NCBI GenBank assembly: GCA_900298995.1
Contig: OMIC01000042.1
Coordinates: 1-56,226 of the forward strand
Reading direction: 5' to 3'
DNA: 56,226 bases
DNA from: Hyphomicrobiaceae bacterium
GTDB taxonomy: Bacteria; Pseudomonadota; Alphaproteobacteria; Rhizobiales; Aestuariivirgaceae
In this document: piece after piece, positions 1 to 56,226 of the stretch
Layout of the letters: each line of letters opens with the position of its first letter
Position numbering within the stretch: position 1 is the first letter of the stretch
Program-made: the position numbers and the translations under genes
The notes under the pieces: model-generated
Seen by the model: the letters and a program-made list of their open reading frames with translations, nothing else
Databases searched by the model: none
What the model was told of the DNA's origin: nothing

Positions 1-301
1 CACGGATGCTGAACTTCTGCCCGGCCTTCCAGCCCGTGAAGCCGTAGTTTGGTGCCGAACAGTCCGTCGTATTGATCTTTCCGAAGCCGGACCGTTCAAC
101 GATCCTGCGTGCCTTGCTGCACGAAATGCCTGGATCGTCGAACCAAATGCCGCCGCCGATGAAGCCGGGCGCATAATAGCCCGCGCCGATGCCGATGCCG
201 ATGGCAATATCGACATTGGTCTTCGCTTGGGCGGCAGGGGCCTGAAGGGTCGCCGCAAAGCCGAGGGCGATGGCAGCAGAGAGAATGGACTTGGTAAGCA
301 T
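1..301 (-). CDS. Small secreted protein of unknown function, 3' end off the left edge
   Basis: About 100 residues are visible on the minus strand, starting at the ATG read from 301 to 299 behind a GGAGGAAACC ribosome binding site. The first 26 residues form a signal peptide: K4, a hydrophobic stretch rich in Ala and Leu, then an A-Q-A cleavage site. The mature part has a glycine-rich repeat (IGIGIGAG) and then a basic segment with two Cys (SCSKARR, TTDCSAP) that could form a disulfide. The export signal is seen directly. Periplasmic or surface location is inferred. I do not recognise the family, and the C-terminus is missing. Confidence 0.75.
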   Translation of the reverse strand, partial: MLTKSILSAAIALGFAATLQAPAAQAKTNVDIAIGIGIGAGYYAPGFIGGGIWFDDPGISCSKARRIVERSGFGKINTTDCSAPNYGFTGWKAGQKFSIR

Positions 302-618
302 TTTTGGTTTCCTCCATGTTGTTAGTGTCTGGAGGATATCCGCTCGCCGCTGAACCTTGGCCGAAGCCATCGTTCATCTGGCATTAATCTGCAGATACCG
401 GAACTGAAGTTCCGGATTGTGGGCCTTGGAGTGCTGCCAATGGCTGCCAAGTAGGGAATTGGGCCGCACGGGCCGTCAGAGCGCTCGTCCTGGCCAAAAG
501 TGGGAGGAGAGTGGAAAAAGCAATGGGGTTCCGCAGGGGTCAGCCTGCATCCACGCCAAGGTAGCTTATTGGAATCTCCAGGATGGGAGGCTCCCGCAGG
601 GAGCGCCACACCTCTTCC
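302..618. other. Intergenic region, no gene recognised
   Basis: This 317-base gap separates the start of the left-edge secreted protein gene from the end of ilvD. It must hold the promoter of the secreted protein gene. A short hairpin (GCTCCC-GCA-GGGAGC, about 591-605) lies just past the ilvD stop but lacks a T-run on the minus strand, so I do not call it a terminator. The open frames here are short and lack any recognisable protein. Confidence 0.5.
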
Positions 619-2343
619 TCAGATATCCGCGTAGGTCTGAGTCTCGGCCGCTCCGCCCGGATGGGTGACTGCGCCGTTGACAGCAGGTCCAACTTGCTGG
701 GCATATTTCCAGATCGCTCCGGAATTATAGCCGTGCTCGCGCGGCGCCCAGCTCTTGCGGCGGCGGGCGAATTCCTCCTCCGAGACGTTGCACGACAGCG
801 TGCCCTCCACCGCGTCGATGGTGATGATGTCGCCGTCCCTGAGTAGTGCGATGGGTCCGCCTAGCTGCGCTTCCGGCCCCACATGGCCGATGCAGAAGCC
901 GCGTGTGGCGCCGGAGAAGCGGCCATCGGTGATGAGCGCCAGCTTGTCGCCCATGCCCTGGCCGTAGAGTGCGGCCGTGGTGGCCAGCATCTCGCGCATG
1001 CCGGGTCCGCCGCGCGGCCCTTCATAGCGGATGACCAGCACCTCGCCTTCCTTGTACTGGCGCTTCGACACCGCCTCGAAACAGGCTTCCTCATTGTCGA
1101 AGCAGCGCGCCGGTCCTGTGAAACTCAGGGTCTTCATGCCCGCCACCTTCACGATGGCGCCGTCGGGCGCGAGATTTCCCCTGAGGCCGACGACGCCGCC
1201 CGTGCTGGTGATCGGATTGTTGGCGGGGCGGACCACGTCCTGGTCGTCGTTCCATTTCACGGCCGCCATGTTCTCGGCAATGCTGCGGCCCGTCACCGTC
1301 ATGCAGTCGCCATGCAGGAAGCCGTGTTCGAGCAGCGTCTTCATCAGCAGCGGAATGCCGCCCGCCTCGAACAGGTCCTTGGCCACATAGCGGCCACCCG
1401 GCTTGAGATCGGCCACATAGGGCGTGCGCTTGAAGATTGCGGCGACGTCGAACAGGTCGAACTTGATGCCCGCCTCATGCGCAATCGCGGGGAGGTGCAG
1501 TGCGGCGTTGGTCGAGCCGCCGGAGGCTGCCACGACGGTGGCGGCGTTCTCGAGCGCCTTGCGCGTGACGATGTCGCGCGGGCGGATGTTGCGCGCCAGA
1601 AGCTCCATCACCTTTTCTCCGGCCGTGAAGCAGAAGGTATCGCGGATTTCGTAAGGGGCGGGCGCCCCGCAGGAATAGGGAAGCGCGAGGCCGATGGCCT
1701 CGGCCACCGTGGCCATGGTGTTGGCGGTGAACTGCGCGCCGCAGGATCCCGCCGACGGGCAGGCCTTCTGCTCGAGCTCCAGCAGGTCCTCATCCGACAT
1801 GGCCCCCACGGAATGCTTGCCCACGGCCTCGAAGACATCCTGGATGGTGACGGGCTTGCCCTTGAAGGTGCCGGGCAGGATCGACCCGCCATAGATGAAG
1901 ACCGACGGCACGTTGAGCCGCACCATGGCCATCATCATGCCGGGCAGCGACTTGTCGCAGCCCGCCAGGCCCACCAGCGCATCATAGCTGTGGCCGCGCA
2001 TCGTCACTTCGACGGAATCGGCGATGACCTCGCGCGAGACCAGCGAGGCCTTCATGCCCTGGTGACCCATGGCGATGCCGTCCGTCACCGTGATGGTGCA
2101 GAATTCGCGCGGCGTGCCGCTTGCGGCGGCCACCCCCTTCTTGACGGCCTGCGCCTGGCGCATCAGCGCGATGTTGCAGGGCGCGGCTTCGTTCCAGCAC
2201 GAGGCGACGCCCACGAAAGGCTGGGCAATCTGCTGCGGCGTCAACCCCATGGCGTAGTAGAAGGAACGGTGCGGCGCGCGCTCCGGTCCCACGCTGGTGT
2301 GGCGGCTGGGCAGGCGGCTCTTGTCGATGACGGGCTTGTCCAT
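619..2343 (-). CDS. ilvD: Dihydroxy-acid dehydratase
   Basis: This enzyme dehydrates 2,3-dihydroxy-isovalerate or -methylvalerate to the 2-keto acid, the third step of valine and isoleucine synthesis, in the cytoplasm. The 574-residue protein carries the iron-sulfur ligands Cys49 ([10 protein letters not shown]), Cys129 ([11 protein letters not shown]) and Cys201 ([10 protein letters not shown]), plus the family signatures GPRGGPGM and [10 protein letters not shown]. The start at 2343 is chosen because a GGAGGACACACC ribosome binding site precedes it; an in-frame extension to 2394 has no family similarity. The length fits the shorter IlvD subtype. It appears to be a single-gene unit, divergent from the LprI-like gene. 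Confidence 0.96.
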
Positions 2344-2525
2344 GGTGTGTCCTCCGGTATGTCCCTGTCTATCGGCCCGCTGGCCGCCGGGCAAGGCGTG
2401 ACCGAGGGCAGGGTCGGGGCATCAATGGAAGGGACTGCCTGATGCAGGGAACCAGTGATGGTTTCATCGTCCGCTGGCTGGTGGTATCGTCCTTTGGCAT
2501 CAACCGAACAGAGCCGGAGGGATAC

Positions 2526-2942
2526 ATGATCAGACCCCGTTCAATTCAGGCCCTGATCGGCGTTGCCGCAGGCGCAGCACTGATCTCGGTGGCAGGCCCT
2601 GCACTCGCGGACCCCACGGCCGAATGCAGCGCCCGGAATTCAAACCAGATCGAGATCGGCACCTGCATGGCCGAGGCCATGAAGGCCGCAGATGAGGCGA
2701 TGAGCATGGCGCTCGAGTTTGCAACCAATGCCGCGTCCGACCTCGACAAGTCGACCGGCAGGGAGTACGCCGTTCCGGCCCTCAAGGCCGGGCAGGAGGC
2801 GTGGTCGCAGTACCGGGACAAGCATTGCGAGTTTGTGGGAACCACATTCGGCGGCGGCAGCGGAACAGGCATCGCCATCCAGAACTGCCGCACCGAAAGC
2901 GCCCGGGACCGCTACGCGGAACTGATGCAGTTCGTGCAATAA
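2526..2942 (+). CDS. LprI-like (DUF1311) periplasmic protein
   Basis: The 138-residue product has a signal peptide (MIRPRS, a hydrophobic stretch, then PALADP) and a mature domain with four Cys: AECSARN, GTCMAEA, KHCEFVG and QNCRTES. The W-x-x-Y-R-D-x-H-C segment and the Cys spacing match the DUF1311/LprI family, in which members inhibit lysozyme or act as small envelope proteins. The start at 2526 is preceded by GGAGGG at good spacing; a longer in-frame reading from 2442 would bury the signal peptide. Periplasmic location is inferred. The exact role cannot be read from the sequence. Confidence 0.8.
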   Translation: MIRPRSIQALIGVAAGAALISVAGPALADPTAECSARNSNQIEIGTCMAEAMKAADEAMSMALEFATNAASDLDKSTGREYAVPALKAGQEAWSQYRDKHCEFVGTTFGGGSGTGIAIQNCRTESARDRYAELMQFVQ

Positions 2943-3596
2943 CCGGCGCGCGCATCTCGCCTGCCTGTCCCGCCCTTTGCGGGAAGGATGAAGGCTGTGA
3001 TCTCGCTGGCGCCCAGCCCTGCGGAGCCTGCCCATCATCCACGCCGTCCGGGCAGTCAGCGGCAGGCTCCACGCCCTGGAACGTTGTGTTTCGCCCAAAT
3101 GATATTCCGGGATCCGGTGTTTCATTGCTGCAGACATGGAGACGTCGACCCCGTGGCAGGCAAAAACCTTCTGGCAGCAAAGATCTCAATAGAATCTCGG
3201 TATTTGAATGTGTCTTCCATTGGACAAGCTGAAGAGTGGATATATGGTTGCCCGCATGTTCCAGAAGAGAGAACGCTGGCCGCATGAACATCTCAAGGAT
3301 TTTGATCGAACGGCTTTCCGGCCCGTCGCGTCTGAGGCGATGGAGCAGCGACACGGTCATCTTTGGCGAAACTTTTACGCTGCTTCTGACGCAAACCCTG
3401 ACGGGAATCATGGCAGCTCGCTGTTTTCAGCAAGACCTCGGCCACAACCTGAAGCAACTCTTCATCAATCCATCGCTCCTCGAACGAGCGACTGGAAAGG
3501 TGGTGACGTTTTGACTTTTGGCGCCGTCATGCCACGACGTACGGGCTTTGCCTGTGCGGCGCATCTGGCCCCTGATTGCCCGCCAAATGAAAGACC
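2943..3596. other. 650-base gap without a recognisable gene
   Basis: Several open frames cross this stretch on both strands (for example plus-strand frames near 3208-3600 and 3236-3514), but none has family motifs, a convincing ribosome binding site or a signal peptide. The base composition between about 3160 and 3300 looks less G+C-rich than the flanking genes. A short hairpin (TCCCGC-loop-GCGGGA) follows the LprI-like stop without a T-run. The stretch could be a decayed gene or carry the promoter of the following transporter. Confidence 0.4.
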
Positions 3597-3599
3597 GTG

Positions 3600-4757
3600 A
3601 TGGCTGATCCGTCACGCGAACGTCTTGGCCAACTGATCGCTGCACTCGCCGGGGTGTCGGTCTTCGGGCTTAGCTTCGGCCTGCTCTACCCGCTGATGGC
3701 TCTGCATCTGGAGGGCCAGGGCTACAGTGCGAGCTATATCGGTTTGGTGGCCGCGATGCAGCCGTTGGGGCTGGTTCTGTCCAACTTCCTGCTGCCCTCG
3801 ATCGCTGCGCGGATCGGCGTCGGGCGGCTCCTCAAGATCTGCGTGGTGGCGATCTCGCTGGTTTTTGTTGCCTATCCGTTTCTGCCGCCCACGCCGGACT
3901 GGTTCCTCTTGCGCTTTGTTCACGGCGCGCTTGCGTCATCACTCTATGTGGTAAGCGAGGCCATCATCATCCGCCTCTCGCTCGGCGAGGGCAGCACCAG
4001 GGTGATGTCGATCTATACCGCAGTGATGCAGACGACCTTCGGCATCGGACCACTGATCCTGATGGTGGTCGGTGTCGATGGTCCCGCTGGCTTCATCATC
4101 GGCGGCAGCCTCACTCTGATCGGCGGCATCATAATGATCCTCGGCGGAGCAGGCAGGGTCGAGCTCTTTGAGGAGAGCGAGCGAAAGCCTTTCCTGTCGG
4201 TTCTCTGGCAGCTCAAGATCCTGCTGGTCAGTTTCGCCGTCTTTGCATTTTCTGACGCAGCCACGGCCGACCTTTTGCCGGTCTATGGCATGAAGCTGTC
4301 CTTCTCCACGGCAGATGCCGCCATGCTCCTGGCGGCCTTCCTGTTCGGCAGCACGCTTCTTCAGATTCCGCTGAGCTACCTGTTCGCAAAGGCGAAGGAA
4401 TCTCTCCAGCTTCCCATCAATGTGGGCGCAATCACCATGTCATTCGTGGCGATGGTGCTGCTCTGGGACACGGCCTTCATTTGGCCGGTCACCGCGGTGG
4501 CGGGCGCCCTGACCTCCTCGATCAATACCATCGCCCTGGCCCAGCTTGGCAGAAGGCTGCAGGGAGGCGATCTCATCGCAGGCACGGCCAGCCTCACGAC
4601 TGTCTGGGGCATGACGGCGCTGGGTGCCACGCCCATTGCCGGAGTCGGCATGGACATCGCGGGGCCGCAGGCGCTTCCCTGGAGCATCGTGCTGTTCTCG
4701 GCCTTGTCGCTGATGATCTCACTGCTGCTGTCCGCGCAGAGAAAGCCGGTTGCATAG
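3600..4757 (+). CDS. Major facilitator superfamily transporter
   Basis: The 385-residue protein is almost entirely hydrophobic, with about 12 predicted membrane helices. A cytoplasmic loop in the middle (GGAGRVELFEESERKPF) separates the two six-helix halves, as in MFS permeases. After the second helix, ARIGVGRLL resembles the loop-2/3 signature of drug efflux members. A GTG at 3597 is directly followed by ATG at 3600; I chose the ATG. The substrate is unknown and there is no neighbouring enzyme to suggest one. Export of a small molecule is the usual role of such single-gene MFS proteins. Confidence 0.85.
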   Translation: MADPSRERLGQLIAALAGVSVFGLSFGLLYPLMALHLEGQGYSASYIGLVAAMQPLGLVLSNFLLPSIAARIGVGRLLKICVVAISLVFVAYPFLPPTPDWFLLRFVHGALASSLYVVSEAIIIRLSLGEGSTRVMSIYTAVMQTTFGIGPLILMVVGVDGPAGFIIGGSLTLIGGIIMILGGAGRVELFEESERKPFLSVLWQLKILLVSFAVFAFSDAATADLLPVYGMKLSFSTADAAMLLAAFLFGSTLLQIPLSYLFAKAKESLQLPINVGAITMSFVAMVLLWDTAFIWPVTAVAGALTSSINTIALAQLGRRLQGGDLIAGTASLTTVWGMTALGATPIAGVGMDIAGPQALPWSIVLFSALSLMISLLLSAQRKPVA

Positions 4758-4888
4758 CGAAGTGGGTTCCCGGAGGTCTAGGGCAGGAGAACGCATGCCG
4801 GGAGCTGGAGGCGATCTTCTTTTGATTGAAAAGTTGGTTGAAATACATGCAATGCGGGTAATTGTTATGGAAAATCCAGCGTCGCACA

Positions 4889-5025
4889 GATGCGCTTTTG
4901 ACAGCTCTATTAGACAGCGTGCGCTGTCAATCCATTTTGCAGCGCTTTTTTCCGATGGTCCGCAATGGCATCCGGATGCCATTCGGATGTCTACGGCGGC
5001 TACGAAAAAGCTACGAAACAGCTAC
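4889..5025 (+). repeat. Interspersed repeat, copy A (palindrome plus 11-bp-phased GCTAC boxes)
   Basis: This intergenic stretch after the MFS gene contains, in order, GATGCGCTTTTG, the near-palindrome GACAGCG-TG-CGCTGTC at 4913-4928, a GGCATCCGGATGCC-type inverted repeat, and three GCTAC boxes starting at 4999, 5010 and 5021. The boxes are spaced exactly 11 bp apart and separated by GAAAAA or GAAACA. The same series recurs in reverse orientation at 7858-7984. It lies at the 3' ends of two converging genes, like REP-type elements. Confidence 0.7.
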
Positions 5026-5068
5026 GGTTTTGCATCGGAAACGCAACGGCGTGACGCAATGCGGATGA

Positions 5069-5500
5069 TCAGGACTTCCGGGTGAGAGAAGCCAGCCGGT
5101 CGAGGCGCTGGCGCAGGCGCAGCTCGCGGTCATCGGGACTGGCGGGGGAGGGCGCAGGCGCGGCGGGTGGCTCCGCCGTCCGCTTTCTTGGCTGAGCCTC
5201 GCCCGCCTCGAGGGCGAGCAGGCGGTTGCGGTGACGGCTCACCTCCGCCATCTGCTCGGCCAGTTGCAGCCGGGCGGCCGCGAGTTCGGAGCCAAGACGC
5301 TGGCTGATCTCGGCTTTTTCGGCGAGCAGCCGCGTGCGCTCGGCCTGCAACTCGGCCAGCGAGGATGGCACCTGCCGCTGCATGCGCCGCACGCCCACCC
5401 GCACAGCCGCCGCCCAGACCAGGCGGAGCGTGAACAGCGCCAGGAGGCTCGCGAGAGAGAATCCGAGCAGGATCAACAGTATCGTCTCGGTCTGAGACAT
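5069..5500 (-). CDS. Membrane-anchored coiled-coil protein of unknown function
   Basis: The 143-residue protein begins with one membrane helix (residues about 5-30, rich in Leu and Ala). A long charged helix follows, from about 45 to 105 (LAELQAERTRLLAEKAE), with heptad-like Leu spacing that predicts a coiled coil. The tail is rich in Pro and Ala and ends basic. The start is supported by GGAGGGCCA directly upstream. It sits 68 bases downstream of eipA on the same strand and may be co-transcribed with it. I recognise no named domain. A structural or scaffolding role in the envelope is only an inference. Confidence 0.72.
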   Translation of the reverse strand: MSQTETILLILLGFSLASLLALFTLRLVWAAAVRVGVRRMQRQVPSSLAELQAERTRLLAEKAEISQRLGSELAAARLQLAEQMAEVSRHRNRLLALEAGEAQPRKRTAEPPAAPAPSPASPDDRELRLRQRLDRLASLTRKS

Positions 5501-5568
5501 TGGCCCTCCGGTGATCCGGAGTTTCTAGTCGATCGGGCGGAGAATTGGAAAGGCCCGCTGCGCCGGCC

Positions 5569-6162
5569 TCAGAAGGGGTTCCATTCGGGACGGCTGGAAT
5601 ATTTGAGGTAGCCGACATTGGCGCCCAGACGCGCGCCGACTCCGGTGCGGATCGGCGCCAGGATGACCTCGTCCTTCTGCTGGAAATTCACGCCCAGACC
5701 GCTGACGAAATAGGCGCTGCCCTCAAGGCCGGCGAAGCGGCCGTAGATGTCCTCGGGGCTTTCGGAATTGTAGATGAGCACGAGGCTGCGCGAGCCATTC
5801 GCGCCGAAATCAAAGCCAACCGACGGGCCCTGCCAGTAGATGCGCTGCTTGATGCCGTTCTTGTAGTAGATCGTACCCTCGCCATAGCGCAGGCCGCCGA
5901 CGAAGGACCCCGCCGCCTCCTCGCCCACGATATAGGCCGTGGGTTCGCCCTGCTTGCGGAAGACATACTGAACAGCCTCCGCGAGATCACGGCTCGCCTT
6001 GCCGAAGAACTGGTGGCCGGCGGTGACGATTTCCTCGTCGGAATAGGTTGCGGCCGAAGTCTGCTCGGCCTTGGAAACGGACCCCGTGGTCTGGGCCATG
6101 GCCGACAGGCTGGCGCCCGCCAGGAGGCCAAGCGCCATGGAAACAAACAGCAATTTCTTCAT
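5569..6162 (-). CDS. eipA: DUF1134 periplasmic protein, EipA-like
   Basis: The 197-residue product has a signal peptide (MKKLLFVSMALGLLAGASLSAMAQ) followed by the DUF1134 domain with its typical run YSDEEIVTAGHQFFG, RKQGEPTAYIVGEEAAGS and GLRYGEGTIYYKNG. In Brucella this family (envelope integrity protein A) is a periplasmic protein needed for envelope stability. The start at 6162 places the signal peptide at the N-terminus; an in-frame extension to 6207 would hide it. Cell-envelope function here is inferred from the family. The next gene on this strand encodes a membrane coiled-coil protein. Confidence 0.88.
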   Translation of the reverse strand: MKKLLFVSMALGLLAGASLSAMAQTTGSVSKAEQTSAATYSDEEIVTAGHQFFGKASRDLAEAVQYVFRKQGEPTAYIVGEEAAGSFVGGLRYGEGTIYYKNGIKQRIYWQGPSVGFDFGANGSRSLVLIYNSESPEDIYGRFAGLEGSAYFVSGLGVNFQQKDEVILAPIRTGVGARLGANVGYLKYSSRPEWNPF

Positions 6163-6292
6163 CTCGGGGACCCTCACACTGGATACGCAACACTGCCGGC
6201 CGCCCATGGCAAGTCCATGGCGAAACGACGACCGTGCTGAGCCTAGCAGCGGGGAATTGCGGCTTGGTTAACGCTTGGTGGCCAAAGGAGTT

Positions 6293-7072
6293 TCAGGCGC
6301 TGGCGATGAAGCCCGGATTGTCATAGCCGCGGGCCCGCTTGCCGTAGCTGAGCGCCGGGCCGTCCACGGTCATGACCCGGCCGCCCGCCGCCAGCAGAAC
6401 GGCATGTCCGGCCGCCGTGTCCCATTCCATGGTGCGTCCGAAGCGCGGATAGAGATCGGCCTCGGCGGCCGCCACGAGGCAGAACTTGAGCGAGGATCCG
6501 GCCGAGCACAGGGACTTCACCTTCACGGTGCTGAGGTAGTCTTCCGTCGCCTGGTCGCGGTGCGAACGGCTGGCCACGACGGTGGCGCCCTCGGCGGGAA
6601 GGGGGCGGACGCCCAGGGGCTGCCAGGCCGTGGCGGCATCGGCCTCGATGCGGCCCTGGGCCGCGCCGGTCTGCCGCTCGCCCCAGAACATGCGCCGCAG
6701 GGCGGGGGCATAGACCACGCCCGCCACCGGCACGCCATGTTCCACCAGCGCGATGTTCACGGTGAACTCGCCGTTGCGCGAGATGAATTCCTTGGTGCCG
6801 TCCAGCGGATCGACGAGGAAGAAGGTCTCCGACACCTCGGGGATCCTGCCCGCTGCCGCGGCTTCCTCGGAAATCACCGGAATTGCGGGATTAATCCTGG
6901 CGAGCCCGGCGAGGATGAGCTTTTCCGCCGCCTCGTCGGCCTCGGTCACGGGGGTCAAGTCGCCCTTTGCCGTGGCGGTGAAATCGGTGGCGTAGATGGC
7001 CATGATCTCGGTGCCCGCGCGGATCGCGAGGTCAATCAGCGCCTGCATGAAGGCGGACGGGGCGAGGCTCAT
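6293..7072 (-). CDS. cysQ: 3'(2'),5'-bisphosphate nucleotidase CysQ
   Basis: This Mg-dependent phosphatase of the inositol monophosphatase fold removes phosphate from 3'-phosphoadenosine 5'-phosphate, the by-product of sulfate assimilation and sulfotransfer. The 259-residue protein shows the metal motif DPLDGTKEF, the upstream glutamates ISEEAAAAG, and the C-terminal EWDTAAGHAVL motif that distinguishes the family. The start at 7072 has AGGAG about 11 bases upstream; a start at 7135 is possible but would overlap the chpT promoter. It is divergent from chpT. PAP recycling fits with a sulfotransferase-like gene elsewhere in this window, but no link is shown. Confidence 0.93.
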   Translation of the reverse strand: MSLAPSAFMQALIDLAIRAGTEIMAIYATDFTATAKGDLTPVTEADEAAEKLILAGLARINPAIPVISEEAAAAGRIPEVSETFFLVDPLDGTKEFISRNGEFTVNIALVEHGVPVAGVVYAPALRRMFWGERQTGAAQGRIEADAATAWQPLGVRPLPAEGATVVASRSHRDQATEDYLSTVKVKSLCSAGSSLKFCLVAAAEADLYPRFGRTMEWDTAAGHAVLLAAGGRVMTVDGPALSYGKRARGYDNPGFIASA

Positions 7073-7173
7073 CGGATGCGGGGCTCCTGCGCAAGGTTGC
7101 GGGCGTGTCATGGGTGGGAAAGCCGTTGCAGTCAATGCGGAAATTCAGCCGCGCGAATGCTAAAAAGGTCATC

Positions 7174-7178
7174 GAATC
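7174..7178. promoter_or_regulatory. GANTC methylation site upstream of chpT
   Basis: A single GAATC lies 17 bases before the chpT start. In alphaproteobacteria GANTC is methylated by CcrM and read by GcrA at cell-cycle promoters. One site could be chance, so the assignment is tentative. Confidence 0.35.
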
Positions 7179-7194
7179 AATTGCAGGAACGCCC

Positions 7195-7839
7195 ATGTCC
7201 GACACCCGCCCGTCCCTGGCCAAGCTCTCGGATCTCGATCTCGCGGCGCTGCTCTGCAGCCGCGTCTGCCATGACGTGATCTCGCCCGTCGGCGCCATCG
7301 CGAATGGGCTCGAACTCATAGATGATCCTGAAATGGATGAGGAAACCAAGGCCACCGCGCTCGACATGGTGCGCAGTTCGGCGCGGACAGCGGCGGCCAA
7401 GCTCAAGTTCTGCCGCATCGCCTTCGGCGCGGCGGGCTCGGCCGGGGCGGTGATCGACATGGGCGAGGCGGGCGAGATCGCCAAGGCCTTCGTGGCCGAG
7501 GAAAAGCGCGTCAGCCTCGTGTGGAACGCGCCCCGCGAGAACCGGCCGAAGCAACAGGTCAAGCTGGTTCTCAACATGGTGCTGATGGCGCTGGCAGGCG
7601 TGCCGCGCGGCGGCGTGGTGACGCTCACCGTGGAGGAGGGCCGCTTCACCGCGCGCGCGGCGGGCGACCGCGCCAAGGTGCCCGAGCCGATGGCCCAGGT
7701 TCTCGACGGCACGGTGGAGCTGACCGCGCTCGACGCCCGGCTGGTGCAGCCCTACTACGCCCGGCAGCTCGCCGCCTCGGCCGGACTGTCGCTCACCATG
7801 GCCATGGATGGCGTCGATGTTCTGGTGATGGCGGCGTAA
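7195..7839 (+). CDS. chpT: Histidine phosphotransferase ChpT
   Basis: ChpT passes phosphate from the hybrid kinase CckA to CtrA and CpdR and is a central relay of the alphaproteobacterial cell cycle. The 214-residue product has the phospho-accepting His in RVCHDVISPVGAI (about residue 22), followed by the second helix of the dimerisation bundle and a degenerate ATPase-like C-terminal domain. The start at 7195 follows GCAGGAACGCCC; a longer in-frame reading from 7105 would cross the cysQ promoter. Its target gene ctrA lies about 5 kb away in the same window. Confidence 0.93.
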   Translation: MSDTRPSLAKLSDLDLAALLCSRVCHDVISPVGAIANGLELIDDPEMDEETKATALDMVRSSARTAAAKLKFCRIAFGAAGSAGAVIDMGEAGEIAKAFVAEEKRVSLVWNAPRENRPKQQVKLVLNMVLMALAGVPRGGVVTLTVEEGRFTARAAGDRAKVPEPMAQVLDGTVELTALDARLVQPYYARQLAASAGLSLTMAMDGVDVLVMAA

Positions 7840-7857
7840 GCTTTTTCGTTGCAAAAA

Positions 7858-7984
7858 GTAGCTGTTTCGTAGCTGTTTCGTAGCTGCCCGTTGCCATGCC
7901 GATGGCATCCGGCGCAGGATGCCGCCGGGGCCGAAAAATCAGTGGACAGCGCGCGCTGTCACATGCACTTGCCAAAAGCGCATC
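7858..7984 (-). repeat. Interspersed repeat, copy B (inverted relative to copy A)
   Basis: It starts 18 bases after the chpT stop. Read on the minus strand it repeats copy A: GATGCGCTTTTG, the perfect 16-bp palindrome GACAGCGCGCGCTGTC (7945-7960), the CGGATGCCATCGG segment, then three GCTAC boxes separated by GAAACA with exactly 11-bp spacing (plus-strand GTAGC at 7858, 7869 and 7880). The order of parts is the same as in copy A, while the spacer sequences differ. Confidence 0.72.
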
Positions 7985-8109
7985 GGCGGCGTCGATTTTT
8001 GCAAGATTTTCATCCCGCCTGAATTGCTTTTCTGATTGCCGGACAGCTTGTGCGAGCAGGGCGTTTTAATCGTGAGTTGTGAGCGGTACTCCTCACTCAC
8101 GAACAAGAG

Positions 8110-8448
8110 CTATCTTTCACCGCCACGTGGCCCCCAGAAAATGACCCAAGTGACAAAATCATCCGAAATCTTCTCGAAATTGTGCCGCTTGTGAGCGGCC
8201 GCGAACAGTACATCCCCAGAAGACGCTTCGTATTCGATGCCCTCGATGTTCAACACGGCGGTTCCGCTTGCGATTATGTAAAGCTCGTCCTGATCATGTG
8301 GCGTCTGCGTGTCCTGCTGACGAGGCGCAAAGATTTCGACCAACATGCTGCCATGACGAAAAGCTTCAGCAAATGGTTCACCATTGGGCCACTCCTCGGA
8401 AGTTGGACCAGGCAAGGAATTGAGAAGTGCTCCCAAAGATGCTTTCAT
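8110..8448 (-). CDS. Small cupin-domain protein
   Basis: The 112-residue protein is a single cupin barrel. The first cupin motif is visible as TPHDQDELYIIASGTAVLNI and the second as GDVLFAAAHKRHNFEKI, giving candidate metal ligands His, Glu and His. A GGAGG ribosome binding site sits nine bases before the start. It stands alone, between the repeat copy B region and a weakly coding gap, and looks less G+C-rich than its neighbours. Small cupins can be metal-dependent enzymes or ligand-binding proteins. The substrate cannot be deduced. Confidence 0.8.
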   Translation of the reverse strand: MKASLGALLNSLPGPTSEEWPNGEPFAEAFRHGSMLVEIFAPRQQDTQTPHDQDELYIIASGTAVLNIEGIEYEASSGDVLFAAAHKRHNFEKISDDFVTWVIFWGPRGGER

Positions 8449-8676
8449 TTTCTGTCGGCCTCCATGATCAATCAGTCAGGAAGACAATTGTTCAGTTTTG
8501 AAATAATATCATCGTGTTAAATTATATGCATTTATGTAGTCATTGTCGAGTGGATATGGAGCAGAGTGGGTCGTTTCGTCCGAGCAGCATAAAGACGTAC
8601 AAGAACATTGATCATCTGACAGCTGCCTTGACCCTCGGTCCAGCGCCCGCACCAGTCGCAGGAAACGCCGCCTCGC

Positions 8677-10005
8677 TCAGAGTTCCTTGCCGGTGAACTG
8701 CACTTCGTAATTCAGGATGACGCGCAGTTCATTCGAGTTCAGTCGCACAGGTATTTCGTCCGTCTCGTCGGTTCTGGGGCCCACATTGTTGCTGTCCAGT
8801 ATGGCGTAGCGTACGCCAAGCCTCAGTGGTGCGAGCCATTCGGGCGCGGTCTTGATGGCCTTGAAGCTGTAATCGGCATAGAAATCATATTCGTTCCAGT
8901 GAGCCAGCCCATCCGCGACATGAGTGTCGAAGGCGGTCTGCGCGCTGAGCGTCAAGCCATCGAGTCCGATGTCCGCGGCATCATAGGTTGCGCCGAGCAG
9001 CACGGCCTGCTCGCCAGCGCGCGTGAAAACGCCGATGATCATGTTGGTGTAGCCTGGCCACATGCCGAACGGATATTGCCAGGCGTCGTCGGTCCCATTC
9101 GCGGTATATCCGGCCATCAGGGTCAAGTTGCCGTGTTTGATCTCGCCCAGGACGCCGACCATCCAGGACTGGAAATCCGGCCCCATCATCAGTTCCTCGC
9201 CAATGCCGGACTGGATCATGAACTGTCCCGAAAGGCTCATGTGGTCACCGTCGGCCTCGCCCTGCATCCACTTCGCATCGGTGTAGGACGAGGCCAGAAG
9301 ATTGGGCACGACATAGAGCGATGTCTGCGCCGTGAAGTCCTTGCTTGGCGAGTAGGACAGTCCTCCCAGGTACATCGGCTGATCCTGATCGACGTCAACG
9401 ACATGCGCCATGTTGACGAAGTGGTCGGAGTCACGGGTCTTCATGCGCGTCAGATAGCCAGCATAGTACGACAGACTGTCGATCTGGCCGGCAAGGGACA
9501 CGCCCTCGAAGGTGTTCGGCACCATGCGGTTGTCGTGCGGGTTGACCTCCGGCTGGTTCACCATCTGGCGATAGACCGTCAGGAGCTGGTTCTCGTAGCG
9601 AAGTGCTGCATAGGCCTGACCCAGCACAGAAATCCCGTCCTGGTCGGGCAGGAGCAGCAGCGAGCCCGCGCGATCTTCCGGCGCCCACAGCGGCTGGGAG
9701 GTATAGGCGACAGCACCGAACTGGAGAATGTCCTCGATCCAGCCCGTCTGGTAGCCCGCCCAGCCACCGAGTGCCCAGGCCGCCGGATTGTTGTCGCCGT
9801 TGTGGGACATGTCGAAGAGATAGCTTCGGAGGCGCAGCGTGAAGGTCGCGTCGTCAAAGAAGGCTGCGCGGATCGGATCAGGCTCGATCGGCGCCGCATC
9901 GGTTGCACATGCGCGGTCGGACGCGGCGAGCATCATGGCGCCTGCGATGAGCAGGGCTCCGATGCGCCTGTTCCTTGTCTTTCCGTTCGCGCCTGCGGCC
10001 ATCAT
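8677..10005 (-). CDS. OprD-type outer membrane porin
   Basis: The 442-residue product has a basic N-terminus, a signal peptide ending near ACATDA, and a long alternating polar/aromatic sequence typical of a beta barrel. The segment FTLRLRSYLFDM followed by ALGGWAGYQTGWI resembles the first strands of OprD-family porins, and the final strand runs to the C-terminus (RVILNYEVQFTG). OprD proteins pass small carboxylates or basic amino acids. The gene starts 11 bases after the aquaporin stop on the same strand, so co-transcription with fumC and aquaporin is likely. Two adjacent ATGs (10005 and 10002) are possible starts. Confidence 0.78.
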   Translation of the reverse strand: MMAAGANGKTRNRRIGALLIAGAMMLAASDRACATDAAPIEPDPIRAAFFDDATFTLRLRSYLFDMSHNGDNNPAAWALGGWAGYQTGWIEDILQFGAVAYTSQPLWAPEDRAGSLLLLPDQDGISVLGQAYAALRYENQLLTVYRQMVNQPEVNPHDNRMVPNTFEGVSLAGQIDSLSYYAGYLTRMKTRDSDHFVNMAHVVDVDQDQPMYLGGLSYSPSKDFTAQTSLYVVPNLLASSYTDAKWMQGEADGDHMSLSGQFMIQSGIGEELMMGPDFQSWMVGVLGEIKHGNLTLMAGYTANGTDDAWQYPFGMWPGYTNMIIGVFTRAGEQAVLLGATYDAADIGLDGLTLSAQTAFDTHVADGLAHWNEYDFYADYSFKAIKTAPEWLAPLRLGVRYAILDSNNVGPRTDETDEIPVRLNSNELRVILNYEVQFTGKEL

Positions 10006-10016
10006 GGTGTCGCTGA

Positions 10017-10835
10017 TCAGCCGTTGTCCAGCGGATTGCCCATCGCGGCGGCGGCCTCCTGCGCCTTGGCAGGCCCCCTCAGGAAGCGGGCGATGAGAAC
10101 AGCCGCTATGACGCCGAGCACCGATCCCAGCGGATAGACCCAGAAGGTCGAGAGATCGCCCCGTGCGAAATCCGGTCCGAAGGCCCGGGCGGGGTTGAAG
10201 GCCGCACCGTCATAGGGGCCACCCATGGTGCCAGCCGCCATGACATAGGCGCCGACAGCGATCGGCACGAAGGACCCGACGAGCTTCGGCCCGTTCGCCA
10301 TGCTGAGAACCACCAGCACCATGCCGAAGGTGAGGATGCCCTCGAAGACGACCGCCTGCCAGTATTGACCGGGCTGGGGCATCGTGGCGGCGAGATTGCC
10401 GCCGTAGCCGAAGAGCGCGGCCGCAACCAGAGATCCCGCAGCCGCCGCCGCAAACTGGACGATGAAATAGACAACGGCCATGGGCCAGCCCATGTCACCG
10501 CGGAGCGTGAAGGCCAGGGTCATCGCCGGATTGAAATGGGCCGAGATGTCACCGAGGCAGTAAACCGCCGCCACCAGCCACAGGGCCGAGACGGCCGAGA
10601 GCGTGAAGGCATACTGGTAGCTGGCCAGTTCGGCGCCGCCGTGGCTGGCGAGAATGGCGGCTCCGCCGGAGAGGACGAATGTCAGCCCGAAGGTTCCGAT
10701 GAACTCCGACACGAGACGGCGGGCGCGGTGATCGCCGCTCTTCCAGTCCGCCGAAAAGCGGGGTCCGACCTGGTTGGACAGTGCAAAGCGGCCATAGGCC
10801 GCCTCGCGCGTCGCGCCGCTGCCTTCAGGCGACAT
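10017..10835 (-). CDS. Aquaporin / MIP family channel
   Basis: The 272-residue protein has six membrane helices and both pore signatures: [11 protein letters not shown] in the first half and [12 protein letters not shown] in the second. The Arg after the second NPA is the selectivity-filter Arg of the family. The start at 10835 overlaps the last 11 bases of fumC, which suggests translational coupling. An extension to 10874 is open but lies inside fumC. Water or small neutral solute passage is the family role. Whether this one is a water channel or a glyceroporin cannot be settled from sequence alone. Confidence 0.88.
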
Positions 10836-12225
10836 AGCACGACACCATCTTCTTCGGATCGACAACCTTGTCAAACTCAGCTTCCGTGACGAAGCCGAGC
10901 TTCAGCGCGGCTTCCTTCAGGGTCAGGTCGTTGTCGAGCGCATAGTGCGCGATCTCCGAGGCCTTGTCGTAGCCGATCACCGGCGACAGGGCAGTGACCA
11001 GCATCAGCGAGCGTTCCACAAACTGGCCGATCTGCTTGATGTTGGGCTTGGTGCCCTCGACGAGGAAGGTGCGGAAGTTGGTGCAGCTGTCGGTCATCAG
11101 CGAGATGGAATGGGTGATGTTGTAGATGATAAGCGGCTTGTAGACGTTCATCTCGAGATAGCCGCTGGCGCCACCGAAACTCACGGCCATGTCGTTGGCC
11201 ATGACCTGCACCGCCACCATCGCCATGGCCTCGCACTGCGTCGGGTTGACCTTGCCGGGCATGATCGAGGAGCCCGGCTCATTGGCGGGGATCGACAATT
11301 CAGCAAAGCCGGCGCGCGGGCCGCAGGACATGAGGCGGATGTCGTTTGCAATCTTGTAGAGCGACGTGGCCAGCGTCTTCATGCTGCCCGACAGCGCGAC
11401 CAGGGCATTGTGGGCGCCCTGGACGGTGAACTTGTTGGGCGCGGTGATGAAGGGAAGGCCGGTCAGCGTGGCGATTTCCTGGGCAGCCGCCTCGGCGAAG
11501 CCTGGCGCCGAGTTGAGGCCGGTGCCCACGGCGGTGCCGCCGAGCGCCAGCTTGTAGACGGACTTCAGCGACGATGTCACATCGTCGAGATTGTCCGTCA
11601 GCATGCCGGCATAGCCCGACCATTCCTGTCCGAGGGTCAGCGGGGTGGCGTCCTGCATGTGGGTGCGGCCGATCTTGACGATGTCCTTCCACTCGTCCGC
11701 CTTGCCGGCAATCGAATTGCGCAGGGCGGTGACGGCGGGGATGAGGTTCTTCGTCACCGCGATGGCGGAGGCGATGTACATGGCTGACGGGAACGAGTCG
11801 TTCGAGGACTGTGCCATGTTGACGTGGTCGTTGGGATGGACCGGGGTCTTGCTGCCGAGCGGCGTGCCGGCAAGCTGGCAGCAGCGGTTCGAAATCACCT
11901 CGTTGACGTTCATGTTGAACTGGGTGCCGCTGCCGGTCATCCAGACGTGAAGCGGGAACATGTCCTGATGCTGGCCCGCGAGGATCTCGTCGCAGACCTG
12001 GACGATCAGCTTGTACTGCTCGTCCTTGAGGCGCCCGCCCTTGTGGTTGGCAATCGCCGCGCCCTTCTTCAGGATCGCATAGGCGCCGATCATCTCGCGC
12101 GGCATGAGGTCCTTGCCGATGCTGAAGTGCTGCAGCGAGCGCTGGGTCTGCGCCCCCCAAAGCTTGTCGGCCGGAACCTGCACGGTTCCAAGGCTGTCGG
12201 ACTCAGTCCTCATCAGCACGCTCAT
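10825..12225 (-). CDS. fumC: Class II fumarate hydratase
   Basis: FumC interconverts fumarate and malate in the citric acid cycle without an iron-sulfur cluster. The 466-residue protein is of normal length and shows the fumarase/aspartase signature [17 protein letters not shown], the [14 protein letters not shown] segment, and [19 protein letters not shown] carrying the catalytic His region. The start at 12225 has GAGGA upstream. Its stop codon lies inside the start of the aquaporin gene, and a porin follows, which is an unusual partnership for fumarase. Confidence 0.96.
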
Positions 12226-12324
12226 GATGTCCTCGCAATCCTATGGATTTTCATTTTGTAAGCGTATTCATACCGCATTGCCGCAACGGATTTCAATGCA
12301 GACAATGTGACAGGGCGGACGTGC

Positions 12325-12360
12325 AAAAGAAAAGACCGCCGCTGATGGCCAGCGGCGGTC
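12325..12360 (-). terminator. Rho-independent terminator of ctrA
   Basis: On the minus strand a 10-bp perfect stem (GACCGCCGCT paired with AGCGGCGGTC, at 12351-12360 and 12334-12343) with a 7-base loop is followed directly by TTTTCTTTT (12333-12325). It lies 24 bases after the ctrA stop, in the ctrA direction. Confidence 0.92.
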
Positions 12361-12384
12361 CGGAACACTCCGATGGACAGGCGT

Positions 12385-13095
12385 TCAGGCGCTCTCGCGC
12401 AGGTCCTCGCCCATGGGCGGGGCGTTCTCCCGCAGCACATAGCCGCGGCCCCAGACAGTCTCGATGAAATTCTTGCCGCCGGCAGCATTTGCCAGCTTCT
12501 TGCGCAGCTTGCAGATGAACACGTCGATGATCTTGAGCTCCGGCTCATCCATGCCGCCATAGAGATGGTTGAGGAACATCTCCTTGGTGAGCGTTGTACC
12601 CTTGCGCAAGGAGAGCAGCTCGAGCATCTGGTATTCCTTGCCTGTGAGATGCACGCGCGCGCCGCCCACCTCGACCGTCTTGGTATCGAGATTGACGCAG
12701 AGATCGCCGGTGATGATGACCGACTGCGCGTGGCCCTTGGAACGGCGGACCACCGCATGGATGCGGGCCACCAGCTCGTCCTTGTGGAAGGGCTTGGTCA
12801 TGTAGTCATCCGCCCCGAAACCGAGGCCCCGCACCTTGTCCTCGATGCCCGCGAGACCGGACAGAATGAGGATCGGCGTGTTGACCTTGGCCACCCGGAG
12901 GGTTTTCAGAACCTCGTAACCGGACATGTCCGGCAGGTTCAGGTCGAGCAGGATGATGTCGTAGTCATAGAGCTTTCCGAGGTCGACGCCCTCTTCCCCG
13001 AGGTCGGTCGCGTAGATGTTGAACCCCTCGGATTTGAGCATCAGTTCAATGCTCTGGGCCGTCGCGGTGTCATCCTCGATCAGCAGTACCCTCAT
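12385..13095 (-). CDS. ctrA: Cell-cycle response regulator CtrA
   Basis: CtrA is the master transcription regulator of alphaproteobacterial division, motility and replication control. The 236-residue protein has an N-terminal receiver domain with acidic residues D8/D9, phospho-acceptor D51 (LLDLNLPD) and the conserved Lys in TKPFHK. An OmpR-type winged helix follows ([27 protein letters not shown]). The start at 13095 matches the family N-terminus MRVLLIEDD; the upstream extension to 13194 crosses the promoter. The C-terminus ends Glu-Ser-Ala. The upstream gap holds GANTC sites and CtrA-like half sites, consistent with CcrM/GcrA control and autoregulation. Confidence 0.97.
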
Positions 13096-13177
13096 CTCGA
13101 ATCCCCTATGGTCCCCAGCCCCTGGCGGGCCTTCCTGACGGTCTGCACGGCTGGCTGGCGCCGGCGCACACGAACCG

Positions 13178-13225
13178 TTAACGCTATTTTCCAAGATATA
13201 CTCGCAAAGGTTAACAAACCCTAAG
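13178..13225. promoter_or_regulatory. Candidate CtrA half sites in the ctrA promoter
   Basis: Two GTTAAC sequences occur at 13177-13182 and 13210-13215. The second is followed by CTAA six bases later (TTAA-N6-CTAA at 13211-13224), one base short of the canonical TTAA-N7-TTAA CtrA box. They lie 80-130 bases upstream of the ctrA start. Autoregulation is known for CtrA in Caulobacter; binding here is inferred. Confidence 0.45.
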
Positions 13226-13360
13226 CCACGCGACGCAACCTATTGACAGAGCTCACGACATGTAGTGGTGTGATTCCCCTTGGGACCGCTACATATAGCT
13301 ACTCACCCGCGCGACCGCGCTTTCCGAGCCCAGGACCGGTGTTTACCCGGTTTACCCCGC

Positions 13361-13375
13361 CTTAAACTTACGCCG
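13361..13375. promoter_or_regulatory. Candidate CtrA box between ctrA and fliJ
   Basis: TTTA-N7-TTAA (spacer CCCCGCC) matches the CtrA consensus TTAA-N7-TTAA at seven of eight positions with correct spacing. It sits 121 bases upstream of the fliJ start and could serve fliJ or ctrA. Confidence 0.35.
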
Positions 13376-13388
13376 CCATCATCCTGTT

Positions 13389-13433
13389 GAATCGACGGAC
13401 CGAATCCTTCTTGCGTAGTTGATTCGCGGAATC
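13389..13433. promoter_or_regulatory. Cluster of four GANTC sites upstream of fliJ and ctrA
   Basis: GAATC at 13389, GAATC at 13402, GATTC at 13421 and GAATC at 13429 fall within 45 bases. Two more sites, at 13272-13276 and 13099-13103, lie in the same intergenic gap, the last one 4 bases before the ctrA start. GANTC is the CcrM methylation site sensed by GcrA in this class. Confidence 0.6.
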
Positions 13434-13495
13434 GTGAAAAGGGGGTTGGTGTGCGCCAGTCCCGGTTTGTTTGTAGAGTAGAGTTAGGGGTCCCC

Positions 13496-13879
13496 ATGCG
13501 CTCACGCGAGACGCTCCTTCGGCTGCACCGCTTCCGCACCGGGGAAAAGCGGCGGCAGGTCGCCGACATCAACTTCATGATCCAGGACTTCATGCGCAAG
13601 TATGATGAGCTGGACGCGCAGGTGAAGCTGGAGGAAAGCCGCACCGGCGTCACCGACCCGCAGCATTTCAACTATTCGCTCACCGCCAAGTCGGCGCGCG
13701 CGCGGCGCGACAATCTGATGCGCTCGATCGCCGAACTGCGCGACCAGATGGCCGAGGCGGAAGCCGCGCTCGCCGTCGAGGAGCAGGAATTGCGCCGCGC
13801 CGAGATGCTGGCCGAAAAGGAACAGCAGGGCTCCGGCATGGTGATGCCCGAAGCCGTGGCCGCGCACAGCGCCGGCTGA
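13496..13879 (+). CDS. fliJ: FliJ-type flagellar export chaperone-like protein
   Basis: The 127-residue product is almost wholly helical and charged, with long heptad stretches (RSIAELRDQMAEAEAALAVE), as in FliJ, the coiled-coil component of the flagellar type III export ATPase complex. The N-terminal MRSRETLLRLHRF and the segment GVTDPQHFNYSLTAKSA are typical of the short FliJ homologues found divergent to ctrA in Rhizobiales, which supports the call. The start at 13496 matches that N-terminus; the alternative at 13451 adds unrelated residues. Flagellar function is inferred because no other flagellar gene is in the window. Confidence 0.75.
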   Translation: MRSRETLLRLHRFRTGEKRRQVADINFMIQDFMRKYDELDAQVKLEESRTGVTDPQHFNYSLTAKSARARRDNLMRSIAELRDQMAEAEAALAVEEQELRRAEMLAEKEQQGSGMVMPEAVAAHSAG

Positions 13880-13886
13880 ATCCGCT

Positions 13887-14600
13887 CTAGACCCGGAACG
13901 CCCGCAGCCGCTCATAGTACGGCCGCGCCTCATCCGCGATGCGCTGCAGCGCGGGCGGCAGGGGCGGGGCCTCGGGCGGGGGATGGCCGAAGCTGTCCGA
14001 CTCCCAGACGGCATTGTACCAGTGCGGCGCCCAGACGCCGTCGAAGGGCTTGGGGCCGCGCGGCCAGTGCAGCATGGCATCGTCGAAGCCGATGCCGCAG
14101 GCCGTGCACAGCCTGGTGAGGCAGGCGCGCGGATCGCGCAGGATGTCATCGGCATCCACCACGGGTGGCGCATGGCCCATATGATCGGCCACCATGTCGA
14201 AAATCTCGCGCTGTTCGACAAAACCGATGTCCCGCAGCGTCACATCGGACCATTTCTTCGCGTAGCTCGCCAGCACCCGCTCGGGCGCGCGGATCAGGAA
14301 GGCGTTGGTGAGGCCCGTGATCCAGCGCCGGTCATGGCCCTTCAGCATGTGATGGGTCATGTGCTTCTGGTAGAAGAGCGGCGTGGCGGCGGGCGCGAGA
14401 CATTTCCGGACCAGGCTGTTCCAGTCGCGGTCGCCCGCCGCGATGATCGCCTCGCGCATCGGGTGATCGTTGCCGTGATGCACGAGCGAAAAGGCGTAGA
14501 AGGGTTCGTCCCAGGCGGTGCAGTCGGGCCGGTTGCCGAAACTGTACATCATGGCCGTCGAGATGTTGCGCGGCCCCGACCACATGGCGAGATTGGTCAT
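13887..14600 (-). CDS. Sulfotransferase-like family protein
   Basis: The 237-residue protein starts with LAMWSGPRNISTAMMYSF, a phosphosulfate-binding-loop-like motif of a sulfotransferase-fold family, and contains AFLIRAPERVLASY, which resembles the 3'-phosphate-binding motif. Members are usually annotated only as sulfotransferase family, and some are fused or adjacent to branched-chain aminotransferase-like enzymes. Here the start codon lies one base after the stop of the aminotransferase gene, a tight coupling. The acceptor substrate is unknown, and true PAPS use is not proven by sequence. Confidence 0.72.
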   Translation of the reverse strand: MTNLAMWSGPRNISTAMMYSFGNRPDCTAWDEPFYAFSLVHHGNDHPMREAIIAAGDRDWNSLVRKCLAPAATPLFYQKHMTHHMLKGHDRRWITGLTNAFLIRAPERVLASYAKKWSDVTLRDIGFVEQREIFDMVADHMGHAPPVVDADDILRDPRACLTRLCTACGIGFDDAMLHWPRGPKPFDGVWAPHWYNAVWESDSFGHPPPEAPPLPPALQRIADEARPYYERLRAFRV

Positions 14601-14601
14601 G

Positions 14602-15543
14602 TCAGAAACTCCGCCGCGCGTCCCGCAGACACAGGGCCTTGTAGGCCTCGGAGAGCTGGCGCGAGACAGGGCCGGGGCCCTGCCATTCGGCGCGCGAGAG
14701 GGGATGGCGCACTGGCCGCCCGTCGATCACCCGCACGGGAATGAGGCCGGCGAAGGTGCCGGTCACGAAGGCCTCATCCGCACCATAGACGTCATAGAGC
14801 GAGAACTGCTTCTCAAAGGCCGGAATGCCGTGCTCGCGCGCCAGGCGCAACATGTTGCCGCGGGTGATGCCGGGAATGCAGTATTGACCGGTCGAGGTCC
14901 AGAGCTCGCCGCGCCGCACGATGAAGAAATGCGTCGAGTTGCAGGTGGCGACGAAGCCGAGGGGGTCCAGCATCAACGCTTCGTCGGCGCCGGCGTTGGC
15001 GGCCTGGATGCAGGCGGTGATGCAGTTGAGCTTGGAATGGGAGTTGAGCTTCTGGTCCTGCACGTCGGGCGCGCCGCGACGGACATTCACGGTGTGGAGC
15101 GACAGGCCGTGCGCGAACTTTTCCGGGTTCGGCGACTTGTATTCCGGGATGATGACGATGGTGGGCGCCGAGATCGTCACCCGCGGATCCTGATAGGGTG
15201 TGGCCTTGACGCCACGCGTGACCATGAGGCGGATGTGGACGCCATCGTCCATGCGGTTGGCATCAAGGCACTCGAAGAGGCGGCTCACCAGCTCCTGGGG
15301 CGTGAGGCCGATGTCCATGAAGATCGCCTTGGCGCCCTCATAGAGGCGCTCTACATGCTCGCGCAAGAAGGGTACGCCGCCCTTGACCAGACGCAGCCCC
15401 TCCCACACGCCATCGCCAAGGATGAAGCCGGAGTCGAAAACCGATACGCTCGCCTCGGCGCGCGGCACGAGTCGCCCGTTGACGGAGATCAGGATGTCGA
15501 GGTTGCGGGGATCTATTTTGACGTCGTGGATGTTCTCTGCCAT
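14602..15543 (-). CDS. Class IV aminotransferase (branched-chain / D-amino acid type)
   Basis: The 313-residue PLP enzyme shows the fold-type IV layout. SVFDSGFILGDGVWEGLRL stands near residue 35, the Lys in QDQKLNSHSKLNCI is the expected PLP anchor, and the phosphate-binding GITRGNML follows. The N-terminal DGVWEGLR resembles branched-chain aminotransferase, but the subgroup could also act as a D-amino acid transaminase or on other amino donors. It is the first gene of a pair with the sulfotransferase-like gene (one-base spacing), so both may work on one small molecule. The exact substrate is unknown. Confidence 0.82.
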   Translation of the reverse strand: MAENIHDVKIDPRNLDILISVNGRLVPRAEASVSVFDSGFILGDGVWEGLRLVKGGVPFLREHVERLYEGAKAIFMDIGLTPQELVSRLFECLDANRMDDGVHIRLMVTRGVKATPYQDPRVTISAPTIVIIPEYKSPNPEKFAHGLSLHTVNVRRGAPDVQDQKLNSHSKLNCITACIQAANAGADEALMLDPLGFVATCNSTHFFIVRRGELWTSTGQYCIPGITRGNMLRLAREHGIPAFEKQFSLYDVYGADEAFVTGTFAGLIPVRVIDGRPVRHPLSRAEWQGPGPVSRQLSEAYKALCLRDARRSF

Positions 15544-15608
15544 CTGGCCAGCTTTCCGGAAACAGCGTTGCGGCGCTATCTAGCGCCTGCACAGCCCAAA
15601 AGGAAAGC

Positions 15609-17498
15609 TCAGGACGCGGGCGGAACAGCGGGGGACCCGGGTCCGGAAGGCTGCGCATCGGGTGCTTCCCAGGCGTGGTCGCCCGAGGCGCCGGCGCCAC
15701 CCGCGTCGGTGGACAGCACGCGCTCGATTTCCTCGCGGCCCTGGCGCGCGATGTCGATCAGGCGCTGGGTATCATCGGCGTGCCTTGCACTGCGGCGCAG
15801 CAGTTCCTCGTCATGCATCTTGAAGCGCCTCGCGGCGCGGCGGGCCTCGAAGGGGTGCAGCCCCAGCTGCACCAGAAGCTGCTCGCCGGCATCGACCGAG
15901 GAGGCGAAGACCTCGCGGTGCACATGCTCCACCCCGGCATTGATCAGCCGGTAGGCATGAACGCGGTCATAGGCGCGGGCCAGGATGTGGAGCCGGGGGA
16001 AATGGCGGCGCGCGGTTTCGACGATCTCGAGGACCTTTTCGGGATCGTCGATTGCGATCACCAGCGCCCGGGCTTCGGCAGCCCCCGCCGCCTCGAGAAG
16101 ATCGTGGCGCGATGCATCGCCATAGTAGACCTTGTAACCGAACTTGCGCAGCACCTCGATCTGCTCGGCATCATGGTCGAGCACGACGGCTCGGATGCCA
16201 CTTGCCTGCAAGAGGCGTCCCACCGTCATGCCGTAGCGGCCGTGACCTGCGATGATGACACGGGCGCCGGTCTCCTCGATCCTGTCGCTGGCGCGCGCAT
16301 CCGGCTTGCCGGCAAAGCGGGGCTGCATCACACGCTCATCGAAAATCATCAACAGGGGTGCTGCCGCCATGGAGAGGGCAACCACTGCGACCAACAGGCC
16401 GGACTGGCCGGGATCGAGCAGACGGAGGCCTGCCGCGAAGGAAATCAGCACGAAGGCGAATTCACCGCCCTGTGCCAGCGCGAAGGAAAAGCGTGAGGCA
16501 TCAGGCCCATTCATTGCGAAGAGCCGGGCCAGCAGGAAGAGAACCGCAAGCTTCACCACGATGAAACCCAGCACGAGGCCCAGAACCAGAAGCGGCTGGT
16601 TGAGCAGCAGCGAGAAGTCGATGCCCGCGCCCACCGCGATGAAGAACACGGCCAGCAGCAGGCCCTTGAAGGGCTCGAGGTCCATTTCCAGTTCGTGGCG
16701 GTATTCGCTCTCGGCCAGCACCACGCCTGCGAGGAAAGTGCCGAGGGCCGCCGAAAGCCCCACCAGCTGCATCAACAGGGCGATGCCCACGACGAGCACC
16801 AGGGCAAGGCCAACGAACACCTCGCGGATGCCGGTGTCGGCCACCAGCCGGAAAAAGGGCCGCGTGAGGAAGCGGCCGGCCAGCACGATGCTGGCGACCG
16901 CCGCCAGGACGGCCAGCGTCTGGGCCCAGCGGGGGAGATCGCCGATCAGGGTCGCGCCATGCACGTCATGCAGCTGGGCGGAGGCCAGCAATGGCAGAAA
17001 GGCAAGGATCGGGATGACTGCAATGTCCTGGAACAGCAGCACAGAGAAGCAGGACTGGCCGGCTGCCGTCTTGAGCAGGCCGCGCTCGTTCAGGCTTTGC
17101 AGAACGATGGCGGTGGAGGACATGGCGAGGATGAGGCCGGTGGTGAGGGCCGCCTGCCAGGTAAAGCCAAGTGCCAGGGCGCCGGCGCCCAGCGCAAGCG
17201 CGGTGACCACCACCTGCAAGCCGCCAAGTCCGATGATGGGGCGGCGCAGCGCCCACAGCTTGGCGGGCTGCAATTCCAGTCCGACGAGGAACAGCATCAC
17301 CACGACGCCGAACTCGGCGAAATGCATCACGTCCGCGCCCTCGCGGCCGATGAGCCCCAGAACCGAGGGGCCGATCACCATGCCGGCCACCAGATACCCA
17401 AGCACCGAGCCAAGGCCCAGCCGGGTGGCCAGCGGCGCGGCGATGACCGCAGCGGTCAGATAGACAAAAGCACCAAGGAGAAGGTCCTGCGGATGCAT
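15609..17498 (-). CDS. CPA2-type potassium/proton antiporter with RCK domain (KefB/KefC-like)
   Basis: The 629-residue protein has about 12 membrane helices (residues 1-385) with the CPA2 core (MLFLVGLELQP, SALGTFLAGVVLAESEY). A Rossmann RCK_N domain follows (VIIAGHGRYGMTVGRLLQ, then VVLDHD), and a hydrophilic Pro/Ala-rich tail. Such proteins are potassium efflux systems gated by nucleotide or glutathione adducts. The ATG overlaps the stop of the upstream quinone-reductase-like gene by one base (TGATG), the pairing typical of KefC with KefF or KefB with KefG. Glutathione gating is inferred from this pairing. Confidence 0.9.
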   Translation of the reverse strand: MHPQDLLLGAFVYLTAAVIAAPLATRLGLGSVLGYLVAGMVIGPSVLGLIGREGADVMHFAEFGVVVMLFLVGLELQPAKLWALRRPIIGLGGLQVVVTALALGAGALALGFTWQAALTTGLILAMSSTAIVLQSLNERGLLKTAAGQSCFSVLLFQDIAVIPILAFLPLLASAQLHDVHGATLIGDLPRWAQTLAVLAAVASIVLAGRFLTRPFFRLVADTGIREVFVGLALVLVVGIALLMQLVGLSAALGTFLAGVVLAESEYRHELEMDLEPFKGLLLAVFFIAVGAGIDFSLLLNQPLLVLGLVLGFIVVKLAVLFLLARLFAMNGPDASRFSFALAQGGEFAFVLISFAAGLRLLDPGQSGLLVAVVALSMAAAPLLMIFDERVMQPRFAGKPDARASDRIEETGARVIIAGHGRYGMTVGRLLQASGIRAVVLDHDAEQIEVLRKFGYKVYYGDASRHDLLEAAGAAEARALVIAIDDPEKVLEIVETARRHFPRLHILARAYDRVHAYRLINAGVEHVHREVFASSVDAGEQLLVQLGLHPFEARRAARRFKMHDEELLRRSARHADDTQRLIDIARQGREEIERVLSTDAGGAGASGDHAWEAPDAQPSGPGSPAVPPAS

Positions 17499-18097
17499 CA
17501 GCGCTCCCTGCTGGGAAAGCCAGGCGGCAGGGTGAAGCCTGGCGCAAGGCGCGACAGCGGGTCGATGGCGCCGTCACGCAGGCCGACGATCAAGTCCCGG
17601 TAGGCTTCGGTGGCAGCCGAGAGTTCGGCTGCAGGCAGGCGACGCCCGGAATAGATGACGAAAGGCGCAAGATAGGCCATGGAGCAGAGATAGGCCGTCT
17701 GGTTGAACGGGCTCAGCAGTTCGGTGATCTCGAAGCGGTTGCGTCCGCCGTGCTGATAGGCCTCTGCGGTGCCGCCGGTGGATATGGCCGACATGAGGAA
17801 GCGCCCGGCAAGCCGCGTGCCGTCCGGTCCGTAGGCCCAGCCGTTTTCCAGCGCCAGATCCTGCCACTCCTTGATGATGGCGGGCGAGGAATACCAATAG
17901 AATGGATGCTGCAGCACGATCAGGTCATGGGCAAGCAGACGGTCCTGCTCACGCGCCACGTCAATGTCGAAGTCCGGATACTCAGCGTAGAGATCGGCCA
18001 GGGTGACGCCGTCGAGTCCGTCGATGGCACGGAGCATGGCGCGCTGAACAACGGACGCGCTGCTGCGCGGATGGGCAAAGAGGATCAGGAGTTTCAT
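17498..18097 (-). CDS. KefF/KefG-type flavodoxin-like NAD(P)H oxidoreductase
   Basis: The 199-residue flavoprotein has the flavodoxin-fold quinone reductase pattern: MKLLILFAHPRSSAS at the N-terminus, then DLIVLQHPFYWYSSPAIIKEW, the substrate and FMN loop shared with KefF, KefG and YwrO. In enterobacteria these proteins bind the Kef antiporter, are needed for full activity and reduce electrophilic quinones. The gene precedes and overlaps the antiporter gene, so it is very likely the ancillary subunit. KefF or KefG cannot be told apart here. Confidence 0.87.
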   Translation of the reverse strand: MKLLILFAHPRSSASVVQRAMLRAIDGLDGVTLADLYAEYPDFDIDVAREQDRLLAHDLIVLQHPFYWYSSPAIIKEWQDLALENGWAYGPDGTRLAGRFLMSAISTGGTAEAYQHGGRNRFEITELLSPFNQTAYLCSMAYLAPFVIYSGRRLPAAELSAATEAYRDLIVGLRDGAIDPLSRLAPGFTLPPGFPSRER

Positions 18098-18207
18098 GGC
18101 GCTGATCCTGCCACAAGATGCGGCGTGTCAGAAGCATCTGTGTGTCATTCACGCCGACAGGGGCGCTTGATCACTCAAGCACCCCAGGGCGTGGCCTTCC
18201 GGCCAGA

Positions 18208-18486
18208 TCAGTTCGAGCGATAATCCTGAATGCGGGTGGTCCGCAGGCCGGCGAGCCCGTGACGATCAATCGAACGTTGCCAGCTCAGATACTCTTCAAC
18301 CGTGAGGACGTAGCGGTCACAAGCTTCCTCGAGACTCAACAAACCGCCGCGAACGGCCGCGACCACTTCCGCCTTGCGGCGGATCACCCAGCGCTGATTG
18401 CCGGGAGCGGGAAGGTCGGCGACCGTCAGCGGGCTGCCATCGGGCCCGATGACGTAGTTCACGCGGGAACGCAACTGACCGTTCAT
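18208..18486 (-). CDS. sciP: CtrA inhibitor SciP (DUF1153)
   Basis: The 92-residue protein is nearly identical in pattern to SciP, a small helix-turn-helix protein that binds CtrA and blocks its recruitment of RNA polymerase after division. The core YVIGPDGSPLTVADLP, RWVIRRKAEVVAAVRGGLLS and HGLAGLRTTRIQDYR is the family hallmark. The length is normal and the start at 18486 gives the expected N-terminus. A CtrA box lies 57 bases upstream, fitting the known activation of sciP by CtrA. With chpT and ctrA, it is the third CtrA-circuit gene in the window. Confidence 0.95.
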   Translation of the reverse strand: MNGQLRSRVNYVIGPDGSPLTVADLPAPGNQRWVIRRKAEVVAAVRGGLLSLEEACDRYVLTVEEYLSWQRSIDRHGLAGLRTTRIQDYRSN

Positions 18487-18542
18487 GTACGAAACTCAAA
18501 ACTGACGCATCTACTCACCGGACCGAGACTAGGGAACGCATC

Positions 18543-18557
18543 TTAAAAATCGCCTAA
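18543..18557 (-). promoter_or_regulatory. CtrA box upstream of sciP
   Basis: On the minus strand the sequence is TTAG-N7-TTAA (spacer GCGATTT), matching the CtrA consensus TTAA-N7-TTAA at seven of eight positions with the exact spacer length. It lies 57-71 bases upstream of the sciP start, a normal position for an activator site. The same gap precedes mnmA on the other strand. Confidence 0.6.
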
Positions 18558-18664
18558 GTACTCATGAAGATTTCCCAAATCCTCGCGGCGGCGGGGTCCC
18601 ATTTCAGTACAACCGGCGTTTGGGAATGGTTTACTTTGCCGTCCGGATCGCCCATCTAGACGGC

Positions 18665-19843
18665 ATGAGCCTCGGGCAGTCCCTGATTGACGGTGTGCGT
18701 GCGGCGGTCGGCCTGACGGGCGACCCGTCGGCGATCCGCGTGGTCTGCGCCATGTCGGGGGGTGTCGATTCCACCGTCACGGCCGCCCTGCTCAAGCAGG
18801 CGGGCTTCGAGGTGGTGGGCATCACGCTGCAGCTCTACGACCATGGTGCGGCGGTACAGCGCAAGGGGGCGTGCTGTGCGGGGCAGGATATCCATGATGC
18901 CCGCCGCGCCGCCGCTATGCTCGGCATTCCTCATTATGTGCTCGACTTCGAGTCGCGCTTCCGGGAGTCGGTCATTGATCGCTTTGTCGAGAGCTACCTG
19001 GCGGGTGAAACGCCCATTCCCTGCGTCACCTGCAATCAGACGGTCAAGTTCGCGGATCTGCTGGCGCGGGCCCGCGGCCTCGATGCCGCGGCGCTGGCCA
19101 CCGGCCATTATGTCGAGAGCCGGGCGCGGCCGGGCCAGCCCGGCCGGCGTGACATGTTCACTCCCGCCGACATGGCGCGCGACCAGAGCTACTTCCTGTT
19201 CGCCACCACCCAGCCGCAGCTCGACTATCTGCGCTTTCCGCTGGGCACGCTCAGCAAGGCCGAGACGCGGGGCATCGCTTCCGAGTTGGGTCTTGCCGTG
19301 GCCGACAAGCCTGACAGCCAGGACATCTGCTTCGTGCCCGACGGGCGCTATGCCGACCTGATCCGCAGGCTGAGGCCAGACGGCGCCGAGCCCGGCGATA
19401 TCGTCGATCTCGACGGCCAGATCCTGGGACGCCATGACGGCATCATCAACTTCACCATCGGGCAGCGCCGCGGACTGGGCGTCGGCGGCGGCGAACCGCT
19501 CTATGTGGTCCAGATCGATGCGCCGGGACGGCGGGTCATCGTCGGCCCGCGCAGTGCCCTGCGCAAGACCGACATCCGCCTGTCTGCACTGAACTGGCTG
19601 GGCGAGGGGCCACTTGGCGAGACGGCGCAGGCTGTACATGCCAGAATCCGATCGGCGCGCCCGCCTGTGCCGGCCTCGATCCGAATTGCCGGGGGCGAAC
19701 CGGTCGTGACGATCGAAGCTGGCGAGTATGGGGTTTCGCCCGGCCAGGCCTGTGTGCTCTACGAGGGCGAGGGCCCCGGCATGCGGGTTCTGGGCGGCGG
19801 TTTCATTGCCAGTGCAACGGGCCCTCAAGTGGGTGGCGATTGA
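18665..19843 (+). CDS. mnmA: tRNA-specific 2-thiouridylase MnmA
   Basis: MnmA activates and thiolates uridine 34 of Lys, Glu and Gln tRNAs. The 392-residue protein has the PP-loop [16 protein letters not shown], the catalytic Cys in [13 protein letters not shown], and the second active Cys in [15 protein letters not shown]-terminal domain with [12 protein letters not shown] and a beta barrel follows. I chose the start at 18665; ATG at 18626 and TTG at 18620 would add up to 15 residues upstream. It is a single gene divergent from sciP. Confidence 0.95.
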
Positions 19844-19980
19844 GGAGGGGACGCTGCGCATCCTTCATGTCGCTACAAGGTTCCCGGAGGCCGCAGGAAG
19901 TGCCCGAGCCTGATGGCAACGGCATTTGCCTTGTGCAGCCGACCTCCCTATAATCAGCTCCTTCCGGGAGCAGTTCTGTT

Positions 19981-20775
19981 TTGGCCAAGATCAACCTTCA
20001 CCCCAACATCGACCGTGATGTGAAAAAGGGGGTTGCATGGGCGGTGCATGCCTTCACCACCTGCGGCATCGTTCTGGGCTTCCTGGCCCTGGTCGCAGTG
20101 CTGAAGAACGACCCCGTGGCGGCCTTCATGTGGCTGGGTCTGGCGCTGTTCGTGGACGGTGTGGACGGCACGCTGGCGCGCAAGGCGCGGGTGCTCGAAT
20201 ACACGCCCAATGTCGACGGCCGGACACTGGACAACGTGATCGATTTCTTCACCTATGTGGCCGTGCCGGCGCTCATGGTCTACTGGTTCAACATGACGCC
20301 GCTGGATTTCATATTCTCCGGCCAGACCTGGAGCCTGATCTCGGCAGCGTCGATCATGGCGGTCTCGTGCTACACCTTTGCCAATGTCGGCATGAAGTCG
20401 GATGACTATTATTTCGTCGGCTTCCCGGCCATCTGGAATGTGGTGGTGCTCTATTTCTTCATCCTCCAGACGGGCCCGCTCACCAATCTGATCACCGTAG
20501 CGGCGCTGTGTGTGCTGACCTTCATTCCCGTGAAATTTGTGCATCCGCTGCGGGTGACCGACTGGCGTCCCGTCACCATTCCCATGACGGTGCTGTGGGC
20601 GGCCATGTCGCTCAGCCTCATCATACAGGCCAAGGACCGCAGCGACTGGGGCCTTGTGGAGGACGTGCAGCTCTGGGTTTGGGTGGCCGCCAGCCTCTAT
20701 TTCTTCTTCATTTCCATCTGGCGCACCTTCTTCAAGAAGGACGTGGCCGAGGACGCGGCGGGCGGTACAACCTGA
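19981..20775 (+). CDS. pcs: Phosphatidylcholine synthase
   Basis: Pcs joins choline to CDP-diacylglycerol to make phosphatidylcholine in one step and is typical of plant- and animal-associated alphaproteobacteria. The 264-residue membrane protein has the CDP-alcohol phosphotransferase motif spread over DGVDGTLARKARV and GRTLDNVIDF, and about eight membrane helices with the family segment GMKSDDYYFVGFPAIWNVVV. The start is TTG at 19981; no in-frame ATG would keep the conserved N-terminus, and GGGAG lies upstream. The host must import choline, but no choline transporter is seen here. Confidence 0.92.
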   Translation: MAKINLHPNIDRDVKKGVAWAVHAFTTCGIVLGFLALVAVLKNDPVAAFMWLGLALFVDGVDGTLARKARVLEYTPNVDGRTLDNVIDFFTYVAVPALMVYWFNMTPLDFIFSGQTWSLISAASIMAVSCYTFANVGMKSDDYYFVGFPAIWNVVVLYFFILQTGPLTNLITVAALCVLTFIPVKFVHPLRVTDWRPVTIPMTVLWAAMSLSLIIQAKDRSDWGLVEDVQLWVWVAASLYFFFISIWRTFFKKDVAEDAAGGTT

Positions 20776-20907
20776 TTCGCGCCTTGGCTGCAGTCGTCTT
20801 CAGTCAAGTTTTGAGCGGTCTTCTTGATGGATCAGTGCCATCTTGCGGTGGCCAGACGGTCTGGCCTTGGCTAGACTGACGCTTCGAGCAACGACAGTGG
20901 CCGGGGT

Positions 20908-21462
20908 ATGGGGAGTTCCGTCAAGATCAACGGCCTGATTGTCCTAGTCTCAGCGCTTCTGTGGGTCCTGGCCTTTCAGCTTCATGCCGCCTGGCTGCCG
21001 TTCCTCTCCCATGCGCCCGGCATCGACCTGATCTTCATGCCGTCCGGCGTCCGCCTCCTGCTGTTGATGATCGGCGGGCCATGGGCGGCGAGTGGTGTGG
21101 CGCTGGGCAGCGTCTTTCTGGTGGACGGCCAGTTCGGCATCAGCAATTTGGGGGTGACAGCGCTGATTGCGCCGGTGTCCGGCTTCGGGCCCTATGCCGC
21201 GCTGCGACTGACGCAGCGACTGTTCGGGATAAGCCCGAGCCTCGGCAACCTTGCCGCCTGGCACCTGCCAGTCATCAGCCTTGGGGTGGGCATCGGATCG
21301 TCGGTGATCCACAATCTGCTGTTTGCGCTTCTCGGACTGGAACCGTGGTCAAGTCTGCCAGGCAATCTCCTGGCCATGGCCATGGGGGATTTTCTCGGCA
21401 GTTTCCTGCTGATTGTGCTCGCCGTCGGATCGCTCCGGCTCTATCGCAGAATCAACCCCTGA
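20908..21462 (+). CDS. Small integral membrane protein, MASE1-like
   Basis: The 184-residue protein has about five or six membrane helices and almost no soluble part. The early segment GIDLIFMPSGVRLLLLMIGGPWAASGVALGS resembles MASE1-type sensory membrane domains, but no signalling output domain (GGDEF, kinase) follows; the protein stops after the last helix with YRRINP. The resemblance is from memory of the pattern, so it is tentative. No neighbouring gene explains it: pcs is upstream and a convergent MarR-type gene downstream. Confidence 0.6.
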   Translation: MGSSVKINGLIVLVSALLWVLAFQLHAAWLPFLSHAPGIDLIFMPSGVRLLLLMIGGPWAASGVALGSVFLVDGQFGISNLGVTALIAPVSGFGPYAALRLTQRLFGISPSLGNLAAWHLPVISLGVGIGSSVIHNLLFALLGLEPWSSLPGNLLAMAMGDFLGSFLLIVLAVGSLRLYRRINP

Positions 21463-21483
21463 CGCGCTGCACGCGCGCCGGGC

Positions 21484-21837
21484 TCAGGCTTCCTTGGTGG
21501 TGAACAGCTTGCGGGCGTCGGCCGACATGCGTGCATAGGTGCGCTTGGCCAGGGGGGTGAGCAGTACCCGCTTGGCGCGGCCGTCGCGCGGGTCCGGCAC
21601 GGCCTTGATCCAGCCCGCCTTCTCAAGTTCGGACAGACGGGTATAGACGGTGGGCGCGGTACCAAAGCCCGGACCCTTCACGACATCCGAAACGTTGAGG
21701 CTTCTGCCCTCGGCCTCGGCCTCGCCAATGAAATTCAGGATCGCGCGCGCCGAGATGTCGAGCTCATCAAGGCCGGATGTCGACTCAATGGCGCGCACCA
21801 GACGGGTGATCCGGAAGATCAGATGGTTCTTGTCCAT
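21484..21837 (-). CDS. MarR-like winged-helix regulator
   Basis: The 117-residue protein has a MarR-type DNA-binding core. ISARAILNFIGEAEAEGRSLNVSDV forms the first helices, TAPTVYTRLSELEKAGWI the recognition helix, and PDPRDGRAKRVLLTPLAKR the wing with its conserved D-x-R-D-x-R. It is shorter than classic MarR proteins (about 140), lacking part of the dimerisation helices. The start at 21837 is chosen over 21876 because the family begins near there. A 20-bp palindrome 122 bases upstream could be its operator. The target is unknown. Confidence 0.78.
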   Translation of the reverse strand: MDKNHLIFRITRLVRAIESTSGLDELDISARAILNFIGEAEAEGRSLNVSDVVKGPGFGTAPTVYTRLSELEKAGWIKAVPDPRDGRAKRVLLTPLAKRTYARMSADARKLFTTKEA

Positions 21838-21959
21838 GGTTCTTGCTTTCTTTTCTGGTTGCCGACCGCTCATCATGTATCACCCAATTTCCAATTCAAA
21901 ACAGGCAAGCCACTCAAGCAATGTGTCACTTATGCTAATCAATATACTCGCAAGTTGTA

Positions 21960-21979
21960 GATATTCAATATTCAATATC
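21960..21979. promoter_or_regulatory. 20-bp AT-rich palindrome upstream of the MarR-like gene
   Basis: GATATTCAATATTCAATATC pairs with itself at nine of ten positions; only the central C/C pair fails. It also reads as a direct repeat of ATTCAAT. It lies 122 bases upstream of the MarR-like start, in a strikingly AT-rich stretch between two regulator genes, and resembles a dimeric repressor operator. Confidence 0.45.
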
Positions 21980-22262
21980 CGCATTCATGTCGGAGATTTT
22001 GGATCCAAGCATGGTCTTTTCTGACCATAATGAAACCTATAGGTTGAGTTTCGTTTGTGGATGCGAACCATTGCCGACAGGAGCGCCAGCAGATCATACC
22101 CTCTTGTTTCAATAATATATCAAAATGGTTTCATTGCGGCGGGCGCGCGCAAGCCCGAGTCCACCGAAACCGGATAATGCGGAGCGCGCCCGTTTTTCTG
22201 GGATTCTCCGTCCGGACGGAACAGGCGAGCAGGGCTCGTCCTGCGAATGACCGGACACCGCC
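21980..22262. other. Intergenic region between two regulator genes, no gene seen
   Basis: Together with the palindrome, this gap of about 425 bases between the MarR-like start and the ArsR-like stop holds no supported open frame. Its left part is AT-rich and its right part returns to high G+C. A promoter for the MarR-like gene is expected here. Confidence 0.4.
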
Positions 22263-22616
22263 TCAGTTGCGGCGGCGCGCGGCGCGGGAGTCTGACTTGA
22301 GCAGTTTGTGCAATGTGCCGATCAGCGTTTTCACGTCGTGACTGGCGACGGTGTAATAGATGCTGCGGCCATCGCGGCGGGCCTCAACGAGCCCGTCCAG
22401 TCTGAGACGCGCCAGCTGCTGGGACACGGCAGCCTGAGGAATATCCATCGCCGCCTCGATTTCGGATACAGACTTCTCGCCGTCTGCCAGAAGACAGAGG
22501 ATAAGCAACCGACCCTCGTGAGACAGCGCCTTGAGAATGTCCACCGCCTTTCGGGCCTTCAAAACCACGTCTTTGCGGGCTTTTCCGGTTGCGCCCGGGA
22601 AATCAAGAATGCTCAT
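22263..22616 (-). CDS. ArsR/SmtB-family regulator
   Basis: The 117-residue protein has the ArsR winged helix: ALSHEGRLLILCLLADGEKSVSEI, then PQAAVSQQLARLRLDGLVEARRDGRSIYYTV, in which the recognition helix and wing are clear. Only one Cys is present (in ILCLL), at the place used by sulfide-responsive BigR/SqrR proteins, but the second redox Cys is absent, as are the CxC metal sites of ArsR and SmtB. The signal is therefore unknown. The C-terminus is strongly basic (SRAARRRN). No obvious regulated gene lies beside it. Confidence 0.85.
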   Translation of the reverse strand: MSILDFPGATGKARKDVVLKARKAVDILKALSHEGRLLILCLLADGEKSVSEIEAAMDIPQAAVSQQLARLRLDGLVEARRDGRSIYYTVASHDVKTLIGTLHKLLKSDSRAARRRN

Positions 22617-22704
22617 GGTCCATTCTCATGTTGTTGAGCTATTTATATCAATGAAGTTATGAATGGCATATCGGGTGAGCCTTGGCAATCAGAAGGTGAA
22701 AAAA

Positions 22705-23736
22705 CTAAGAATACATCCCAAGGTAGGCATCACACAGGGCGAGGCCCTGCTCGGTATAGCGGGCTCCCAGCGATTTCGGAAATTCCGCTTCACTGTGGGA
22801 CGCGATCCAGGCGGTGAGCAGGATGCGGCGGAGCATGACGAGCGTTGGGATTTCCGCCTCATCGGCGGAGGCGATGGGCATCACCCGCCGGTAGCCGGTC
22901 TTCCAGGCCTCGATCAGATCCGGTGCCTGCGGCGTGTGTTCGTAGAAGGAAATGACGGTCGCAGCATCATACATGTACCACCCGAAGCCACAGTCGTCGA
23001 AGTCGATCACCTTCACGGCATGGCCATCGATCAGGAGGTTGGCAAGCCGCAGATCGGCGTGGATGAGCCCGAAGCGGTCCGCTCCTTTGCCATATGCCGC
23101 AAGCCTGCGGCTGATCACATTGACGGTGCGCTGGAAGAGGTGTTCCCGCGCCGCCGTCATGCCCAGCGCATCGCGCCATCGGCCCCAGTGCGGCGTGTCG
23201 TCCCCGAGGCTGGTGGCGACATCCCAGGTTTGACGGGTGAAGCCGGCGGGCGGTGCCCACTGCCGTGCATGCAGATGCATGCGGGCGGCGATCTCTCCCA
23301 GCGTTTCGACATGCGGCGCGATGCTGCCGGTGATTGCGGGCTCGGTGCCGGTCTCCCAGTGGAACAGGACCGCATTGCGGGGCTGACCCGCAGCCGGTTG
23401 CGCGATCTGCTGGACCGTCGCACCGTTGAGTCCGGCAACGGGCGAGGGCGTCGTCACCACGCCTGCCTGGCGCAAGGCCACGGCCCAGGCCAGTTCCGAG
23501 GCAATCGCCTCTGGCGTGTGATAGCCGGGGCGATGGAGGCGCAGCACGAAGCGCGCGCCGTCCGGCGCGTCCACCCTGAACATGGCGTTCTCGGAGAGAT
23601 TGAGGAGGCTCACCCGACTGTCAGGCGATACGGGGTAGTAATCGAGGGCGGCGCGGGCGAGGGCGCTCAGGGCTGCCGCCGGGGCGGCGCCGTCGTCAGG
23701 GTTGAGCTTTGGCATGAACGGGTCGGTGGGCAGCAT
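22705..23736 (-). CDS. APH-family kinase
   Basis: The 343-residue protein has the aminoglycoside-phosphotransferase/choline-kinase fold: NLSENAMFRVDAPDGARFVLRLHRPGY as the nucleotide loop and Lys/Arg-bearing strand, the catalytic loop GLIHADLRLANLLIDG with Asp and Asn, and the metal motif VIDFDDCGFGWYMYD. Family members phosphorylate small hydroxyl compounds or act as stress kinases. Homoserine, choline or fructosamine cannot be chosen from this. The start at 23736 gives a normal N-terminus; the open frame continues upstream into antisense of yccF. It is divergent from yccF. Confidence 0.82.
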   Translation of the reverse strand: MLPTDPFMPKLNPDDGAAPAAALSALARAALDYYPVSPDSRVSLLNLSENAMFRVDAPDGARFVLRLHRPGYHTPEAIASELAWAVALRQAGVVTTPSPVAGLNGATVQQIAQPAAGQPRNAVLFHWETGTEPAITGSIAPHVETLGEIAARMHLHARQWAPPAGFTRQTWDVATSLGDDTPHWGRWRDALGMTAAREHLFQRTVNVISRRLAAYGKGADRFGLIHADLRLANLLIDGHAVKVIDFDDCGFGWYMYDAATVISFYEHTPQAPDLIEAWKTGYRRVMPIASADEAEIPTLVMLRRILLTAWIASHSEAEFPKSLGARYTEQGLALCDAYLGMYS

Positions 23737-23856
23737 TGCCGGGGCTACCTGCCAGATGTGGCGCCTCCTCCGCAAGTGCCGCTGGACGGCATCAATTCCG
23801 CTGGCCAAGACCGCTCCGATCACCCATATAACGCGCAGTCTAATCGGAGACCCGGA

Positions 23857-24279
23857 ATGTCCTTGCTCCTCAACATCATCTGGATCCTGCTGGGCGGTGC
23901 GTGGATGGCCTTCGCCTGGCTGGTGGCGGCGGCCATCATGACGGTCACCATCATCGGCATTCCCTGGGCGCGGGCGGCGATCAACATCGCGCTCTACACG
24001 CTGATGCCGTTCGGCTACGAGGCCGTGCCGCGCGACCGTCACACCGGCCGGGAGGATGTCGGCACCGGACCGCTCGGCATGATTGGCAACATCCTGTGGC
24101 TGGTCTTCGCGGGCTGGTGGCTGGCGCTGGGACATCTGCTCACGGCCATTCTGCTGGCCGTGACGATCATTGGCATTCCCTTCGCCTGGGCGCATCTGAA
24201 ACTGGCCGGGATTTCACTGTGGCCGATCGGGCGCATGATCGTGCCGAAGGGACAGTCGATGCCGGCGCACAGGGTCTAG
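23857..24279 (+). CDS. yccF: YccF-family inner membrane protein
   Basis: The 140-residue membrane protein is made of two similar halves. Each has a pair of helices ending in VTIIGIPWARA or VTIIGIPFAWAHLKLA, the repeat that defines the YccF/DUF307 family. GGAGACCCGGA precedes the ATG at 23857, and a long upstream extension of the frame is antisense to the kinase gene and was excluded. Function in any organism is poorly known. It stands alone between the divergent kinase gene and the convergent transporter operon. Confidence 0.85.
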   Translation: MSLLLNIIWILLGGAWMAFAWLVAAAIMTVTIIGIPWARAAINIALYTLMPFGYEAVPRDRHTGREDVGTGPLGMIGNILWLVFAGWWLALGHLLTAILLAVTIIGIPFAWAHLKLAGISLWPIGRMIVPKGQSMPAHRV

Positions 24280-24288
24280 GGCGAACGG

Positions 24289-25182
24289 TTACTTCAGTCC
24301 TGCCGCGCCTGCCTCGCCGAGGTCGCTGCGTTCAGCGAGCTTGGCGCGCTCCTTGGCGCGCTCGGCGTTGGCCTCCTCGCGGCGTTTCATCACCTCGTAG
24401 ATAATGGCGCCCGCGAGCGACAGGCCGATGATGATGACGGCGAGTGCCGAGAGCGTGGGCGTGGTACCCTGTCGCACTTCGCCCGCCAGCACAGTGACCA
24501 GTGTCTTGTCGGCGAGGATCGCGAAGGTCGTGGTGTTGTAATTCTCGAAGCTGGACAGGAAGGCGATGACGGCGGCCGAGATGAGCGCCGGCTTCAGGAA
24601 CGGCAGGAGGATGTGCCAGAACACCTGCGGATGCGAGGCGCCGAGATCAAGAGCTGCCTCTTCCTGCGCGCGATCGAAGCGCTGGAGCCTCGCCATGATG
24701 ATCAGGAGCGAATAGGCTGCGACGAAGCTCGACTGGCCGAGAATGGCGAGGATGATGCCCTTGTAGAAAGTGGCCTTGGTGAAATCCGTCATCCCCATCA
24801 TGTCCTTCCAGAAGATCACGGTGGAGATGCCGATGATGACGCCGGGCGTGAGCACGGGCGAGACGGTGACGAGATAGAACAGGCCGCGCGCGCGATGATA
24901 GATCTGGCTCATGATGATGGCCGCGGCAAGCCCCACCGGCACCGAGACGGCGACCACGCCGAGGCCGATGATGATGGAGTTCCACAGTCCCTCCATCATG
25001 GCGCGGTGGTTCCACAGCTTCACGAACCAGTCGAGCGTGAAGCCCTCGAAGGGATAGGCCGTCGGGTAGTTCGGTGTGTTGAAGGCCGTGACGCTCATCA
25101 CCGCCAGCGGACCGAAGAGATAGAGGAAGAAGATCGCGATGTAGAAGCCGATCATGCCCTTCATGACGGATTGCGAGTTCAC
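24289..25182 (-). CDS. Polyamine-type ABC transporter permease (PotC-like)
   Basis: This is the second inner-membrane permease of a spermidine/putrescine-class importer. The 297-residue protein has six helices and the EAA loop QEEAALDLGASHPQVFWHILLPFLKPAL that docks the ATPase. The start is a GTG at 25182 overlapping the previous stop by four bases (GTGA), so translation is coupled to the first permease. The C-terminus carries a charged tail (REEANAERAKERAKLAERSD). The substrate could be a polyamine or another organic cation. Confidence 0.92.
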   Translation of the reverse strand: MNSQSVMKGMIGFYIAIFFLYLFGPLAVMSVTAFNTPNYPTAYPFEGFTLDWFVKLWNHRAMMEGLWNSIIIGLGVVAVSVPVGLAAAIIMSQIYHRARGLFYLVTVSPVLTPGVIIGISTVIFWKDMMGMTDFTKATFYKGIILAILGQSSFVAAYSLLIIMARLQRFDRAQEEAALDLGASHPQVFWHILLPFLKPALISAAVIAFLSSFENYNTTTFAILADKTLVTVLAGEVRQGTTPTLSALAVIIIGLSLAGAIIYEVMKRREEANAERAKERAKLAERSDLGEAGAAGLK

Positions 25183-26183
25183 TTGATCGTCTCCCCGAGC
25201 GATACCCTGAACAGGCGCAGCATCATCATCACGAAGGCGATGCAGGCAGCGAGCAATATGAAGGCATAGGCTGCGCCGCGCGGCCAGTTGAAGGCCTGGA
25301 AGAAGAAGTCATAGACGATCGAGGTGAACCACAGCGTCGAGGGTCCGCCGAGGAACTGGGGTGCGGCCAGCGAGCCTGCGGCCAGCATGAACACCATGGT
25401 GCAGCCCGACGCGATGCCGGGCTTGGCGTAGGGGATGACCACGTCGCGGTGGATCTTCCACCATGGCGCGCCAAGATCGCGCGCCGCCTCGATCTGGTTC
25501 TTGTCAAGGCTTTCAATCGCGTTATAGAGCGGAAAGACCATGACCAGCAGATAGGCGTAGGAGAGGCCCACATAGAGGCCCACGTCGATCGACAGGAAAT
25601 CGATGGGTTCGCTCGTGATGCCGATGCCCATGAGCGCCTGGTTGATGAGGCCTTTCGAGGCGAGCAGCAGTCTCAGCGAGAAGGCGCGCAGGATCTCGTT
25701 CACCCAATAGGGCACGATCAGGCCCAGCATGATGAGGCGCACCTTCTGGGCTGTTCCTGCCTGCGCCATGTAATAGGCCAGGGGATAGCTGAAGGCAAAG
25801 TTGAAGGCCGTCACCAAGACCGATGCAATGAGCGAAAACACGAAAGCGCTCATATGATTGGTGTTCCAGGTGCCGTCGGTGGGCGTCACGAAGAAAGACT
25901 TGTATTGCTCAAGCGTCAGAACGTCGTCCGGCCCGCCGCGCTGCATGGGCGGCAGCTTGGGGTGGAAGCTCTCGACCACCATGTAGAGGTAGGGAAGCGT
26001 GACCAGGAACAGTGTCCAGAACGCCACCAGCACGATGAAGGTCACGCCCAGAACCGTACCGTTGCGCTCAAAGAAGCCCTTATGCGTCGGGTCATGCGCG
26101 ACGCCTCTCTCCATCTTCGCCATGACCCAGAAGATGGCGATGACGATGACCGGGATGAGGAAGACGAGAAGGCGGCTACTCAC
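25179..26183 (-). CDS. Polyamine-type ABC transporter permease (PotB-like)
   Basis: The 334-residue first permease has an additional N-terminal helix and then the permease core with the EAA loop IEAARDLGAPWWKIHRDVVIPYAKPG. The segment LGLIVPYWVNEILRAFSLRLLL is typical of PotB/PotH proteins. It starts at a GTG (26183) overlapping the end of the ATPase gene by eight bases and overlaps the next permease by four. The order binding protein, ATPase, permease, permease is the classic layout of this importer class. Confidence 0.92.
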   Translation of the reverse strand: MSSRLLVFLIPVIVIAIFWVMAKMERGVAHDPTHKGFFERNGTVLGVTFIVLVAFWTLFLVTLPYLYMVVESFHPKLPPMQRGGPDDVLTLEQYKSFFVTPTDGTWNTNHMSAFVFSLIASVLVTAFNFAFSYPLAYYMAQAGTAQKVRLIMLGLIVPYWVNEILRAFSLRLLLASKGLINQALMGIGITSEPIDFLSIDVGLYVGLSYAYLLVMVFPLYNAIESLDKNQIEAARDLGAPWWKIHRDVVIPYAKPGIASGCTMVFMLAAGSLAAPQFLGGPSTLWFTSIVYDFFFQAFNWPRGAAYAFILLAACIAFVMMMLRLFRVSLGETIK

Positions 26184-27261
26184 GGGCCAGCTTTCCTTCC
26201 GGCAGGATCACGCTCATCGCCGGATCGTAGTGGATCGCGGCTCTTTCACCCTGCGCGGGGATGCGATTGCCCCCGTGCCGCGCGACGGTGACAGTGACGT
26301 CTTTCTTGGTGGAGCCCTTGAGGAACACATGCGTTGCATTGCCCTCGAAGGCGGCCGAGAGCGTTTCTGCCGCCACTGTCGCCTGCGCCTCGCCCTGACC
26401 GAGCCTGAAGCTTTCCGGGCGGACGAACAGGATGGCCTTGTCGCCTGCTTTCAGGTTCTTGGGGTTGCGCCCGCGCAAAGGACCATGCGCGGTTTCGATG
26501 ACAGCGATGGTTGCGTCGGCACTCACGACGCGGCCCGTGAAGGGATTGTTCTCGCCCACAAAGGAGGCGACGAAGGGGGTGTCTGGATTGTCGTAGACGG
26601 TCTTGCCGTCGGCCACCTGCTGGATGACGCCGTCCGACATCACCGCAATGCGGTCGGACATGGTCAGCGCCTCGCCCTGGTCGTGGGTGATGTAGATGAA
26701 GGTGATGCCCACCTGCTGCTGGATGGCGCGCAATTCGTTGCGCATGTGCTGGCGGAGCTTGAGGTCGAGCGCGGAGAGTGGTTCATCCAGCAGCAGCACC
26801 TTGGGCTGCACGGCAAGCGCACGGGCAATGGCCACGCGCTGCTTCTGGCCGCCCGACAGCTCACTCACCAGCTTGTTGCCCTGACCGGGAAGCGCGATGA
26901 GTTCGAGGAGCTCGCCCGCCTTCTTCATGCGTTCGGCACGCGAGACGCCGCGCACGCGCAGGCCATAGGTGATGTTCTCGGACACCGTCATCAGCGGGAA
27001 GAGAGCGAGATTCTGGAAGATCAGCGCAGTGGGCCGCTTGTTGGGACCGATCCCTGCCATGTCCTGGCCGCCGATCCGGACCTTTCCGGCCGACGGGTCG
27101 AGAAAGCCCGAAACAGTTCGCAGGATGGTGGTCTTGCCGCAACCCGACGGGCCCAGAAAGGAGAAGAATTCGCCCCCCTTGATGTCGAGCGTGGCATCGT
27201 CCACGGCCGTGAACTGGCCGAAACGAACGGTTACGTGATCGAGCTCGACGCCGGCGCTCAT
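26176..27261 (-). CDS. Polyamine-type ABC transporter ATPase (PotA-like)
   Basis: The 361-residue ATPase has Walker A GPSGCGKTT, the Q-loop at LIFQNLALFP, the signature LSGGQKQRVAIARA, Walker B VLLLDEP and the switch His in THDQGEA. A C-terminal TOBE-type regulatory domain (FVRPESFRLG) follows, as in PotA and other CUT1-like ATPases. A GGAG ribosome binding site lies six bases before the ATG. The gene follows a terminator located between it and the binding-protein gene. Confidence 0.94.
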   Translation of the reverse strand: MSAGVELDHVTVRFGQFTAVDDATLDIKGGEFFSFLGPSGCGKTTILRTVSGFLDPSAGKVRIGGQDMAGIGPNKRPTALIFQNLALFPLMTVSENITYGLRVRGVSRAERMKKAGELLELIALPGQGNKLVSELSGGQKQRVAIARALAVQPKVLLLDEPLSALDLKLRQHMRNELRAIQQQVGITFIYITHDQGEALTMSDRIAVMSDGVIQQVADGKTVYDNPDTPFVASFVGENNPFTGRVVSADATIAVIETAHGPLRGRNPKNLKAGDKAILFVRPESFRLGQGEAQATVAAETLSAAFEGNATHVFLKGSTKKDVTVTVARHGGNRIPAQGERAAIHYDPAMSVILPEGKLARE

Positions 27262-27366
27262 GCGCTCTCCACCCCTGAATTCAATAACTTGCCGTCTTTA
27301 CGCGGCTTTTCTCGCCAGTGTCTAGTGAACTGGCGGCCCGCAGCAGTAGAACCAAATGCAGGCCAA

Positions 27367-27396
27367 AAAGCAACCAGCCCCACGAGGGGGCTGGTT
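27367..27396 (-). terminator. Terminator/attenuator between the binding-protein gene and the ATPase gene
   Basis: On the minus strand a 10-bp stem (AACCAGCCCC with GGGGCTGGTT, arms at 27396-27387 and 27381-27372) with a 5-base loop is followed by GCTTTTT. It lies 28 bases after the binding-protein stop and before the ATPase gene in the same transcription direction, so it likely sets unequal subunit expression. Confidence 0.85.
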
Positions 27397-27423
27397 CCTT
27401 GTCGATCAACAGGCGCCTGCGGA

Positions 27424-28584
27424 TCAGGCGGCCTTGAACTTGTCCGCATACTGGGTGCGGAGTTCGGCGAACCACGACGGCTCCGGCGGACGGTTCCAGA
27501 GGTTCTTGAGCGCGTCGCCCGGATAGGCCTCCTGGAAGTTCTTCTTGGCGGCTTCCGACAGGAAGGCGTCCGCGCCGGTCACGACCGGGTTGTAGCCCGA
27601 ACCATCAGCGACCGCGCCCGAAACCTCCGGCGTCTGGAGGTATTCGAGGAAAGCGTAGACCTGATCGGTGTTCTTGGCAGCCTTGATGAGCGACAGGCCG
27701 TCGAGCCACGCAATGGCGCCTTCCTTCGGCGCCTGGTAGGACACGGGCTTGCCTTCCTTCTTGAGAGACAGCACGGGGCCATCCCAGGTCTGGCCGATCC
27801 ACACATCGTTCTCCATCAGGCCCGACTTGGTGTTGTCGGCCGAGTCCCAGAACTGCTTGATCCAGGGCTTGTGCTCGATGGCGAAGGGCAGGATCTGGTC
27901 GTAGATCTTCTTCATCGAGTCCGGATCCTTGAACGCGTCAAGCATGCGGTTCGACGGGAGCTTGCCCGAGGCGTCCATCCACAGGCCAATGCCGAGGAGG
28001 AGCGAGTGCGGACGGCCCTGCACGTGACCCTTGACGTCATCCGCCCAGAGCGAGCCGAAGCTCAGATCGGCCGGATTGCCCTTGTACAGGTCGGTGCGCC
28101 AGGAAATGGCCTCGGAACCCCAGCAATGCGGCAGGTGATAGAGGCCGCCATCCCAGGTCCAAACGCTCTGCGATGCTTCGAGCATGGACGGCATGACATT
28201 GCCGATGTTCTTCATCTTGTTCATGTCATAGGGCGCGAGCACACCCAGATCCTTGAACTGCGGCGCGCGGTCACGCGTCGGCTGGCAGAGGTCGAAGCCT
28301 TCGCCGCCGGTGGCCTGCAGCTTGTTGATCTGCTCTTCGTTCTGGGAGAAGGGCGTCTGGTTCACCTTGATGCCGCTGGCCTTCTCGAAGTTCGGAATGA
28401 CCGGATCGGGGAATTCGTCCGACCACATGAGCAGGTTGAGCTCACCCGACGAGGAGAGCGCGTTCCTGGTGTAGAGGGGGCCGGCAAGGCCCACCGCGCC
28501 AAGGGCGGCGGCGGATTTCAGCAGGGCGCGGCGCGACAGAGCCGCGGCGCGGATGGTTTCCTGCGCAGAAGTAAGTTTCGTCAT
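27424..28584 (-). CDS. Periplasmic binding protein of the polyamine-type ABC transporter
   Basis: The 386-residue protein has an export signal with adjacent arginines (SRRALLKSAAALGAVGLAG), a candidate Tat signal. The mature domain is of the PotD/PotF class: ELNLLMWSDEFPDPVIPNFEKASGIKV at its N-terminus and a long two-lobe body with aromatic residues. GGAGG lies upstream of the ATG. It is the promoter-proximal gene of the transporter operon. The ligand is unknown; polyamines are the usual class, but amino-acid-like or quaternary amines are possible given the adjacent catabolic operon. Confidence 0.9.
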   Translation of the reverse strand: MTKLTSAQETIRAAALSRRALLKSAAALGAVGLAGPLYTRNALSSSGELNLLMWSDEFPDPVIPNFEKASGIKVNQTPFSQNEEQINKLQATGGEGFDLCQPTRDRAPQFKDLGVLAPYDMNKMKNIGNVMPSMLEASQSVWTWDGGLYHLPHCWGSEAISWRTDLYKGNPADLSFGSLWADDVKGHVQGRPHSLLLGIGLWMDASGKLPSNRMLDAFKDPDSMKKIYDQILPFAIEHKPWIKQFWDSADNTKSGLMENDVWIGQTWDGPVLSLKKEGKPVSYQAPKEGAIAWLDGLSLIKAAKNTDQVYAFLEYLQTPEVSGAVADGSGYNPVVTGADAFLSEAAKKNFQEAYPGDALKNLWNRPPEPSWFAELRTQYADKFKAA

Positions 28585-28762
28585 TCGTCACATTCCTCCG
28601 TGTTCGCGGGGGCAGAAGTGCCCGCGCGTCGTCAAAATACTCCCCGGCCGGTAGGCCCGGCTTCTTCTTTCATTTCAACAGAATATGACGATCGTGCGAC
28701 GGCGTGCAATGGCCTTGTGGAACTGGCCCCATATGGCCTCGCCTGCTGGCGGCCCCCCCCTG

Positions 28763-29776
28763 TCAGGCCGCCACCCGGTTGCGGCCGCCGGATTTGGCCT
28801 CGTAAAGCCTGGCATCGGCTCGCGCCACAAGCCCGCTGGTGCCCTCGCCTGGGGCGATCTGGGCCACCCCGAAGGAGGCCGTGACCCGGAGCAGAGTATT
28901 GGGGGCACCGGGTTTCTGCCAGACCTGCTGTTCCAGCTGAGCCTTGATCCGGGCGGCCACCTTGACGGCGTTTTCGACCGTGGTGGCGGGCAGAATGACA
29001 GCAAACTCCTCGCCGCCGTAGCGCGCCACCGTGTCGCGTCCCTTGACGCTGCCGGCCAGGATGCGGGCAAACCATTTCAGGACGTCATCACCCGCCGGAT
29101 GGCCATAGCGGTCGTTGATCGCCTTGAAGTGGTCGATGTCCACCAGGATGAGGGAGAGCGGCGGGCCGCCATCGCGGCAGGCTGCAACCTGGGCGGAGAG
29201 AACCACATCGAAGCCCCGCCGGTTCCGCAGACCGGTCAGCGGGTCGCTGAGGCCCTGGGCCTCGGCGGTGGCGAGATTGGACTTGAGACGCTCGATCTGG
29301 CGCTGGGAGGTCTCGAGGTTGGCCTGGAGATTGGCGGTGCGCGCCTTCATCCGGTCGTTCTCGATCATCAGGTAGGAGATGATGATGCGCACCTGCTCGG
29401 CCTTGAGGCTCTCATGCAGTTCGCCGCGGGCGCGTTCGAGCACGTCGGAGAAGTTCTCGTTGGCGTCCGCATGTTGCCGGAGGAGCTGCAGAAGCTTGCT
29501 GATTTCGCCCTGGACGACGGTTCCGTCATCGCCGGACAGCGACAGGGGCGGAAGCGGGGCGGCCAGAGCCACTTCGGGCTCGGGCGCTGCCGGCCTCGAC
29601 TTGCGCAGCATGTCCCAGACCATGCTCAGAAGCGTGGTGCCGAGGAGCAGGGTGATGGCGACGACGAGGAGTGCCTTCTCATGCGCCACCCGTCCCGGGC
29701 TCTGGACCAGATAGAGCGCGGCCAGCCCCGTGAGACCGGAGACAGCGGCCAGGGCTATGCGCAGCAGTGTCGTCAT
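28763..29776 (-). CDS. Membrane-bound diguanylate cyclase (GGDEF)
   Basis: The 337-residue protein has two N-terminal membrane helices (residues about 5-50), a helical linker with heptads (RTANLQANLETSQRQIERLK), and a C-terminal GGDEF domain. The domain has DPLTGLRNRRGFD, SLILVDIDHFKAINDRYGH and the active site ARYGGEEFAVILP. The product should be cyclic di-GMP. The inhibitory RxxD site upstream of GGEEF reads KGRD, a conservative Arg-to-Lys change that may weaken feedback. The start at 29776 puts the first helix at the N-terminus; longer in-frame readings run into the divergent gene. Confidence 0.9.
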   Translation of the reverse strand: MTTLLRIALAAVSGLTGLAALYLVQSPGRVAHEKALLVVAITLLLGTTLLSMVWDMLRKSRPAAPEPEVALAAPLPPLSLSGDDGTVVQGEISKLLQLLRQHADANENFSDVLERARGELHESLKAEQVRIIISYLMIENDRMKARTANLQANLETSQRQIERLKSNLATAEAQGLSDPLTGLRNRRGFDVVLSAQVAACRDGGPPLSLILVDIDHFKAINDRYGHPAGDDVLKWFARILAGSVKGRDTVARYGGEEFAVILPATTVENAVKVAARIKAQLEQQVWQKPGAPNTLLRVTASFGVAQIAPGEGTSGLVARADARLYEAKSGGRNRVAA

Positions 29777-29926
29777 GAGGGTGCTGGAAACGTGGTGACC
29801 TGCAATCACCCGTATCGGCCGGGCCTTGCCCAAAACTTGCATTGCCGCCCCGCCAAACTTCTGCGTGACGGGGCGCGCCCGCCCCGTTAGTGTGCTTACT
29901 CCGGGACTGCCAAGGGAGAATTCGCG

Positions 29927-30862
29927 GTGCGCAAGAAATCGAAGACGATCATCACCTGTGCCATCACAGGCTCGATCCACACGCCCTCGATGTCGCCCTA
30001 TCTGCCGGTGACGCCCGACGAGATCGCCAGCCAGGCCATCGCCGCGGCGGAAGCCGGGGCGGCAATCCTGCATCTCCATGCACGCGATCCCGAGAACGGC
30101 AGGCCGTCGCCGGCGCCGGACACCTACAACGCATTCCTGCCGCGCATCAAGCAGTCGTGCGATGCCATCGTGAACATCACCACTGGCGGCGGCCAGGGCA
30201 TGAGCATCGATGACCGCATCGCGGCGGCAGAGGTCTTCTCGCCCGAGATGACCTCGCTCAACATGGGCTCGATGAACTTCGGCCTCTACCCGATGCTCAA
30301 CCGCTACAGCGACTTCAAGCATGACTGGGAGCGTGCGCATCTCGAGGCGTCGAAGGACAATATCTTCCGCAACACGTTCGGCGATATCGAGAAGATCCTC
30401 GAGCGGCTGGGCAAGGGCCATGGCGTGCGCTTCGAGTTCGAGTGCTACGATGTCGGCCATCTCTATACGCTGGCCCATTTCCTCGATCGCAAGCTGGTGA
30501 CGCCGCCCCTCTTCGTGCAGACGATCTTCGGCATTCTGGGTGGGATCGGTCCTGACCCGCAGAACGTTCTGGTGATGCGCGAGACGGCGGAACGGCTGTT
30601 CGGCGACCAGTATCACCGGTCGGTGCTGGCAGCGGGCCGCTTCCAGCTGCCCTTCACCACCATGGCGGCGACCATGGGCGCCAATGTGCGGGTGGGGCTC
30701 GAGGACAATCTGTTCCTCGGCAAGGGCCAGCTGGCGCCCTCCAACGCCGCGCTGGTCTCGAAGATCCGGCACATTCTCGAAGAGCTGTCGTTCGACATCG
30801 CCTCGGCGGACGAGGCGCGGGCCATGCTGGACACCAAGGGTGCGGCCAGCGTGAAGTTCTGA
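29927..30862 (+). CDS. Beta-keto acid cleavage enzyme (BKACE, DUF849)
   Basis: BKACE enzymes condense a beta-keto acid with acetyl-CoA to yield acetoacetate and a new CoA thioester, using zinc. The 311-residue protein shows the HLHARDP metal and substrate motif near residue 49, the IVNITTGGG loop, and the FECYDVGHLY segment with the conserved Glu. It starts with GTG at 29927 behind AAGGGAGAA. It is first in an operon with an FAD oxidoreductase (21-base gap), a HAD phosphatase and a hydroxylase-type membrane enzyme. Known substrates include 3-keto-5-aminohexanoate and dehydrocarnitine; the substrate here is unknown. Confidence 0.9.
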   Translation: MRKKSKTIITCAITGSIHTPSMSPYLPVTPDEIASQAIAAAEAGAAILHLHARDPENGRPSPAPDTYNAFLPRIKQSCDAIVNITTGGGQGMSIDDRIAAAEVFSPEMTSLNMGSMNFGLYPMLNRYSDFKHDWERAHLEASKDNIFRNTFGDIEKILERLGKGHGVRFEFECYDVGHLYTLAHFLDRKLVTPPLFVQTIFGILGGIGPDPQNVLVMRETAERLFGDQYHRSVLAAGRFQLPFTTMAATMGANVRVGLEDNLFLGKGQLAPSNAALVSKIRHILEELSFDIASADEARAMLDTKGAASVKF

Positions 30863-30883
30863 CCCTCAGTCGGGAGTGGGTTG

Positions 30884-31957
30884 ATGCCAAAGCGCGTCAT
30901 CGTCATCGGATCGGGCATCATCGGCGCCTCCATCGCCTATCACCTGGCGAAGGCGGGCGCTCGGGTCACCGTGATGGAGGCGGACGCGCGCGGCGGGCTT
31001 GCCACGCGCGCGAGCTGGGCGTGGATCAATGCGAGCTGGGGGAACCCTGAGCCCTATTTCAGGCTGCGGCGGCGGTCGATCGCCGAATGGCGGCGGCTGG
31101 CGGCGGAGGTGGCGGGACTGCATGTCAACTGGTGCGGCGGGCTCATCTGGGATCTGCCGCCAGACGAGCTCGAGGCCTATGCCGAGGAGCGCGCCCGCTG
31201 GGGCCAGCCGATCCGCCGCGTGAGCCGTGCCGAGATCCTGGCCATCGAACCCAGCCTCACGGAGGTGCCCGACCATGCCTATCACGTCGCGGAGGAGGGC
31301 ATGCTGGAGCCCCTCGCCACGACGCAGGCCCTGCTCGATGCCGCCACAGCGCTGGGGGCAGAGGTGCTCGCCCGAACGCCTGTCCGCTGGCTGGTGGAGG
31401 CCCATGGCCGCGTCTCCGGCGTCATGATCGAGGAGGGGGTCATCCATGCCGACGAAACGATTGTTGCCGCAGGGGCGGTCAGCGCGGAGCTGCTCGACAG
31501 CGTGGGCATCCGGCTCCGCATGACGGCGCCCGCCGGACTTCTCACGCACAGCAAGCCGACGCGGCCGCTGCTCAACGGGCTGGTGATGACGCCGGGTCTG
31601 CATCTGCGCCAGACGCCCGAGGGCCGCATCGTGGCGGGGACCGATTTCGCTGGCGCCGGACCCGTGGATAATGCCGAGGCGCTGGCGCAGGAGCTCCAGT
31701 CCAGGGTCGAGGTCCTGGTGACGGGCGCGAAGGGGATCGGGCTCGACTACCACACGGTGGGCTACAGGCCGACGCCGGCCGACGGGTTGTCCGCGATCGG
31801 CCGCCCGCAGGCGCGCGCCGGTCTCTACGCGGTCGTGACGCATTCCGGCGTCACCCTTGCGCCCGCGCTGGGGCTGTTCGCTGCGGCCGAGATCCTGGGC
31901 GGCCAGCGTGACCCGCTCATCGCACCTTTCGCGCCGGACCGGACGGGCCTCACATGA
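30884..31957 (+). CDS. FAD-dependent oxidoreductase (DAO family)
   Basis: The 357-residue protein begins with the dinucleotide-binding motif VIVIGSGIIGASIAYHLAKAG and continues with the D-amino acid oxidase/glycine oxidase-type fold (ASWAWINASWGNPEPYF; C-terminal GLYAVVTHSGVTLAPALG that contacts FAD). Such enzymes oxidise primary or secondary amines or amino acids. CGGGAG precedes the ATG at 30884, itself just behind an in-frame TTG. It overlaps the next gene by four bases (ATGA). With BKACE it suggests amine catabolism ending in a beta-keto acid, which is inference. Confidence 0.88.
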   Translation: MPKRVIVIGSGIIGASIAYHLAKAGARVTVMEADARGGLATRASWAWINASWGNPEPYFRLRRRSIAEWRRLAAEVAGLHVNWCGGLIWDLPPDELEAYAEERARWGQPIRRVSRAEILAIEPSLTEVPDHAYHVAEEGMLEPLATTQALLDAATALGAEVLARTPVRWLVEAHGRVSGVMIEEGVIHADETIVAAGAVSAELLDSVGIRLRMTAPAGLLTHSKPTRPLLNGLVMTPGLHLRQTPEGRIVAGTDFAGAGPVDNAEALAQELQSRVEVLVTGAKGIGLDYHTVGYRPTPADGLSAIGRPQARAGLYAVVTHSGVTLAPALGLFAAAEILGGQRDPLIAPFAPDRTGLT

Positions 31958-32766
31958 ACATGCTCCCTCTTGCCGAGGCGCCGCAGGAACTTCTGGCTGG
32001 TTGCCGCGCGGTGCTGACCGACATCGACGACACGCTGACGCTGCATGGCCGCCTGCCGGCGGAAGCCTTCGATGCGCTCTGGAAGCTGCGGCGCGCAGGG
32101 CTCAAGGTCGTCCCCATCACCGGGCGACCCGCCGGATGGTGCGACATGATCGCCCGGCAATGGCCGGTCGATGGCGTGGTGGGCGAGAACGGCGCCTTCT
32201 ATTTCCGCTATGACGACGCGGCGAAGAAGATGATCCGCGTCTATGCGCAGAGTGCCGAGGAACGCCGCGCCAATTCGGAGCGGCTTTGGGCCATTGCCCG
32301 GCGGATCCTGGCGGAGTTCCCCGGTACGGCCATTGCCTCGGACCAGGCCTATCGCGAGATCGATGTCGCCATTGATTTCTGCGAGGACGTGCCGCCACTG
32401 CCGCTGGCCGCCGCGCAGGAGATCGCAGCCGCCTTCCACCGCGATGGCGCGGTCGCGAAAGTATCCTCGATCCATGTCAACGCCTGGTTTGGAAACCATG
32501 ACAAGCTCACCATGAGCCGGCGGTTTCTTGCGGAGTGCCTCGGTCTCGATGTGACGCGCGACAACGAGCAGATCGCCTATTGCGGCGACTCGCCCAATGA
32601 TGCGCCGATGTATGCGGCCTTCCGGCTGGGCATTGGCGTTGCAAATGTGCGCCCCTATGTGAAGCTCATGGCGCATCTGCCACGATATGTGACTGCAGGC
32701 GAGGGCGGGCACGGCTTTGCGGAGTTTGCAGGCGCCGTCCTTGCGGCGCGCAGGACAGGCCTCTGA
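31954..32766 (+). CDS. HAD-superfamily phosphatase (type IIB)
   Basis: The 270-residue protein has HAD motif I as LTDIDDTLTLHG, motif II in PITGRPAGW, and motif IV as YCGDSPNDAPMY, with the IIB cap typical of Cof, sucrose-phosphatase and mannosyl-3-phosphoglycerate phosphatase relatives. Residues Asp-x-Asp in motif I are the nucleophile and acid/base. It overlaps both neighbours (four bases upstream, one downstream), so it is made together with the oxidoreductase and the membrane enzyme. The substrate is unknown. Confidence 0.85.
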   Translation: MNMLPLAEAPQELLAGCRAVLTDIDDTLTLHGRLPAEAFDALWKLRRAGLKVVPITGRPAGWCDMIARQWPVDGVVGENGAFYFRYDDAAKKMIRVYAQSAEERRANSERLWAIARRILAEFPGTAIASDQAYREIDVAIDFCEDVPPLPLAAAQEIAAAFHRDGAVAKVSSIHVNAWFGNHDKLTMSRRFLAECLGLDVTRDNEQIAYCGDSPNDAPMYAAFRLGIGVANVRPYVKLMAHLPRYVTAGEGGHGFAEFAGAVLAARRTGL

Positions 32767-33530
32767 TGGATACAATGGCACTGCTGCTTTCCTACAAGGG
32801 GCTTGTGATCCTGGCGGTGCTGGCCGTGCTGCTCGTGGCCGAGCGCCTGTGGCCGGTGGCCCGGACGCTGGGCGGGCTGCGGCGGGTAGGCAAGAACCTG
32901 TCGCTGGCGGGTCTCAATGCGGCGCTGTCCTGGGCGGTGGTCGTTCCGCTGTCGGCCTTTGCCGTGTCTCATGCGCTTGACTGGCGGCCCATGTGGTGGA
33001 GCGGCTGGCCCGGCCTGGTGCTCGACCTTCTGCTGCTCGACTGCTGGATCTACTGGTGGCACCGCGCCAATCATGTCGTGCCGGTGCTGTGGCGCTTCCA
33101 CGAGGTGCATCATCTCGATGGCTTTCTGGACGCCAGTTCGGCGCTGCGCTTCCATTTCGGGGAGGTGCTGCTCTCGGCGCTGGTGAGGGTGGGCGTGATC
33201 CTGCTGCTCGGCGTGCCGTTGCTCAGCGTCGTGGTCTTCGAGACGCTGCTGGCGCTCTCGGCCATGTTCCACCACTCCAATCTGCGGCTGCCGCCGCGGC
33301 TCGAGAGGGCGCTGTCCTGCGTGATCGTCACCCCGTCGATTCACTGGGTCCACCATCATGCCATCCGGCGCGATACCGATTCGAACTACTCGGCGCTGCT
33401 CTCCCTGTGGGACCGGCTGTTTGTCAGCCGGAGCGCCACGCGGCGCAGCCCGGACATGCCGATCGGCGTCGAGGGCCTGTCGGACAAAGGGCTGGCGCAA
33501 CTGGTGGCGCGGCCCTTCGAGGGACGCTGA
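32766..33530 (+). CDS. Sterol desaturase / fatty acid hydroxylase family membrane enzyme
   Basis: The 254-residue membrane protein carries the histidine clusters of the di-iron hydroxylase superfamily: WWHRANH, FHEVHHLDG, MFHHSN and IHWVHHHAIRRDTD, set between about four helices. Members insert oxygen into lipid-like chains. The start overlaps the HAD stop by one base (TGATG). Because this family includes sphingolipid and fatty acyl hydroxylases and the ceramide locus starts about 0.8 kb downstream, it could modify that lipid, but its operon neighbours are catabolic. Confidence 0.88.
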   Translation: MDTMALLLSYKGLVILAVLAVLLVAERLWPVARTLGGLRRVGKNLSLAGLNAALSWAVVVPLSAFAVSHALDWRPMWWSGWPGLVLDLLLLDCWIYWWHRANHVVPVLWRFHEVHHLDGFLDASSALRFHFGEVLLSALVRVGVILLLGVPLLSVVVFETLLALSAMFHHSNLRLPPRLERALSCVIVTPSIHWVHHHAIRRDTDSNYSALLSLWDRLFVSRSATRRSPDMPIGVEGLSDKGLAQLVARPFEGR

Positions 33531-33572
33531 GGGCTGGTTTGGCACGCGCTGTGCATTGAGGCGGGAGGTGGC

Positions 33573-34175
33573 GTGTCCGCCATGCCGGTGGTCCCGTTCT
33601 GGGACAGTCCGGCGAGGGGTATTGCAGGGAGTAGGCCAGAGGTGGTGAAGCCCGTTGTCATTCAGGAGAGGGATGCCATGGTCGTGGCGCTGCGCGAGGC
33701 GCGGCTTGCCGAGGCGGCTCATTTTGAAGCAGCTCTCGACCTCCGCGATTCCAAGTCGCTGCGTCTCCAGATCCTGAAGGAGGACTTGCTGCCAGCCGTT
33801 CAGGCTTCGCCCGAGGCCCGTGCGCTGTTTGACCTGACCCTTCTTCCGGGCGACCCGCCAAAACTCTGGGTTGACCTCACTTCCTATGTCGTGATGGAGC
33901 CCGATCACCGCACCTACCGCTTCCTTCAGGACCGGCAGGACGAGCGCGAAGTGCTGTTCGAGAGTTCGGACCGCGAGGCGGCCGCAGCCGCCGTGCGCCG
34001 GCACATGGCTCACCGCCTGGTGGCGCGCGAGCGGCAGGCGGCGTCCCTGCAGCAGCCCGCGCCGCCCACCGGCTATGGGACCGCGTCCCTGTTTCTGGCG
34101 TGGCTGTCGGGCCTGTCGTTCGGGGCTCTCGCGCTTCTTGCGGCAGTACTTTACTTTGGCGTTGTAAAGTTTTGA
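33573..34175 (+). CDS. Conserved hypothetical protein with a C-terminal membrane anchor
   Basis: The 200-residue protein has a soluble N-terminal domain (VPFWDSPARGIAGSRPEVV, then charged helices and LWVDLTSYVVMEPDHRTYRF) and one membrane helix at the C-terminus (residues about 172-198), giving a tail-anchored layout. I recall similar proteins across Rhizobiales without an assigned function. The GTG at 33573 follows GGGAGG; an ATG at 33678 with its own AGGAGAGGG would drop the conserved N-terminal part. It lies 42 bases after the hydroxylase-type gene and may end that operon. Confidence 0.75.
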   Translation: MSAMPVVPFWDSPARGIAGSRPEVVKPVVIQERDAMVVALREARLAEAAHFEAALDLRDSKSLRLQILKEDLLPAVQASPEARALFDLTLLPGDPPKLWVDLTSYVVMEPDHRTYRFLQDRQDEREVLFESSDREAAAAAVRRHMAHRLVARERQAASLQQPAPPTGYGTASLFLAWLSGLSFGALALLAAVLYFGVVKF

Positions 34176-34340
34176 AATTACACAGCAATATAGTTCCTGA
34201 TTTTGGCCGTTACAATTTGAAACAACAATTGATTTCCCGGGACTCGCCCGGCCTGTTACGGAAAATTATCGGTTACTGACTATTGCTGTCCCAGCTTCAG
34301 GCAGTGCCTTAATTGAAGATGTGTGCAGGGTTTGAATTTG

Positions 34341-36140
34341 ATGCAGAGCGCTTTGAAGCGTAGCGGCCGTGCTGATGTCGTCAGCACGGCAACGCCGACC
34401 TCAAATCGCAGTCTCGCCCAGAATTCAGCCGGGTTCGGGTCGCTTGCCGAGGGCCTTGACTATGCGGCCCGGGGCGTAACCGGTTTCAACTTCTATTCCG
34501 CGCGTGGCGCCCTCGAGACGGTGCTGCCCTATTCAGAATTGCGCCGCCGGGCCATGGCAACGGCTCGCCGCCTGCTGTCGCTCGGTCTGGCTCGCGGTGA
34601 CCGGGTGGCGGTCGTGGCCGAAACGGGTCCGGACTTCATGGCGGTGTTCTTCGGTTGCCAGTATGCGGGACTGATCCCCTGCCCATTGCCCTACACCATG
34701 TATATCGGTGGCAAGGACTCCTACATCGAGCGCGTTGCGGGCATGCTCGCCGCTGCCCGGGTGCAGATCGTGATCGCGGGAGAAGATCTGACGTCCCACA
34801 TCATGGATGCTGCCGCGCGGGCGGGGGTCAACCGGGTCATGAGCCATGCCGAGCTGCAGGCGCTGCCCGAGGCCGCCGCTAAGCTCGAGCCCTTTGGCCC
34901 CTCCGATGATGCCTATATCCAGTATTCCTCCGGATCCACCTCGAATCCGAAGGGTGTTCTGATTTCGCAAAGCGCTATCATGGCCAATGCCCGCGCCATT
35001 CTCCGCGAGGGGCTGAGGACGGGTCCTGATGATCGCGCCTTCTCGTGGTTGCCGCTTTACCACGACATGGGCCTCGTCGGTTTCTGCTTGTCGCCCGCTC
35101 TGGGACAGGTGAGCGTGGACTTCCTGTCGACCTCCGCCTTCGCCCGCCGCCCGGCCCTGTGGCTGAAGCTGATGTCTGACAACAAGTCGACCGTCACCTA
35201 TTCGCCGAGCTTCGGCTATGATCTGGCGGCCCGCCGTATCAACGGCGACGCCGTGACCCTCGATCTCTCGCGCCTCCGGGTGGCGGGTATCGGCGGCGAC
35301 ATGGTGCGCCCGGATGTCCTTGAAGGTTTTGCCGCAACGCTGGCCGTGGCCGGGTTCCGGCAGGAGGCCTTCCTGCCGAGCTACGGCATGGCTGAAACCA
35401 CGCTTGCGATTGCCTTCGTCGATCCCGCCAAGCCGATCCGCATCGATGCCGTCGACCGGTTGGTGCTCAAGTCGGAGGGACGGGCAGTTCCCGCAACCGG
35501 CGGCAATGCGCGGCGGTTCGTCGCCTGCGGCCGTCCGCTCTCCGACAGCAAGGTTGAAATCCGCAGCGCAGACGGCGCCGTTCTGGGCGAGCGCAGCGTG
35601 GGCCGCATCTTCGTGCGCACGCCCAGCCTGATGAACGGCTATTTCCAGAATGAAGACGCAACGGCCGCCGTGGTCGGCGCTGATGGCTTCCTCGACACCG
35701 GTGACATGGGCTACTGGCTGGACGGTGAGATCGTCATCACGGGCCGCGCCAAGGATCTGATCCTGCACAATGGCCGCAACATCTGGCCGCAGGACATCGA
35801 ATGGGCCGCCGAGCAACTCGACGCGCTGCGCGCCGGCGACGTCGCGGCCTTCGCGGTCGAAAATGAGCTGGGCGAAGACGAGGTGGTGGTGCTGGTGCAG
35901 TGCCGCCTGCAGGACATGGCCGCCGCCGAGGCGTTGCGGAACGAGGTGTCCGCCGTCGTCCATCGCAGTGCCGGTGTTGAATGCCGGGTGGTCATGGTGC
36001 CGCCCAAGAGCCTGCCCTTCACATCGTCGGGAAAACTGTCCCGCGCGGCGGCACGGCAGAAGTTCCTGTCGGGCGACATCGCCGAGATCACCGCGGCAAC
36101 CCTGGCGGTGACACAGGACGGGCCCGAGGCTTCGCTCTGA
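34341..36140 (+). CDS. Fatty acyl-AMP ligase of the sphingolipid operon
   Basis: This adenylating enzyme activates a fatty acid and most likely loads it on the ACP encoded two genes downstream. The 599-residue protein has the P-loop YIQYSSGSTSNPKGVLIS, the motif SWLPLYHDMGLVGF typical of FAAL rather than acyl-CoA ligases, PSYGMAETTLAIAF, and GFLDTGDMGYWLDGEIVITGRAKD. A GTG at 34323 could extend it by six residues. The order ligase, dehydrogenase, ACP, serine palmitoyltransferase matches the Caulobacter sphingolipid genes. The AT-rich gap before it (34176-34340) must hold the operon promoter. Confidence 0.9.
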   Translation: MQSALKRSGRADVVSTATPTSNRSLAQNSAGFGSLAEGLDYAARGVTGFNFYSARGALETVLPYSELRRRAMATARRLLSLGLARGDRVAVVAETGPDFMAVFFGCQYAGLIPCPLPYTMYIGGKDSYIERVAGMLAAARVQIVIAGEDLTSHIMDAAARAGVNRVMSHAELQALPEAAAKLEPFGPSDDAYIQYSSGSTSNPKGVLISQSAIMANARAILREGLRTGPDDRAFSWLPLYHDMGLVGFCLSPALGQVSVDFLSTSAFARRPALWLKLMSDNKSTVTYSPSFGYDLAARRINGDAVTLDLSRLRVAGIGGDMVRPDVLEGFAATLAVAGFRQEAFLPSYGMAETTLAIAFVDPAKPIRIDAVDRLVLKSEGRAVPATGGNARRFVACGRPLSDSKVEIRSADGAVLGERSVGRIFVRTPSLMNGYFQNEDATAAVVGADGFLDTGDMGYWLDGEIVITGRAKDLILHNGRNIWPQDIEWAAEQLDALRAGDVAAFAVENELGEDEVVVLVQCRLQDMAAAEALRNEVSAVVHRSAGVECRVVMVPPKSLPFTSSGKLSRAAARQKFLSGDIAEITAATLAVTQDGPEASL

Positions 36141-36159
36141 GTCCGGGCGCTCCGGACCC

Positions 36160-37131
36160 ATGACAGCCCTCATCGCCATCACCGGCGCCACCGGCTTTGC
36201 AGGACGCCACGTGATTGATGCTCTTCTGGCGGAGGGCCACCGCCTGCGCGCCCTGGTGCGCAATCCGCAAACCGCATCGCTGCCCGGCGCCGTCGAACTG
36301 GTTCCAGGCGATCTCGCCGACCGTACGGCGCTGGCCCACCTCGTCGCGGGCACTGATGCTGCGGTGCATCTTGCGGGCGCAATCGCCGCGCCCACCCGTC
36401 AGGACTACTTCACCGCCAATGCCGAAGGTACGCGCGCCCTGATCGAAGCAGCGCGTGCGGTGGCACTGCCGCGGTTCGTTCACATCTCATCGCTGGCGGC
36501 ACGCGAACCGCAGCTCTCCGCCTATGCGGCGAGCAAGCGCGCGGGCGAAGAGATGGTTCGTGCGGACATGGCGGCGCTCAATGCCATCGTCATCCGTCCA
36601 CCCGCCGTCTATGGCCCTGGCGACCGTGGTACGCTGCCGCTCATCCGCGAACTGACGCGCCCCGTGGCGGCAATACCGGCACCGCCTGATGCGCGCTTCT
36701 CGCTCATCCACGCGCGCGATCTCGCGCGTCTCATCAGAGGCGCGGTGCTGAGTGATGTGCAAGGCCTGCACGAGGTGAGCGACGGCACGCCTCGTGGCCA
36801 TGGCTGGGCGGATCTCGTGGCCGCTGCGTCCGCGCTGCGCGGCGGGCCTGTGAGGCCGCTATTCCTGCCGCGTGCGCTGCCGGCCACGGTGGCTGCAGCT
36901 GCAGAGGCCGTCGCCTGGTTTTCGGGCAAGGCGGGCCTCGTCAACCGGGGGAAGATCGCTGAACTCTATCATCCCGACTGGGTGAGCCGCGCCGGCAGCC
37001 TTGCGCTCGCCGATCCCATTCCCTTCAGCCGTGGCCTTGCCGACACCGTGCAGTGGTACCGCAGCGCGGGATGGTTGCCTCCCGCCCGCCGCACCGATAG
37101 AACAGCCCCCAGTTCAGGAACCCTTCGATGA
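36160..37131 (+). CDS. cerR: NAD(P)-dependent epimerase/dehydratase family reductase, CerR-like
   Basis: The 323-residue short-chain-type dehydrogenase of the extended family has the dinucleotide motif AITGATGFAGRHV at the N-terminus, the catalytic Ser-Tyr-Lys set in HISSLAA and YAASKRAGEE, and the typical substrate region after PPAVYGPGDRG. In Caulobacter the protein at this place in the operon reduces the keto group of 3-ketoceramide. That role is inferred from gene order. The stop overlaps the ACP start by four bases (ATGA). The C-terminus has a basic, Pro-rich tail. Confidence 0.83.
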   Translation: MTALIAITGATGFAGRHVIDALLAEGHRLRALVRNPQTASLPGAVELVPGDLADRTALAHLVAGTDAAVHLAGAIAAPTRQDYFTANAEGTRALIEAARAVALPRFVHISSLAAREPQLSAYAASKRAGEEMVRADMAALNAIVIRPPAVYGPGDRGTLPLIRELTRPVAAIPAPPDARFSLIHARDLARLIRGAVLSDVQGLHEVSDGTPRGHGWADLVAAASALRGGPVRPLFLPRALPATVAAAAEAVAWFSGKAGLVNRGKIAELYHPDWVSRAGSLALADPIPFSRGLADTVQWYRSAGWLPPARRTDRTAPSSGTLR

Positions 37132-37367
37132 CCGACACCGCCGCCCAGATCTGCAAGCTGCTGGAGCCCTTCAACAGCAATGGCACCGCGCTGTCGGCCA
37201 AGACCGACATCTCTGCTGACCTCAACATCGATTCGGTCACGGTCATGGATTTCGTGATGGAGGTCGAGGATCACTTCGACATCGAGATCCCGCTCAATGT
37301 GCTGTCGGAAACCCGCACCGTCGAGGATCTCGCAAAGGTCGTCGATTCCCGTGTGAAGAAGGGCTAG
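37128..37367 (+). CDS. Dedicated acyl carrier protein
   Basis: The 79-residue acidic protein has the ACP four-helix pattern with the phosphopantetheine Ser in DLNIDSVTVMDFVMEVED (DSV instead of the usual DSL) and a second acidic helix, IPLNVLSETRTVEDLA. It lies between cerR (four-base overlap) and the serine palmitoyltransferase gene (four-base gap), so it should carry the acyl chain made by the AMP ligase to Spt. This is a separate carrier from the housekeeping AcpP. The stop is TAG. Confidence 0.9.
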   Translation: MTDTAAQICKLLEPFNSNGTALSAKTDISADLNIDSVTVMDFVMEVEDHFDIEIPLNVLSETRTVEDLAKVVDSRVKKG

Positions 37368-37371
37368 AGAC

Positions 37372-38580
37372 ATGGATCTTCTTGCCAAGCTCTCTGGTAT
37401 TGCCGAGCGCCACGCACGCGTGCGTGCGCTGGGCCTCGAAGGCGTGGGGGTGGTCAATGACAAGATCATTTCGCCCACGCGCGCCATCATCGGCGGGCGC
37501 GAGACGATCCTCGCCGGCACCAACAACTACATGGGCATTACCTTTGAACCCGACTGCGTCGCTGCGGGGCAGGAGGCGCTGGCCGAGTTAGGCACCGGAA
37601 CGACCGGCTCACGCATCGCCAATGGGTCGTTCGCGATGCATGCCCAATTGGAGCGCGAGCTCGCTGCCTTCCTGGGCCGCGCCCACTGCATCGTCTTCAC
37701 CACGGGCTATCAGGCCAATCTCGGCATGATGTCGGGTCTCGCGGGTCCGCGTGACACGATCTATCTCGATGCCGACTCGCACAGTTCGATCTACGACGGC
37801 TGTACACTCTCGGGCGCCAAGCTGGTGCGCTTCCGGCACAATGACGCCGCCGATCTCGACAAGCGCCTGTCGCGCGGCGAGGATGACGGGGGCGGCAAGC
37901 TGGTGGTGCTGGAGGGCATCTACTCGATGCTGGGCGACCGCGCACCGCTCGCCGACTTCATCGCCGTCAAGAAGAAGCATGGCTTCCAGCTGCTGCTTGA
38001 CGAGGCACATTCCTTCGGAGTTCTGGGTGCGGGCGGGCGTGGCCTTGCGGACGAGGCCGGGCTGGAGAAGGAGATCGATTTCATCGTCGGCACTTTCTCG
38101 AAGAGCGTTGGCGCCATTGGCGGGTTCGGGGCGGGTGACCATCCCTATTTCGACTATCTGCGGTACGCCATGCGGCCCTACATGTTCACCGCCTCGTCAT
38201 CGCCGGCCTCGATCGCCACCTCGATCGCGGCCTTGCGCAAGCTGGCGGCGGAGCCGCAGCGGCGCAAGCGGCTGATGGAGAATTCAGCGCGGCTGTTCGC
38301 GGGGTTCCGGGCACTGGGCCTTGATATGGGCTGCGATGTCGTGAGCCCGGTCATAGCGGTGAAGTGCCCGGACGAGCCTTCCACCGTGGCGATGTGGGGC
38401 GCGCTCCTCAAGGCCGGCGTCTATGTGAACCTGGCGCTGCCGCCTGGAACACCCAACAAGCTCTGCCTGCTGCGCTGCTCGGTATCCGCCGCGCACTCCG
38501 ACGAGGAGATCGACCGCATCATTGCGCTGTTCGGCTCGGTGGTGGCCGAAGGCCACGGCCTGAGGGCGATGAGCGCCTGA
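37372..38580 (+). CDS. spt: Serine palmitoyltransferase (alpha-oxoamine synthase)
   Basis: This PLP enzyme condenses serine with an acyl thioester to 3-ketosphinganine, the first step of sphingolipid synthesis. The 402-residue protein has the stacking His in LDADSHSSIYDGC, LLLDEAHSFGVLG carrying the PLP Asp and His, and the Schiff-base Lys in GTFSKSVGAIGGFG. LPPGTPNKLCLLR near the C-terminus carries an Arg of the substrate-carboxylate region. A 2-amino-3-ketobutyrate or 8-amino-7-oxononanoate role is possible for the family, but the ACP, ligase and CerR neighbours favour Spt. Its stop lies one base from the stop of the converging kinase gene. Confidence 0.9.
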   Translation: MDLLAKLSGIAERHARVRALGLEGVGVVNDKIISPTRAIIGGRETILAGTNNYMGITFEPDCVAAGQEALAELGTGTTGSRIANGSFAMHAQLERELAAFLGRAHCIVFTTGYQANLGMMSGLAGPRDTIYLDADSHSSIYDGCTLSGAKLVRFRHNDAADLDKRLSRGEDDGGGKLVVLEGIYSMLGDRAPLADFIAVKKKHGFQLLLDEAHSFGVLGAGGRGLADEAGLEKEIDFIVGTFSKSVGAIGGFGAGDHPYFDYLRYAMRPYMFTASSSPASIATSIAALRKLAAEPQRRKRLMENSARLFAGFRALGLDMGCDVVSPVIAVKCPDEPSTVAMWGALLKAGVYVNLALPPGTPNKLCLLRCSVSAAHSDEEIDRIIALFGSVVAEGHGLRAMSA

Positions 38581-38581
38581 G

Positions 38582-39559
38582 CTAGGCCCGGATGAAGGTG
38601 AAGGCGGGGCCGGTCTCGAGCCGCAGCGCTGCGCCCTGGGGCGGGGGAAAGAACTCGCCATCGATGACGAACATCGACGGCGACGTGACCGACAGCTCCG
38701 CAGAGCGGAAGCTCGCCGCCCCCGGCGGCGTGGCTCGGTTGTCGCCGCCATACATCACTGGAAGGATCCAGCGCAGCACCGACGGTACCGGATAGGGCAG
38801 CACTGTCGTGCGGATGGCGCCGGTGCCGCTGCCCCAGAAGGGGCGAGCACCGAGAACCAGCTTGCTGAGCGTCGTCGACATCTGCAGGAGTTGCGTACCC
38901 TCCGCTTGGCGGCGTCCATCGGCTTCGACCGTGATCATGAAGGGCCGGTCGAAGCGGGTCTCGTCGCCGGGCTTCGGAGCAGATATCAGATGGCGGCCGA
39001 CGGAGCGCAGTAGTGTTGCAGCCACTGCAAACTGGCCTTTCACGCCCTGTTCGTTCAGTGCCTGCTGGCAATAGCGCGTGGCCTCTGCCACCGCGCCGGT
39101 GCCAACGAACATGCCATGGCGGGTAATGCCGTCGCCGGGATTGGCGCAGCGGATGGTGTTGCGCACTACCGTCTCGCGGGGCTTCGGCGTGAGCAGCATG
39201 GATGCCTGGGCATCGAGCGAGGAGCTGCGGAAACCCAAATCATTTGCCGAAAGGTTGGTGGTGCCATGCGGCAGGAGACAGAGGCGCGGCGGCGCGAGGA
39301 AGGGATTTCTCTCGGCGAGCTCGGTGAGAATGGCCTGGATGGTGCCATCGCCGGAACTGACGAAGAGATCGGTAACGCCGTCTGCGGCCAGCCCGCTCAG
39401 AAAACCACCGAGCTGTCCGAAGCGTTCGATGACGCGCACGCTTACGCGAGCGTCGCCCGCCAGCCTGTCCGCCAGGGCACGGCCCTTGCCGCCGCCACGG
39501 CCAGCCCGCGGATTGACGATGAGGCCCGATCGGCTTGCCGACTTCGATCCCGGCACCAT
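38582..39559 (-). CDS. Diacylglycerol-kinase-fold lipid kinase, candidate ceramide kinase
   Basis: The 325-residue protein has the DAGK catalytic fold: GLIVNPRAGRGGG at the N-terminus, FVSSGDGTIQAILTEL as the nucleotide loop (SSGDGT rather than GGDGT), and LLPHGTTNLSANDLG. A C-terminal half with YPVPSVLRWILP and VIDGEFFPP follows. In Caulobacter a protein of this family in the sphingolipid region phosphorylates ceramide; I infer the same here from position as the last gene of the converging operon. It starts three bases after the lptG-like stop. Diacylglycerol or another lipid remains possible. Confidence 0.8.
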   Translation of the reverse strand: MVPGSKSASRSGLIVNPRAGRGGGKGRALADRLAGDARVSVRVIERFGQLGGFLSGLAADGVTDLFVSSGDGTIQAILTELAERNPFLAPPRLCLLPHGTTNLSANDLGFRSSSLDAQASMLLTPKPRETVVRNTIRCANPGDGITRHGMFVGTGAVAEATRYCQQALNEQGVKGQFAVAATLLRSVGRHLISAPKPGDETRFDRPFMITVEADGRRQAEGTQLLQMSTTLSKLVLGARPFWGSGTGAIRTTVLPYPVPSVLRWILPVMYGGDNRATPPGAASFRSAELSVTSPSMFVIDGEFFPPPQGAALRLETGPAFTFIRA

Positions 39560-39562
39560 GGG

Positions 39563-40639
39563 TCAGATCGTCTCGGCGCGCAGGGTCATCGCCGCCGCCA
39601 ACGCGCCGAAGGCTGCGACCGGAAGCCATGCGGCCAGCCATGGCGCCACGAAGCCCAGTACGCCCATGGTGAGCGACACGCCATCAACGATGAAGAAGGC
39701 AAAGCCCAGCCCAACACCAGCCGCGAACAGCATGCCGAGCCCGCCGCCGCGCCGGAATCGGGTGGCCAGCGGAACGCACATGCCCATCATCAGAAGGCCC
39801 GAGAACAAGAGCGACAGACGCTTGTTGGCCCATGTTTCGTAAACCCAAACGGGCCGTATGCCGAAGCCGTGATTTTCGATGAAATAGGAGAGCTCTGCCA
39901 GAGACATGTCTTCGGGCGCGCCGGAGCGGATTCCCGCCTGCGCCGGTTTCATGTCGCCGGAATAGACAAGGGTCGGGAAATGCGTGGGTTCGAGGTTGTC
40001 GCGGTAATAGACGAGGACATCGTCGAGCACCCAGCGTCCGCCGGAGAGCACGGCGCGCTTCGCATAGACCTGCTCGCGAAGGAGGCCGTTGGCGTCACGC
40101 CGGAAGATGATGAGCTCCTCCAGTTCAGTGGACTGCGCATTGGCCTGCTCGGCGCGAAGTATGTCGGGACCTGCCCGCATCCAGATCGGGTCCTTCTCGC
40201 CGACCTTGAGCTTGTCGGCGCCATAGTCGCCGAGGCCCCATTGCCGCAGTTGCGGCGTGGTGAGCGGGATCGCGGTATTGGACAGGAAGAATTGCAGGCC
40301 GCCTGCAGCAATGGCAAGCGGAAGCAGCATGATGATGATGCGCAGGGGCGACAGGCCCGCTGCCCAGATTGCCGACATCTCGTTGCGGTAGCTGAGTTCA
40401 GTCAGGCTCAGCAGCATGGCGAGCAGCAGCGAAATGCCGAGATAGTTGGCGAGCACAGAGGGCGCACGATAGGCCATGTATTTGAGGACAATTCCCGAAT
40501 CGTCCGGCCTCAGCGCCTGCAGATCCTTGGCGTGGGCAAGCAGTTCGAGGGACAGCACGAAGATGCAAATGCCGAGCAGGATGCCGACGAAGCGGACGGC
40601 CACCATGCGGTTCAGCATCCAGCCGATGATCCTGATCAT
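39563..40639 (-). CDS. LptG-like permease of the LptF/LptG family
   Basis: The 358-residue YjgP/YjgQ-family protein has six membrane helices (three at each end) around a periplasmic beta-jellyroll-type domain (residues about 130-265), the LptG layout. The conserved segments MLLSLTELSYRNEMSAIWAAG and the terminal helices are clear. It starts at 40639, overlapping the lptF-like stop by four bases (ATGA); an upstream ATG at 40654 would extend it within that gene. Standard lptFG genes in Rhizobiales sit elsewhere, beside lptD and surA, so this pair is probably a second, pathway-specific set. Confidence 0.85.
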   Translation of the reverse strand: MIRIIGWMLNRMVAVRFVGILLGICIFVLSLELLAHAKDLQALRPDDSGIVLKYMAYRAPSVLANYLGISLLLAMLLSLTELSYRNEMSAIWAAGLSPLRIIIMLLPLAIAAGGLQFFLSNTAIPLTTPQLRQWGLGDYGADKLKVGEKDPIWMRAGPDILRAEQANAQSTELEELIIFRRDANGLLREQVYAKRAVLSGGRWVLDDVLVYYRDNLEPTHFPTLVYSGDMKPAQAGIRSGAPEDMSLAELSYFIENHGFGIRPVWVYETWANKRLSLLFSGLLMMGMCVPLATRFRRGGGLGMLFAAGVGLGFAFFIVDGVSLTMGVLGFVAPWLAAWLPVAAFGALAAAMTLRAETI

Positions 40640-41853
40640 GGGGTGCTGCTCCATCCAAGGCGGCGTTGAAGCGCGAGGCGCAGGGCGCCCGCAACATCGC
40701 CCGCGCGGTCGATGGCGGCACTGACCGGGTCATTGGTCAGGGTGAAGCAGACGCCGATGTAGCGCCAGGCCGCGAAGACCGCTAGCAGCAGGCAGGGCAG
40801 CCACATGGTCACGAGCGGCGGCGCCAGACCATGGTTGGAAACCGAAGCGCCTTGGTGGACGATCTCGTTGTAGAGCACGATCAGCACCAGTGCGACACCG
40901 GTACGGAAGCCACGCGGGCTGCGGCGCGAGCCCACCGCGAAGGGAATGGCTAGAAACGGCAGGATCAGGATGCTGACGGCGGTGACCAACCGTTCGCTCA
41001 ATTCGGAGGCTATCTCCGCGCGGGTTGCCTTGGCGGGCGGTTTTTCGAGGGCGGCGAAGAGTTCAGGCAGCGTCAGTTCGCGCTCGTCCACGCCGCGCGG
41101 ACGGAAGATGTCCTTCGAGATGCGCCCGAGCGGGGTGTCGGCGGAGGCAAATTCCGTGACCTCGCCGATCACCGGCGGCGAGACGCTGGTGGAGGGCGGG
41201 GTTTCAAAGGTGAGGCGGTGACCGCCCTCGAGGCGGAGCGTTGGCCGCTGTCCCGGCGCGCTCTCGATCAGTGCGCCGCGCCGCGCCGTGACGGTCTGCG
41301 ATCCGTCCGGGCCCTTGTCCTGATAGATGAAGGCGCGTTCGAAGCTGTTTTCGCCACGGTTGAGCTTGTCGAGAATGAAGGTGCGCTCGCCCGCCTGCAT
41401 GAAGACACCTTCCTCGGCGAGATAAAAGACATCGACATTCTGCACATCGAAGACAACGGAGCGGTAGGCATAGCGCGCATGAGGCTGCATCCATCCCATG
41501 ATGACCAGCGATAGCAGACTCATCAGCGCACCGAGCATGATGACCGGCCGCGCCAGCCGGTTGAGGCTGATCCCCGAGGCCATGAAGGCGTCCGTCTCGG
41601 AATTGGCGGACATGCGCCCGAAGCCCAGAAGCAGGCCGAGGAACAGGGCGGCGGGCAGCGCCGTTCCCAGATAGTGGGGCACGAGATAGGCCAGCATTTC
41701 GAAGACGACGGTGAAGGAACTCTTCTTGCCCAGCGTGGCGTCCAGAAGGCGCACCATGCGATCGGCCAGCAGCATCAGCATGCCGATGACCAGCGCGCCG
41801 GCGAGGGGCAGCGAGACCTGCCGCAGCACGAGCTTGTCGACGAGGCGCAGCAT
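40636..41853 (-). CDS. LptF-like permease of the LptF/LptG family
   Basis: The 405-residue partner permease has the family N-terminus LVDKLVLRQVSLPLAGALVIG, the helix-2 region with LPAALFLGLLLGFGRMSANSETDAFMASG (the coupling-helix segment that would contact an ABC ATPase such as LptB), a central periplasmic domain, and three C-terminal helices. No ATPase gene is nearby, so it would need to share LptB with the lipopolysaccharide system. Its place between a phosphoesterase gene and a lipid kinase gene suggests transport of sphingolipid, which is inference. Confidence 0.85.
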   Translation of the reverse strand: MLRLVDKLVLRQVSLPLAGALVIGMLMLLADRMVRLLDATLGKKSSFTVVFEMLAYLVPHYLGTALPAALFLGLLLGFGRMSANSETDAFMASGISLNRLARPVIMLGALMSLLSLVIMGWMQPHARYAYRSVVFDVQNVDVFYLAEEGVFMQAGERTFILDKLNRGENSFERAFIYQDKGPDGSQTVTARRGALIESAPGQRPTLRLEGGHRLTFETPPSTSVSPPVIGEVTEFASADTPLGRISKDIFRPRGVDERELTLPELFAALEKPPAKATRAEIASELSERLVTAVSILILPFLAIPFAVGSRRSPRGFRTGVALVLIVLYNEIVHQGASVSNHGLAPPLVTMWLPCLLLAVFAAWRYIGVCFTLTNDPVSAAIDRAGDVAGALRLALQRRLGWSSTP

Positions 41854-41916
41854 GGCGGCGCTCAGGCTTCTGGAGGGAGACGGGAGATCATCATGGCAAT
41901 CTAGCCCAGCCGCTTA

Positions 41917-42837
41917 TCAGGAAGAAAGCGCCAATTGAGCCGTCGTGGCGATGGTCCGCGTGGCAGGATCGAAGCTGCGGGTCGTCACTTCGGTGGTCCA
42001 TTTTCCCCCCTGACGCTGGATCCGATAGAGGTTCCACGCGGCGGGCGGATGGTGGGCGGTGCCGGTCATCGACGCCGACGGCACGCCCAGCACATGCACC
42101 GTCCCGAAACGGGATGTCAGCGTGTTGAACATGGGCTCGTGGTTATGGCCATGGAGAACGAGTTCGGCGCCGTGTGCCAGGAGAATGTCGCGGAGCGGCC
42201 CGGCGTCGGTCAGCGCACGCCGGGGGCTGGCAAGGCCGGGCAGGGGCGGGTGGTGGATCATCACGACGCGCGCGAAGCCACGTTCGCGAAGGTCCGGCAA
42301 AAGTGCGGCGAGGGAGTCCCGCTGGATTGCTCCGAGTTCCCCCGAGGCGCGGTGGAGAGGTTGCGGGACCGCCGTCGAGACGCCGATCAGCGCCACGTTG
42401 CGGCGCAGGCGTACATAGGGAAAGGGCGTGCGGATCTGCCCGCTCATCTGGGTCAGCGTCACGCGCATGTCGCCTTGCATGTAGGCTGCGAGATTCGACA
42501 ACCCATGTGTCCAGTCGACGCGGACATAGGTGTCATGGTTGCCGGGCACGAAGCTGATCCAGTTGGGCGCGCCGAAGCCCTCCAGCCAAGCCGCGGCCGC
42601 CGTGAATTCGGCATGTGCGGCCACGTTGACGATGTCGCCGGTGAGCGCCACGTGATCGGGCGCGGCGTCGCGGATGTCGCTGGCGATGGCGTGGGCCACG
42701 GCGGGGCTGTGCTGACGATGACGGCCCAGCCGCCAGTTGATGACGCCCAGCGTCCGCTTCAGCGCAAAATGGCGGCGCGCTGCGCCGTCGGGCAGCGGAC
42801 CGAGATGCAGATCCGAAAGATGCGCAAGCGTGAACAC
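41917..42837 (-). CDS. Calcineurin-type metallophosphoesterase
   Basis: The 306-residue phosphoesterase shows the five metal motifs of the family: LAHLSDLHLG, ALTGDIVN, VPGNHDTY, VMIHHPP and LHGHNHEP. There is no signal peptide. It lies between the ceramide-synthase-like gene (20-base gap) and lptF (63-base gap) on the same strand, so it is probably in the sphingolipid operon. It could hydrolyse a phospho-lipid intermediate or nucleotide-lipid. A general phosphodiesterase role cannot be excluded. Confidence 0.85.
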   Translation of the reverse strand: MFTLAHLSDLHLGPLPDGAARRHFALKRTLGVINWRLGRHRQHSPAVAHAIASDIRDAAPDHVALTGDIVNVAAHAEFTAAAAWLEGFGAPNWISFVPGNHDTYVRVDWTHGLSNLAAYMQGDMRVTLTQMSGQIRTPFPYVRLRRNVALIGVSTAVPQPLHRASGELGAIQRDSLAALLPDLRERGFARVVMIHHPPLPGLASPRRALTDAGPLRDILLAHGAELVLHGHNHEPMFNTLTSRFGTVHVLGVPSASMTGTAHHPPAAWNLYRIQRQGGKWTTEVTTRSFDPATRTIATTAQLALSS

Positions 42838-42857
42838 AGCAGAGCGGGCCAGGGTTG

Positions 42858-44006
42858 TTATGTCAGGTCAAGCGGTTTTTCATAGACGCGGTAGGTCTTG
42901 TAAGGCCGGCCGCCGAAGGCCTCGATCATGTTGCGCATCGGCTTGTTGTCTTCAAGGATCCAAGACAGCTCGGCCCGGGTGGTGCCGCGGGCCGTGTGAT
43001 AGTCGCGCACGCGGGCGATGGTGGACATGCCCAGCGCCGCGCCCAGCGCCGTCCCGTGATACTAGCGCCTGAGCCCCATCAGCGGGATGCGCACTGAGCG
43101 GGGTGGTCCGCCGAACAGCCTGGCCGCAAGCTTCGCCCAGCCGAAGGGCAGGAGCCGTCCGTTGAGATCCACGAGCCAGTCGTTGATGTTGGGCAGGCTC
43201 ACAGCCATGGCAGCTGGCTCGCCGCAATATTCGGCTATGGCGATGTAGTCGCCCGTCACCAGAATGCGGAGATTGTTGCCGAGTGCCGCCATTTCCTCAT
43301 CGGTCCAGGGCACAAAGCCCCAGTTGTCGGACCAGGCGTCATTGGCGATCGCGACGATGGTGCGCAGCTCCTCCGCGAGCCGCTTCTTGTCGAGAGGGCG
43401 GATCACGATGTCGCCGTCGGCGCGCGCCTTGGCGGCGGCTGAGGCCACCCCACGCGGCAAGGCGCCGGTATCGGCGAAGTCGTAGGCGATGAGGTCCTTT
43501 GCCTTCCGGAAGCCGAGGGCTTCGAGCTGTGGGGCATAATAGGGTCGGGCATGGCCCATCATCATCGAGGGCGGCGTGTCGAAGCCATGGATGAGCAGGC
43601 CTGACTCGTCATTGATCGAGAAGCTGAACGGACCCTGCATCCGGGTTGCGCCGCGCTGCCGGAGCCAGCCGCCCGCCGCTGCAGCGAGTGCCGCCACCAC
43701 CCCGGCGTCATCCTCGGCCTCGAGGAAACCGAACTGTCCGACGCCATCCTGGTAGCGGGCGCTCCGCAGGGCGCAGAGCTGGGCGGAGATACGACCGACC
43801 GGCCTGCCAGCCCGCTCGGCGATGAACAGCTCTGCCTCGGCATGACGAAAATAAGGGTTCTTGCGCTGGTCGAGGTGTTCCTGACGCTCGATGTAGAGCG
43901 GCGCCACCCAGTTGGGATCATCGCGGTAGAGGGAGAAGGGCACGTCGAGAAAGGCCTTCAGATCGGCCTTGCCGCGAACCGGGCGGACGCTGACGCTGTT
44001 CACCAT
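42858..44006 (-). pseudogene. bcerS: Bacterial ceramide synthase homologue (GNAT fold) with in-frame amber stop
   Basis: The frame runs from ATG at 44006 for 314 codons, meets TAG at 43064-43062, and continues in the same frame for 67 codons (YHGTALGAALGMST, then RAELSWILEDNKPMRNMIE and GGRPYKTYRVYEKPLDLT) to TAA at 42860-42858. The downstream part is clearly the conserved C-terminus of the family. The N-terminal part has VRPVRGKADLKAFLDVPF and GPFSFSINDESGLLI, typical of the GNAT-like proteins shown in Caulobacter to N-acylate 3-ketosphinganine. One base change (for example from GAG, AAG or CAG) explains the stop. TAG is the normal stop of yccF, the ACP gene, the PotA-like gene and folB, so a recoded amber is unlikely. 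A real nonsense mutation or a sequencing error are the alternatives. Confidence 0.85.
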
Positions 44007-44251
44007 GAACCCCGCATAATGCCTGACTGGTCTGAACTCAAGCGTGCCGGCATGCTTGACGAGGCGGCATCGAGCGTTTATGCGCCCCGCCATGACCGCG
44101 AAGGACCAGTTCCGCCTGCGACGACGAGCGCGTGCCCCGCGCGGCGTTTGCCGCGGCTGAACGTCTCCGGTCTTCCCGTCCGCTCATGATCGCCGGTCAT
44201 GCGGGCATGGGGTCTGGGGACCCCTCTTTCCTCAAGACCGGAACACGCCCC

Positions 44252-44815
44252 ATGTGCGCAGCCATCGCCTGCCAGGACACGGCCCCTGACGATCACGCGG
44301 CCATCGAACATCTGCTTGACCTGAGCTTCGGGTCGGATCGCCGGAGCAAGACTTCGTACCGCCTGCGGGAGGGCAATGTGCCTGCCCCCGGCCTGTCGCT
44401 GGTGGTGCGAGACCCCGGCGTGCGGCTGGCCGGAACCGTCAGCTTCTGGCCGCTGGTCATCGGCGCGCGGCAGAGCGCCGCCCTGCTGCTGGGACCCCTG
44501 GCCGTTCACCCGGACCGTCAGAATCTGGGCATCGGCATTGAGCTGATGCGGCAGGGGCTCGCCCGCGCGCAGGCGCAGGGCCACCGTCTCGTGCTGCTGG
44601 TGGGCGACGAGCCTTACTACGCCAAGGTCGGCTTCCGCAGGATTCCGGACGGCCTCATCAGCCTGCCTGGACCGGTTGATCCGGACCGTTTCCTGTATCT
44701 CGAGCTTGCACCGGGTGCGCTGATGGGTGTTGAGGGTCTGGTGCAGGTGCCCGGCTCAGCGGCCCTCGCGGTACCACAGGGCACCGAAGCACAGCAGCAA
44801 CGCCGCGAGGCTTAG
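44252..44815 (+). CDS. GNAT family N-acetyltransferase
   Basis: The 187-residue acetyltransferase has the acetyl-CoA loop LLLGPLAVHPDRQNLGIGIELMRQGL (the Q/R-x-x-G-x-G/A motif) and the following GHRLVLLVGDEPYYAKVGFRRI typical of YhbS-like members. Upstream ATGs at 44186 and 44207 are open, but the domain starts near 44252, which I chose. The 3' end overlaps the converging membrane-protein gene by 60 bases. The acceptor is unknown. The 245-base gap before it holds the promoters of this gene and of the converging-side sphingolipid operon. Confidence 0.82.
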   Translation: MCAAIACQDTAPDDHAAIEHLLDLSFGSDRRSKTSYRLREGNVPAPGLSLVVRDPGVRLAGTVSFWPLVIGARQSAALLLGPLAVHPDRQNLGIGIELMRQGLARAQAQGHRLVLLVGDEPYYAKVGFRRIPDGLISLPGPVDPDRFLYLELAPGALMGVEGLVQVPGSAALAVPQGTEAQQQRREA

Positions 44816-46816
44816 GAGCGTCGCGAAGAGCGGGATGTCCGCCACGGAGATTACCCGGTGGGCGTGGTTGGCGCGCAGGCCGATCCAGCCGGTGCCGCTC
44901 ATCGGACGTCCGGCATCGACCTTGACGACCTGAGGCTGGCCCTGTTCGAGCCAGTGCACGCCGCCGCCGGTGGCCCGGGCGACGGGATCCAGCACCGCAG
45001 CGGTTGCGACCAGGTTCGACATTTCGCGCGCATCGGCGCTTCCCGCAGCCGCCACGGCGATGAGCTTGCCATCGGTGAGCCGGTAGAGGCCGGCCTCCGT
45101 GACGGGAAGCGATGCCTCGAACCGACCGGGTGAAATCTCGCGCAGGCTCAGTGTCTCGACCTTGCCCGAGGGCAAGGTCACGTTCACCGGTTCCGCGTCA
45201 TCGGCCATGGTGCGGCGCTCGATCAGCAGCTTGCCGCCCGACTGGCGCCCGCTCAACGCCTCTTCCTCGAGATCAGGCTCCTTCATGAGCCAGTGGGCGA
45301 TGCGCCGCAGCAGTTCGGTTTGCGGCCCGCCACCGTCATAGCCGCGTGCCCACAGCCAGCCCTGGTCCGAGAGCAGTTGCGCGACGCGGCCCTTCTCGTG
45401 GCGCGAGAGTACCAGAAGCGGCTTGTCGCGCAGGCCGGACATCAGGGTGTCCTCGGGCTTCGCCGAGGTGTCGACGAGCCGGAACCAGCGGCCCCAGTCC
45501 GGGTCTTCGCCAGCCGCGCCGGGCAGATCCCGGGTCACGGGATGTTTCCGGCCCTGTCCGGTCAGCCTCGGTTTGAAGGGCCCCTCGAGGACATCGCCCG
45601 TCGGTGCGGCCGCGATCACGTCCGAGAGCGGGGTGTAATAGAGGCCATCCTCATCGGCGAGATCGGGCCCGGAAGCGATCAGCACCGCGCCGCCGTCAGC
45701 CACATAGCGCGCGATGTTCGCCATGTAGGCGGCGGGCAGAACCGTCTGCCGGCGGTAGCGGTCGAAGATCACGAGGTCGAACTGGTCGAGCTTGTCGACA
45801 AACAGTTCGCGGGTCGGAAAGGCGATGAGCGCCAGTTCGCGCGTCGGCGTACCATCCTGCTTCTCAGGGGGGCGCAGAATGGTGAAATGCACAAGATCGA
45901 CGGAGGGGTCGGCCTTGAGCAGGTTGCGCCAGGTGCGCTCGCCGGGATGGGGTTCGCCTGACACGAGCAGCACGCGCAGCCTGTCGCGCACGCCTTCGAT
46001 CACGGCAATGGCGCGATTGTTCTGCTGCGAGATTTCGCCGTCGAGCGGTGGCGCGGTGATCTCGATGATGTTCTGTCCGCCATGGCTCACCGGAACGGTG
46101 ACCTCGACTGTCCTTCCGGGCATCACCTCGGTGACGAGCGGCGCCTCACCGCCAGCGGAGATCGCCACCGAGACAGGCGCGCCGGGTCCGTTGACCTCCT
46201 CGACCCGGAAGCTGATGATCTGGTCCTGTCCGACCATGCCGAAGCGCGGCACTTTCTCCAGCGCGATCCGTCTGTCCTTCTCTGCGCGCGAGCCGGTGAT
46301 GAGCCCATGCACCGGCCCGCCGATGTCACTCTGGGCAGCCTCGGGAGGCGCATCGTGAATCTGGCCATCGGTGATCATCACCGCGCCTGCAAAACGCTCC
46401 GGTGGAATGTCGGCGAGGGCGGCGTTGAGGGTGGCGAAGCTGCGGGTTCCGTCTTCGCCGTCATTGAGGCCCGAGGTCACCTCGACCTCACGCAATTCAG
46501 TGCCTGGGAGACGCGCCACGGCGCTGCGCAGGGCTTGCGCGGCCGCATCGGTGCGTGCCCGCCGCTCCTCGCTCTGCTGGCTGAGCGACCGGTCGACAAC
46601 AGCCACGGCAATGTCGCTCAGCGTCTCGCGCTGTTCCGTCCGGATGACGGGGTTGGCGAGTGCCGCCACCAGCAGTGCGAGCGCCAGTGCCCGCAGTGCC
46701 GTGCCCCGCGCGCGGGCAATGCCGAGGAGCACAACGAGGCCCAGTCCCGCCAGAGCCAGCAGGGCAATCACCGGCCACGGCAGCAAAGGTGCGAGCGACA
46801 AGCTCCAGCCGATCAT
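44756..46816 (-). CDS. Large membrane protein of the MoxR/DUF58 operon, glutamine-amidotransferase-like fold
   Basis: The 686-residue protein has two membrane helices at the N-terminus (residues about 10-58), a periplasmic-type body of about 570 residues, and one C-terminal helix. The body includes VAVVDRSLSQQ and VMITDGQIHD (von Willebrand factor A-like turns) and a segment with LVIFDRYRR and GGAVLIASGPD, resembling class I amidotransferase-like folds without an obvious catalytic triad. The start overlaps the DUF4159 stop by four bases (ATGA). Proteins of this kind accompany MoxR ATPases in alphaproteobacteria. Function unknown. Confidence 0.8.
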   Translation of the reverse strand: MIGWSLSLAPLLPWPVIALLALAGLGLVVLLGIARARGTALRALALALLVAALANPVIRTEQRETLSDIAVAVVDRSLSQQSEERRARTDAAAQALRSAVARLPGTELREVEVTSGLNDGEDGTRSFATLNAALADIPPERFAGAVMITDGQIHDAPPEAAQSDIGGPVHGLITGSRAEKDRRIALEKVPRFGMVGQDQIISFRVEEVNGPGAPVSVAISAGGEAPLVTEVMPGRTVEVTVPVSHGGQNIIEITAPPLDGEISQQNNRAIAVIEGVRDRLRVLLVSGEPHPGERTWRNLLKADPSVDLVHFTILRPPEKQDGTPTRELALIAFPTRELFVDKLDQFDLVIFDRYRRQTVLPAAYMANIARYVADGGAVLIASGPDLADEDGLYYTPLSDVIAAAPTGDVLEGPFKPRLTGQGRKHPVTRDLPGAAGEDPDWGRWFRLVDTSAKPEDTLMSGLRDKPLLVLSRHEKGRVAQLLSDQGWLWARGYDGGGPQTELLRRIAHWLMKEPDLEEEALSGRQSGGKLLIERRTMADDAEPVNVTLPSGKVETLSLREISPGRFEASLPVTEAGLYRLTDGKLIAVAAAGSADAREMSNLVATAAVLDPVARATGGGVHWLEQGQPQVVKVDAGRPMSGTGWIGLRANHAHRVISVADIPLFATLLSLAALLLCFGALWYREGR

Positions 46817-49611
46817 TGGCCGAGCCTTTCCAGAAGTGCGGGCACATGTACCTGATCGGCCTTGTAGTTGCCGGTCAGTGCATACATCACGATGTTGATG
46901 CCGGTGCGGAAAGCCAGTTCGCGCTGGCGTTCGGGGCCGGGAATCACGGCATAGAGCGGCGTCCCCATCTCATCCAGCGCCCAGGCGGCGGCATAGTCGT
47001 TGGAGCCGATGATGATGCCGCTGACGCCATCGGTATTGCCGGAGCCCGCGCCCGCCGCGTCGCTGGATTCGACCCACAGCTGGCCGCCATCATAGCGTCC
47101 GGGGAACCGGTCGAGGAGATAGAAGCTGCGCGTCAGCACATGCGACGGCGGCACAGGTTCGAGTGCCGGAATGTCGAGCTTGGCGAGAATGCGGCGCAGC
47201 GCATCGCTCGATGCGGTGGCCCCGCCGGTGAGCGCATCGGTTCCCGCGCCGTCCTCGCGCAGGTCGAAGAAGATGGTGCCACCGCCCTTCATGTAGGCGT
47301 CCATGCGCGCCAGCGCGGCATCGGAAGGGACTGTCGCGTCGGGGCGGACCGGCCAATAGAGCAGCGGGAAGAACACGAGCTCATCGCGCTCGATGTGGAC
47401 GCCCGTGGGCGGGCCCGCCTCGACCGAGGTGCGGTCGCGCAGGGTTTCGGTAAGGCCCCGCAGGCCCTCCTCGCTGATCCGGTCGGTCTCGGCATCGCCG
47501 GTGATGACATAGGCGAGCCTGGTTTCGAGCGCATTTTCTAACGCGAAGTCTGCGGCATCTTCGGCTCGTGCCGGATCGTGTTGAGAGGCTGCGGCGGCCA
47601 GCAGTGCCAGCAGTCCCAGTGCGGCGCGGCGCTGCCGGTTGAAGCCGAGGCGGCCTGCGCCGCCGCTCATCAGCAGAACCGCGAGGCCGTCGGCCAGAAA
47701 CAGCAGCATGGCCAGCGCGAAGGCATAGGGCGCGAGTGCGAGCGCCGGGCGCGGTGTCAGGCCGGTGACCGTCACGCCGGCGGGCAACCCCGCGATTGCG
47801 GTGAGGCGGTCGCCGCTTCGCGTGATGTTGAGCGCGCGTTCCTGTTCACCACGGCGGTAGAGCCCGGGTGGCGTGGCCGCCGAGGCCCTGGCCTTGTCGA
47901 TTGCTGCGGCCGGTATGGGCTGGATCTCGGCGGCCGGGGCCACCAGTTCGCCCGCGCCGTTCAGCATGCGGTAGGGCGCAAAGGCCTGGGCGTCCGGCGC
48001 GCTCGCGGCCGCGACACCGCCGCCGGCCGCCGGGGCGAGGTCGAGCACGCGGCGCAGCATTTCCACAAACAGGCCGGAGACGGGAAGGTTCGACCAGTCG
48101 GCATTGGCGGTCACATGAAACAGCACGATGCGCCCCTTGCCCTGCCGGCTGGCGGTCACCAGCGGAGTTCCGTCGGCGAGGCTCGCCCATACCTTGTCGG
48201 GCAGGTCGCTGTCGGGTTCGGCCAGCACCTGGCGGGAGACGCTGACGCCGGAGTCGACAGCGAGGCCAGCGAAGGGGCTGGTCGCGGGGAAGGGCTGGAG
48301 CGATTGAGGCGTCTCCCAGCTGAGCGCGCTGCCCAGCGCCCGTCCGCCTTCGCGCAGACGCGCGGGAATGAGACCATCCTGCGCCCCGGAGAGCCGGGGC
48401 CCGGCGAAGCGCAGCAGCACGCCCCCCTTGTCGACCCATGCCGCCACCATCGCCTGCTGATCGGCCGGCAGGACGCCGATGTCGGCCAGCACCAGCATCG
48501 ACAGGCCCTGATCGAGCAGGCTCTTGAGCGCGGCGCTGTCGGCGGGTGCTGCCGTGTCGGCGAAGGGGTCAAGAGCGCGCGAGACATAGTAGAGCGGAGC
48601 GAGGAGCGGCTGGGCGGTTTCGGCAGCGGCGCCCGACATCAGGCCAACCGTTTTCCGGCGCCAGCGGTCATCGACCAGGAAGGTGGCGGCCGCATGCGGC
48701 TGGCCATTGATCACGATGCGTCCGGTCTCGTTGCGCAACTCGATGGGAAGCTCGATCCTGCCCTTGGCCAGCGTTGTGCCCGGCGGAAGACGCAGTGTCG
48801 CTTCGCCCAGGCTCCGGCCATTGCCGGCGCGCGCCGTGACCTCGACGCTGCGCTCCGCACCGCTCGTGGCGCCGATCACGCTGAGGTTGATTGCACCACC
48901 CTCGAAGTCAGGCGTTCCGAGTGCGAGCGGCAGGGCGGAGGCCTCCGGCACCAGCACCTCCACCTGTGCGCCGCCGGTGCCAAGAGCGACCAGGCCCGCG
49001 GCGAAGCTGGCAGCCTTCCCGTCATCGAGCCCGTCCGACAGCCATACAACACGCAAGACCGGTTCAGTGGCGAATGCGGTCCGCAGCCGGTCAAGCAGGG
49101 CCATGCGGTCGGGATCGAGGGCCTGCGGCGTGAGCGCGGCGGCGCGGGTCTTCACATCTGCCGCAGCGGCGGGCGCGAGGTCCGGCGGACGCACCGCAGG
49201 GGTGCTCGTTGCCAGCGTCACGGGTGCGCCGGAGAGCGCGGCGGCATCGAGGATCTGCGTCATGATGGACTGGCGTTGTGCCCAGTCGGGTGCCGCCGCC
49301 CAGCCGTCGTCGGCGATGAGCAGCAGCGGAGTGCGCGTCGGCGCGGCCACCTGTCTGGGTGCGTAGAAGGGCTGCGACACGCCGAGGATGAGGAGCGCTG
49401 CCAGGACGAGCCGCAGCAGCAGCAGCCACCACGGCGTCTTGTCCGGCTGCTCCTCGCGGTTGGCGAGCCCCAGCAGCTGGCGGATCGGCGGAAAGCGCAC
49501 GACTTCGGGGCGCGGCGGCGTGAAGCGCAGAAGCCACCAGATCACCGGCAGCAGCAGGAGCGCTGCAAGTGCCAGCGGCGTGGCGAAGGTAATGGCGCCA
49601 GCGAGGGTCAC
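46813..49611 (-). CDS. BatA-like N-terminus plus DUF4159 protein
   Basis: The 932-residue protein starts at a GTG (49611) that overlaps the DUF58 stop by four bases (GTGA); longer in-frame starts reach 49713 but lie inside the DUF58 gene. The N-terminus has the BatA/aerotolerance-type helices (ITFATPLALAALLLLPVIWWLLRF, RFPPIRQLLG), then a long extracytoplasmic domain with VWLSDGLDDGK. A helix pair lies around 650-700 and the C-terminal DUF4159 domain includes ELVFFPLLYWPV and GGGTIFFDLRE. It is part of the MoxR operon, probably in a membrane-bound chaperone-like complex. Confidence 0.87.
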   Translation of the reverse strand: MTLAGAITFATPLALAALLLLPVIWWLLRFTPPRPEVVRFPPIRQLLGLANREEQPDKTPWWLLLLRLVLAALLILGVSQPFYAPRQVAAPTRTPLLLIADDGWAAAPDWAQRQSIMTQILDAAALSGAPVTLATSTPAVRPPDLAPAAAADVKTRAAALTPQALDPDRMALLDRLRTAFATEPVLRVVWLSDGLDDGKAASFAAGLVALGTGGAQVEVLVPEASALPLALGTPDFEGGAINLSVIGATSGAERSVEVTARAGNGRSLGEATLRLPPGTTLAKGRIELPIELRNETGRIVINGQPHAAATFLVDDRWRRKTVGLMSGAAAETAQPLLAPLYYVSRALDPFADTAAPADSAALKSLLDQGLSMLVLADIGVLPADQQAMVAAWVDKGGVLLRFAGPRLSGAQDGLIPARLREGGRALGSALSWETPQSLQPFPATSPFAGLAVDSGVSVSRQVLAEPDSDLPDKVWASLADGTPLVTASRQGKGRIVLFHVTANADWSNLPVSGLFVEMLRRVLDLAPAAGGGVAAASAPDAQAFAPYRMLNGAGELVAPAAEIQPIPAAAIDKARASAATPPGLYRRGEQERALNITRSGDRLTAIAGLPAGVTVTGLTPRPALALAPYAFALAMLLFLADGLAVLLMSGGAGRLGFNRQRRAALGLLALLAAAASQHDPARAEDAADFALENALETRLAYVITGDAETDRISEEGLRGLTETLRDRTSVEAGPPTGVHIERDELVFFPLLYWPVRPDATVPSDAALARMDAYMKGGGTIFFDLREDGAGTDALTGGATASSDALRRILAKLDIPALEPVPPSHVLTRSFYLLDRFPGRYDGGQLWVESSDAAGAGSGNTDGVSGIIIGSNDYAAAWALDEMGTPLYAVIPGPERQRELAFRTGINIVMYALTGNYKADQVHVPALLERLGQ

Positions 49612-50489
49612 CGCGTGGCCTCTCCGGAAATGAGCGCGTGGAGCGCCAGCAGGGCGGGCGCGGGGGCCTGGTCGGTGCGGTGGACGAGAAAGCTCCAGCC
49701 GAGCCGCCGGCACAGCCCGGCGAGATCGGCGCGGTGAGCTGCCAGGCGTTCGGCATAGGCCCCACGCAGGGTCTCGGCGCGTGCGGAGAGGAACGTGACC
49801 GGCCCCGTCATGTCGTGGAACTCGGTGCGTCCCTCATAAGGCAGGGTTTCCTCGGCGGGATCCGCGATCTGCACGACGTGGCCCTTCACACCGGCTTCCG
49901 CAATCGGCGCGAGGGCCTCGGCGATGGTGGTCACGGGGTCTAGAAAATCGCCGATCAGAACCGCGCTGGCAAAGCGCGGCAGTCGCTGCGGTGCAGGCAG
50001 GCCCGCGCCTCCGGCAGCGCCCACCATCCAGTCGGCCAGCCGGACGAGCTGGGCGCGGGCATGGTCGGGCGCGAAGGGCGCACCGAATGCGCCCACACGC
50101 TCCTGCGCACGCAGGGCGAGCGATGCCAGGGCGAGCGCCAGCAGCCGGGCACGCTCGAGCTTGCTGACGGGCGCCAGATGCGAGCGGAAGCTCATCGACA
50201 CGGCGGGCGAGGCCCAGAGCCACAGCGTGTTGGCGGCCTCCCACTCATTCTCGCGGATGAACACGCGGTCCGAGCGCGCGGATTTGTGCCAGTCGATGCG
50301 CTGGGTTGAATCGCCGAAGCTGTAAGGGCGGTACTGCCAGAAGGACTCGCCGGGTCCGGCGCGCTTGTGGCCATGCTCGCCGAGGATCACCGTCGCTGCG
50401 ATGCGTTCGGCTTCCACCAACAGGGGCGGGAGTGCCTGAACCTGCGTCGCGGCACGTCCGGCAAGGGCGAGGGCGCTATCCTGCGGCAT
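49608..50489 (-). CDS. DUF58 domain protein
   Basis: The 293-residue soluble protein has the DUF58 hallmark FWQYRPYSFGDSTQRIDWHKSARSDRVFIRENE, followed by a von Willebrand factor A-like domain (SAVLIGDFLDPVTT). It starts five bases after the MoxR stop. DUF58 proteins are regular partners of MoxR ATPases and the BatA-type membrane proteins and are thought to help assemble or activate envelope or metal-dependent enzymes. The specific client is unknown. Confidence 0.9.
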   Translation of the reverse strand: MPQDSALALAGRAATQVQALPPLLVEAERIAATVILGEHGHKRAGPGESFWQYRPYSFGDSTQRIDWHKSARSDRVFIRENEWEAANTLWLWASPAVSMSFRSHLAPVSKLERARLLALALASLALRAQERVGAFGAPFAPDHARAQLVRLADWMVGAAGGAGLPAPQRLPRFASAVLIGDFLDPVTTIAEALAPIAEAGVKGHVVQIADPAEETLPYEGRTEFHDMTGPVTFLSARAETLRGAYAERLAAHRADLAGLCRRLGWSFLVHRTDQAPAPALLALHALISGEATR

Positions 50490-50494
50490 GCGCG

Positions 50495-51493
50495 TCAGCC
50501 GATGAGCCGGGCGAGCCGTTCGATGACTCCGCCGATGCTGTGGCCATCGGCGCGGGCCGTGAAATTGAGAGCCATGCGATGACGGAACACCGGCCCCAGC
50601 AGTGCCATCACGTCATCGAGGGACGGCGACAGCCGGCCCTGCAGCAGCGCGCGCGCGCGAGCACCCAGCATCAGCGCCTGCGAGGCGCGCGGCGAGGGCC
50701 CCCAGGCGACATTGGCGTTGATGAAGGCATCAGCCTCCGGGCCCGGGCGTGCAGCGCGCACCAGCCGCAGGATGGCTTCCGCAACCTGTTCGCCTACGGG
50801 GATGAGCCGGGTGAGACGCTGGGCGTTCATCACCTCGGCGGCGCTCAGCACTTCGCCGGCCTCGTCCTCCGCCGCGCCGGTGGTTGCGAACAGCATGCGC
50901 CGCTCGGCGTCCAGGGAGGGATAGGGCACGTCGATCTGCAGCAGGAAGCGGTCGAGCTGCGCCTCGGGCAGCGGATAGGTGCCCTCCTGTTCGATCGGAT
51001 TCTGGGTCGCCAGAACGTGGAACGGGCGGGGCAGGTCATGCCGCAGACCCGCCACCGTGACGTGATGCTCCTGCATGGCCTGCAGCAGGGCGGACTGCGT
51101 GCGCGGCGAGGCGCGGTTGATCTCGTCCGCCATCATCAGCTGGCAGAACACGGGGCCGGGCAGGAACCGGAACTCGCGGCGTCCCCTGTCGGACTCCTCC
51201 AGCACCTCGGACCCCAGTATGTCGGCTGGCATCAGGTCGGGCGTGAACTGCACGCGCTTTTCGGCAAGGCCGAGCACCCGGCCCAGCGTGGTCGCGAGCT
51301 TGGTCTTGGCAAGGCCCGGCGCGCCCACCAGCAGGGCATGCCCGCCGCCGAGAATGGCGATGAGCGCCTGCTCGACCACAATGTCCTGACCGAAGATCAC
51401 CTTGCCGATGGCGGCTTGTGCCTGCTGCAGCCGCAAGGTGGCGGCCTCGATCTCGGCGATGATGTGTCGGTCGGCTTCGGAGATGCTTGGCAT
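50495..51493 (-). CDS. MoxR-family AAA+ ATPase
   Basis: The 332-residue ATPase has Walker A LVGAPGLAKTK, Walker B CQLMMADEINRASPRTQSAL, sensor I in HVLATQNPIEQEGTYPLPEAQLDRF and the arginine-finger region of the MoxR group. It is first in the minus-strand operon with DUF58, DUF4159 and the amidotransferase-like membrane protein. These ATPases act as chaperones that remodel partner proteins with VWA domains. Confidence 0.95.
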   Translation of the reverse strand: MPSISEADRHIIAEIEAATLRLQQAQAAIGKVIFGQDIVVEQALIAILGGGHALLVGAPGLAKTKLATTLGRVLGLAEKRVQFTPDLMPADILGSEVLEESDRGRREFRFLPGPVFCQLMMADEINRASPRTQSALLQAMQEHHVTVAGLRHDLPRPFHVLATQNPIEQEGTYPLPEAQLDRFLLQIDVPYPSLDAERRMLFATTGAAEDEAGEVLSAAEVMNAQRLTRLIPVGEQVAEAILRLVRAARPGPEADAFINANVAWGPSPRASQALMLGARARALLQGRLSPSLDDVMALLGPVFRHRMALNFTARADGHSIGGVIERLARLIG

Positions 51494-51611
51494 GACGCTC
51501 GCTCGTGGGGTGGATCTGCGCGGACTGCGGATTCGACAGCCTGTTTCGGAAAGGAGAATGGCCTAAAAGAGGCGGGCGTGACAGCCCCCCGTCCTGTGTT
51601 ATGAGCAAACC

Positions 51612-52193
51612 ATGAGCATGGATCACCGGGATGCGGGAAATCCGCTGAAGGGGCTGGCGGCGGCCGGGAAGGCTGGCGGCAAGCCGCCGGTTCATCTGTG
51701 GAATCCGCCTTTCTGTGGCGACATCGACATGCGGATCGCGCAGGACGGAACCTGGTTCTACCTGAACTCGCCGATCGGTCGGCAGGCGCTGGTGCAGCTG
51801 TTCGCCTCGGTGCTGCGCCGCGAGCCCGATGGCGCCTATTGCCTTGTCACCCCGGTCGAGAGGGTGGGGATCCGGGTCGACGACGCGCCCTTCACCGCGG
51901 TGCGCATGCGGATCGAGGGCGCGGGCGAGTCGCAGGTGATCCACTTCGAAACCAATGTCGAGGATGCGGTGACGGCAGGCCCCGGCAACCGCCTGCGCTT
52001 TGCAGAGGAACCGGGAACGGGCGGACTCAAGCCCTATGTGCTGGTGCGTTCGGGGCTTGAGGCGCTGGTCACGCGGGCGCTGTTCTATGATCTTGTCGCG
52101 GCCGGAACGGTGCACGGCGACTGGTTCGGCGTCTGGTCGTCGGGGGTGTTCTTTCCGATGCAGCGGGCAAGCGACATCGGGGCTCCGGCGTGA
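51612..52193 (+). CDS. DUF1285 protein
   Basis: The 193-residue protein matches the DUF1285 pattern: PPVHLWNPPFCGDIDMRIAQDGTWFYLNSPIGR at the N-terminus and VGIRVDDAPFTAVRM further on, with no signal peptide or membrane helix. It overlaps the NUDIX gene by four bases (GTGA), and that gene in turn overlaps the CCA-adding enzyme gene, so the three form one operon, as often seen in Rhizobiales. The biochemical role is unknown. Confidence 0.86.
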   Translation: MSMDHRDAGNPLKGLAAAGKAGGKPPVHLWNPPFCGDIDMRIAQDGTWFYLNSPIGRQALVQLFASVLRREPDGAYCLVTPVERVGIRVDDAPFTAVRMRIEGAGESQVIHFETNVEDAVTAGPGNRLRFAEEPGTGGLKPYVLVRSGLEALVTRALFYDLVAAGTVHGDWFGVWSSGVFFPMQRASDIGAPA

Positions 52194-52822
52194 GCGCGCG
52201 CTTTGACGAGGCCGAGCTGCGCGCCCTGACACCGGGCCGGTTGCATGCAAGCCCGCCGGACCGTCCGCGGCGGAGCGACGACGACCTCAACCCGGATGCT
52301 CGGATGATTCCCGAAGGCGAGGTGCCCAAGCCCGCCGCCGTGCTCGTGCCGCTGGTACCCCGGCCCGGGGGCCTCCACATGCTGCTGACCCAGCGCCAGC
52401 CGCATCTCACGCGACATGCCGGTCAGGTGGCATTTCCCGGCGGCCGGGTCGATGCCGGAGACGCGGGGGCGGTAGCGGCTGCCCTGCGCGAGACCGAGGA
52501 AGAGACCGGCATCACGCGGGACTTCGTGGAGCCGCTGGGCTTTCTCGACACCTATCTCACCAGCACCAATTACCGGGTCATGCCGGTGGTCGGTCTGCTG
52601 CGGCCGGGTTTCGTTCTGGCGCCGCAGGAATCCGAGGTGGCAGACATCTTTGAGGTGCCGCTCGCCTTTCTGATGAACCCCGCCCACCACGAGCGCCATG
52701 CCCGGGAGTGGCAGGGCCGCCAGCGTCACTACTATGCGATGCCATGGGAAGGGCGGTATATCTGGGGCGCCACAGCCGGCATGATCCGCAACATGTATTC
52801 ACTTCTGTACGAAACGCCATGA
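52190..52822 (+). CDS. CoA-type NUDIX hydrolase
   Basis: The 210-residue protein has the CoA pyrophosphatase signature LLTQRQPHLTRHAGQVAFPGG (split here as LLTQRQPHL and GQVAFPGG) directly before the Nudix box GRVDAGDAGAVAAALRETEE and TGI. Members cleave coenzyme A or acyl-CoA to phosphopantetheine and adenosine 3',5'-diphosphate, a substrate type also linked to cysQ products. It starts with a GTG overlapping DUF1285. Activity on CoA is inferred from the signature. Confidence 0.9.
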   Translation: MSARFDEAELRALTPGRLHASPPDRPRRSDDDLNPDARMIPEGEVPKPAAVLVPLVPRPGGLHMLLTQRQPHLTRHAGQVAFPGGRVDAGDAGAVAAALRETEEETGITRDFVEPLGFLDTYLTSTNYRVMPVVGLLRPGFVLAPQESEVADIFEVPLAFLMNPAHHERHAREWQGRQRHYYAMPWEGRYIWGATAGMIRNMYSLLYETP

Positions 52823-54000
52823 CCACGCTGCCCAGCCTTGCCGCCGCCCCGTGGCTCCAGGCGCCCGCGCTCCGCTGCATTCTGGCGGTGATCGCGGCGT
52901 GGGGTGGCGAGGTGCGCGTGGCAGGCGGCGCGGTGCGCAATGCGCTGATGGGCGAGGCGGTGACCGAGGTCGATCTCGCCACAACCCTGTCGCCCGCACA
53001 GGTCATCGCGGCCTGCACGGCTGCGGGTCTCGGCGTGCATCCCACTGGCATTGACCATGGCACGGTGACCGTGGTGGCCGATCATCATCCCTATGAAGTC
53101 ACGACGCTGCGCCATGACGTGGAAACCGACGGTCGCCGCGCGGTGGTGAGGTTCACCGATGACTGGCAGGCTGACGCGCTGCGCCGCGACTTCACCATGA
53201 ACGCGCTCTATTGCGACGCCGCAGGCAAGGTCTATGACTATGCTGACGGCTTTGCCGACATTCAGCGACGCCGCGTGGCCTTTGTCGGAAGCCCTGCCCA
53301 GCGCATCGCCGAGGACTATCTCCGCATTCTGCGTTTCTTCCGCTTTCATGCCCGCTATGGCGCGGGCGCGCCCGATGCGGCGGGGCTGGAAGCCTGCGTC
53401 GAGGCCGCCCCGCGCCTCGACGGCCTGTCGGCCGAGCGCATCAGACAGGAGATGTTCAAGCTGATGGCCGCGTCCGGCGCCATACCGACACTGCGGCTGA
53501 TGGCCGGGGCCGGCATCCTCGGTCATCTTCTTCCGTATGCGGAGGACTGGGATGTCCTGGCGCGCCTGCCTCCCGATCCGGTTCTGCGGCTTGCGGTTCT
53601 GGCGCGCGATCCGCTGGCCATGAAAGACCGCTGGCGGCTCTCGAATCTCGAGGCGAGGCGGCTGGAGGACATCGTCTGCCTGACAGCGCCACGGCCCGGG
53701 CTTCGGCCGCATGAACAGCGAGTCATTCTTCACCAGATGGGTCCGCAGGCCTGGAGCGATCTGGTCCGGATCGGCTGGGCGAGGTCCGGGGCGGCAGCCG
53801 ATGATCCCGCCTGGCAGGATCTCCTCGGCCTTCCCGATCGCTGGCAGGCGCCGGAGTTTCCGGTCTCGGGCCGCGACCTGCTGGCGCTGGGCATGGCCCC
53901 CGGGCCCGGCATCGGCGAAGCGCTGCGGCGGCTTGAGGACTGGTGGATGGCCTCGGACTTCGTGCCGGGGCGGCAGGAGCTTCTCGACAGACTGAAATGA
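52819..54000 (+). CDS. cca: CCA-adding tRNA nucleotidyltransferase / poly(A) polymerase family
   Basis: The 393-residue protein has the class II nucleotidyltransferase head: VRVAGGAVRNALMGEAVTEV followed by DLATT, the region RRDFTMNALYCDAAG, and EDYLRILRFFRFHARYG. It then has helical neck and body regions as in bacterial CCA-adding enzymes. The first acidic residue of the metal pair appears as Glu (EVD) rather than the usual Asp, a conservative change. Its ATG overlaps the NUDIX stop by four bases. Confidence 0.92.
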   Translation: MTTLPSLAAAPWLQAPALRCILAVIAAWGGEVRVAGGAVRNALMGEAVTEVDLATTLSPAQVIAACTAAGLGVHPTGIDHGTVTVVADHHPYEVTTLRHDVETDGRRAVVRFTDDWQADALRRDFTMNALYCDAAGKVYDYADGFADIQRRRVAFVGSPAQRIAEDYLRILRFFRFHARYGAGAPDAAGLEACVEAAPRLDGLSAERIRQEMFKLMAASGAIPTLRLMAGAGILGHLLPYAEDWDVLARLPPDPVLRLAVLARDPLAMKDRWRLSNLEARRLEDIVCLTAPRPGLRPHEQRVILHQMGPQAWSDLVRIGWARSGAAADDPAWQDLLGLPDRWQAPEFPVSGRDLLALGMAPGPGIGEALRRLEDWWMASDFVPGRQELLDRLK

Positions 54001-54011
54001 TGGAGGACCGC

Positions 54012-54410
54012 ATGGCTGAGATTCTGGTGATGAAGACCAAAGGCAAGAAGGCGCCGGCGGTGGAAAAGGGAAAGCCCGACAAGAAGAAGCTGGTCGCGGG
54101 CAAGTACCGCACGCGCACCTGGAACCACTTTACCGGCGAGAAAGACCGTCTCTATTGCGGCATCTGGGAATCGACGCCCGGCAAGGTCCGCGTCGACTAC
54201 AAGGAGTGGGAGTTCTGTCATTTCATGGCCGGCAAGGCGGTGCTGACCAATGACAAGGGCAAGTCCTGGACGCTGCGGAAGGGCGATGCCTTCATCATCC
54301 CGGCCGGTTTCAAGGGCACATGGGAGACGGTGAAACCCGTGCGCAAGCACTATGTCATTCTCCTGCCTGAGACGAAGCCTGCGGCAAAGGCGAGGAAAGC
54401 GTCACGATGA
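54012..54410 (+). CDS. Cupin protein (DUF861-type)
   Basis: The 132-residue protein has a lysine-rich N-terminus (KTKGKKAPAVEKGKPDKKK) and a cupin domain with GIWESTPGKVRVDYKEWEFCH and LRKGDAFIIPAGFKGTWETV, as in DUF861/ureidoglycolate-hydrolase-related cupins. The ATG at 54012 has a perfect GGAGG six bases away; earlier in-frame ATGs at 53997 and 54000 overlap the cca stop. The C-terminus is also basic and overlaps the SDR start by four bases. The substrate is unknown. Confidence 0.83.
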   Translation: MAEILVMKTKGKKAPAVEKGKPDKKKLVAGKYRTRTWNHFTGEKDRLYCGIWESTPGKVRVDYKEWEFCHFMAGKAVLTNDKGKSWTLRKGDAFIIPAGFKGTWETVKPVRKHYVILLPETKPAAKARKASR

Positions 54411-55159
54411 AGTCGGTCCTTGTCACCGGCTCGGCGCGGCGCATCGGGCGTCAGCTGGCGCTCGATCTCGCGCAGGACGGCTGGGACGTCGCAGTTCACT
54501 GCAACACCTCGCTCGCCGAGGCCGAGGAGGTTGCGGGCCTGATCCGCCGCATCGGGCAGCGGGCGGCGGTGGTGCGCGGCGACCTCTCCTCCCCTGACGT
54601 GCCCGACCGGCTGATTACCGAGGCCTCGGCCGCACTGGGCGGCCTCACCTGCCTCATCAACAATGCATCGCTCTTCGAACCGGATGAGGTGGGCAGTATC
54701 ACCCGGCAGAGTTGGGCCGAGCACATCGACACCAATCTGCGCGCGCCGATCTTTCTCTCGCAGGCCTTCGCGCGGCAGTTGCCGCCGGGCCATGAGGGCA
54801 ACATCATCTCGATCATCGACCAGCGCGTCTGGAAGCTGAACCCCAAGTTCTTTTCCTACACCACCTCCAAGTCCGGGCTGTGGACGGCGACCCGCACGCT
54901 TGCGCAGGCGCTGGCGCCCATGATCCGGGTCAATGCGATCGGGCCCGGCCCGGCGCTTCCGTCGGCGCGCATGGACATGGCCGAGTTCGAAAAGCAGTCG
55001 GCCCTGACGCTTCTGGGCCGCGGCACGTCGCCCGGAGAGATTTCCGCCGCCGTCAAATTCATATTGTCGCAGCCGTCGCTGACCGGGCAGATGATCGCCC
55101 TCGACGGCGGCCAGCATCTGGTCTGGCAGACGCCGGACGTCACTGAGGTGAACGAATGA
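54407..55159 (+). CDS. Short-chain dehydrogenase, FolM/pteridine-reductase-like
   Basis: The 250-residue SDR has the NADPH motif VLVTGSARRIGRQLA with the Arg residues favouring NADPH, LINNASLFEPD, and the Tyr-Lys pair in YTTSKSG. The N-terminal arginine pair and the location beside folB (four-base ATGA overlap) resemble FolM-like dihydromonapterin or dihydrofolate reductases. A general SDR with another substrate is possible. Confidence 0.85.
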   Translation: MKSVLVTGSARRIGRQLALDLAQDGWDVAVHCNTSLAEAEEVAGLIRRIGQRAAVVRGDLSSPDVPDRLITEASAALGGLTCLINNASLFEPDEVGSITRQSWAEHIDTNLRAPIFLSQAFARQLPPGHEGNIISIIDQRVWKLNPKFFSYTTSKSGLWTATRTLAQALAPMIRVNAIGPGPALPSARMDMAEFEKQSALTLLGRGTSPGEISAAVKFILSQPSLTGQMIALDGGQHLVWQTPDVTEVNE

Positions 55160-55554
55160 AGAAGCCGATGATCAGCCATCATGTCGCCAATGCCGCGGCA
55201 GGCCTGCGCCACGTCTTCGTGCGCGATCTGGAACTCCAGGCGCTCATCGGCATTCACGAGCATGAAAAGCACGAGCCGCAGCGCATCATCGTGAACATCG
55301 ACCTGTCGGTGAAGGAAGAGGCGGGCCCCCAGTCCGACGACATCAGCCATGTCGTCTCCTACGAGATTGTGGTGCGCAAGGTGGAGGCGATCATCGCCGA
55401 GGGCCATATCAATCTCGTCGAGACGCTGTGCGAGAAGATCGCTGCCGCCTGCCTGCGCGACAAGCGCGTGATGGCGGCGCGGGTGCGGGTCGAGAAGCCA
55501 GACATCATCGCCAATGCGCGCAGCGTCGGCGTCGAGATCGAGCGGCAGCGATAG
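55156..55554 (+). CDS. folB: Dihydroneopterin aldolase
   Basis: FolB splits dihydroneopterin to the pterin precursor of folate. The 132-residue protein shows the family segments VRDLELQALIGIHEHEKHEPQ and HVVSYEIVVRKVEAI, followed by NLVETLCEKIA with the catalytic Glu region and the basic VRVEKPDIIANARSVGVEI. Coupled to the SDR gene, it suggests a small folate or pterin operon. Other folate genes are outside the window. The stop is TAG. Confidence 0.93.
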   Translation: MKKPMISHHVANAAAGLRHVFVRDLELQALIGIHEHEKHEPQRIIVNIDLSVKEEAGPQSDDISHVVSYEIVVRKVEAIIAEGHINLVETLCEKIAAACLRDKRVMAARVRVEKPDIIANARSVGVEIERQR

Positions 55555-55587
55555 CCGGATGGCGGCACTGGCAATGGCAGGCTGGCA

Positions 55588-56226
55588 ATGAGCGGTGACG
55601 AGGAAGCCGGCGCCGGGCTCGGAGCCAGCGTCATCCGTGATGCCGTGACGCGGCTTCCTGGCAAGCCTGGCGTCTACCGGATGTACGACGCCAGGGGCGA
55701 CGTGATCTATGTCGGCAAGGCGCGCAATCTCCGGAACCGGGTATCAAACTACGTCCGTCCGTCCGGACATTCGGCGCGCATCGCCACGATGATCGCGTTG
55801 ACCGCCGCGATGGAGTTCGTGACCACTGCGACCGAGGCCGAGGCGCTGCTGCTCGAGGCAAACCTCATCAAGACGCTGAAGCCGCGCTTCAATGTCATCC
55901 TGCGCGACGACAAGTCGTTTCCCTACATTCTCATTGCCCGCGACCATCCCGTGGCACAGCTCGCCAAGCACCGTGGGGCGCGCAGCCGCAAGGGCAGCTA
56001 TTACGGACCCTTCGCCTCGGCGGGCGCGGTGAACCGCGCCATCAACACCCTGCAGAAGGCGTTCCTGCTGCGCACCTGCACCGACAGCGTCTATGCCAAC
56101 CGCACGCGGCCCTGCCTGCTGTATCAGATCAAGCGCTGCGCCGCGCCCTGCGTGAACTACATTCCGCCCGAGGCCTATGAGGAACTGGCGCAGGAGGCCG
56201 AGGCCTTTCTTGCCGGCAAGAGTCAG
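55588..56226 (+). CDS. uvrC: Excinuclease ABC subunit UvrC, 3' end off the right edge
   Basis: The first 213 codons are visible. They contain the GIY-YIG nuclease domain ([33 protein letters not shown]), then the [23 protein letters not shown] segment and the Cys pair region [19 protein letters not shown]. UvrC makes both incisions in nucleotide excision repair. The start at 55588 follows GGCAGG. The rest, including the C-terminal endonuclease domain, lies beyond the window. Confidence 0.95.

What the first reader, a model, noticed from the sequence alone, without database searches (positions are those of the whole stretch)
34341..44006. Self-contained sphingolipid locus with a dedicated LptFG-like pair
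Seen: two converging operons, one with acyl-AMP ligase, CerR-like reductase, ACP and serine palmitoyltransferase, the other with a bCerS homologue, metallophosphoesterase, LptF-like, LptG-like and DAGK-type kinase genes, whose last stop codons are one base apart. Known: Caulobacter makes ceramide with homologues of Spt, ACP, AMP ligase, CerR and bCerS, and anionic sphingolipids can partly replace lipid A. Inferred: this locus makes, phosphorylates and exports an anionic sphingolipid, with the second LptFG pair moving it towards the outer membrane while sharing LptB. The link between Lpt-type permeases and sphingolipid genes is the point worth testing.
Basis: partly seen in the sequence, partly recalled or inferred. 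Interest (0 to 1): 0.85.

Follow-up and report, generated by a model that had tools for sequence, protein, structure and literature searches.

The report
Lpt permease pair dedicated to sphingolipids
In a bacterium whose genome lacks two key genes for making lipopolysaccharide, the only copy of the membrane pump that normally exports lipopolysaccharide sits inside the gene cluster for making sphingolipids, which suggests that this machine has become a sphingolipid exporter.

Summary
The locus is as described: + strand acyl-AMP ligase, CerR-like reductase, ACP and serine palmitoyltransferase, converging on - strand bCerS, phosphoesterase, LptF, LptG and kinase genes. One correction: bCerS, the only copy found in the genome, carries an in-frame TAG. 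The genome belongs to Aestuariivirga (Hyphomicrobiales). LpxC and LpxB are absent in 37 of 37 genomes of the genus, while this genome keeps LptB, LptA, LptC and LptD. The usual lptFG site between pepA and lptD is empty. Trees put this pair with sphingolipid-locus LptF and LptG, apart from lptD-linked pairs. Among 144 alphaproteobacterial genomes, 18 have sphingolipid-type LptG: 13 lack LpxC, in none of these 13 did I see a pair beside lptD, and all 13 keep LptD. Of the five with LpxC, three keep an lptD-linked pair, one has only a piece at a contig end, and one has a second LptG elsewhere. A Sphingomonas record shows the same linkage. Best reading: LptF2G2 hands sphingolipids to the shared Lpt bridge. 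A role in Caulobacter was already proposed; the sole-pair pattern was not found in my literature searches. Transport itself is not shown.

The parts
34341..36140 (+). fatty acyl-AMP ligase (AasR-like; loads a fatty acid on the ACP)
   Evidence: PF00501 3.3e-56; NCBIfam NF006624 760 bits, cut-off 600; frame opens at 34323 GTG
36160..37131 (+). CerR-like NAD-binding epimerase/reductase
   Evidence: PF01370 3.8e-29; 39.6% to the gene in the like position in Sphingomonas parapaucimobilis
37128..37367 (+). acyl carrier protein
   Evidence: PF00550 4.9e-10
37372..38580 (+). serine palmitoyltransferase (Spt)
   Evidence: NCBIfam NF047599 579 bits, cut-off 500; solved Spt 2x8u 1e-131
38582..39559 (-). 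DAGK-type lipid kinase (ceramide kinase CpgB-like by position)
   Evidence: PF00781 2.9e-12; not compared with the CpgB sequence
39563..40654 (-). LptG, sphingolipid-locus type
   Evidence: PF03739 7.4e-54; 192.6 bits vs NCBIfam LptG cut-off 240; tree
40636..41853 (-). LptF, sphingolipid-locus type
   Evidence: PF03739 1.6e-64; tree
41917..42837 (-). calcineurin-like metallophosphoesterase (perhaps the CC_1158 counterpart)
   Evidence: PF00149 7.4e-10; in 20 of 20 genus loci compared
42873..44006 (-). bCerS-like tandem GNAT acyltransferase, interrupted by an in-frame TAG (open part 43062-44006; longest frame from 44093)
   Evidence: 75% to A. litoralis over 378 residues with 1 TAG; intact 375-389 aa in 23 relatives; fold of the A. 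litoralis homologue

Best explanation
This is a sphingolipid synthesis-and-export locus of a bacterium without lipid A. AMP ligase and ACP supply the acyl chain, Spt makes the long-chain base, bCerS adds the second chain, CerR reduces the ketone, and the kinase and phosphoesterase shape the head group. LptF and LptG belong to a branch of the LPS-permease family that lives in sphingolipid loci. With the LptB found in the genome they form an LptB2FG-type extractor that lifts the finished sphingolipid from the periplasmic face of the inner membrane onto the LptC-LptA bridge, from which LptD places it in the outer leaflet. Shown: the genes, their conservation, the separate LptF and LptG groups, absence of lpxC and lpxB, absence of the LPS-type pair, retention of LptB, A, C and D. 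Inferred: the enzyme steps (from Caulobacter), the transported molecule, the direction, and the use of LptD. A flippase must move the lipid across the inner membrane first; an ABC exporter next to bCerS in some relatives is a candidate, but it is not beside this locus and was not sought elsewhere in this genome.
For: Own genome (99.4% complete): two PF03739 genes only, both here; no LpxC and no LpxB; one LptD, one LptC, LptB 375 bits vs cut-off 240. Genus: LpxC and LpxB in 0 of 37 each, against 22 and 19 of 24 genomes from other families of the order. Between pepA and lptD there is no lptFG here and in 8 more of the 13 lpxC-less, sphingolipid-type genomes; in the other 4 no LptFG was seen near lptD (G121's upstream side is cut by a contig end). 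Tree of 110 rows: sphingolipid-locus and lptD-linked rows do not mix, in LptF or in LptG. Class survey of 144 genomes: sphingolipid-type LptG in 18 (this one included); of the other 17 loci, 16 hold Spt or bCerS and the last, cut by a contig end, holds phosphoesterase, kinase and CDP-alcohol transferase. 13 of the 18 lack LpxC vs 11 of the other 126 (Fisher p 1.3e-8, not corrected for kinship). An LptG match outside the locus, E 1.5e-8 or better: 5 of 5 with LpxC (one only as contig-end pieces), 0 of 13 without. LptD in 13 of 13; 6 of the 11 other lpxC-less genomes have neither LptG nor LptD. Sphingomonas parapaucimobilis has lptFG between spt and a bCerS homologue, in the same groups.
Against: No lipid, transport or binding was measured. 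bCerS is interrupted in this assembly. The lipid A-contacting residues of E. coli LptG gave no clear signature. G050 lacks LpxC and LpxB yet keeps an LPS-type-like LptG; G108, G132 and G175 lack LpxC with an LptG beside lptD; G076 and G111 lack LpxC, have no LptG match, yet have LptD; G140 has LpxC with no LptFG near its lptD. The number of independent losses is unknown. LpxA, LpxD, LpxK and KdtA were not searched. The 0-of-13 count rests on an LptG profile and a capped list, not on a PF03739 search of those genomes. The sphingolipid-type LptG clade has only 85% support (quick method, no bootstrap), with G107's row unresolved.
Confidence: 0.75

Rival explanations
1. It is simply the housekeeping LptFG pair, moved next to sphingolipid genes, and still handles an LPS or LPS-like glycolipid made by an unrecognised route.
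For: It is the only pair in the genome, and LptB, LptA, LptC and LptD are present.
Against: The tree separates it from lptD-linked pairs across the class; G042 and G166 carry one pair of each type; LpxC and LpxB are missing in 37 of 37 genomes; NCBIfam's LptG cut-off passes 3 of 3 lptD-linked LptG and fails 3 of 3 sphingolipid-locus LptG tested.
Confidence: 0.1
2. LptF2G2 serves sphingolipids but passes them to a different bridge or stays in the inner membrane; LptD is kept for another cargo.
For: No LptD match in any of the 40 compared loci; G076 and G111 keep LptD without LpxC or an LptG match.
Against: LptD is kept in 13 of 13 lpxC-less genomes with this LptG and missing in 6 of the 11 without it; an LptC-A-B operon remains here.
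Confidence: 0.12
3. In this particular strain the locus is decaying: bCerS is dead, so no ceramide is made.
For: In-frame TAG in the only bCerS copy found.
Against: Sequence beyond the stop is as conserved as before it (76% vs 75%) and five other genes show dN/dS of about 0.2; an assembly error or very recent change fits. Intact copies exist in relatives.
Confidence: 0.15

Closest known systems
Caulobacter crescentus sphingolipid region CC_1168-CC_1152 with LptC2, LptF2, LptG2 (CC_1168, CC_1156, CC_1155), PMC11324152
   Same: spt, ACP, CerR, AMP ligase, cerS, kinase, phosphoesterase and an LptF/LptG pair in one region; transport role proposed there, not tested
   Different: the paper speaks of LPS and of second versions of LptC, LptF and LptG in Caulobacter, and Caulobacter vibrioides has LpxC (control); here the sphingolipid-type pair is the only one, lpxC and lpxB are absent, and neither an ABC flippase nor the CPG2 head-group genes lie in the locus
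E. coli type LptB2FG LPS extractor
   Same: PF03739 permeases; LptB, LptC, LptA, LptD retained
   Different: separate from lptD-linked pairs in the tree, not beside lptD, below NCBIfam's LptG cut-off, no LpxC or LpxB in the genome
Sphingomonas parapaucimobilis lptFG (NZ_CP155753.1), annotated as LPS export
   Same: lptFG inside a CerR-ACP-spt ... bCerS locus, same tree groups
   Different: no lipid kinase among the 26 annotated features of the stretch, 26-28% identity to this pair; whether that strain lacks lpxC was not tested

Membership tests
LptF/LptG permease family (PF03739) | PF03739 domain over the gathering score | tested here: met
   218.6 and 183.5 bits, cut-off 27.9
LPS-exporting LptFG (canonical) | NCBIfam equivalog cut-off for LptG | tested here: not met
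   192.6 vs 240; lptD-linked relatives 295.1, 283.6, 270.4
LPS-exporting LptFG (canonical) | NCBIfam equivalog cut-off for LptF | tested here: inconclusive
   206.6 vs 230, but lptD-linked LptF also miss it narrowly (229.1, 226.5, 228.7)
LPS-exporting LptFG (canonical) | gene order pepA-lptF-lptG-lptD | tested here: not met
   pepA and lptD are neighbours with no lptFG between
LPS-exporting LptFG (canonical) | lipid A synthesis in the genome | tested here: not met
   no LpxC, no LpxB; LpxA, D, K and KdtA not searched
LPS-exporting LptFG (canonical) | extracts LPS | not testable with these tools
   needs biochemistry
Caulobacter-type ceramide synthesis locus | Spt, AMP ligase, ACP, CerR, bCerS together | tested here: met
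   CerR and bCerS by neighbourhood and family, not against Caulobacter sequences; bCerS interrupted
LptF2/LptG2 of Caulobacter | sequence orthology to CC_1156/CC_1155 | not tested
   Caulobacter sequences were not fetched; equivalence rests on neighbourhood and PMC11324152
CPG2 phosphosphingolipid pathway | CC_1161, CC_1159, CC_1153, CC_1152 counterparts (matched by position and family only) | tested here: not met
   none in the locus; the gene in the CC_1161 position is absent from the genome; the others were not searched genome-wide

The most novel reading that the evidence does not exclude
The Lpt machine is not an LPS machine as such but an outer-leaflet lipid exporter with exchangeable LptFG front ends: in several alphaproteobacterial families that lack lipid A genes, the LPS front end is gone from its conserved site, the sphingolipid front end is kept, and LptB, LptC, LptA and LptD now carry only sphingolipid.
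Probability: 0.65. Interest if true: 0.9.

Novelty: new variant of a known kind. Interest (0 to 1): 0.8.

Why it matters
How bacterial sphingolipids reach the outer membrane is open: two 2024 papers say that it is not known or that no transporter has been identified (PMC11324152, PMC11087976, passages). Lipid-A-less genomes are natural knock-outs that separate the two possible cargoes of Lpt. If right, genes annotated as LPS export in Sphingomonas and relatives may be misnamed, Lpt inhibitors might act on LPS-free bacteria, and LptFG is the part that sets the cargo.

Tried and rejected
Rejected: housekeeping LPS pair (tree, empty site, no lpxC or lpxB). Rejected: second pair in this genome. 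Tried without a clear result: charge signature at the lipid A-contacting end of LptG TM1. All 14 lptD-linked LptG aligned have R at the E. coli K40 column against 2 of 16 sphingolipid-locus LptG with a basic residue there, but those 2 are this genome and A. litoralis, E. coli K34 itself is D in the 14, and two alignment methods differ by about three residues. Literature on Aestuariivirga lipids: none of the 12 papers listed (of 11,491 matching two terms) names the genus. The kinase as the defining partner: dropped, no match in 8 of 40 loci. NCBIfam LptF as a yardstick: not decisive.
Full report
What is there. The window (contig C42 of a 2.99 Mb, 99.36% complete genome) holds two converging operons. 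On the + strand: fatty acyl-AMP ligase, CerR-like reductase, ACP, Spt. On the - strand: bCerS, metallophosphoesterase, LptF, LptG, DAGK-type kinase. Their last stops are at 38580 and 38582. Spt and the ligase pass NCBIfam cut-offs. bCerS has no family model match; the intact A. litoralis homologue folds as a tandem GNAT enzyme (pLDDT 90.4; the best PDB matches are tandem GNAT acetyltransferases), as expected for an N-acyltransferase. The window's own bCerS has an in-frame TAG at codon 315 of about 380, and no second copy was found. Intact copies of 375-389 aa were found in 23 of 24 relatives' loci scanned (none in L114).

Who it is. The nearest named relatives are Aestuariivirga, among them A. 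litoralis KCTC 52945 (51 loci). Its contig has the same length as contig C1 of genome G018, which is listed as the same genus as the window; so I take the genus (37 genomes, this one included) to be Aestuariivirga.

Only one LptFG pair, and two lipid A genes missing. PF03739 finds two genes in the genome, both in this locus. LpxC is absent from this genome and from all 37 genomes of the genus, against 22 of 24 genomes from other families of the order. LpxB is absent from the same 37 and present in 19 of 24. Three genomes with LpxC also lacked LpxB, so single absences can be assembly gaps, but hardly 37 of 37 for two genes. LptD, LptC, LptA and LptB are present; LptA is below its NCBIfam cut-off (58.4 vs 71.7), LptB and LptC are above theirs. 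Further LptA and LptB copies were not searched for.

The LPS-type pair is missing from its site. In LpxC-bearing relatives the order is usually pepA-lptF-lptG-lptD-surA-pdxA-ksgA. Here pepA and lptD are divergent neighbours with no lptFG between.

Two kinds of LptFG. In the wider tree (110 rows, quick method, SH-aLRT only) LptF and LptG separate, and in each the lptD-linked rows form one clade (99% both) that holds no sphingolipid-locus row. The sphingolipid-locus LptF form a clade (97%); the sphingolipid-locus LptG form one with 85%, the long row of G107 being left unresolved beside it. This pair lies inside the sphingolipid groups in both halves. A first tree of 93 rows agrees; there an LptG-like row of G050 and one from the lptD-type region of G041 fall with the lptD-linked ones, and divergent rows of G041, G050 and G055 have unsure places. 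One row counted as lptD-linked (G198) lies beside neither lptD nor Spt or bCerS. G042 of the same order has LpxC, an lptD-linked pair and a sphingolipid-locus pair.

Survey of the class. A profile of sphingolipid-locus LptG was run on 144 genomes of at least 90% completeness, mostly one per family. Seventeen genomes besides this one score 148.6 bits or more. Of these 17 loci 16 hold Spt or bCerS; that of G082, cut by a contig end, holds phosphoesterase, CDP-alcohol transferase and kinase matches. Next come places of 129.9 bits and less; I fetched 23 of them down to 105.6 bits (G167, G162 and G080 in that range, and all lower ones, were not fetched). Of the 23, 22 lie beside lptD and one (G198) does not; none shows Spt, bCerS, ACP, kinase or phosphoesterase, though two have a distant AMP-ligase match and G198 a distant reductase match. 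LpxC is present in 120 of 144. Of the 18 sphingolipid-type genomes 13 lack LpxC (10 families); of the other 126, 11 lack it; Fisher p 1.3e-8, without correction for kinship. Within family f49 one genome (G083) has LpxC and an lptD-linked LptG, and the other (G193) lacks LpxC and has only the sphingolipid-type LptG.

The switch. Among these 18, all 5 with LpxC have another LptG match outside the locus: G166, G197 and G165 as a pair beside lptD, G082 as pieces at contig ends, one of them beside lptD, and G140 away from its lptD. None of the 13 without LpxC has one at E 1.5e-8 or better; three show a neighbouring match that is the LptF of the locus, and weaker matches are not listed. I fetched the lptD surroundings of the 12 others and used the window genome's own: in 9 of 13 pepA and lptD are neighbours without lptFG, and in the other 4 (G121, G125, G193, G199) pepA was not seen and no LptFG open frame was found in the stretch; for G121 the upstream side is cut by a contig end after about 1.3 kb. 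LptD is present in 13 of 13. Of the 11 lpxC-less genomes without sphingolipid-type LptG, six (G065, G079, G115, G137, G147, G155) have neither LptG nor LptD, two (G076, G111) have LptD only, and three (G108, G132, G175) have an LptG beside lptD (by coordinates for the last two); these last five fit the idea poorly, or lost genes in assembly.

A named sphingomonad. A search of plasmid records with this LptG gave one hit, Sphingomonas parapaucimobilis NZ_CP155753.1. There lptF and lptG, annotated as LPS export, lie between spt and a bCerS homologue (65.9% to that of G070), with ACP and CerR upstream, and fall in the sphingolipid groups (FastTree). Sphingomonads are stated to replace LPS by sphingolipids (PMC11087976, introduction shown with its outline); for this strain I did not test it.

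What the pair goes with. In 40 loci, one per genome and chosen for their LptG, bCerS is matched in 37, Spt in 32, kinase in 32, phosphoesterase in 31, lptD in 0. Several loci are cut by contig ends, and distant homologues may be missed. Head-group genes vary: a CDP-alcohol transferase, two nucleotidyltransferases and the gene in the CC_1161 position occur in some relatives but not in this compact locus; the last is absent from this genome and present in 14 of 37 of the genus. So the lasting link is ceramide with LptFG. The head group here is unknown, perhaps ceramide phosphate.

Against what is known. PMC11324152 (passages and two sections read) proposes that the products of CC_1168, CC_1166, CC_1156 and CC_1155 move phosphosphingolipids in Caulobacter, untested, and notes orthologues in Sphingomonadales. 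PMC11087976 (outline with abstract, and passages) places Spt and bCerS in the cytoplasm and CerR in the periplasm, and says that no flippase or transporter is identified. PMC10331486 (passages) describes the ceramide kinase CpgB. PMC6744409 and PMC5548808 (passages) give the LptG residues that contact LPS. Searches of the open-access library listed no paper whose title or shown abstract reports the sphingolipid-type pair as the only LptFG of lipid-A-less bacteria; most subscription journals and bioRxiv are outside that library, and supplements were not readable.

Verdict. The locus is real, conserved and, for the five genes tested, under purifying selection. It is a new variant of the LptB2FG kind, probably dedicated to sphingolipid. 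Transport, cargo and use of LptD are inferred.

Noticed in passing
L054 2604-15527 (genome G055, same order, has LpxC and LpxB): A second, very divergent LptF/LptG pair with an LptB (326.8 bits, cut-off 240) beside inositol-3-phosphate synthase, PgpA-like phosphatase, a bCerS-like protein (39%), ACP, ketosynthase and an Spt-like enzyme (467 bits, cut-off 500): possibly an inositol-sphingolipid cluster with its own LptB2FG. Whether G055 has another LptB was not tested.
   Followed up: partly
window 42873-44006: In-frame TAG in the only bCerS copy found in the genome; equally conserved on both sides of the stop.
   Followed up: partly
L043, L045, L082, L086, L087, L089; L044, L046, L083, L084, L085, L088, L090: In a sub-clade of the genus only LptG stays in the locus; LptF-like genes of another branch lie elsewhere, and G036 has both branches in tandem, as if one LptF replaced the other.
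   Followed up: partly
L081 9352-10512, also L073, L039, L042: A solitary extra LptF-like gene in A. litoralis (G018) and others, with no sphingolipid gene match beside it.
   Followed up: no
L049 5253-8514 (G050): A genome without LpxC or LpxB that, besides its sphingolipid-type pair, keeps an LPS-type-like LptG and a divergent LptF: an exception to the pattern.
   Followed up: partly
L047 1840-4450 (G040), L050 15061-17656 (G042): An Asp/Asn hydroxylase family gene (PF05118) and an ABC exporter directly upstream of bCerS in G040, with homologues in the like place in G042: candidate lipid hydroxylase and flippase.
   Followed up: no
G115 (5.4 Mb, one contig, listed as 100% complete): No LpxC, LptG-profile or LptD match in a large alphaproteobacterial genome: possibly another kind of outer membrane.
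   Followed up: no
window 44756-50489: DUF58, BatA/DUF4159 and a weakly glutamine-amidotransferase-like gene next to the locus; homologues of the two nearest lie beside it in many of the genus loci.
   Followed up: no
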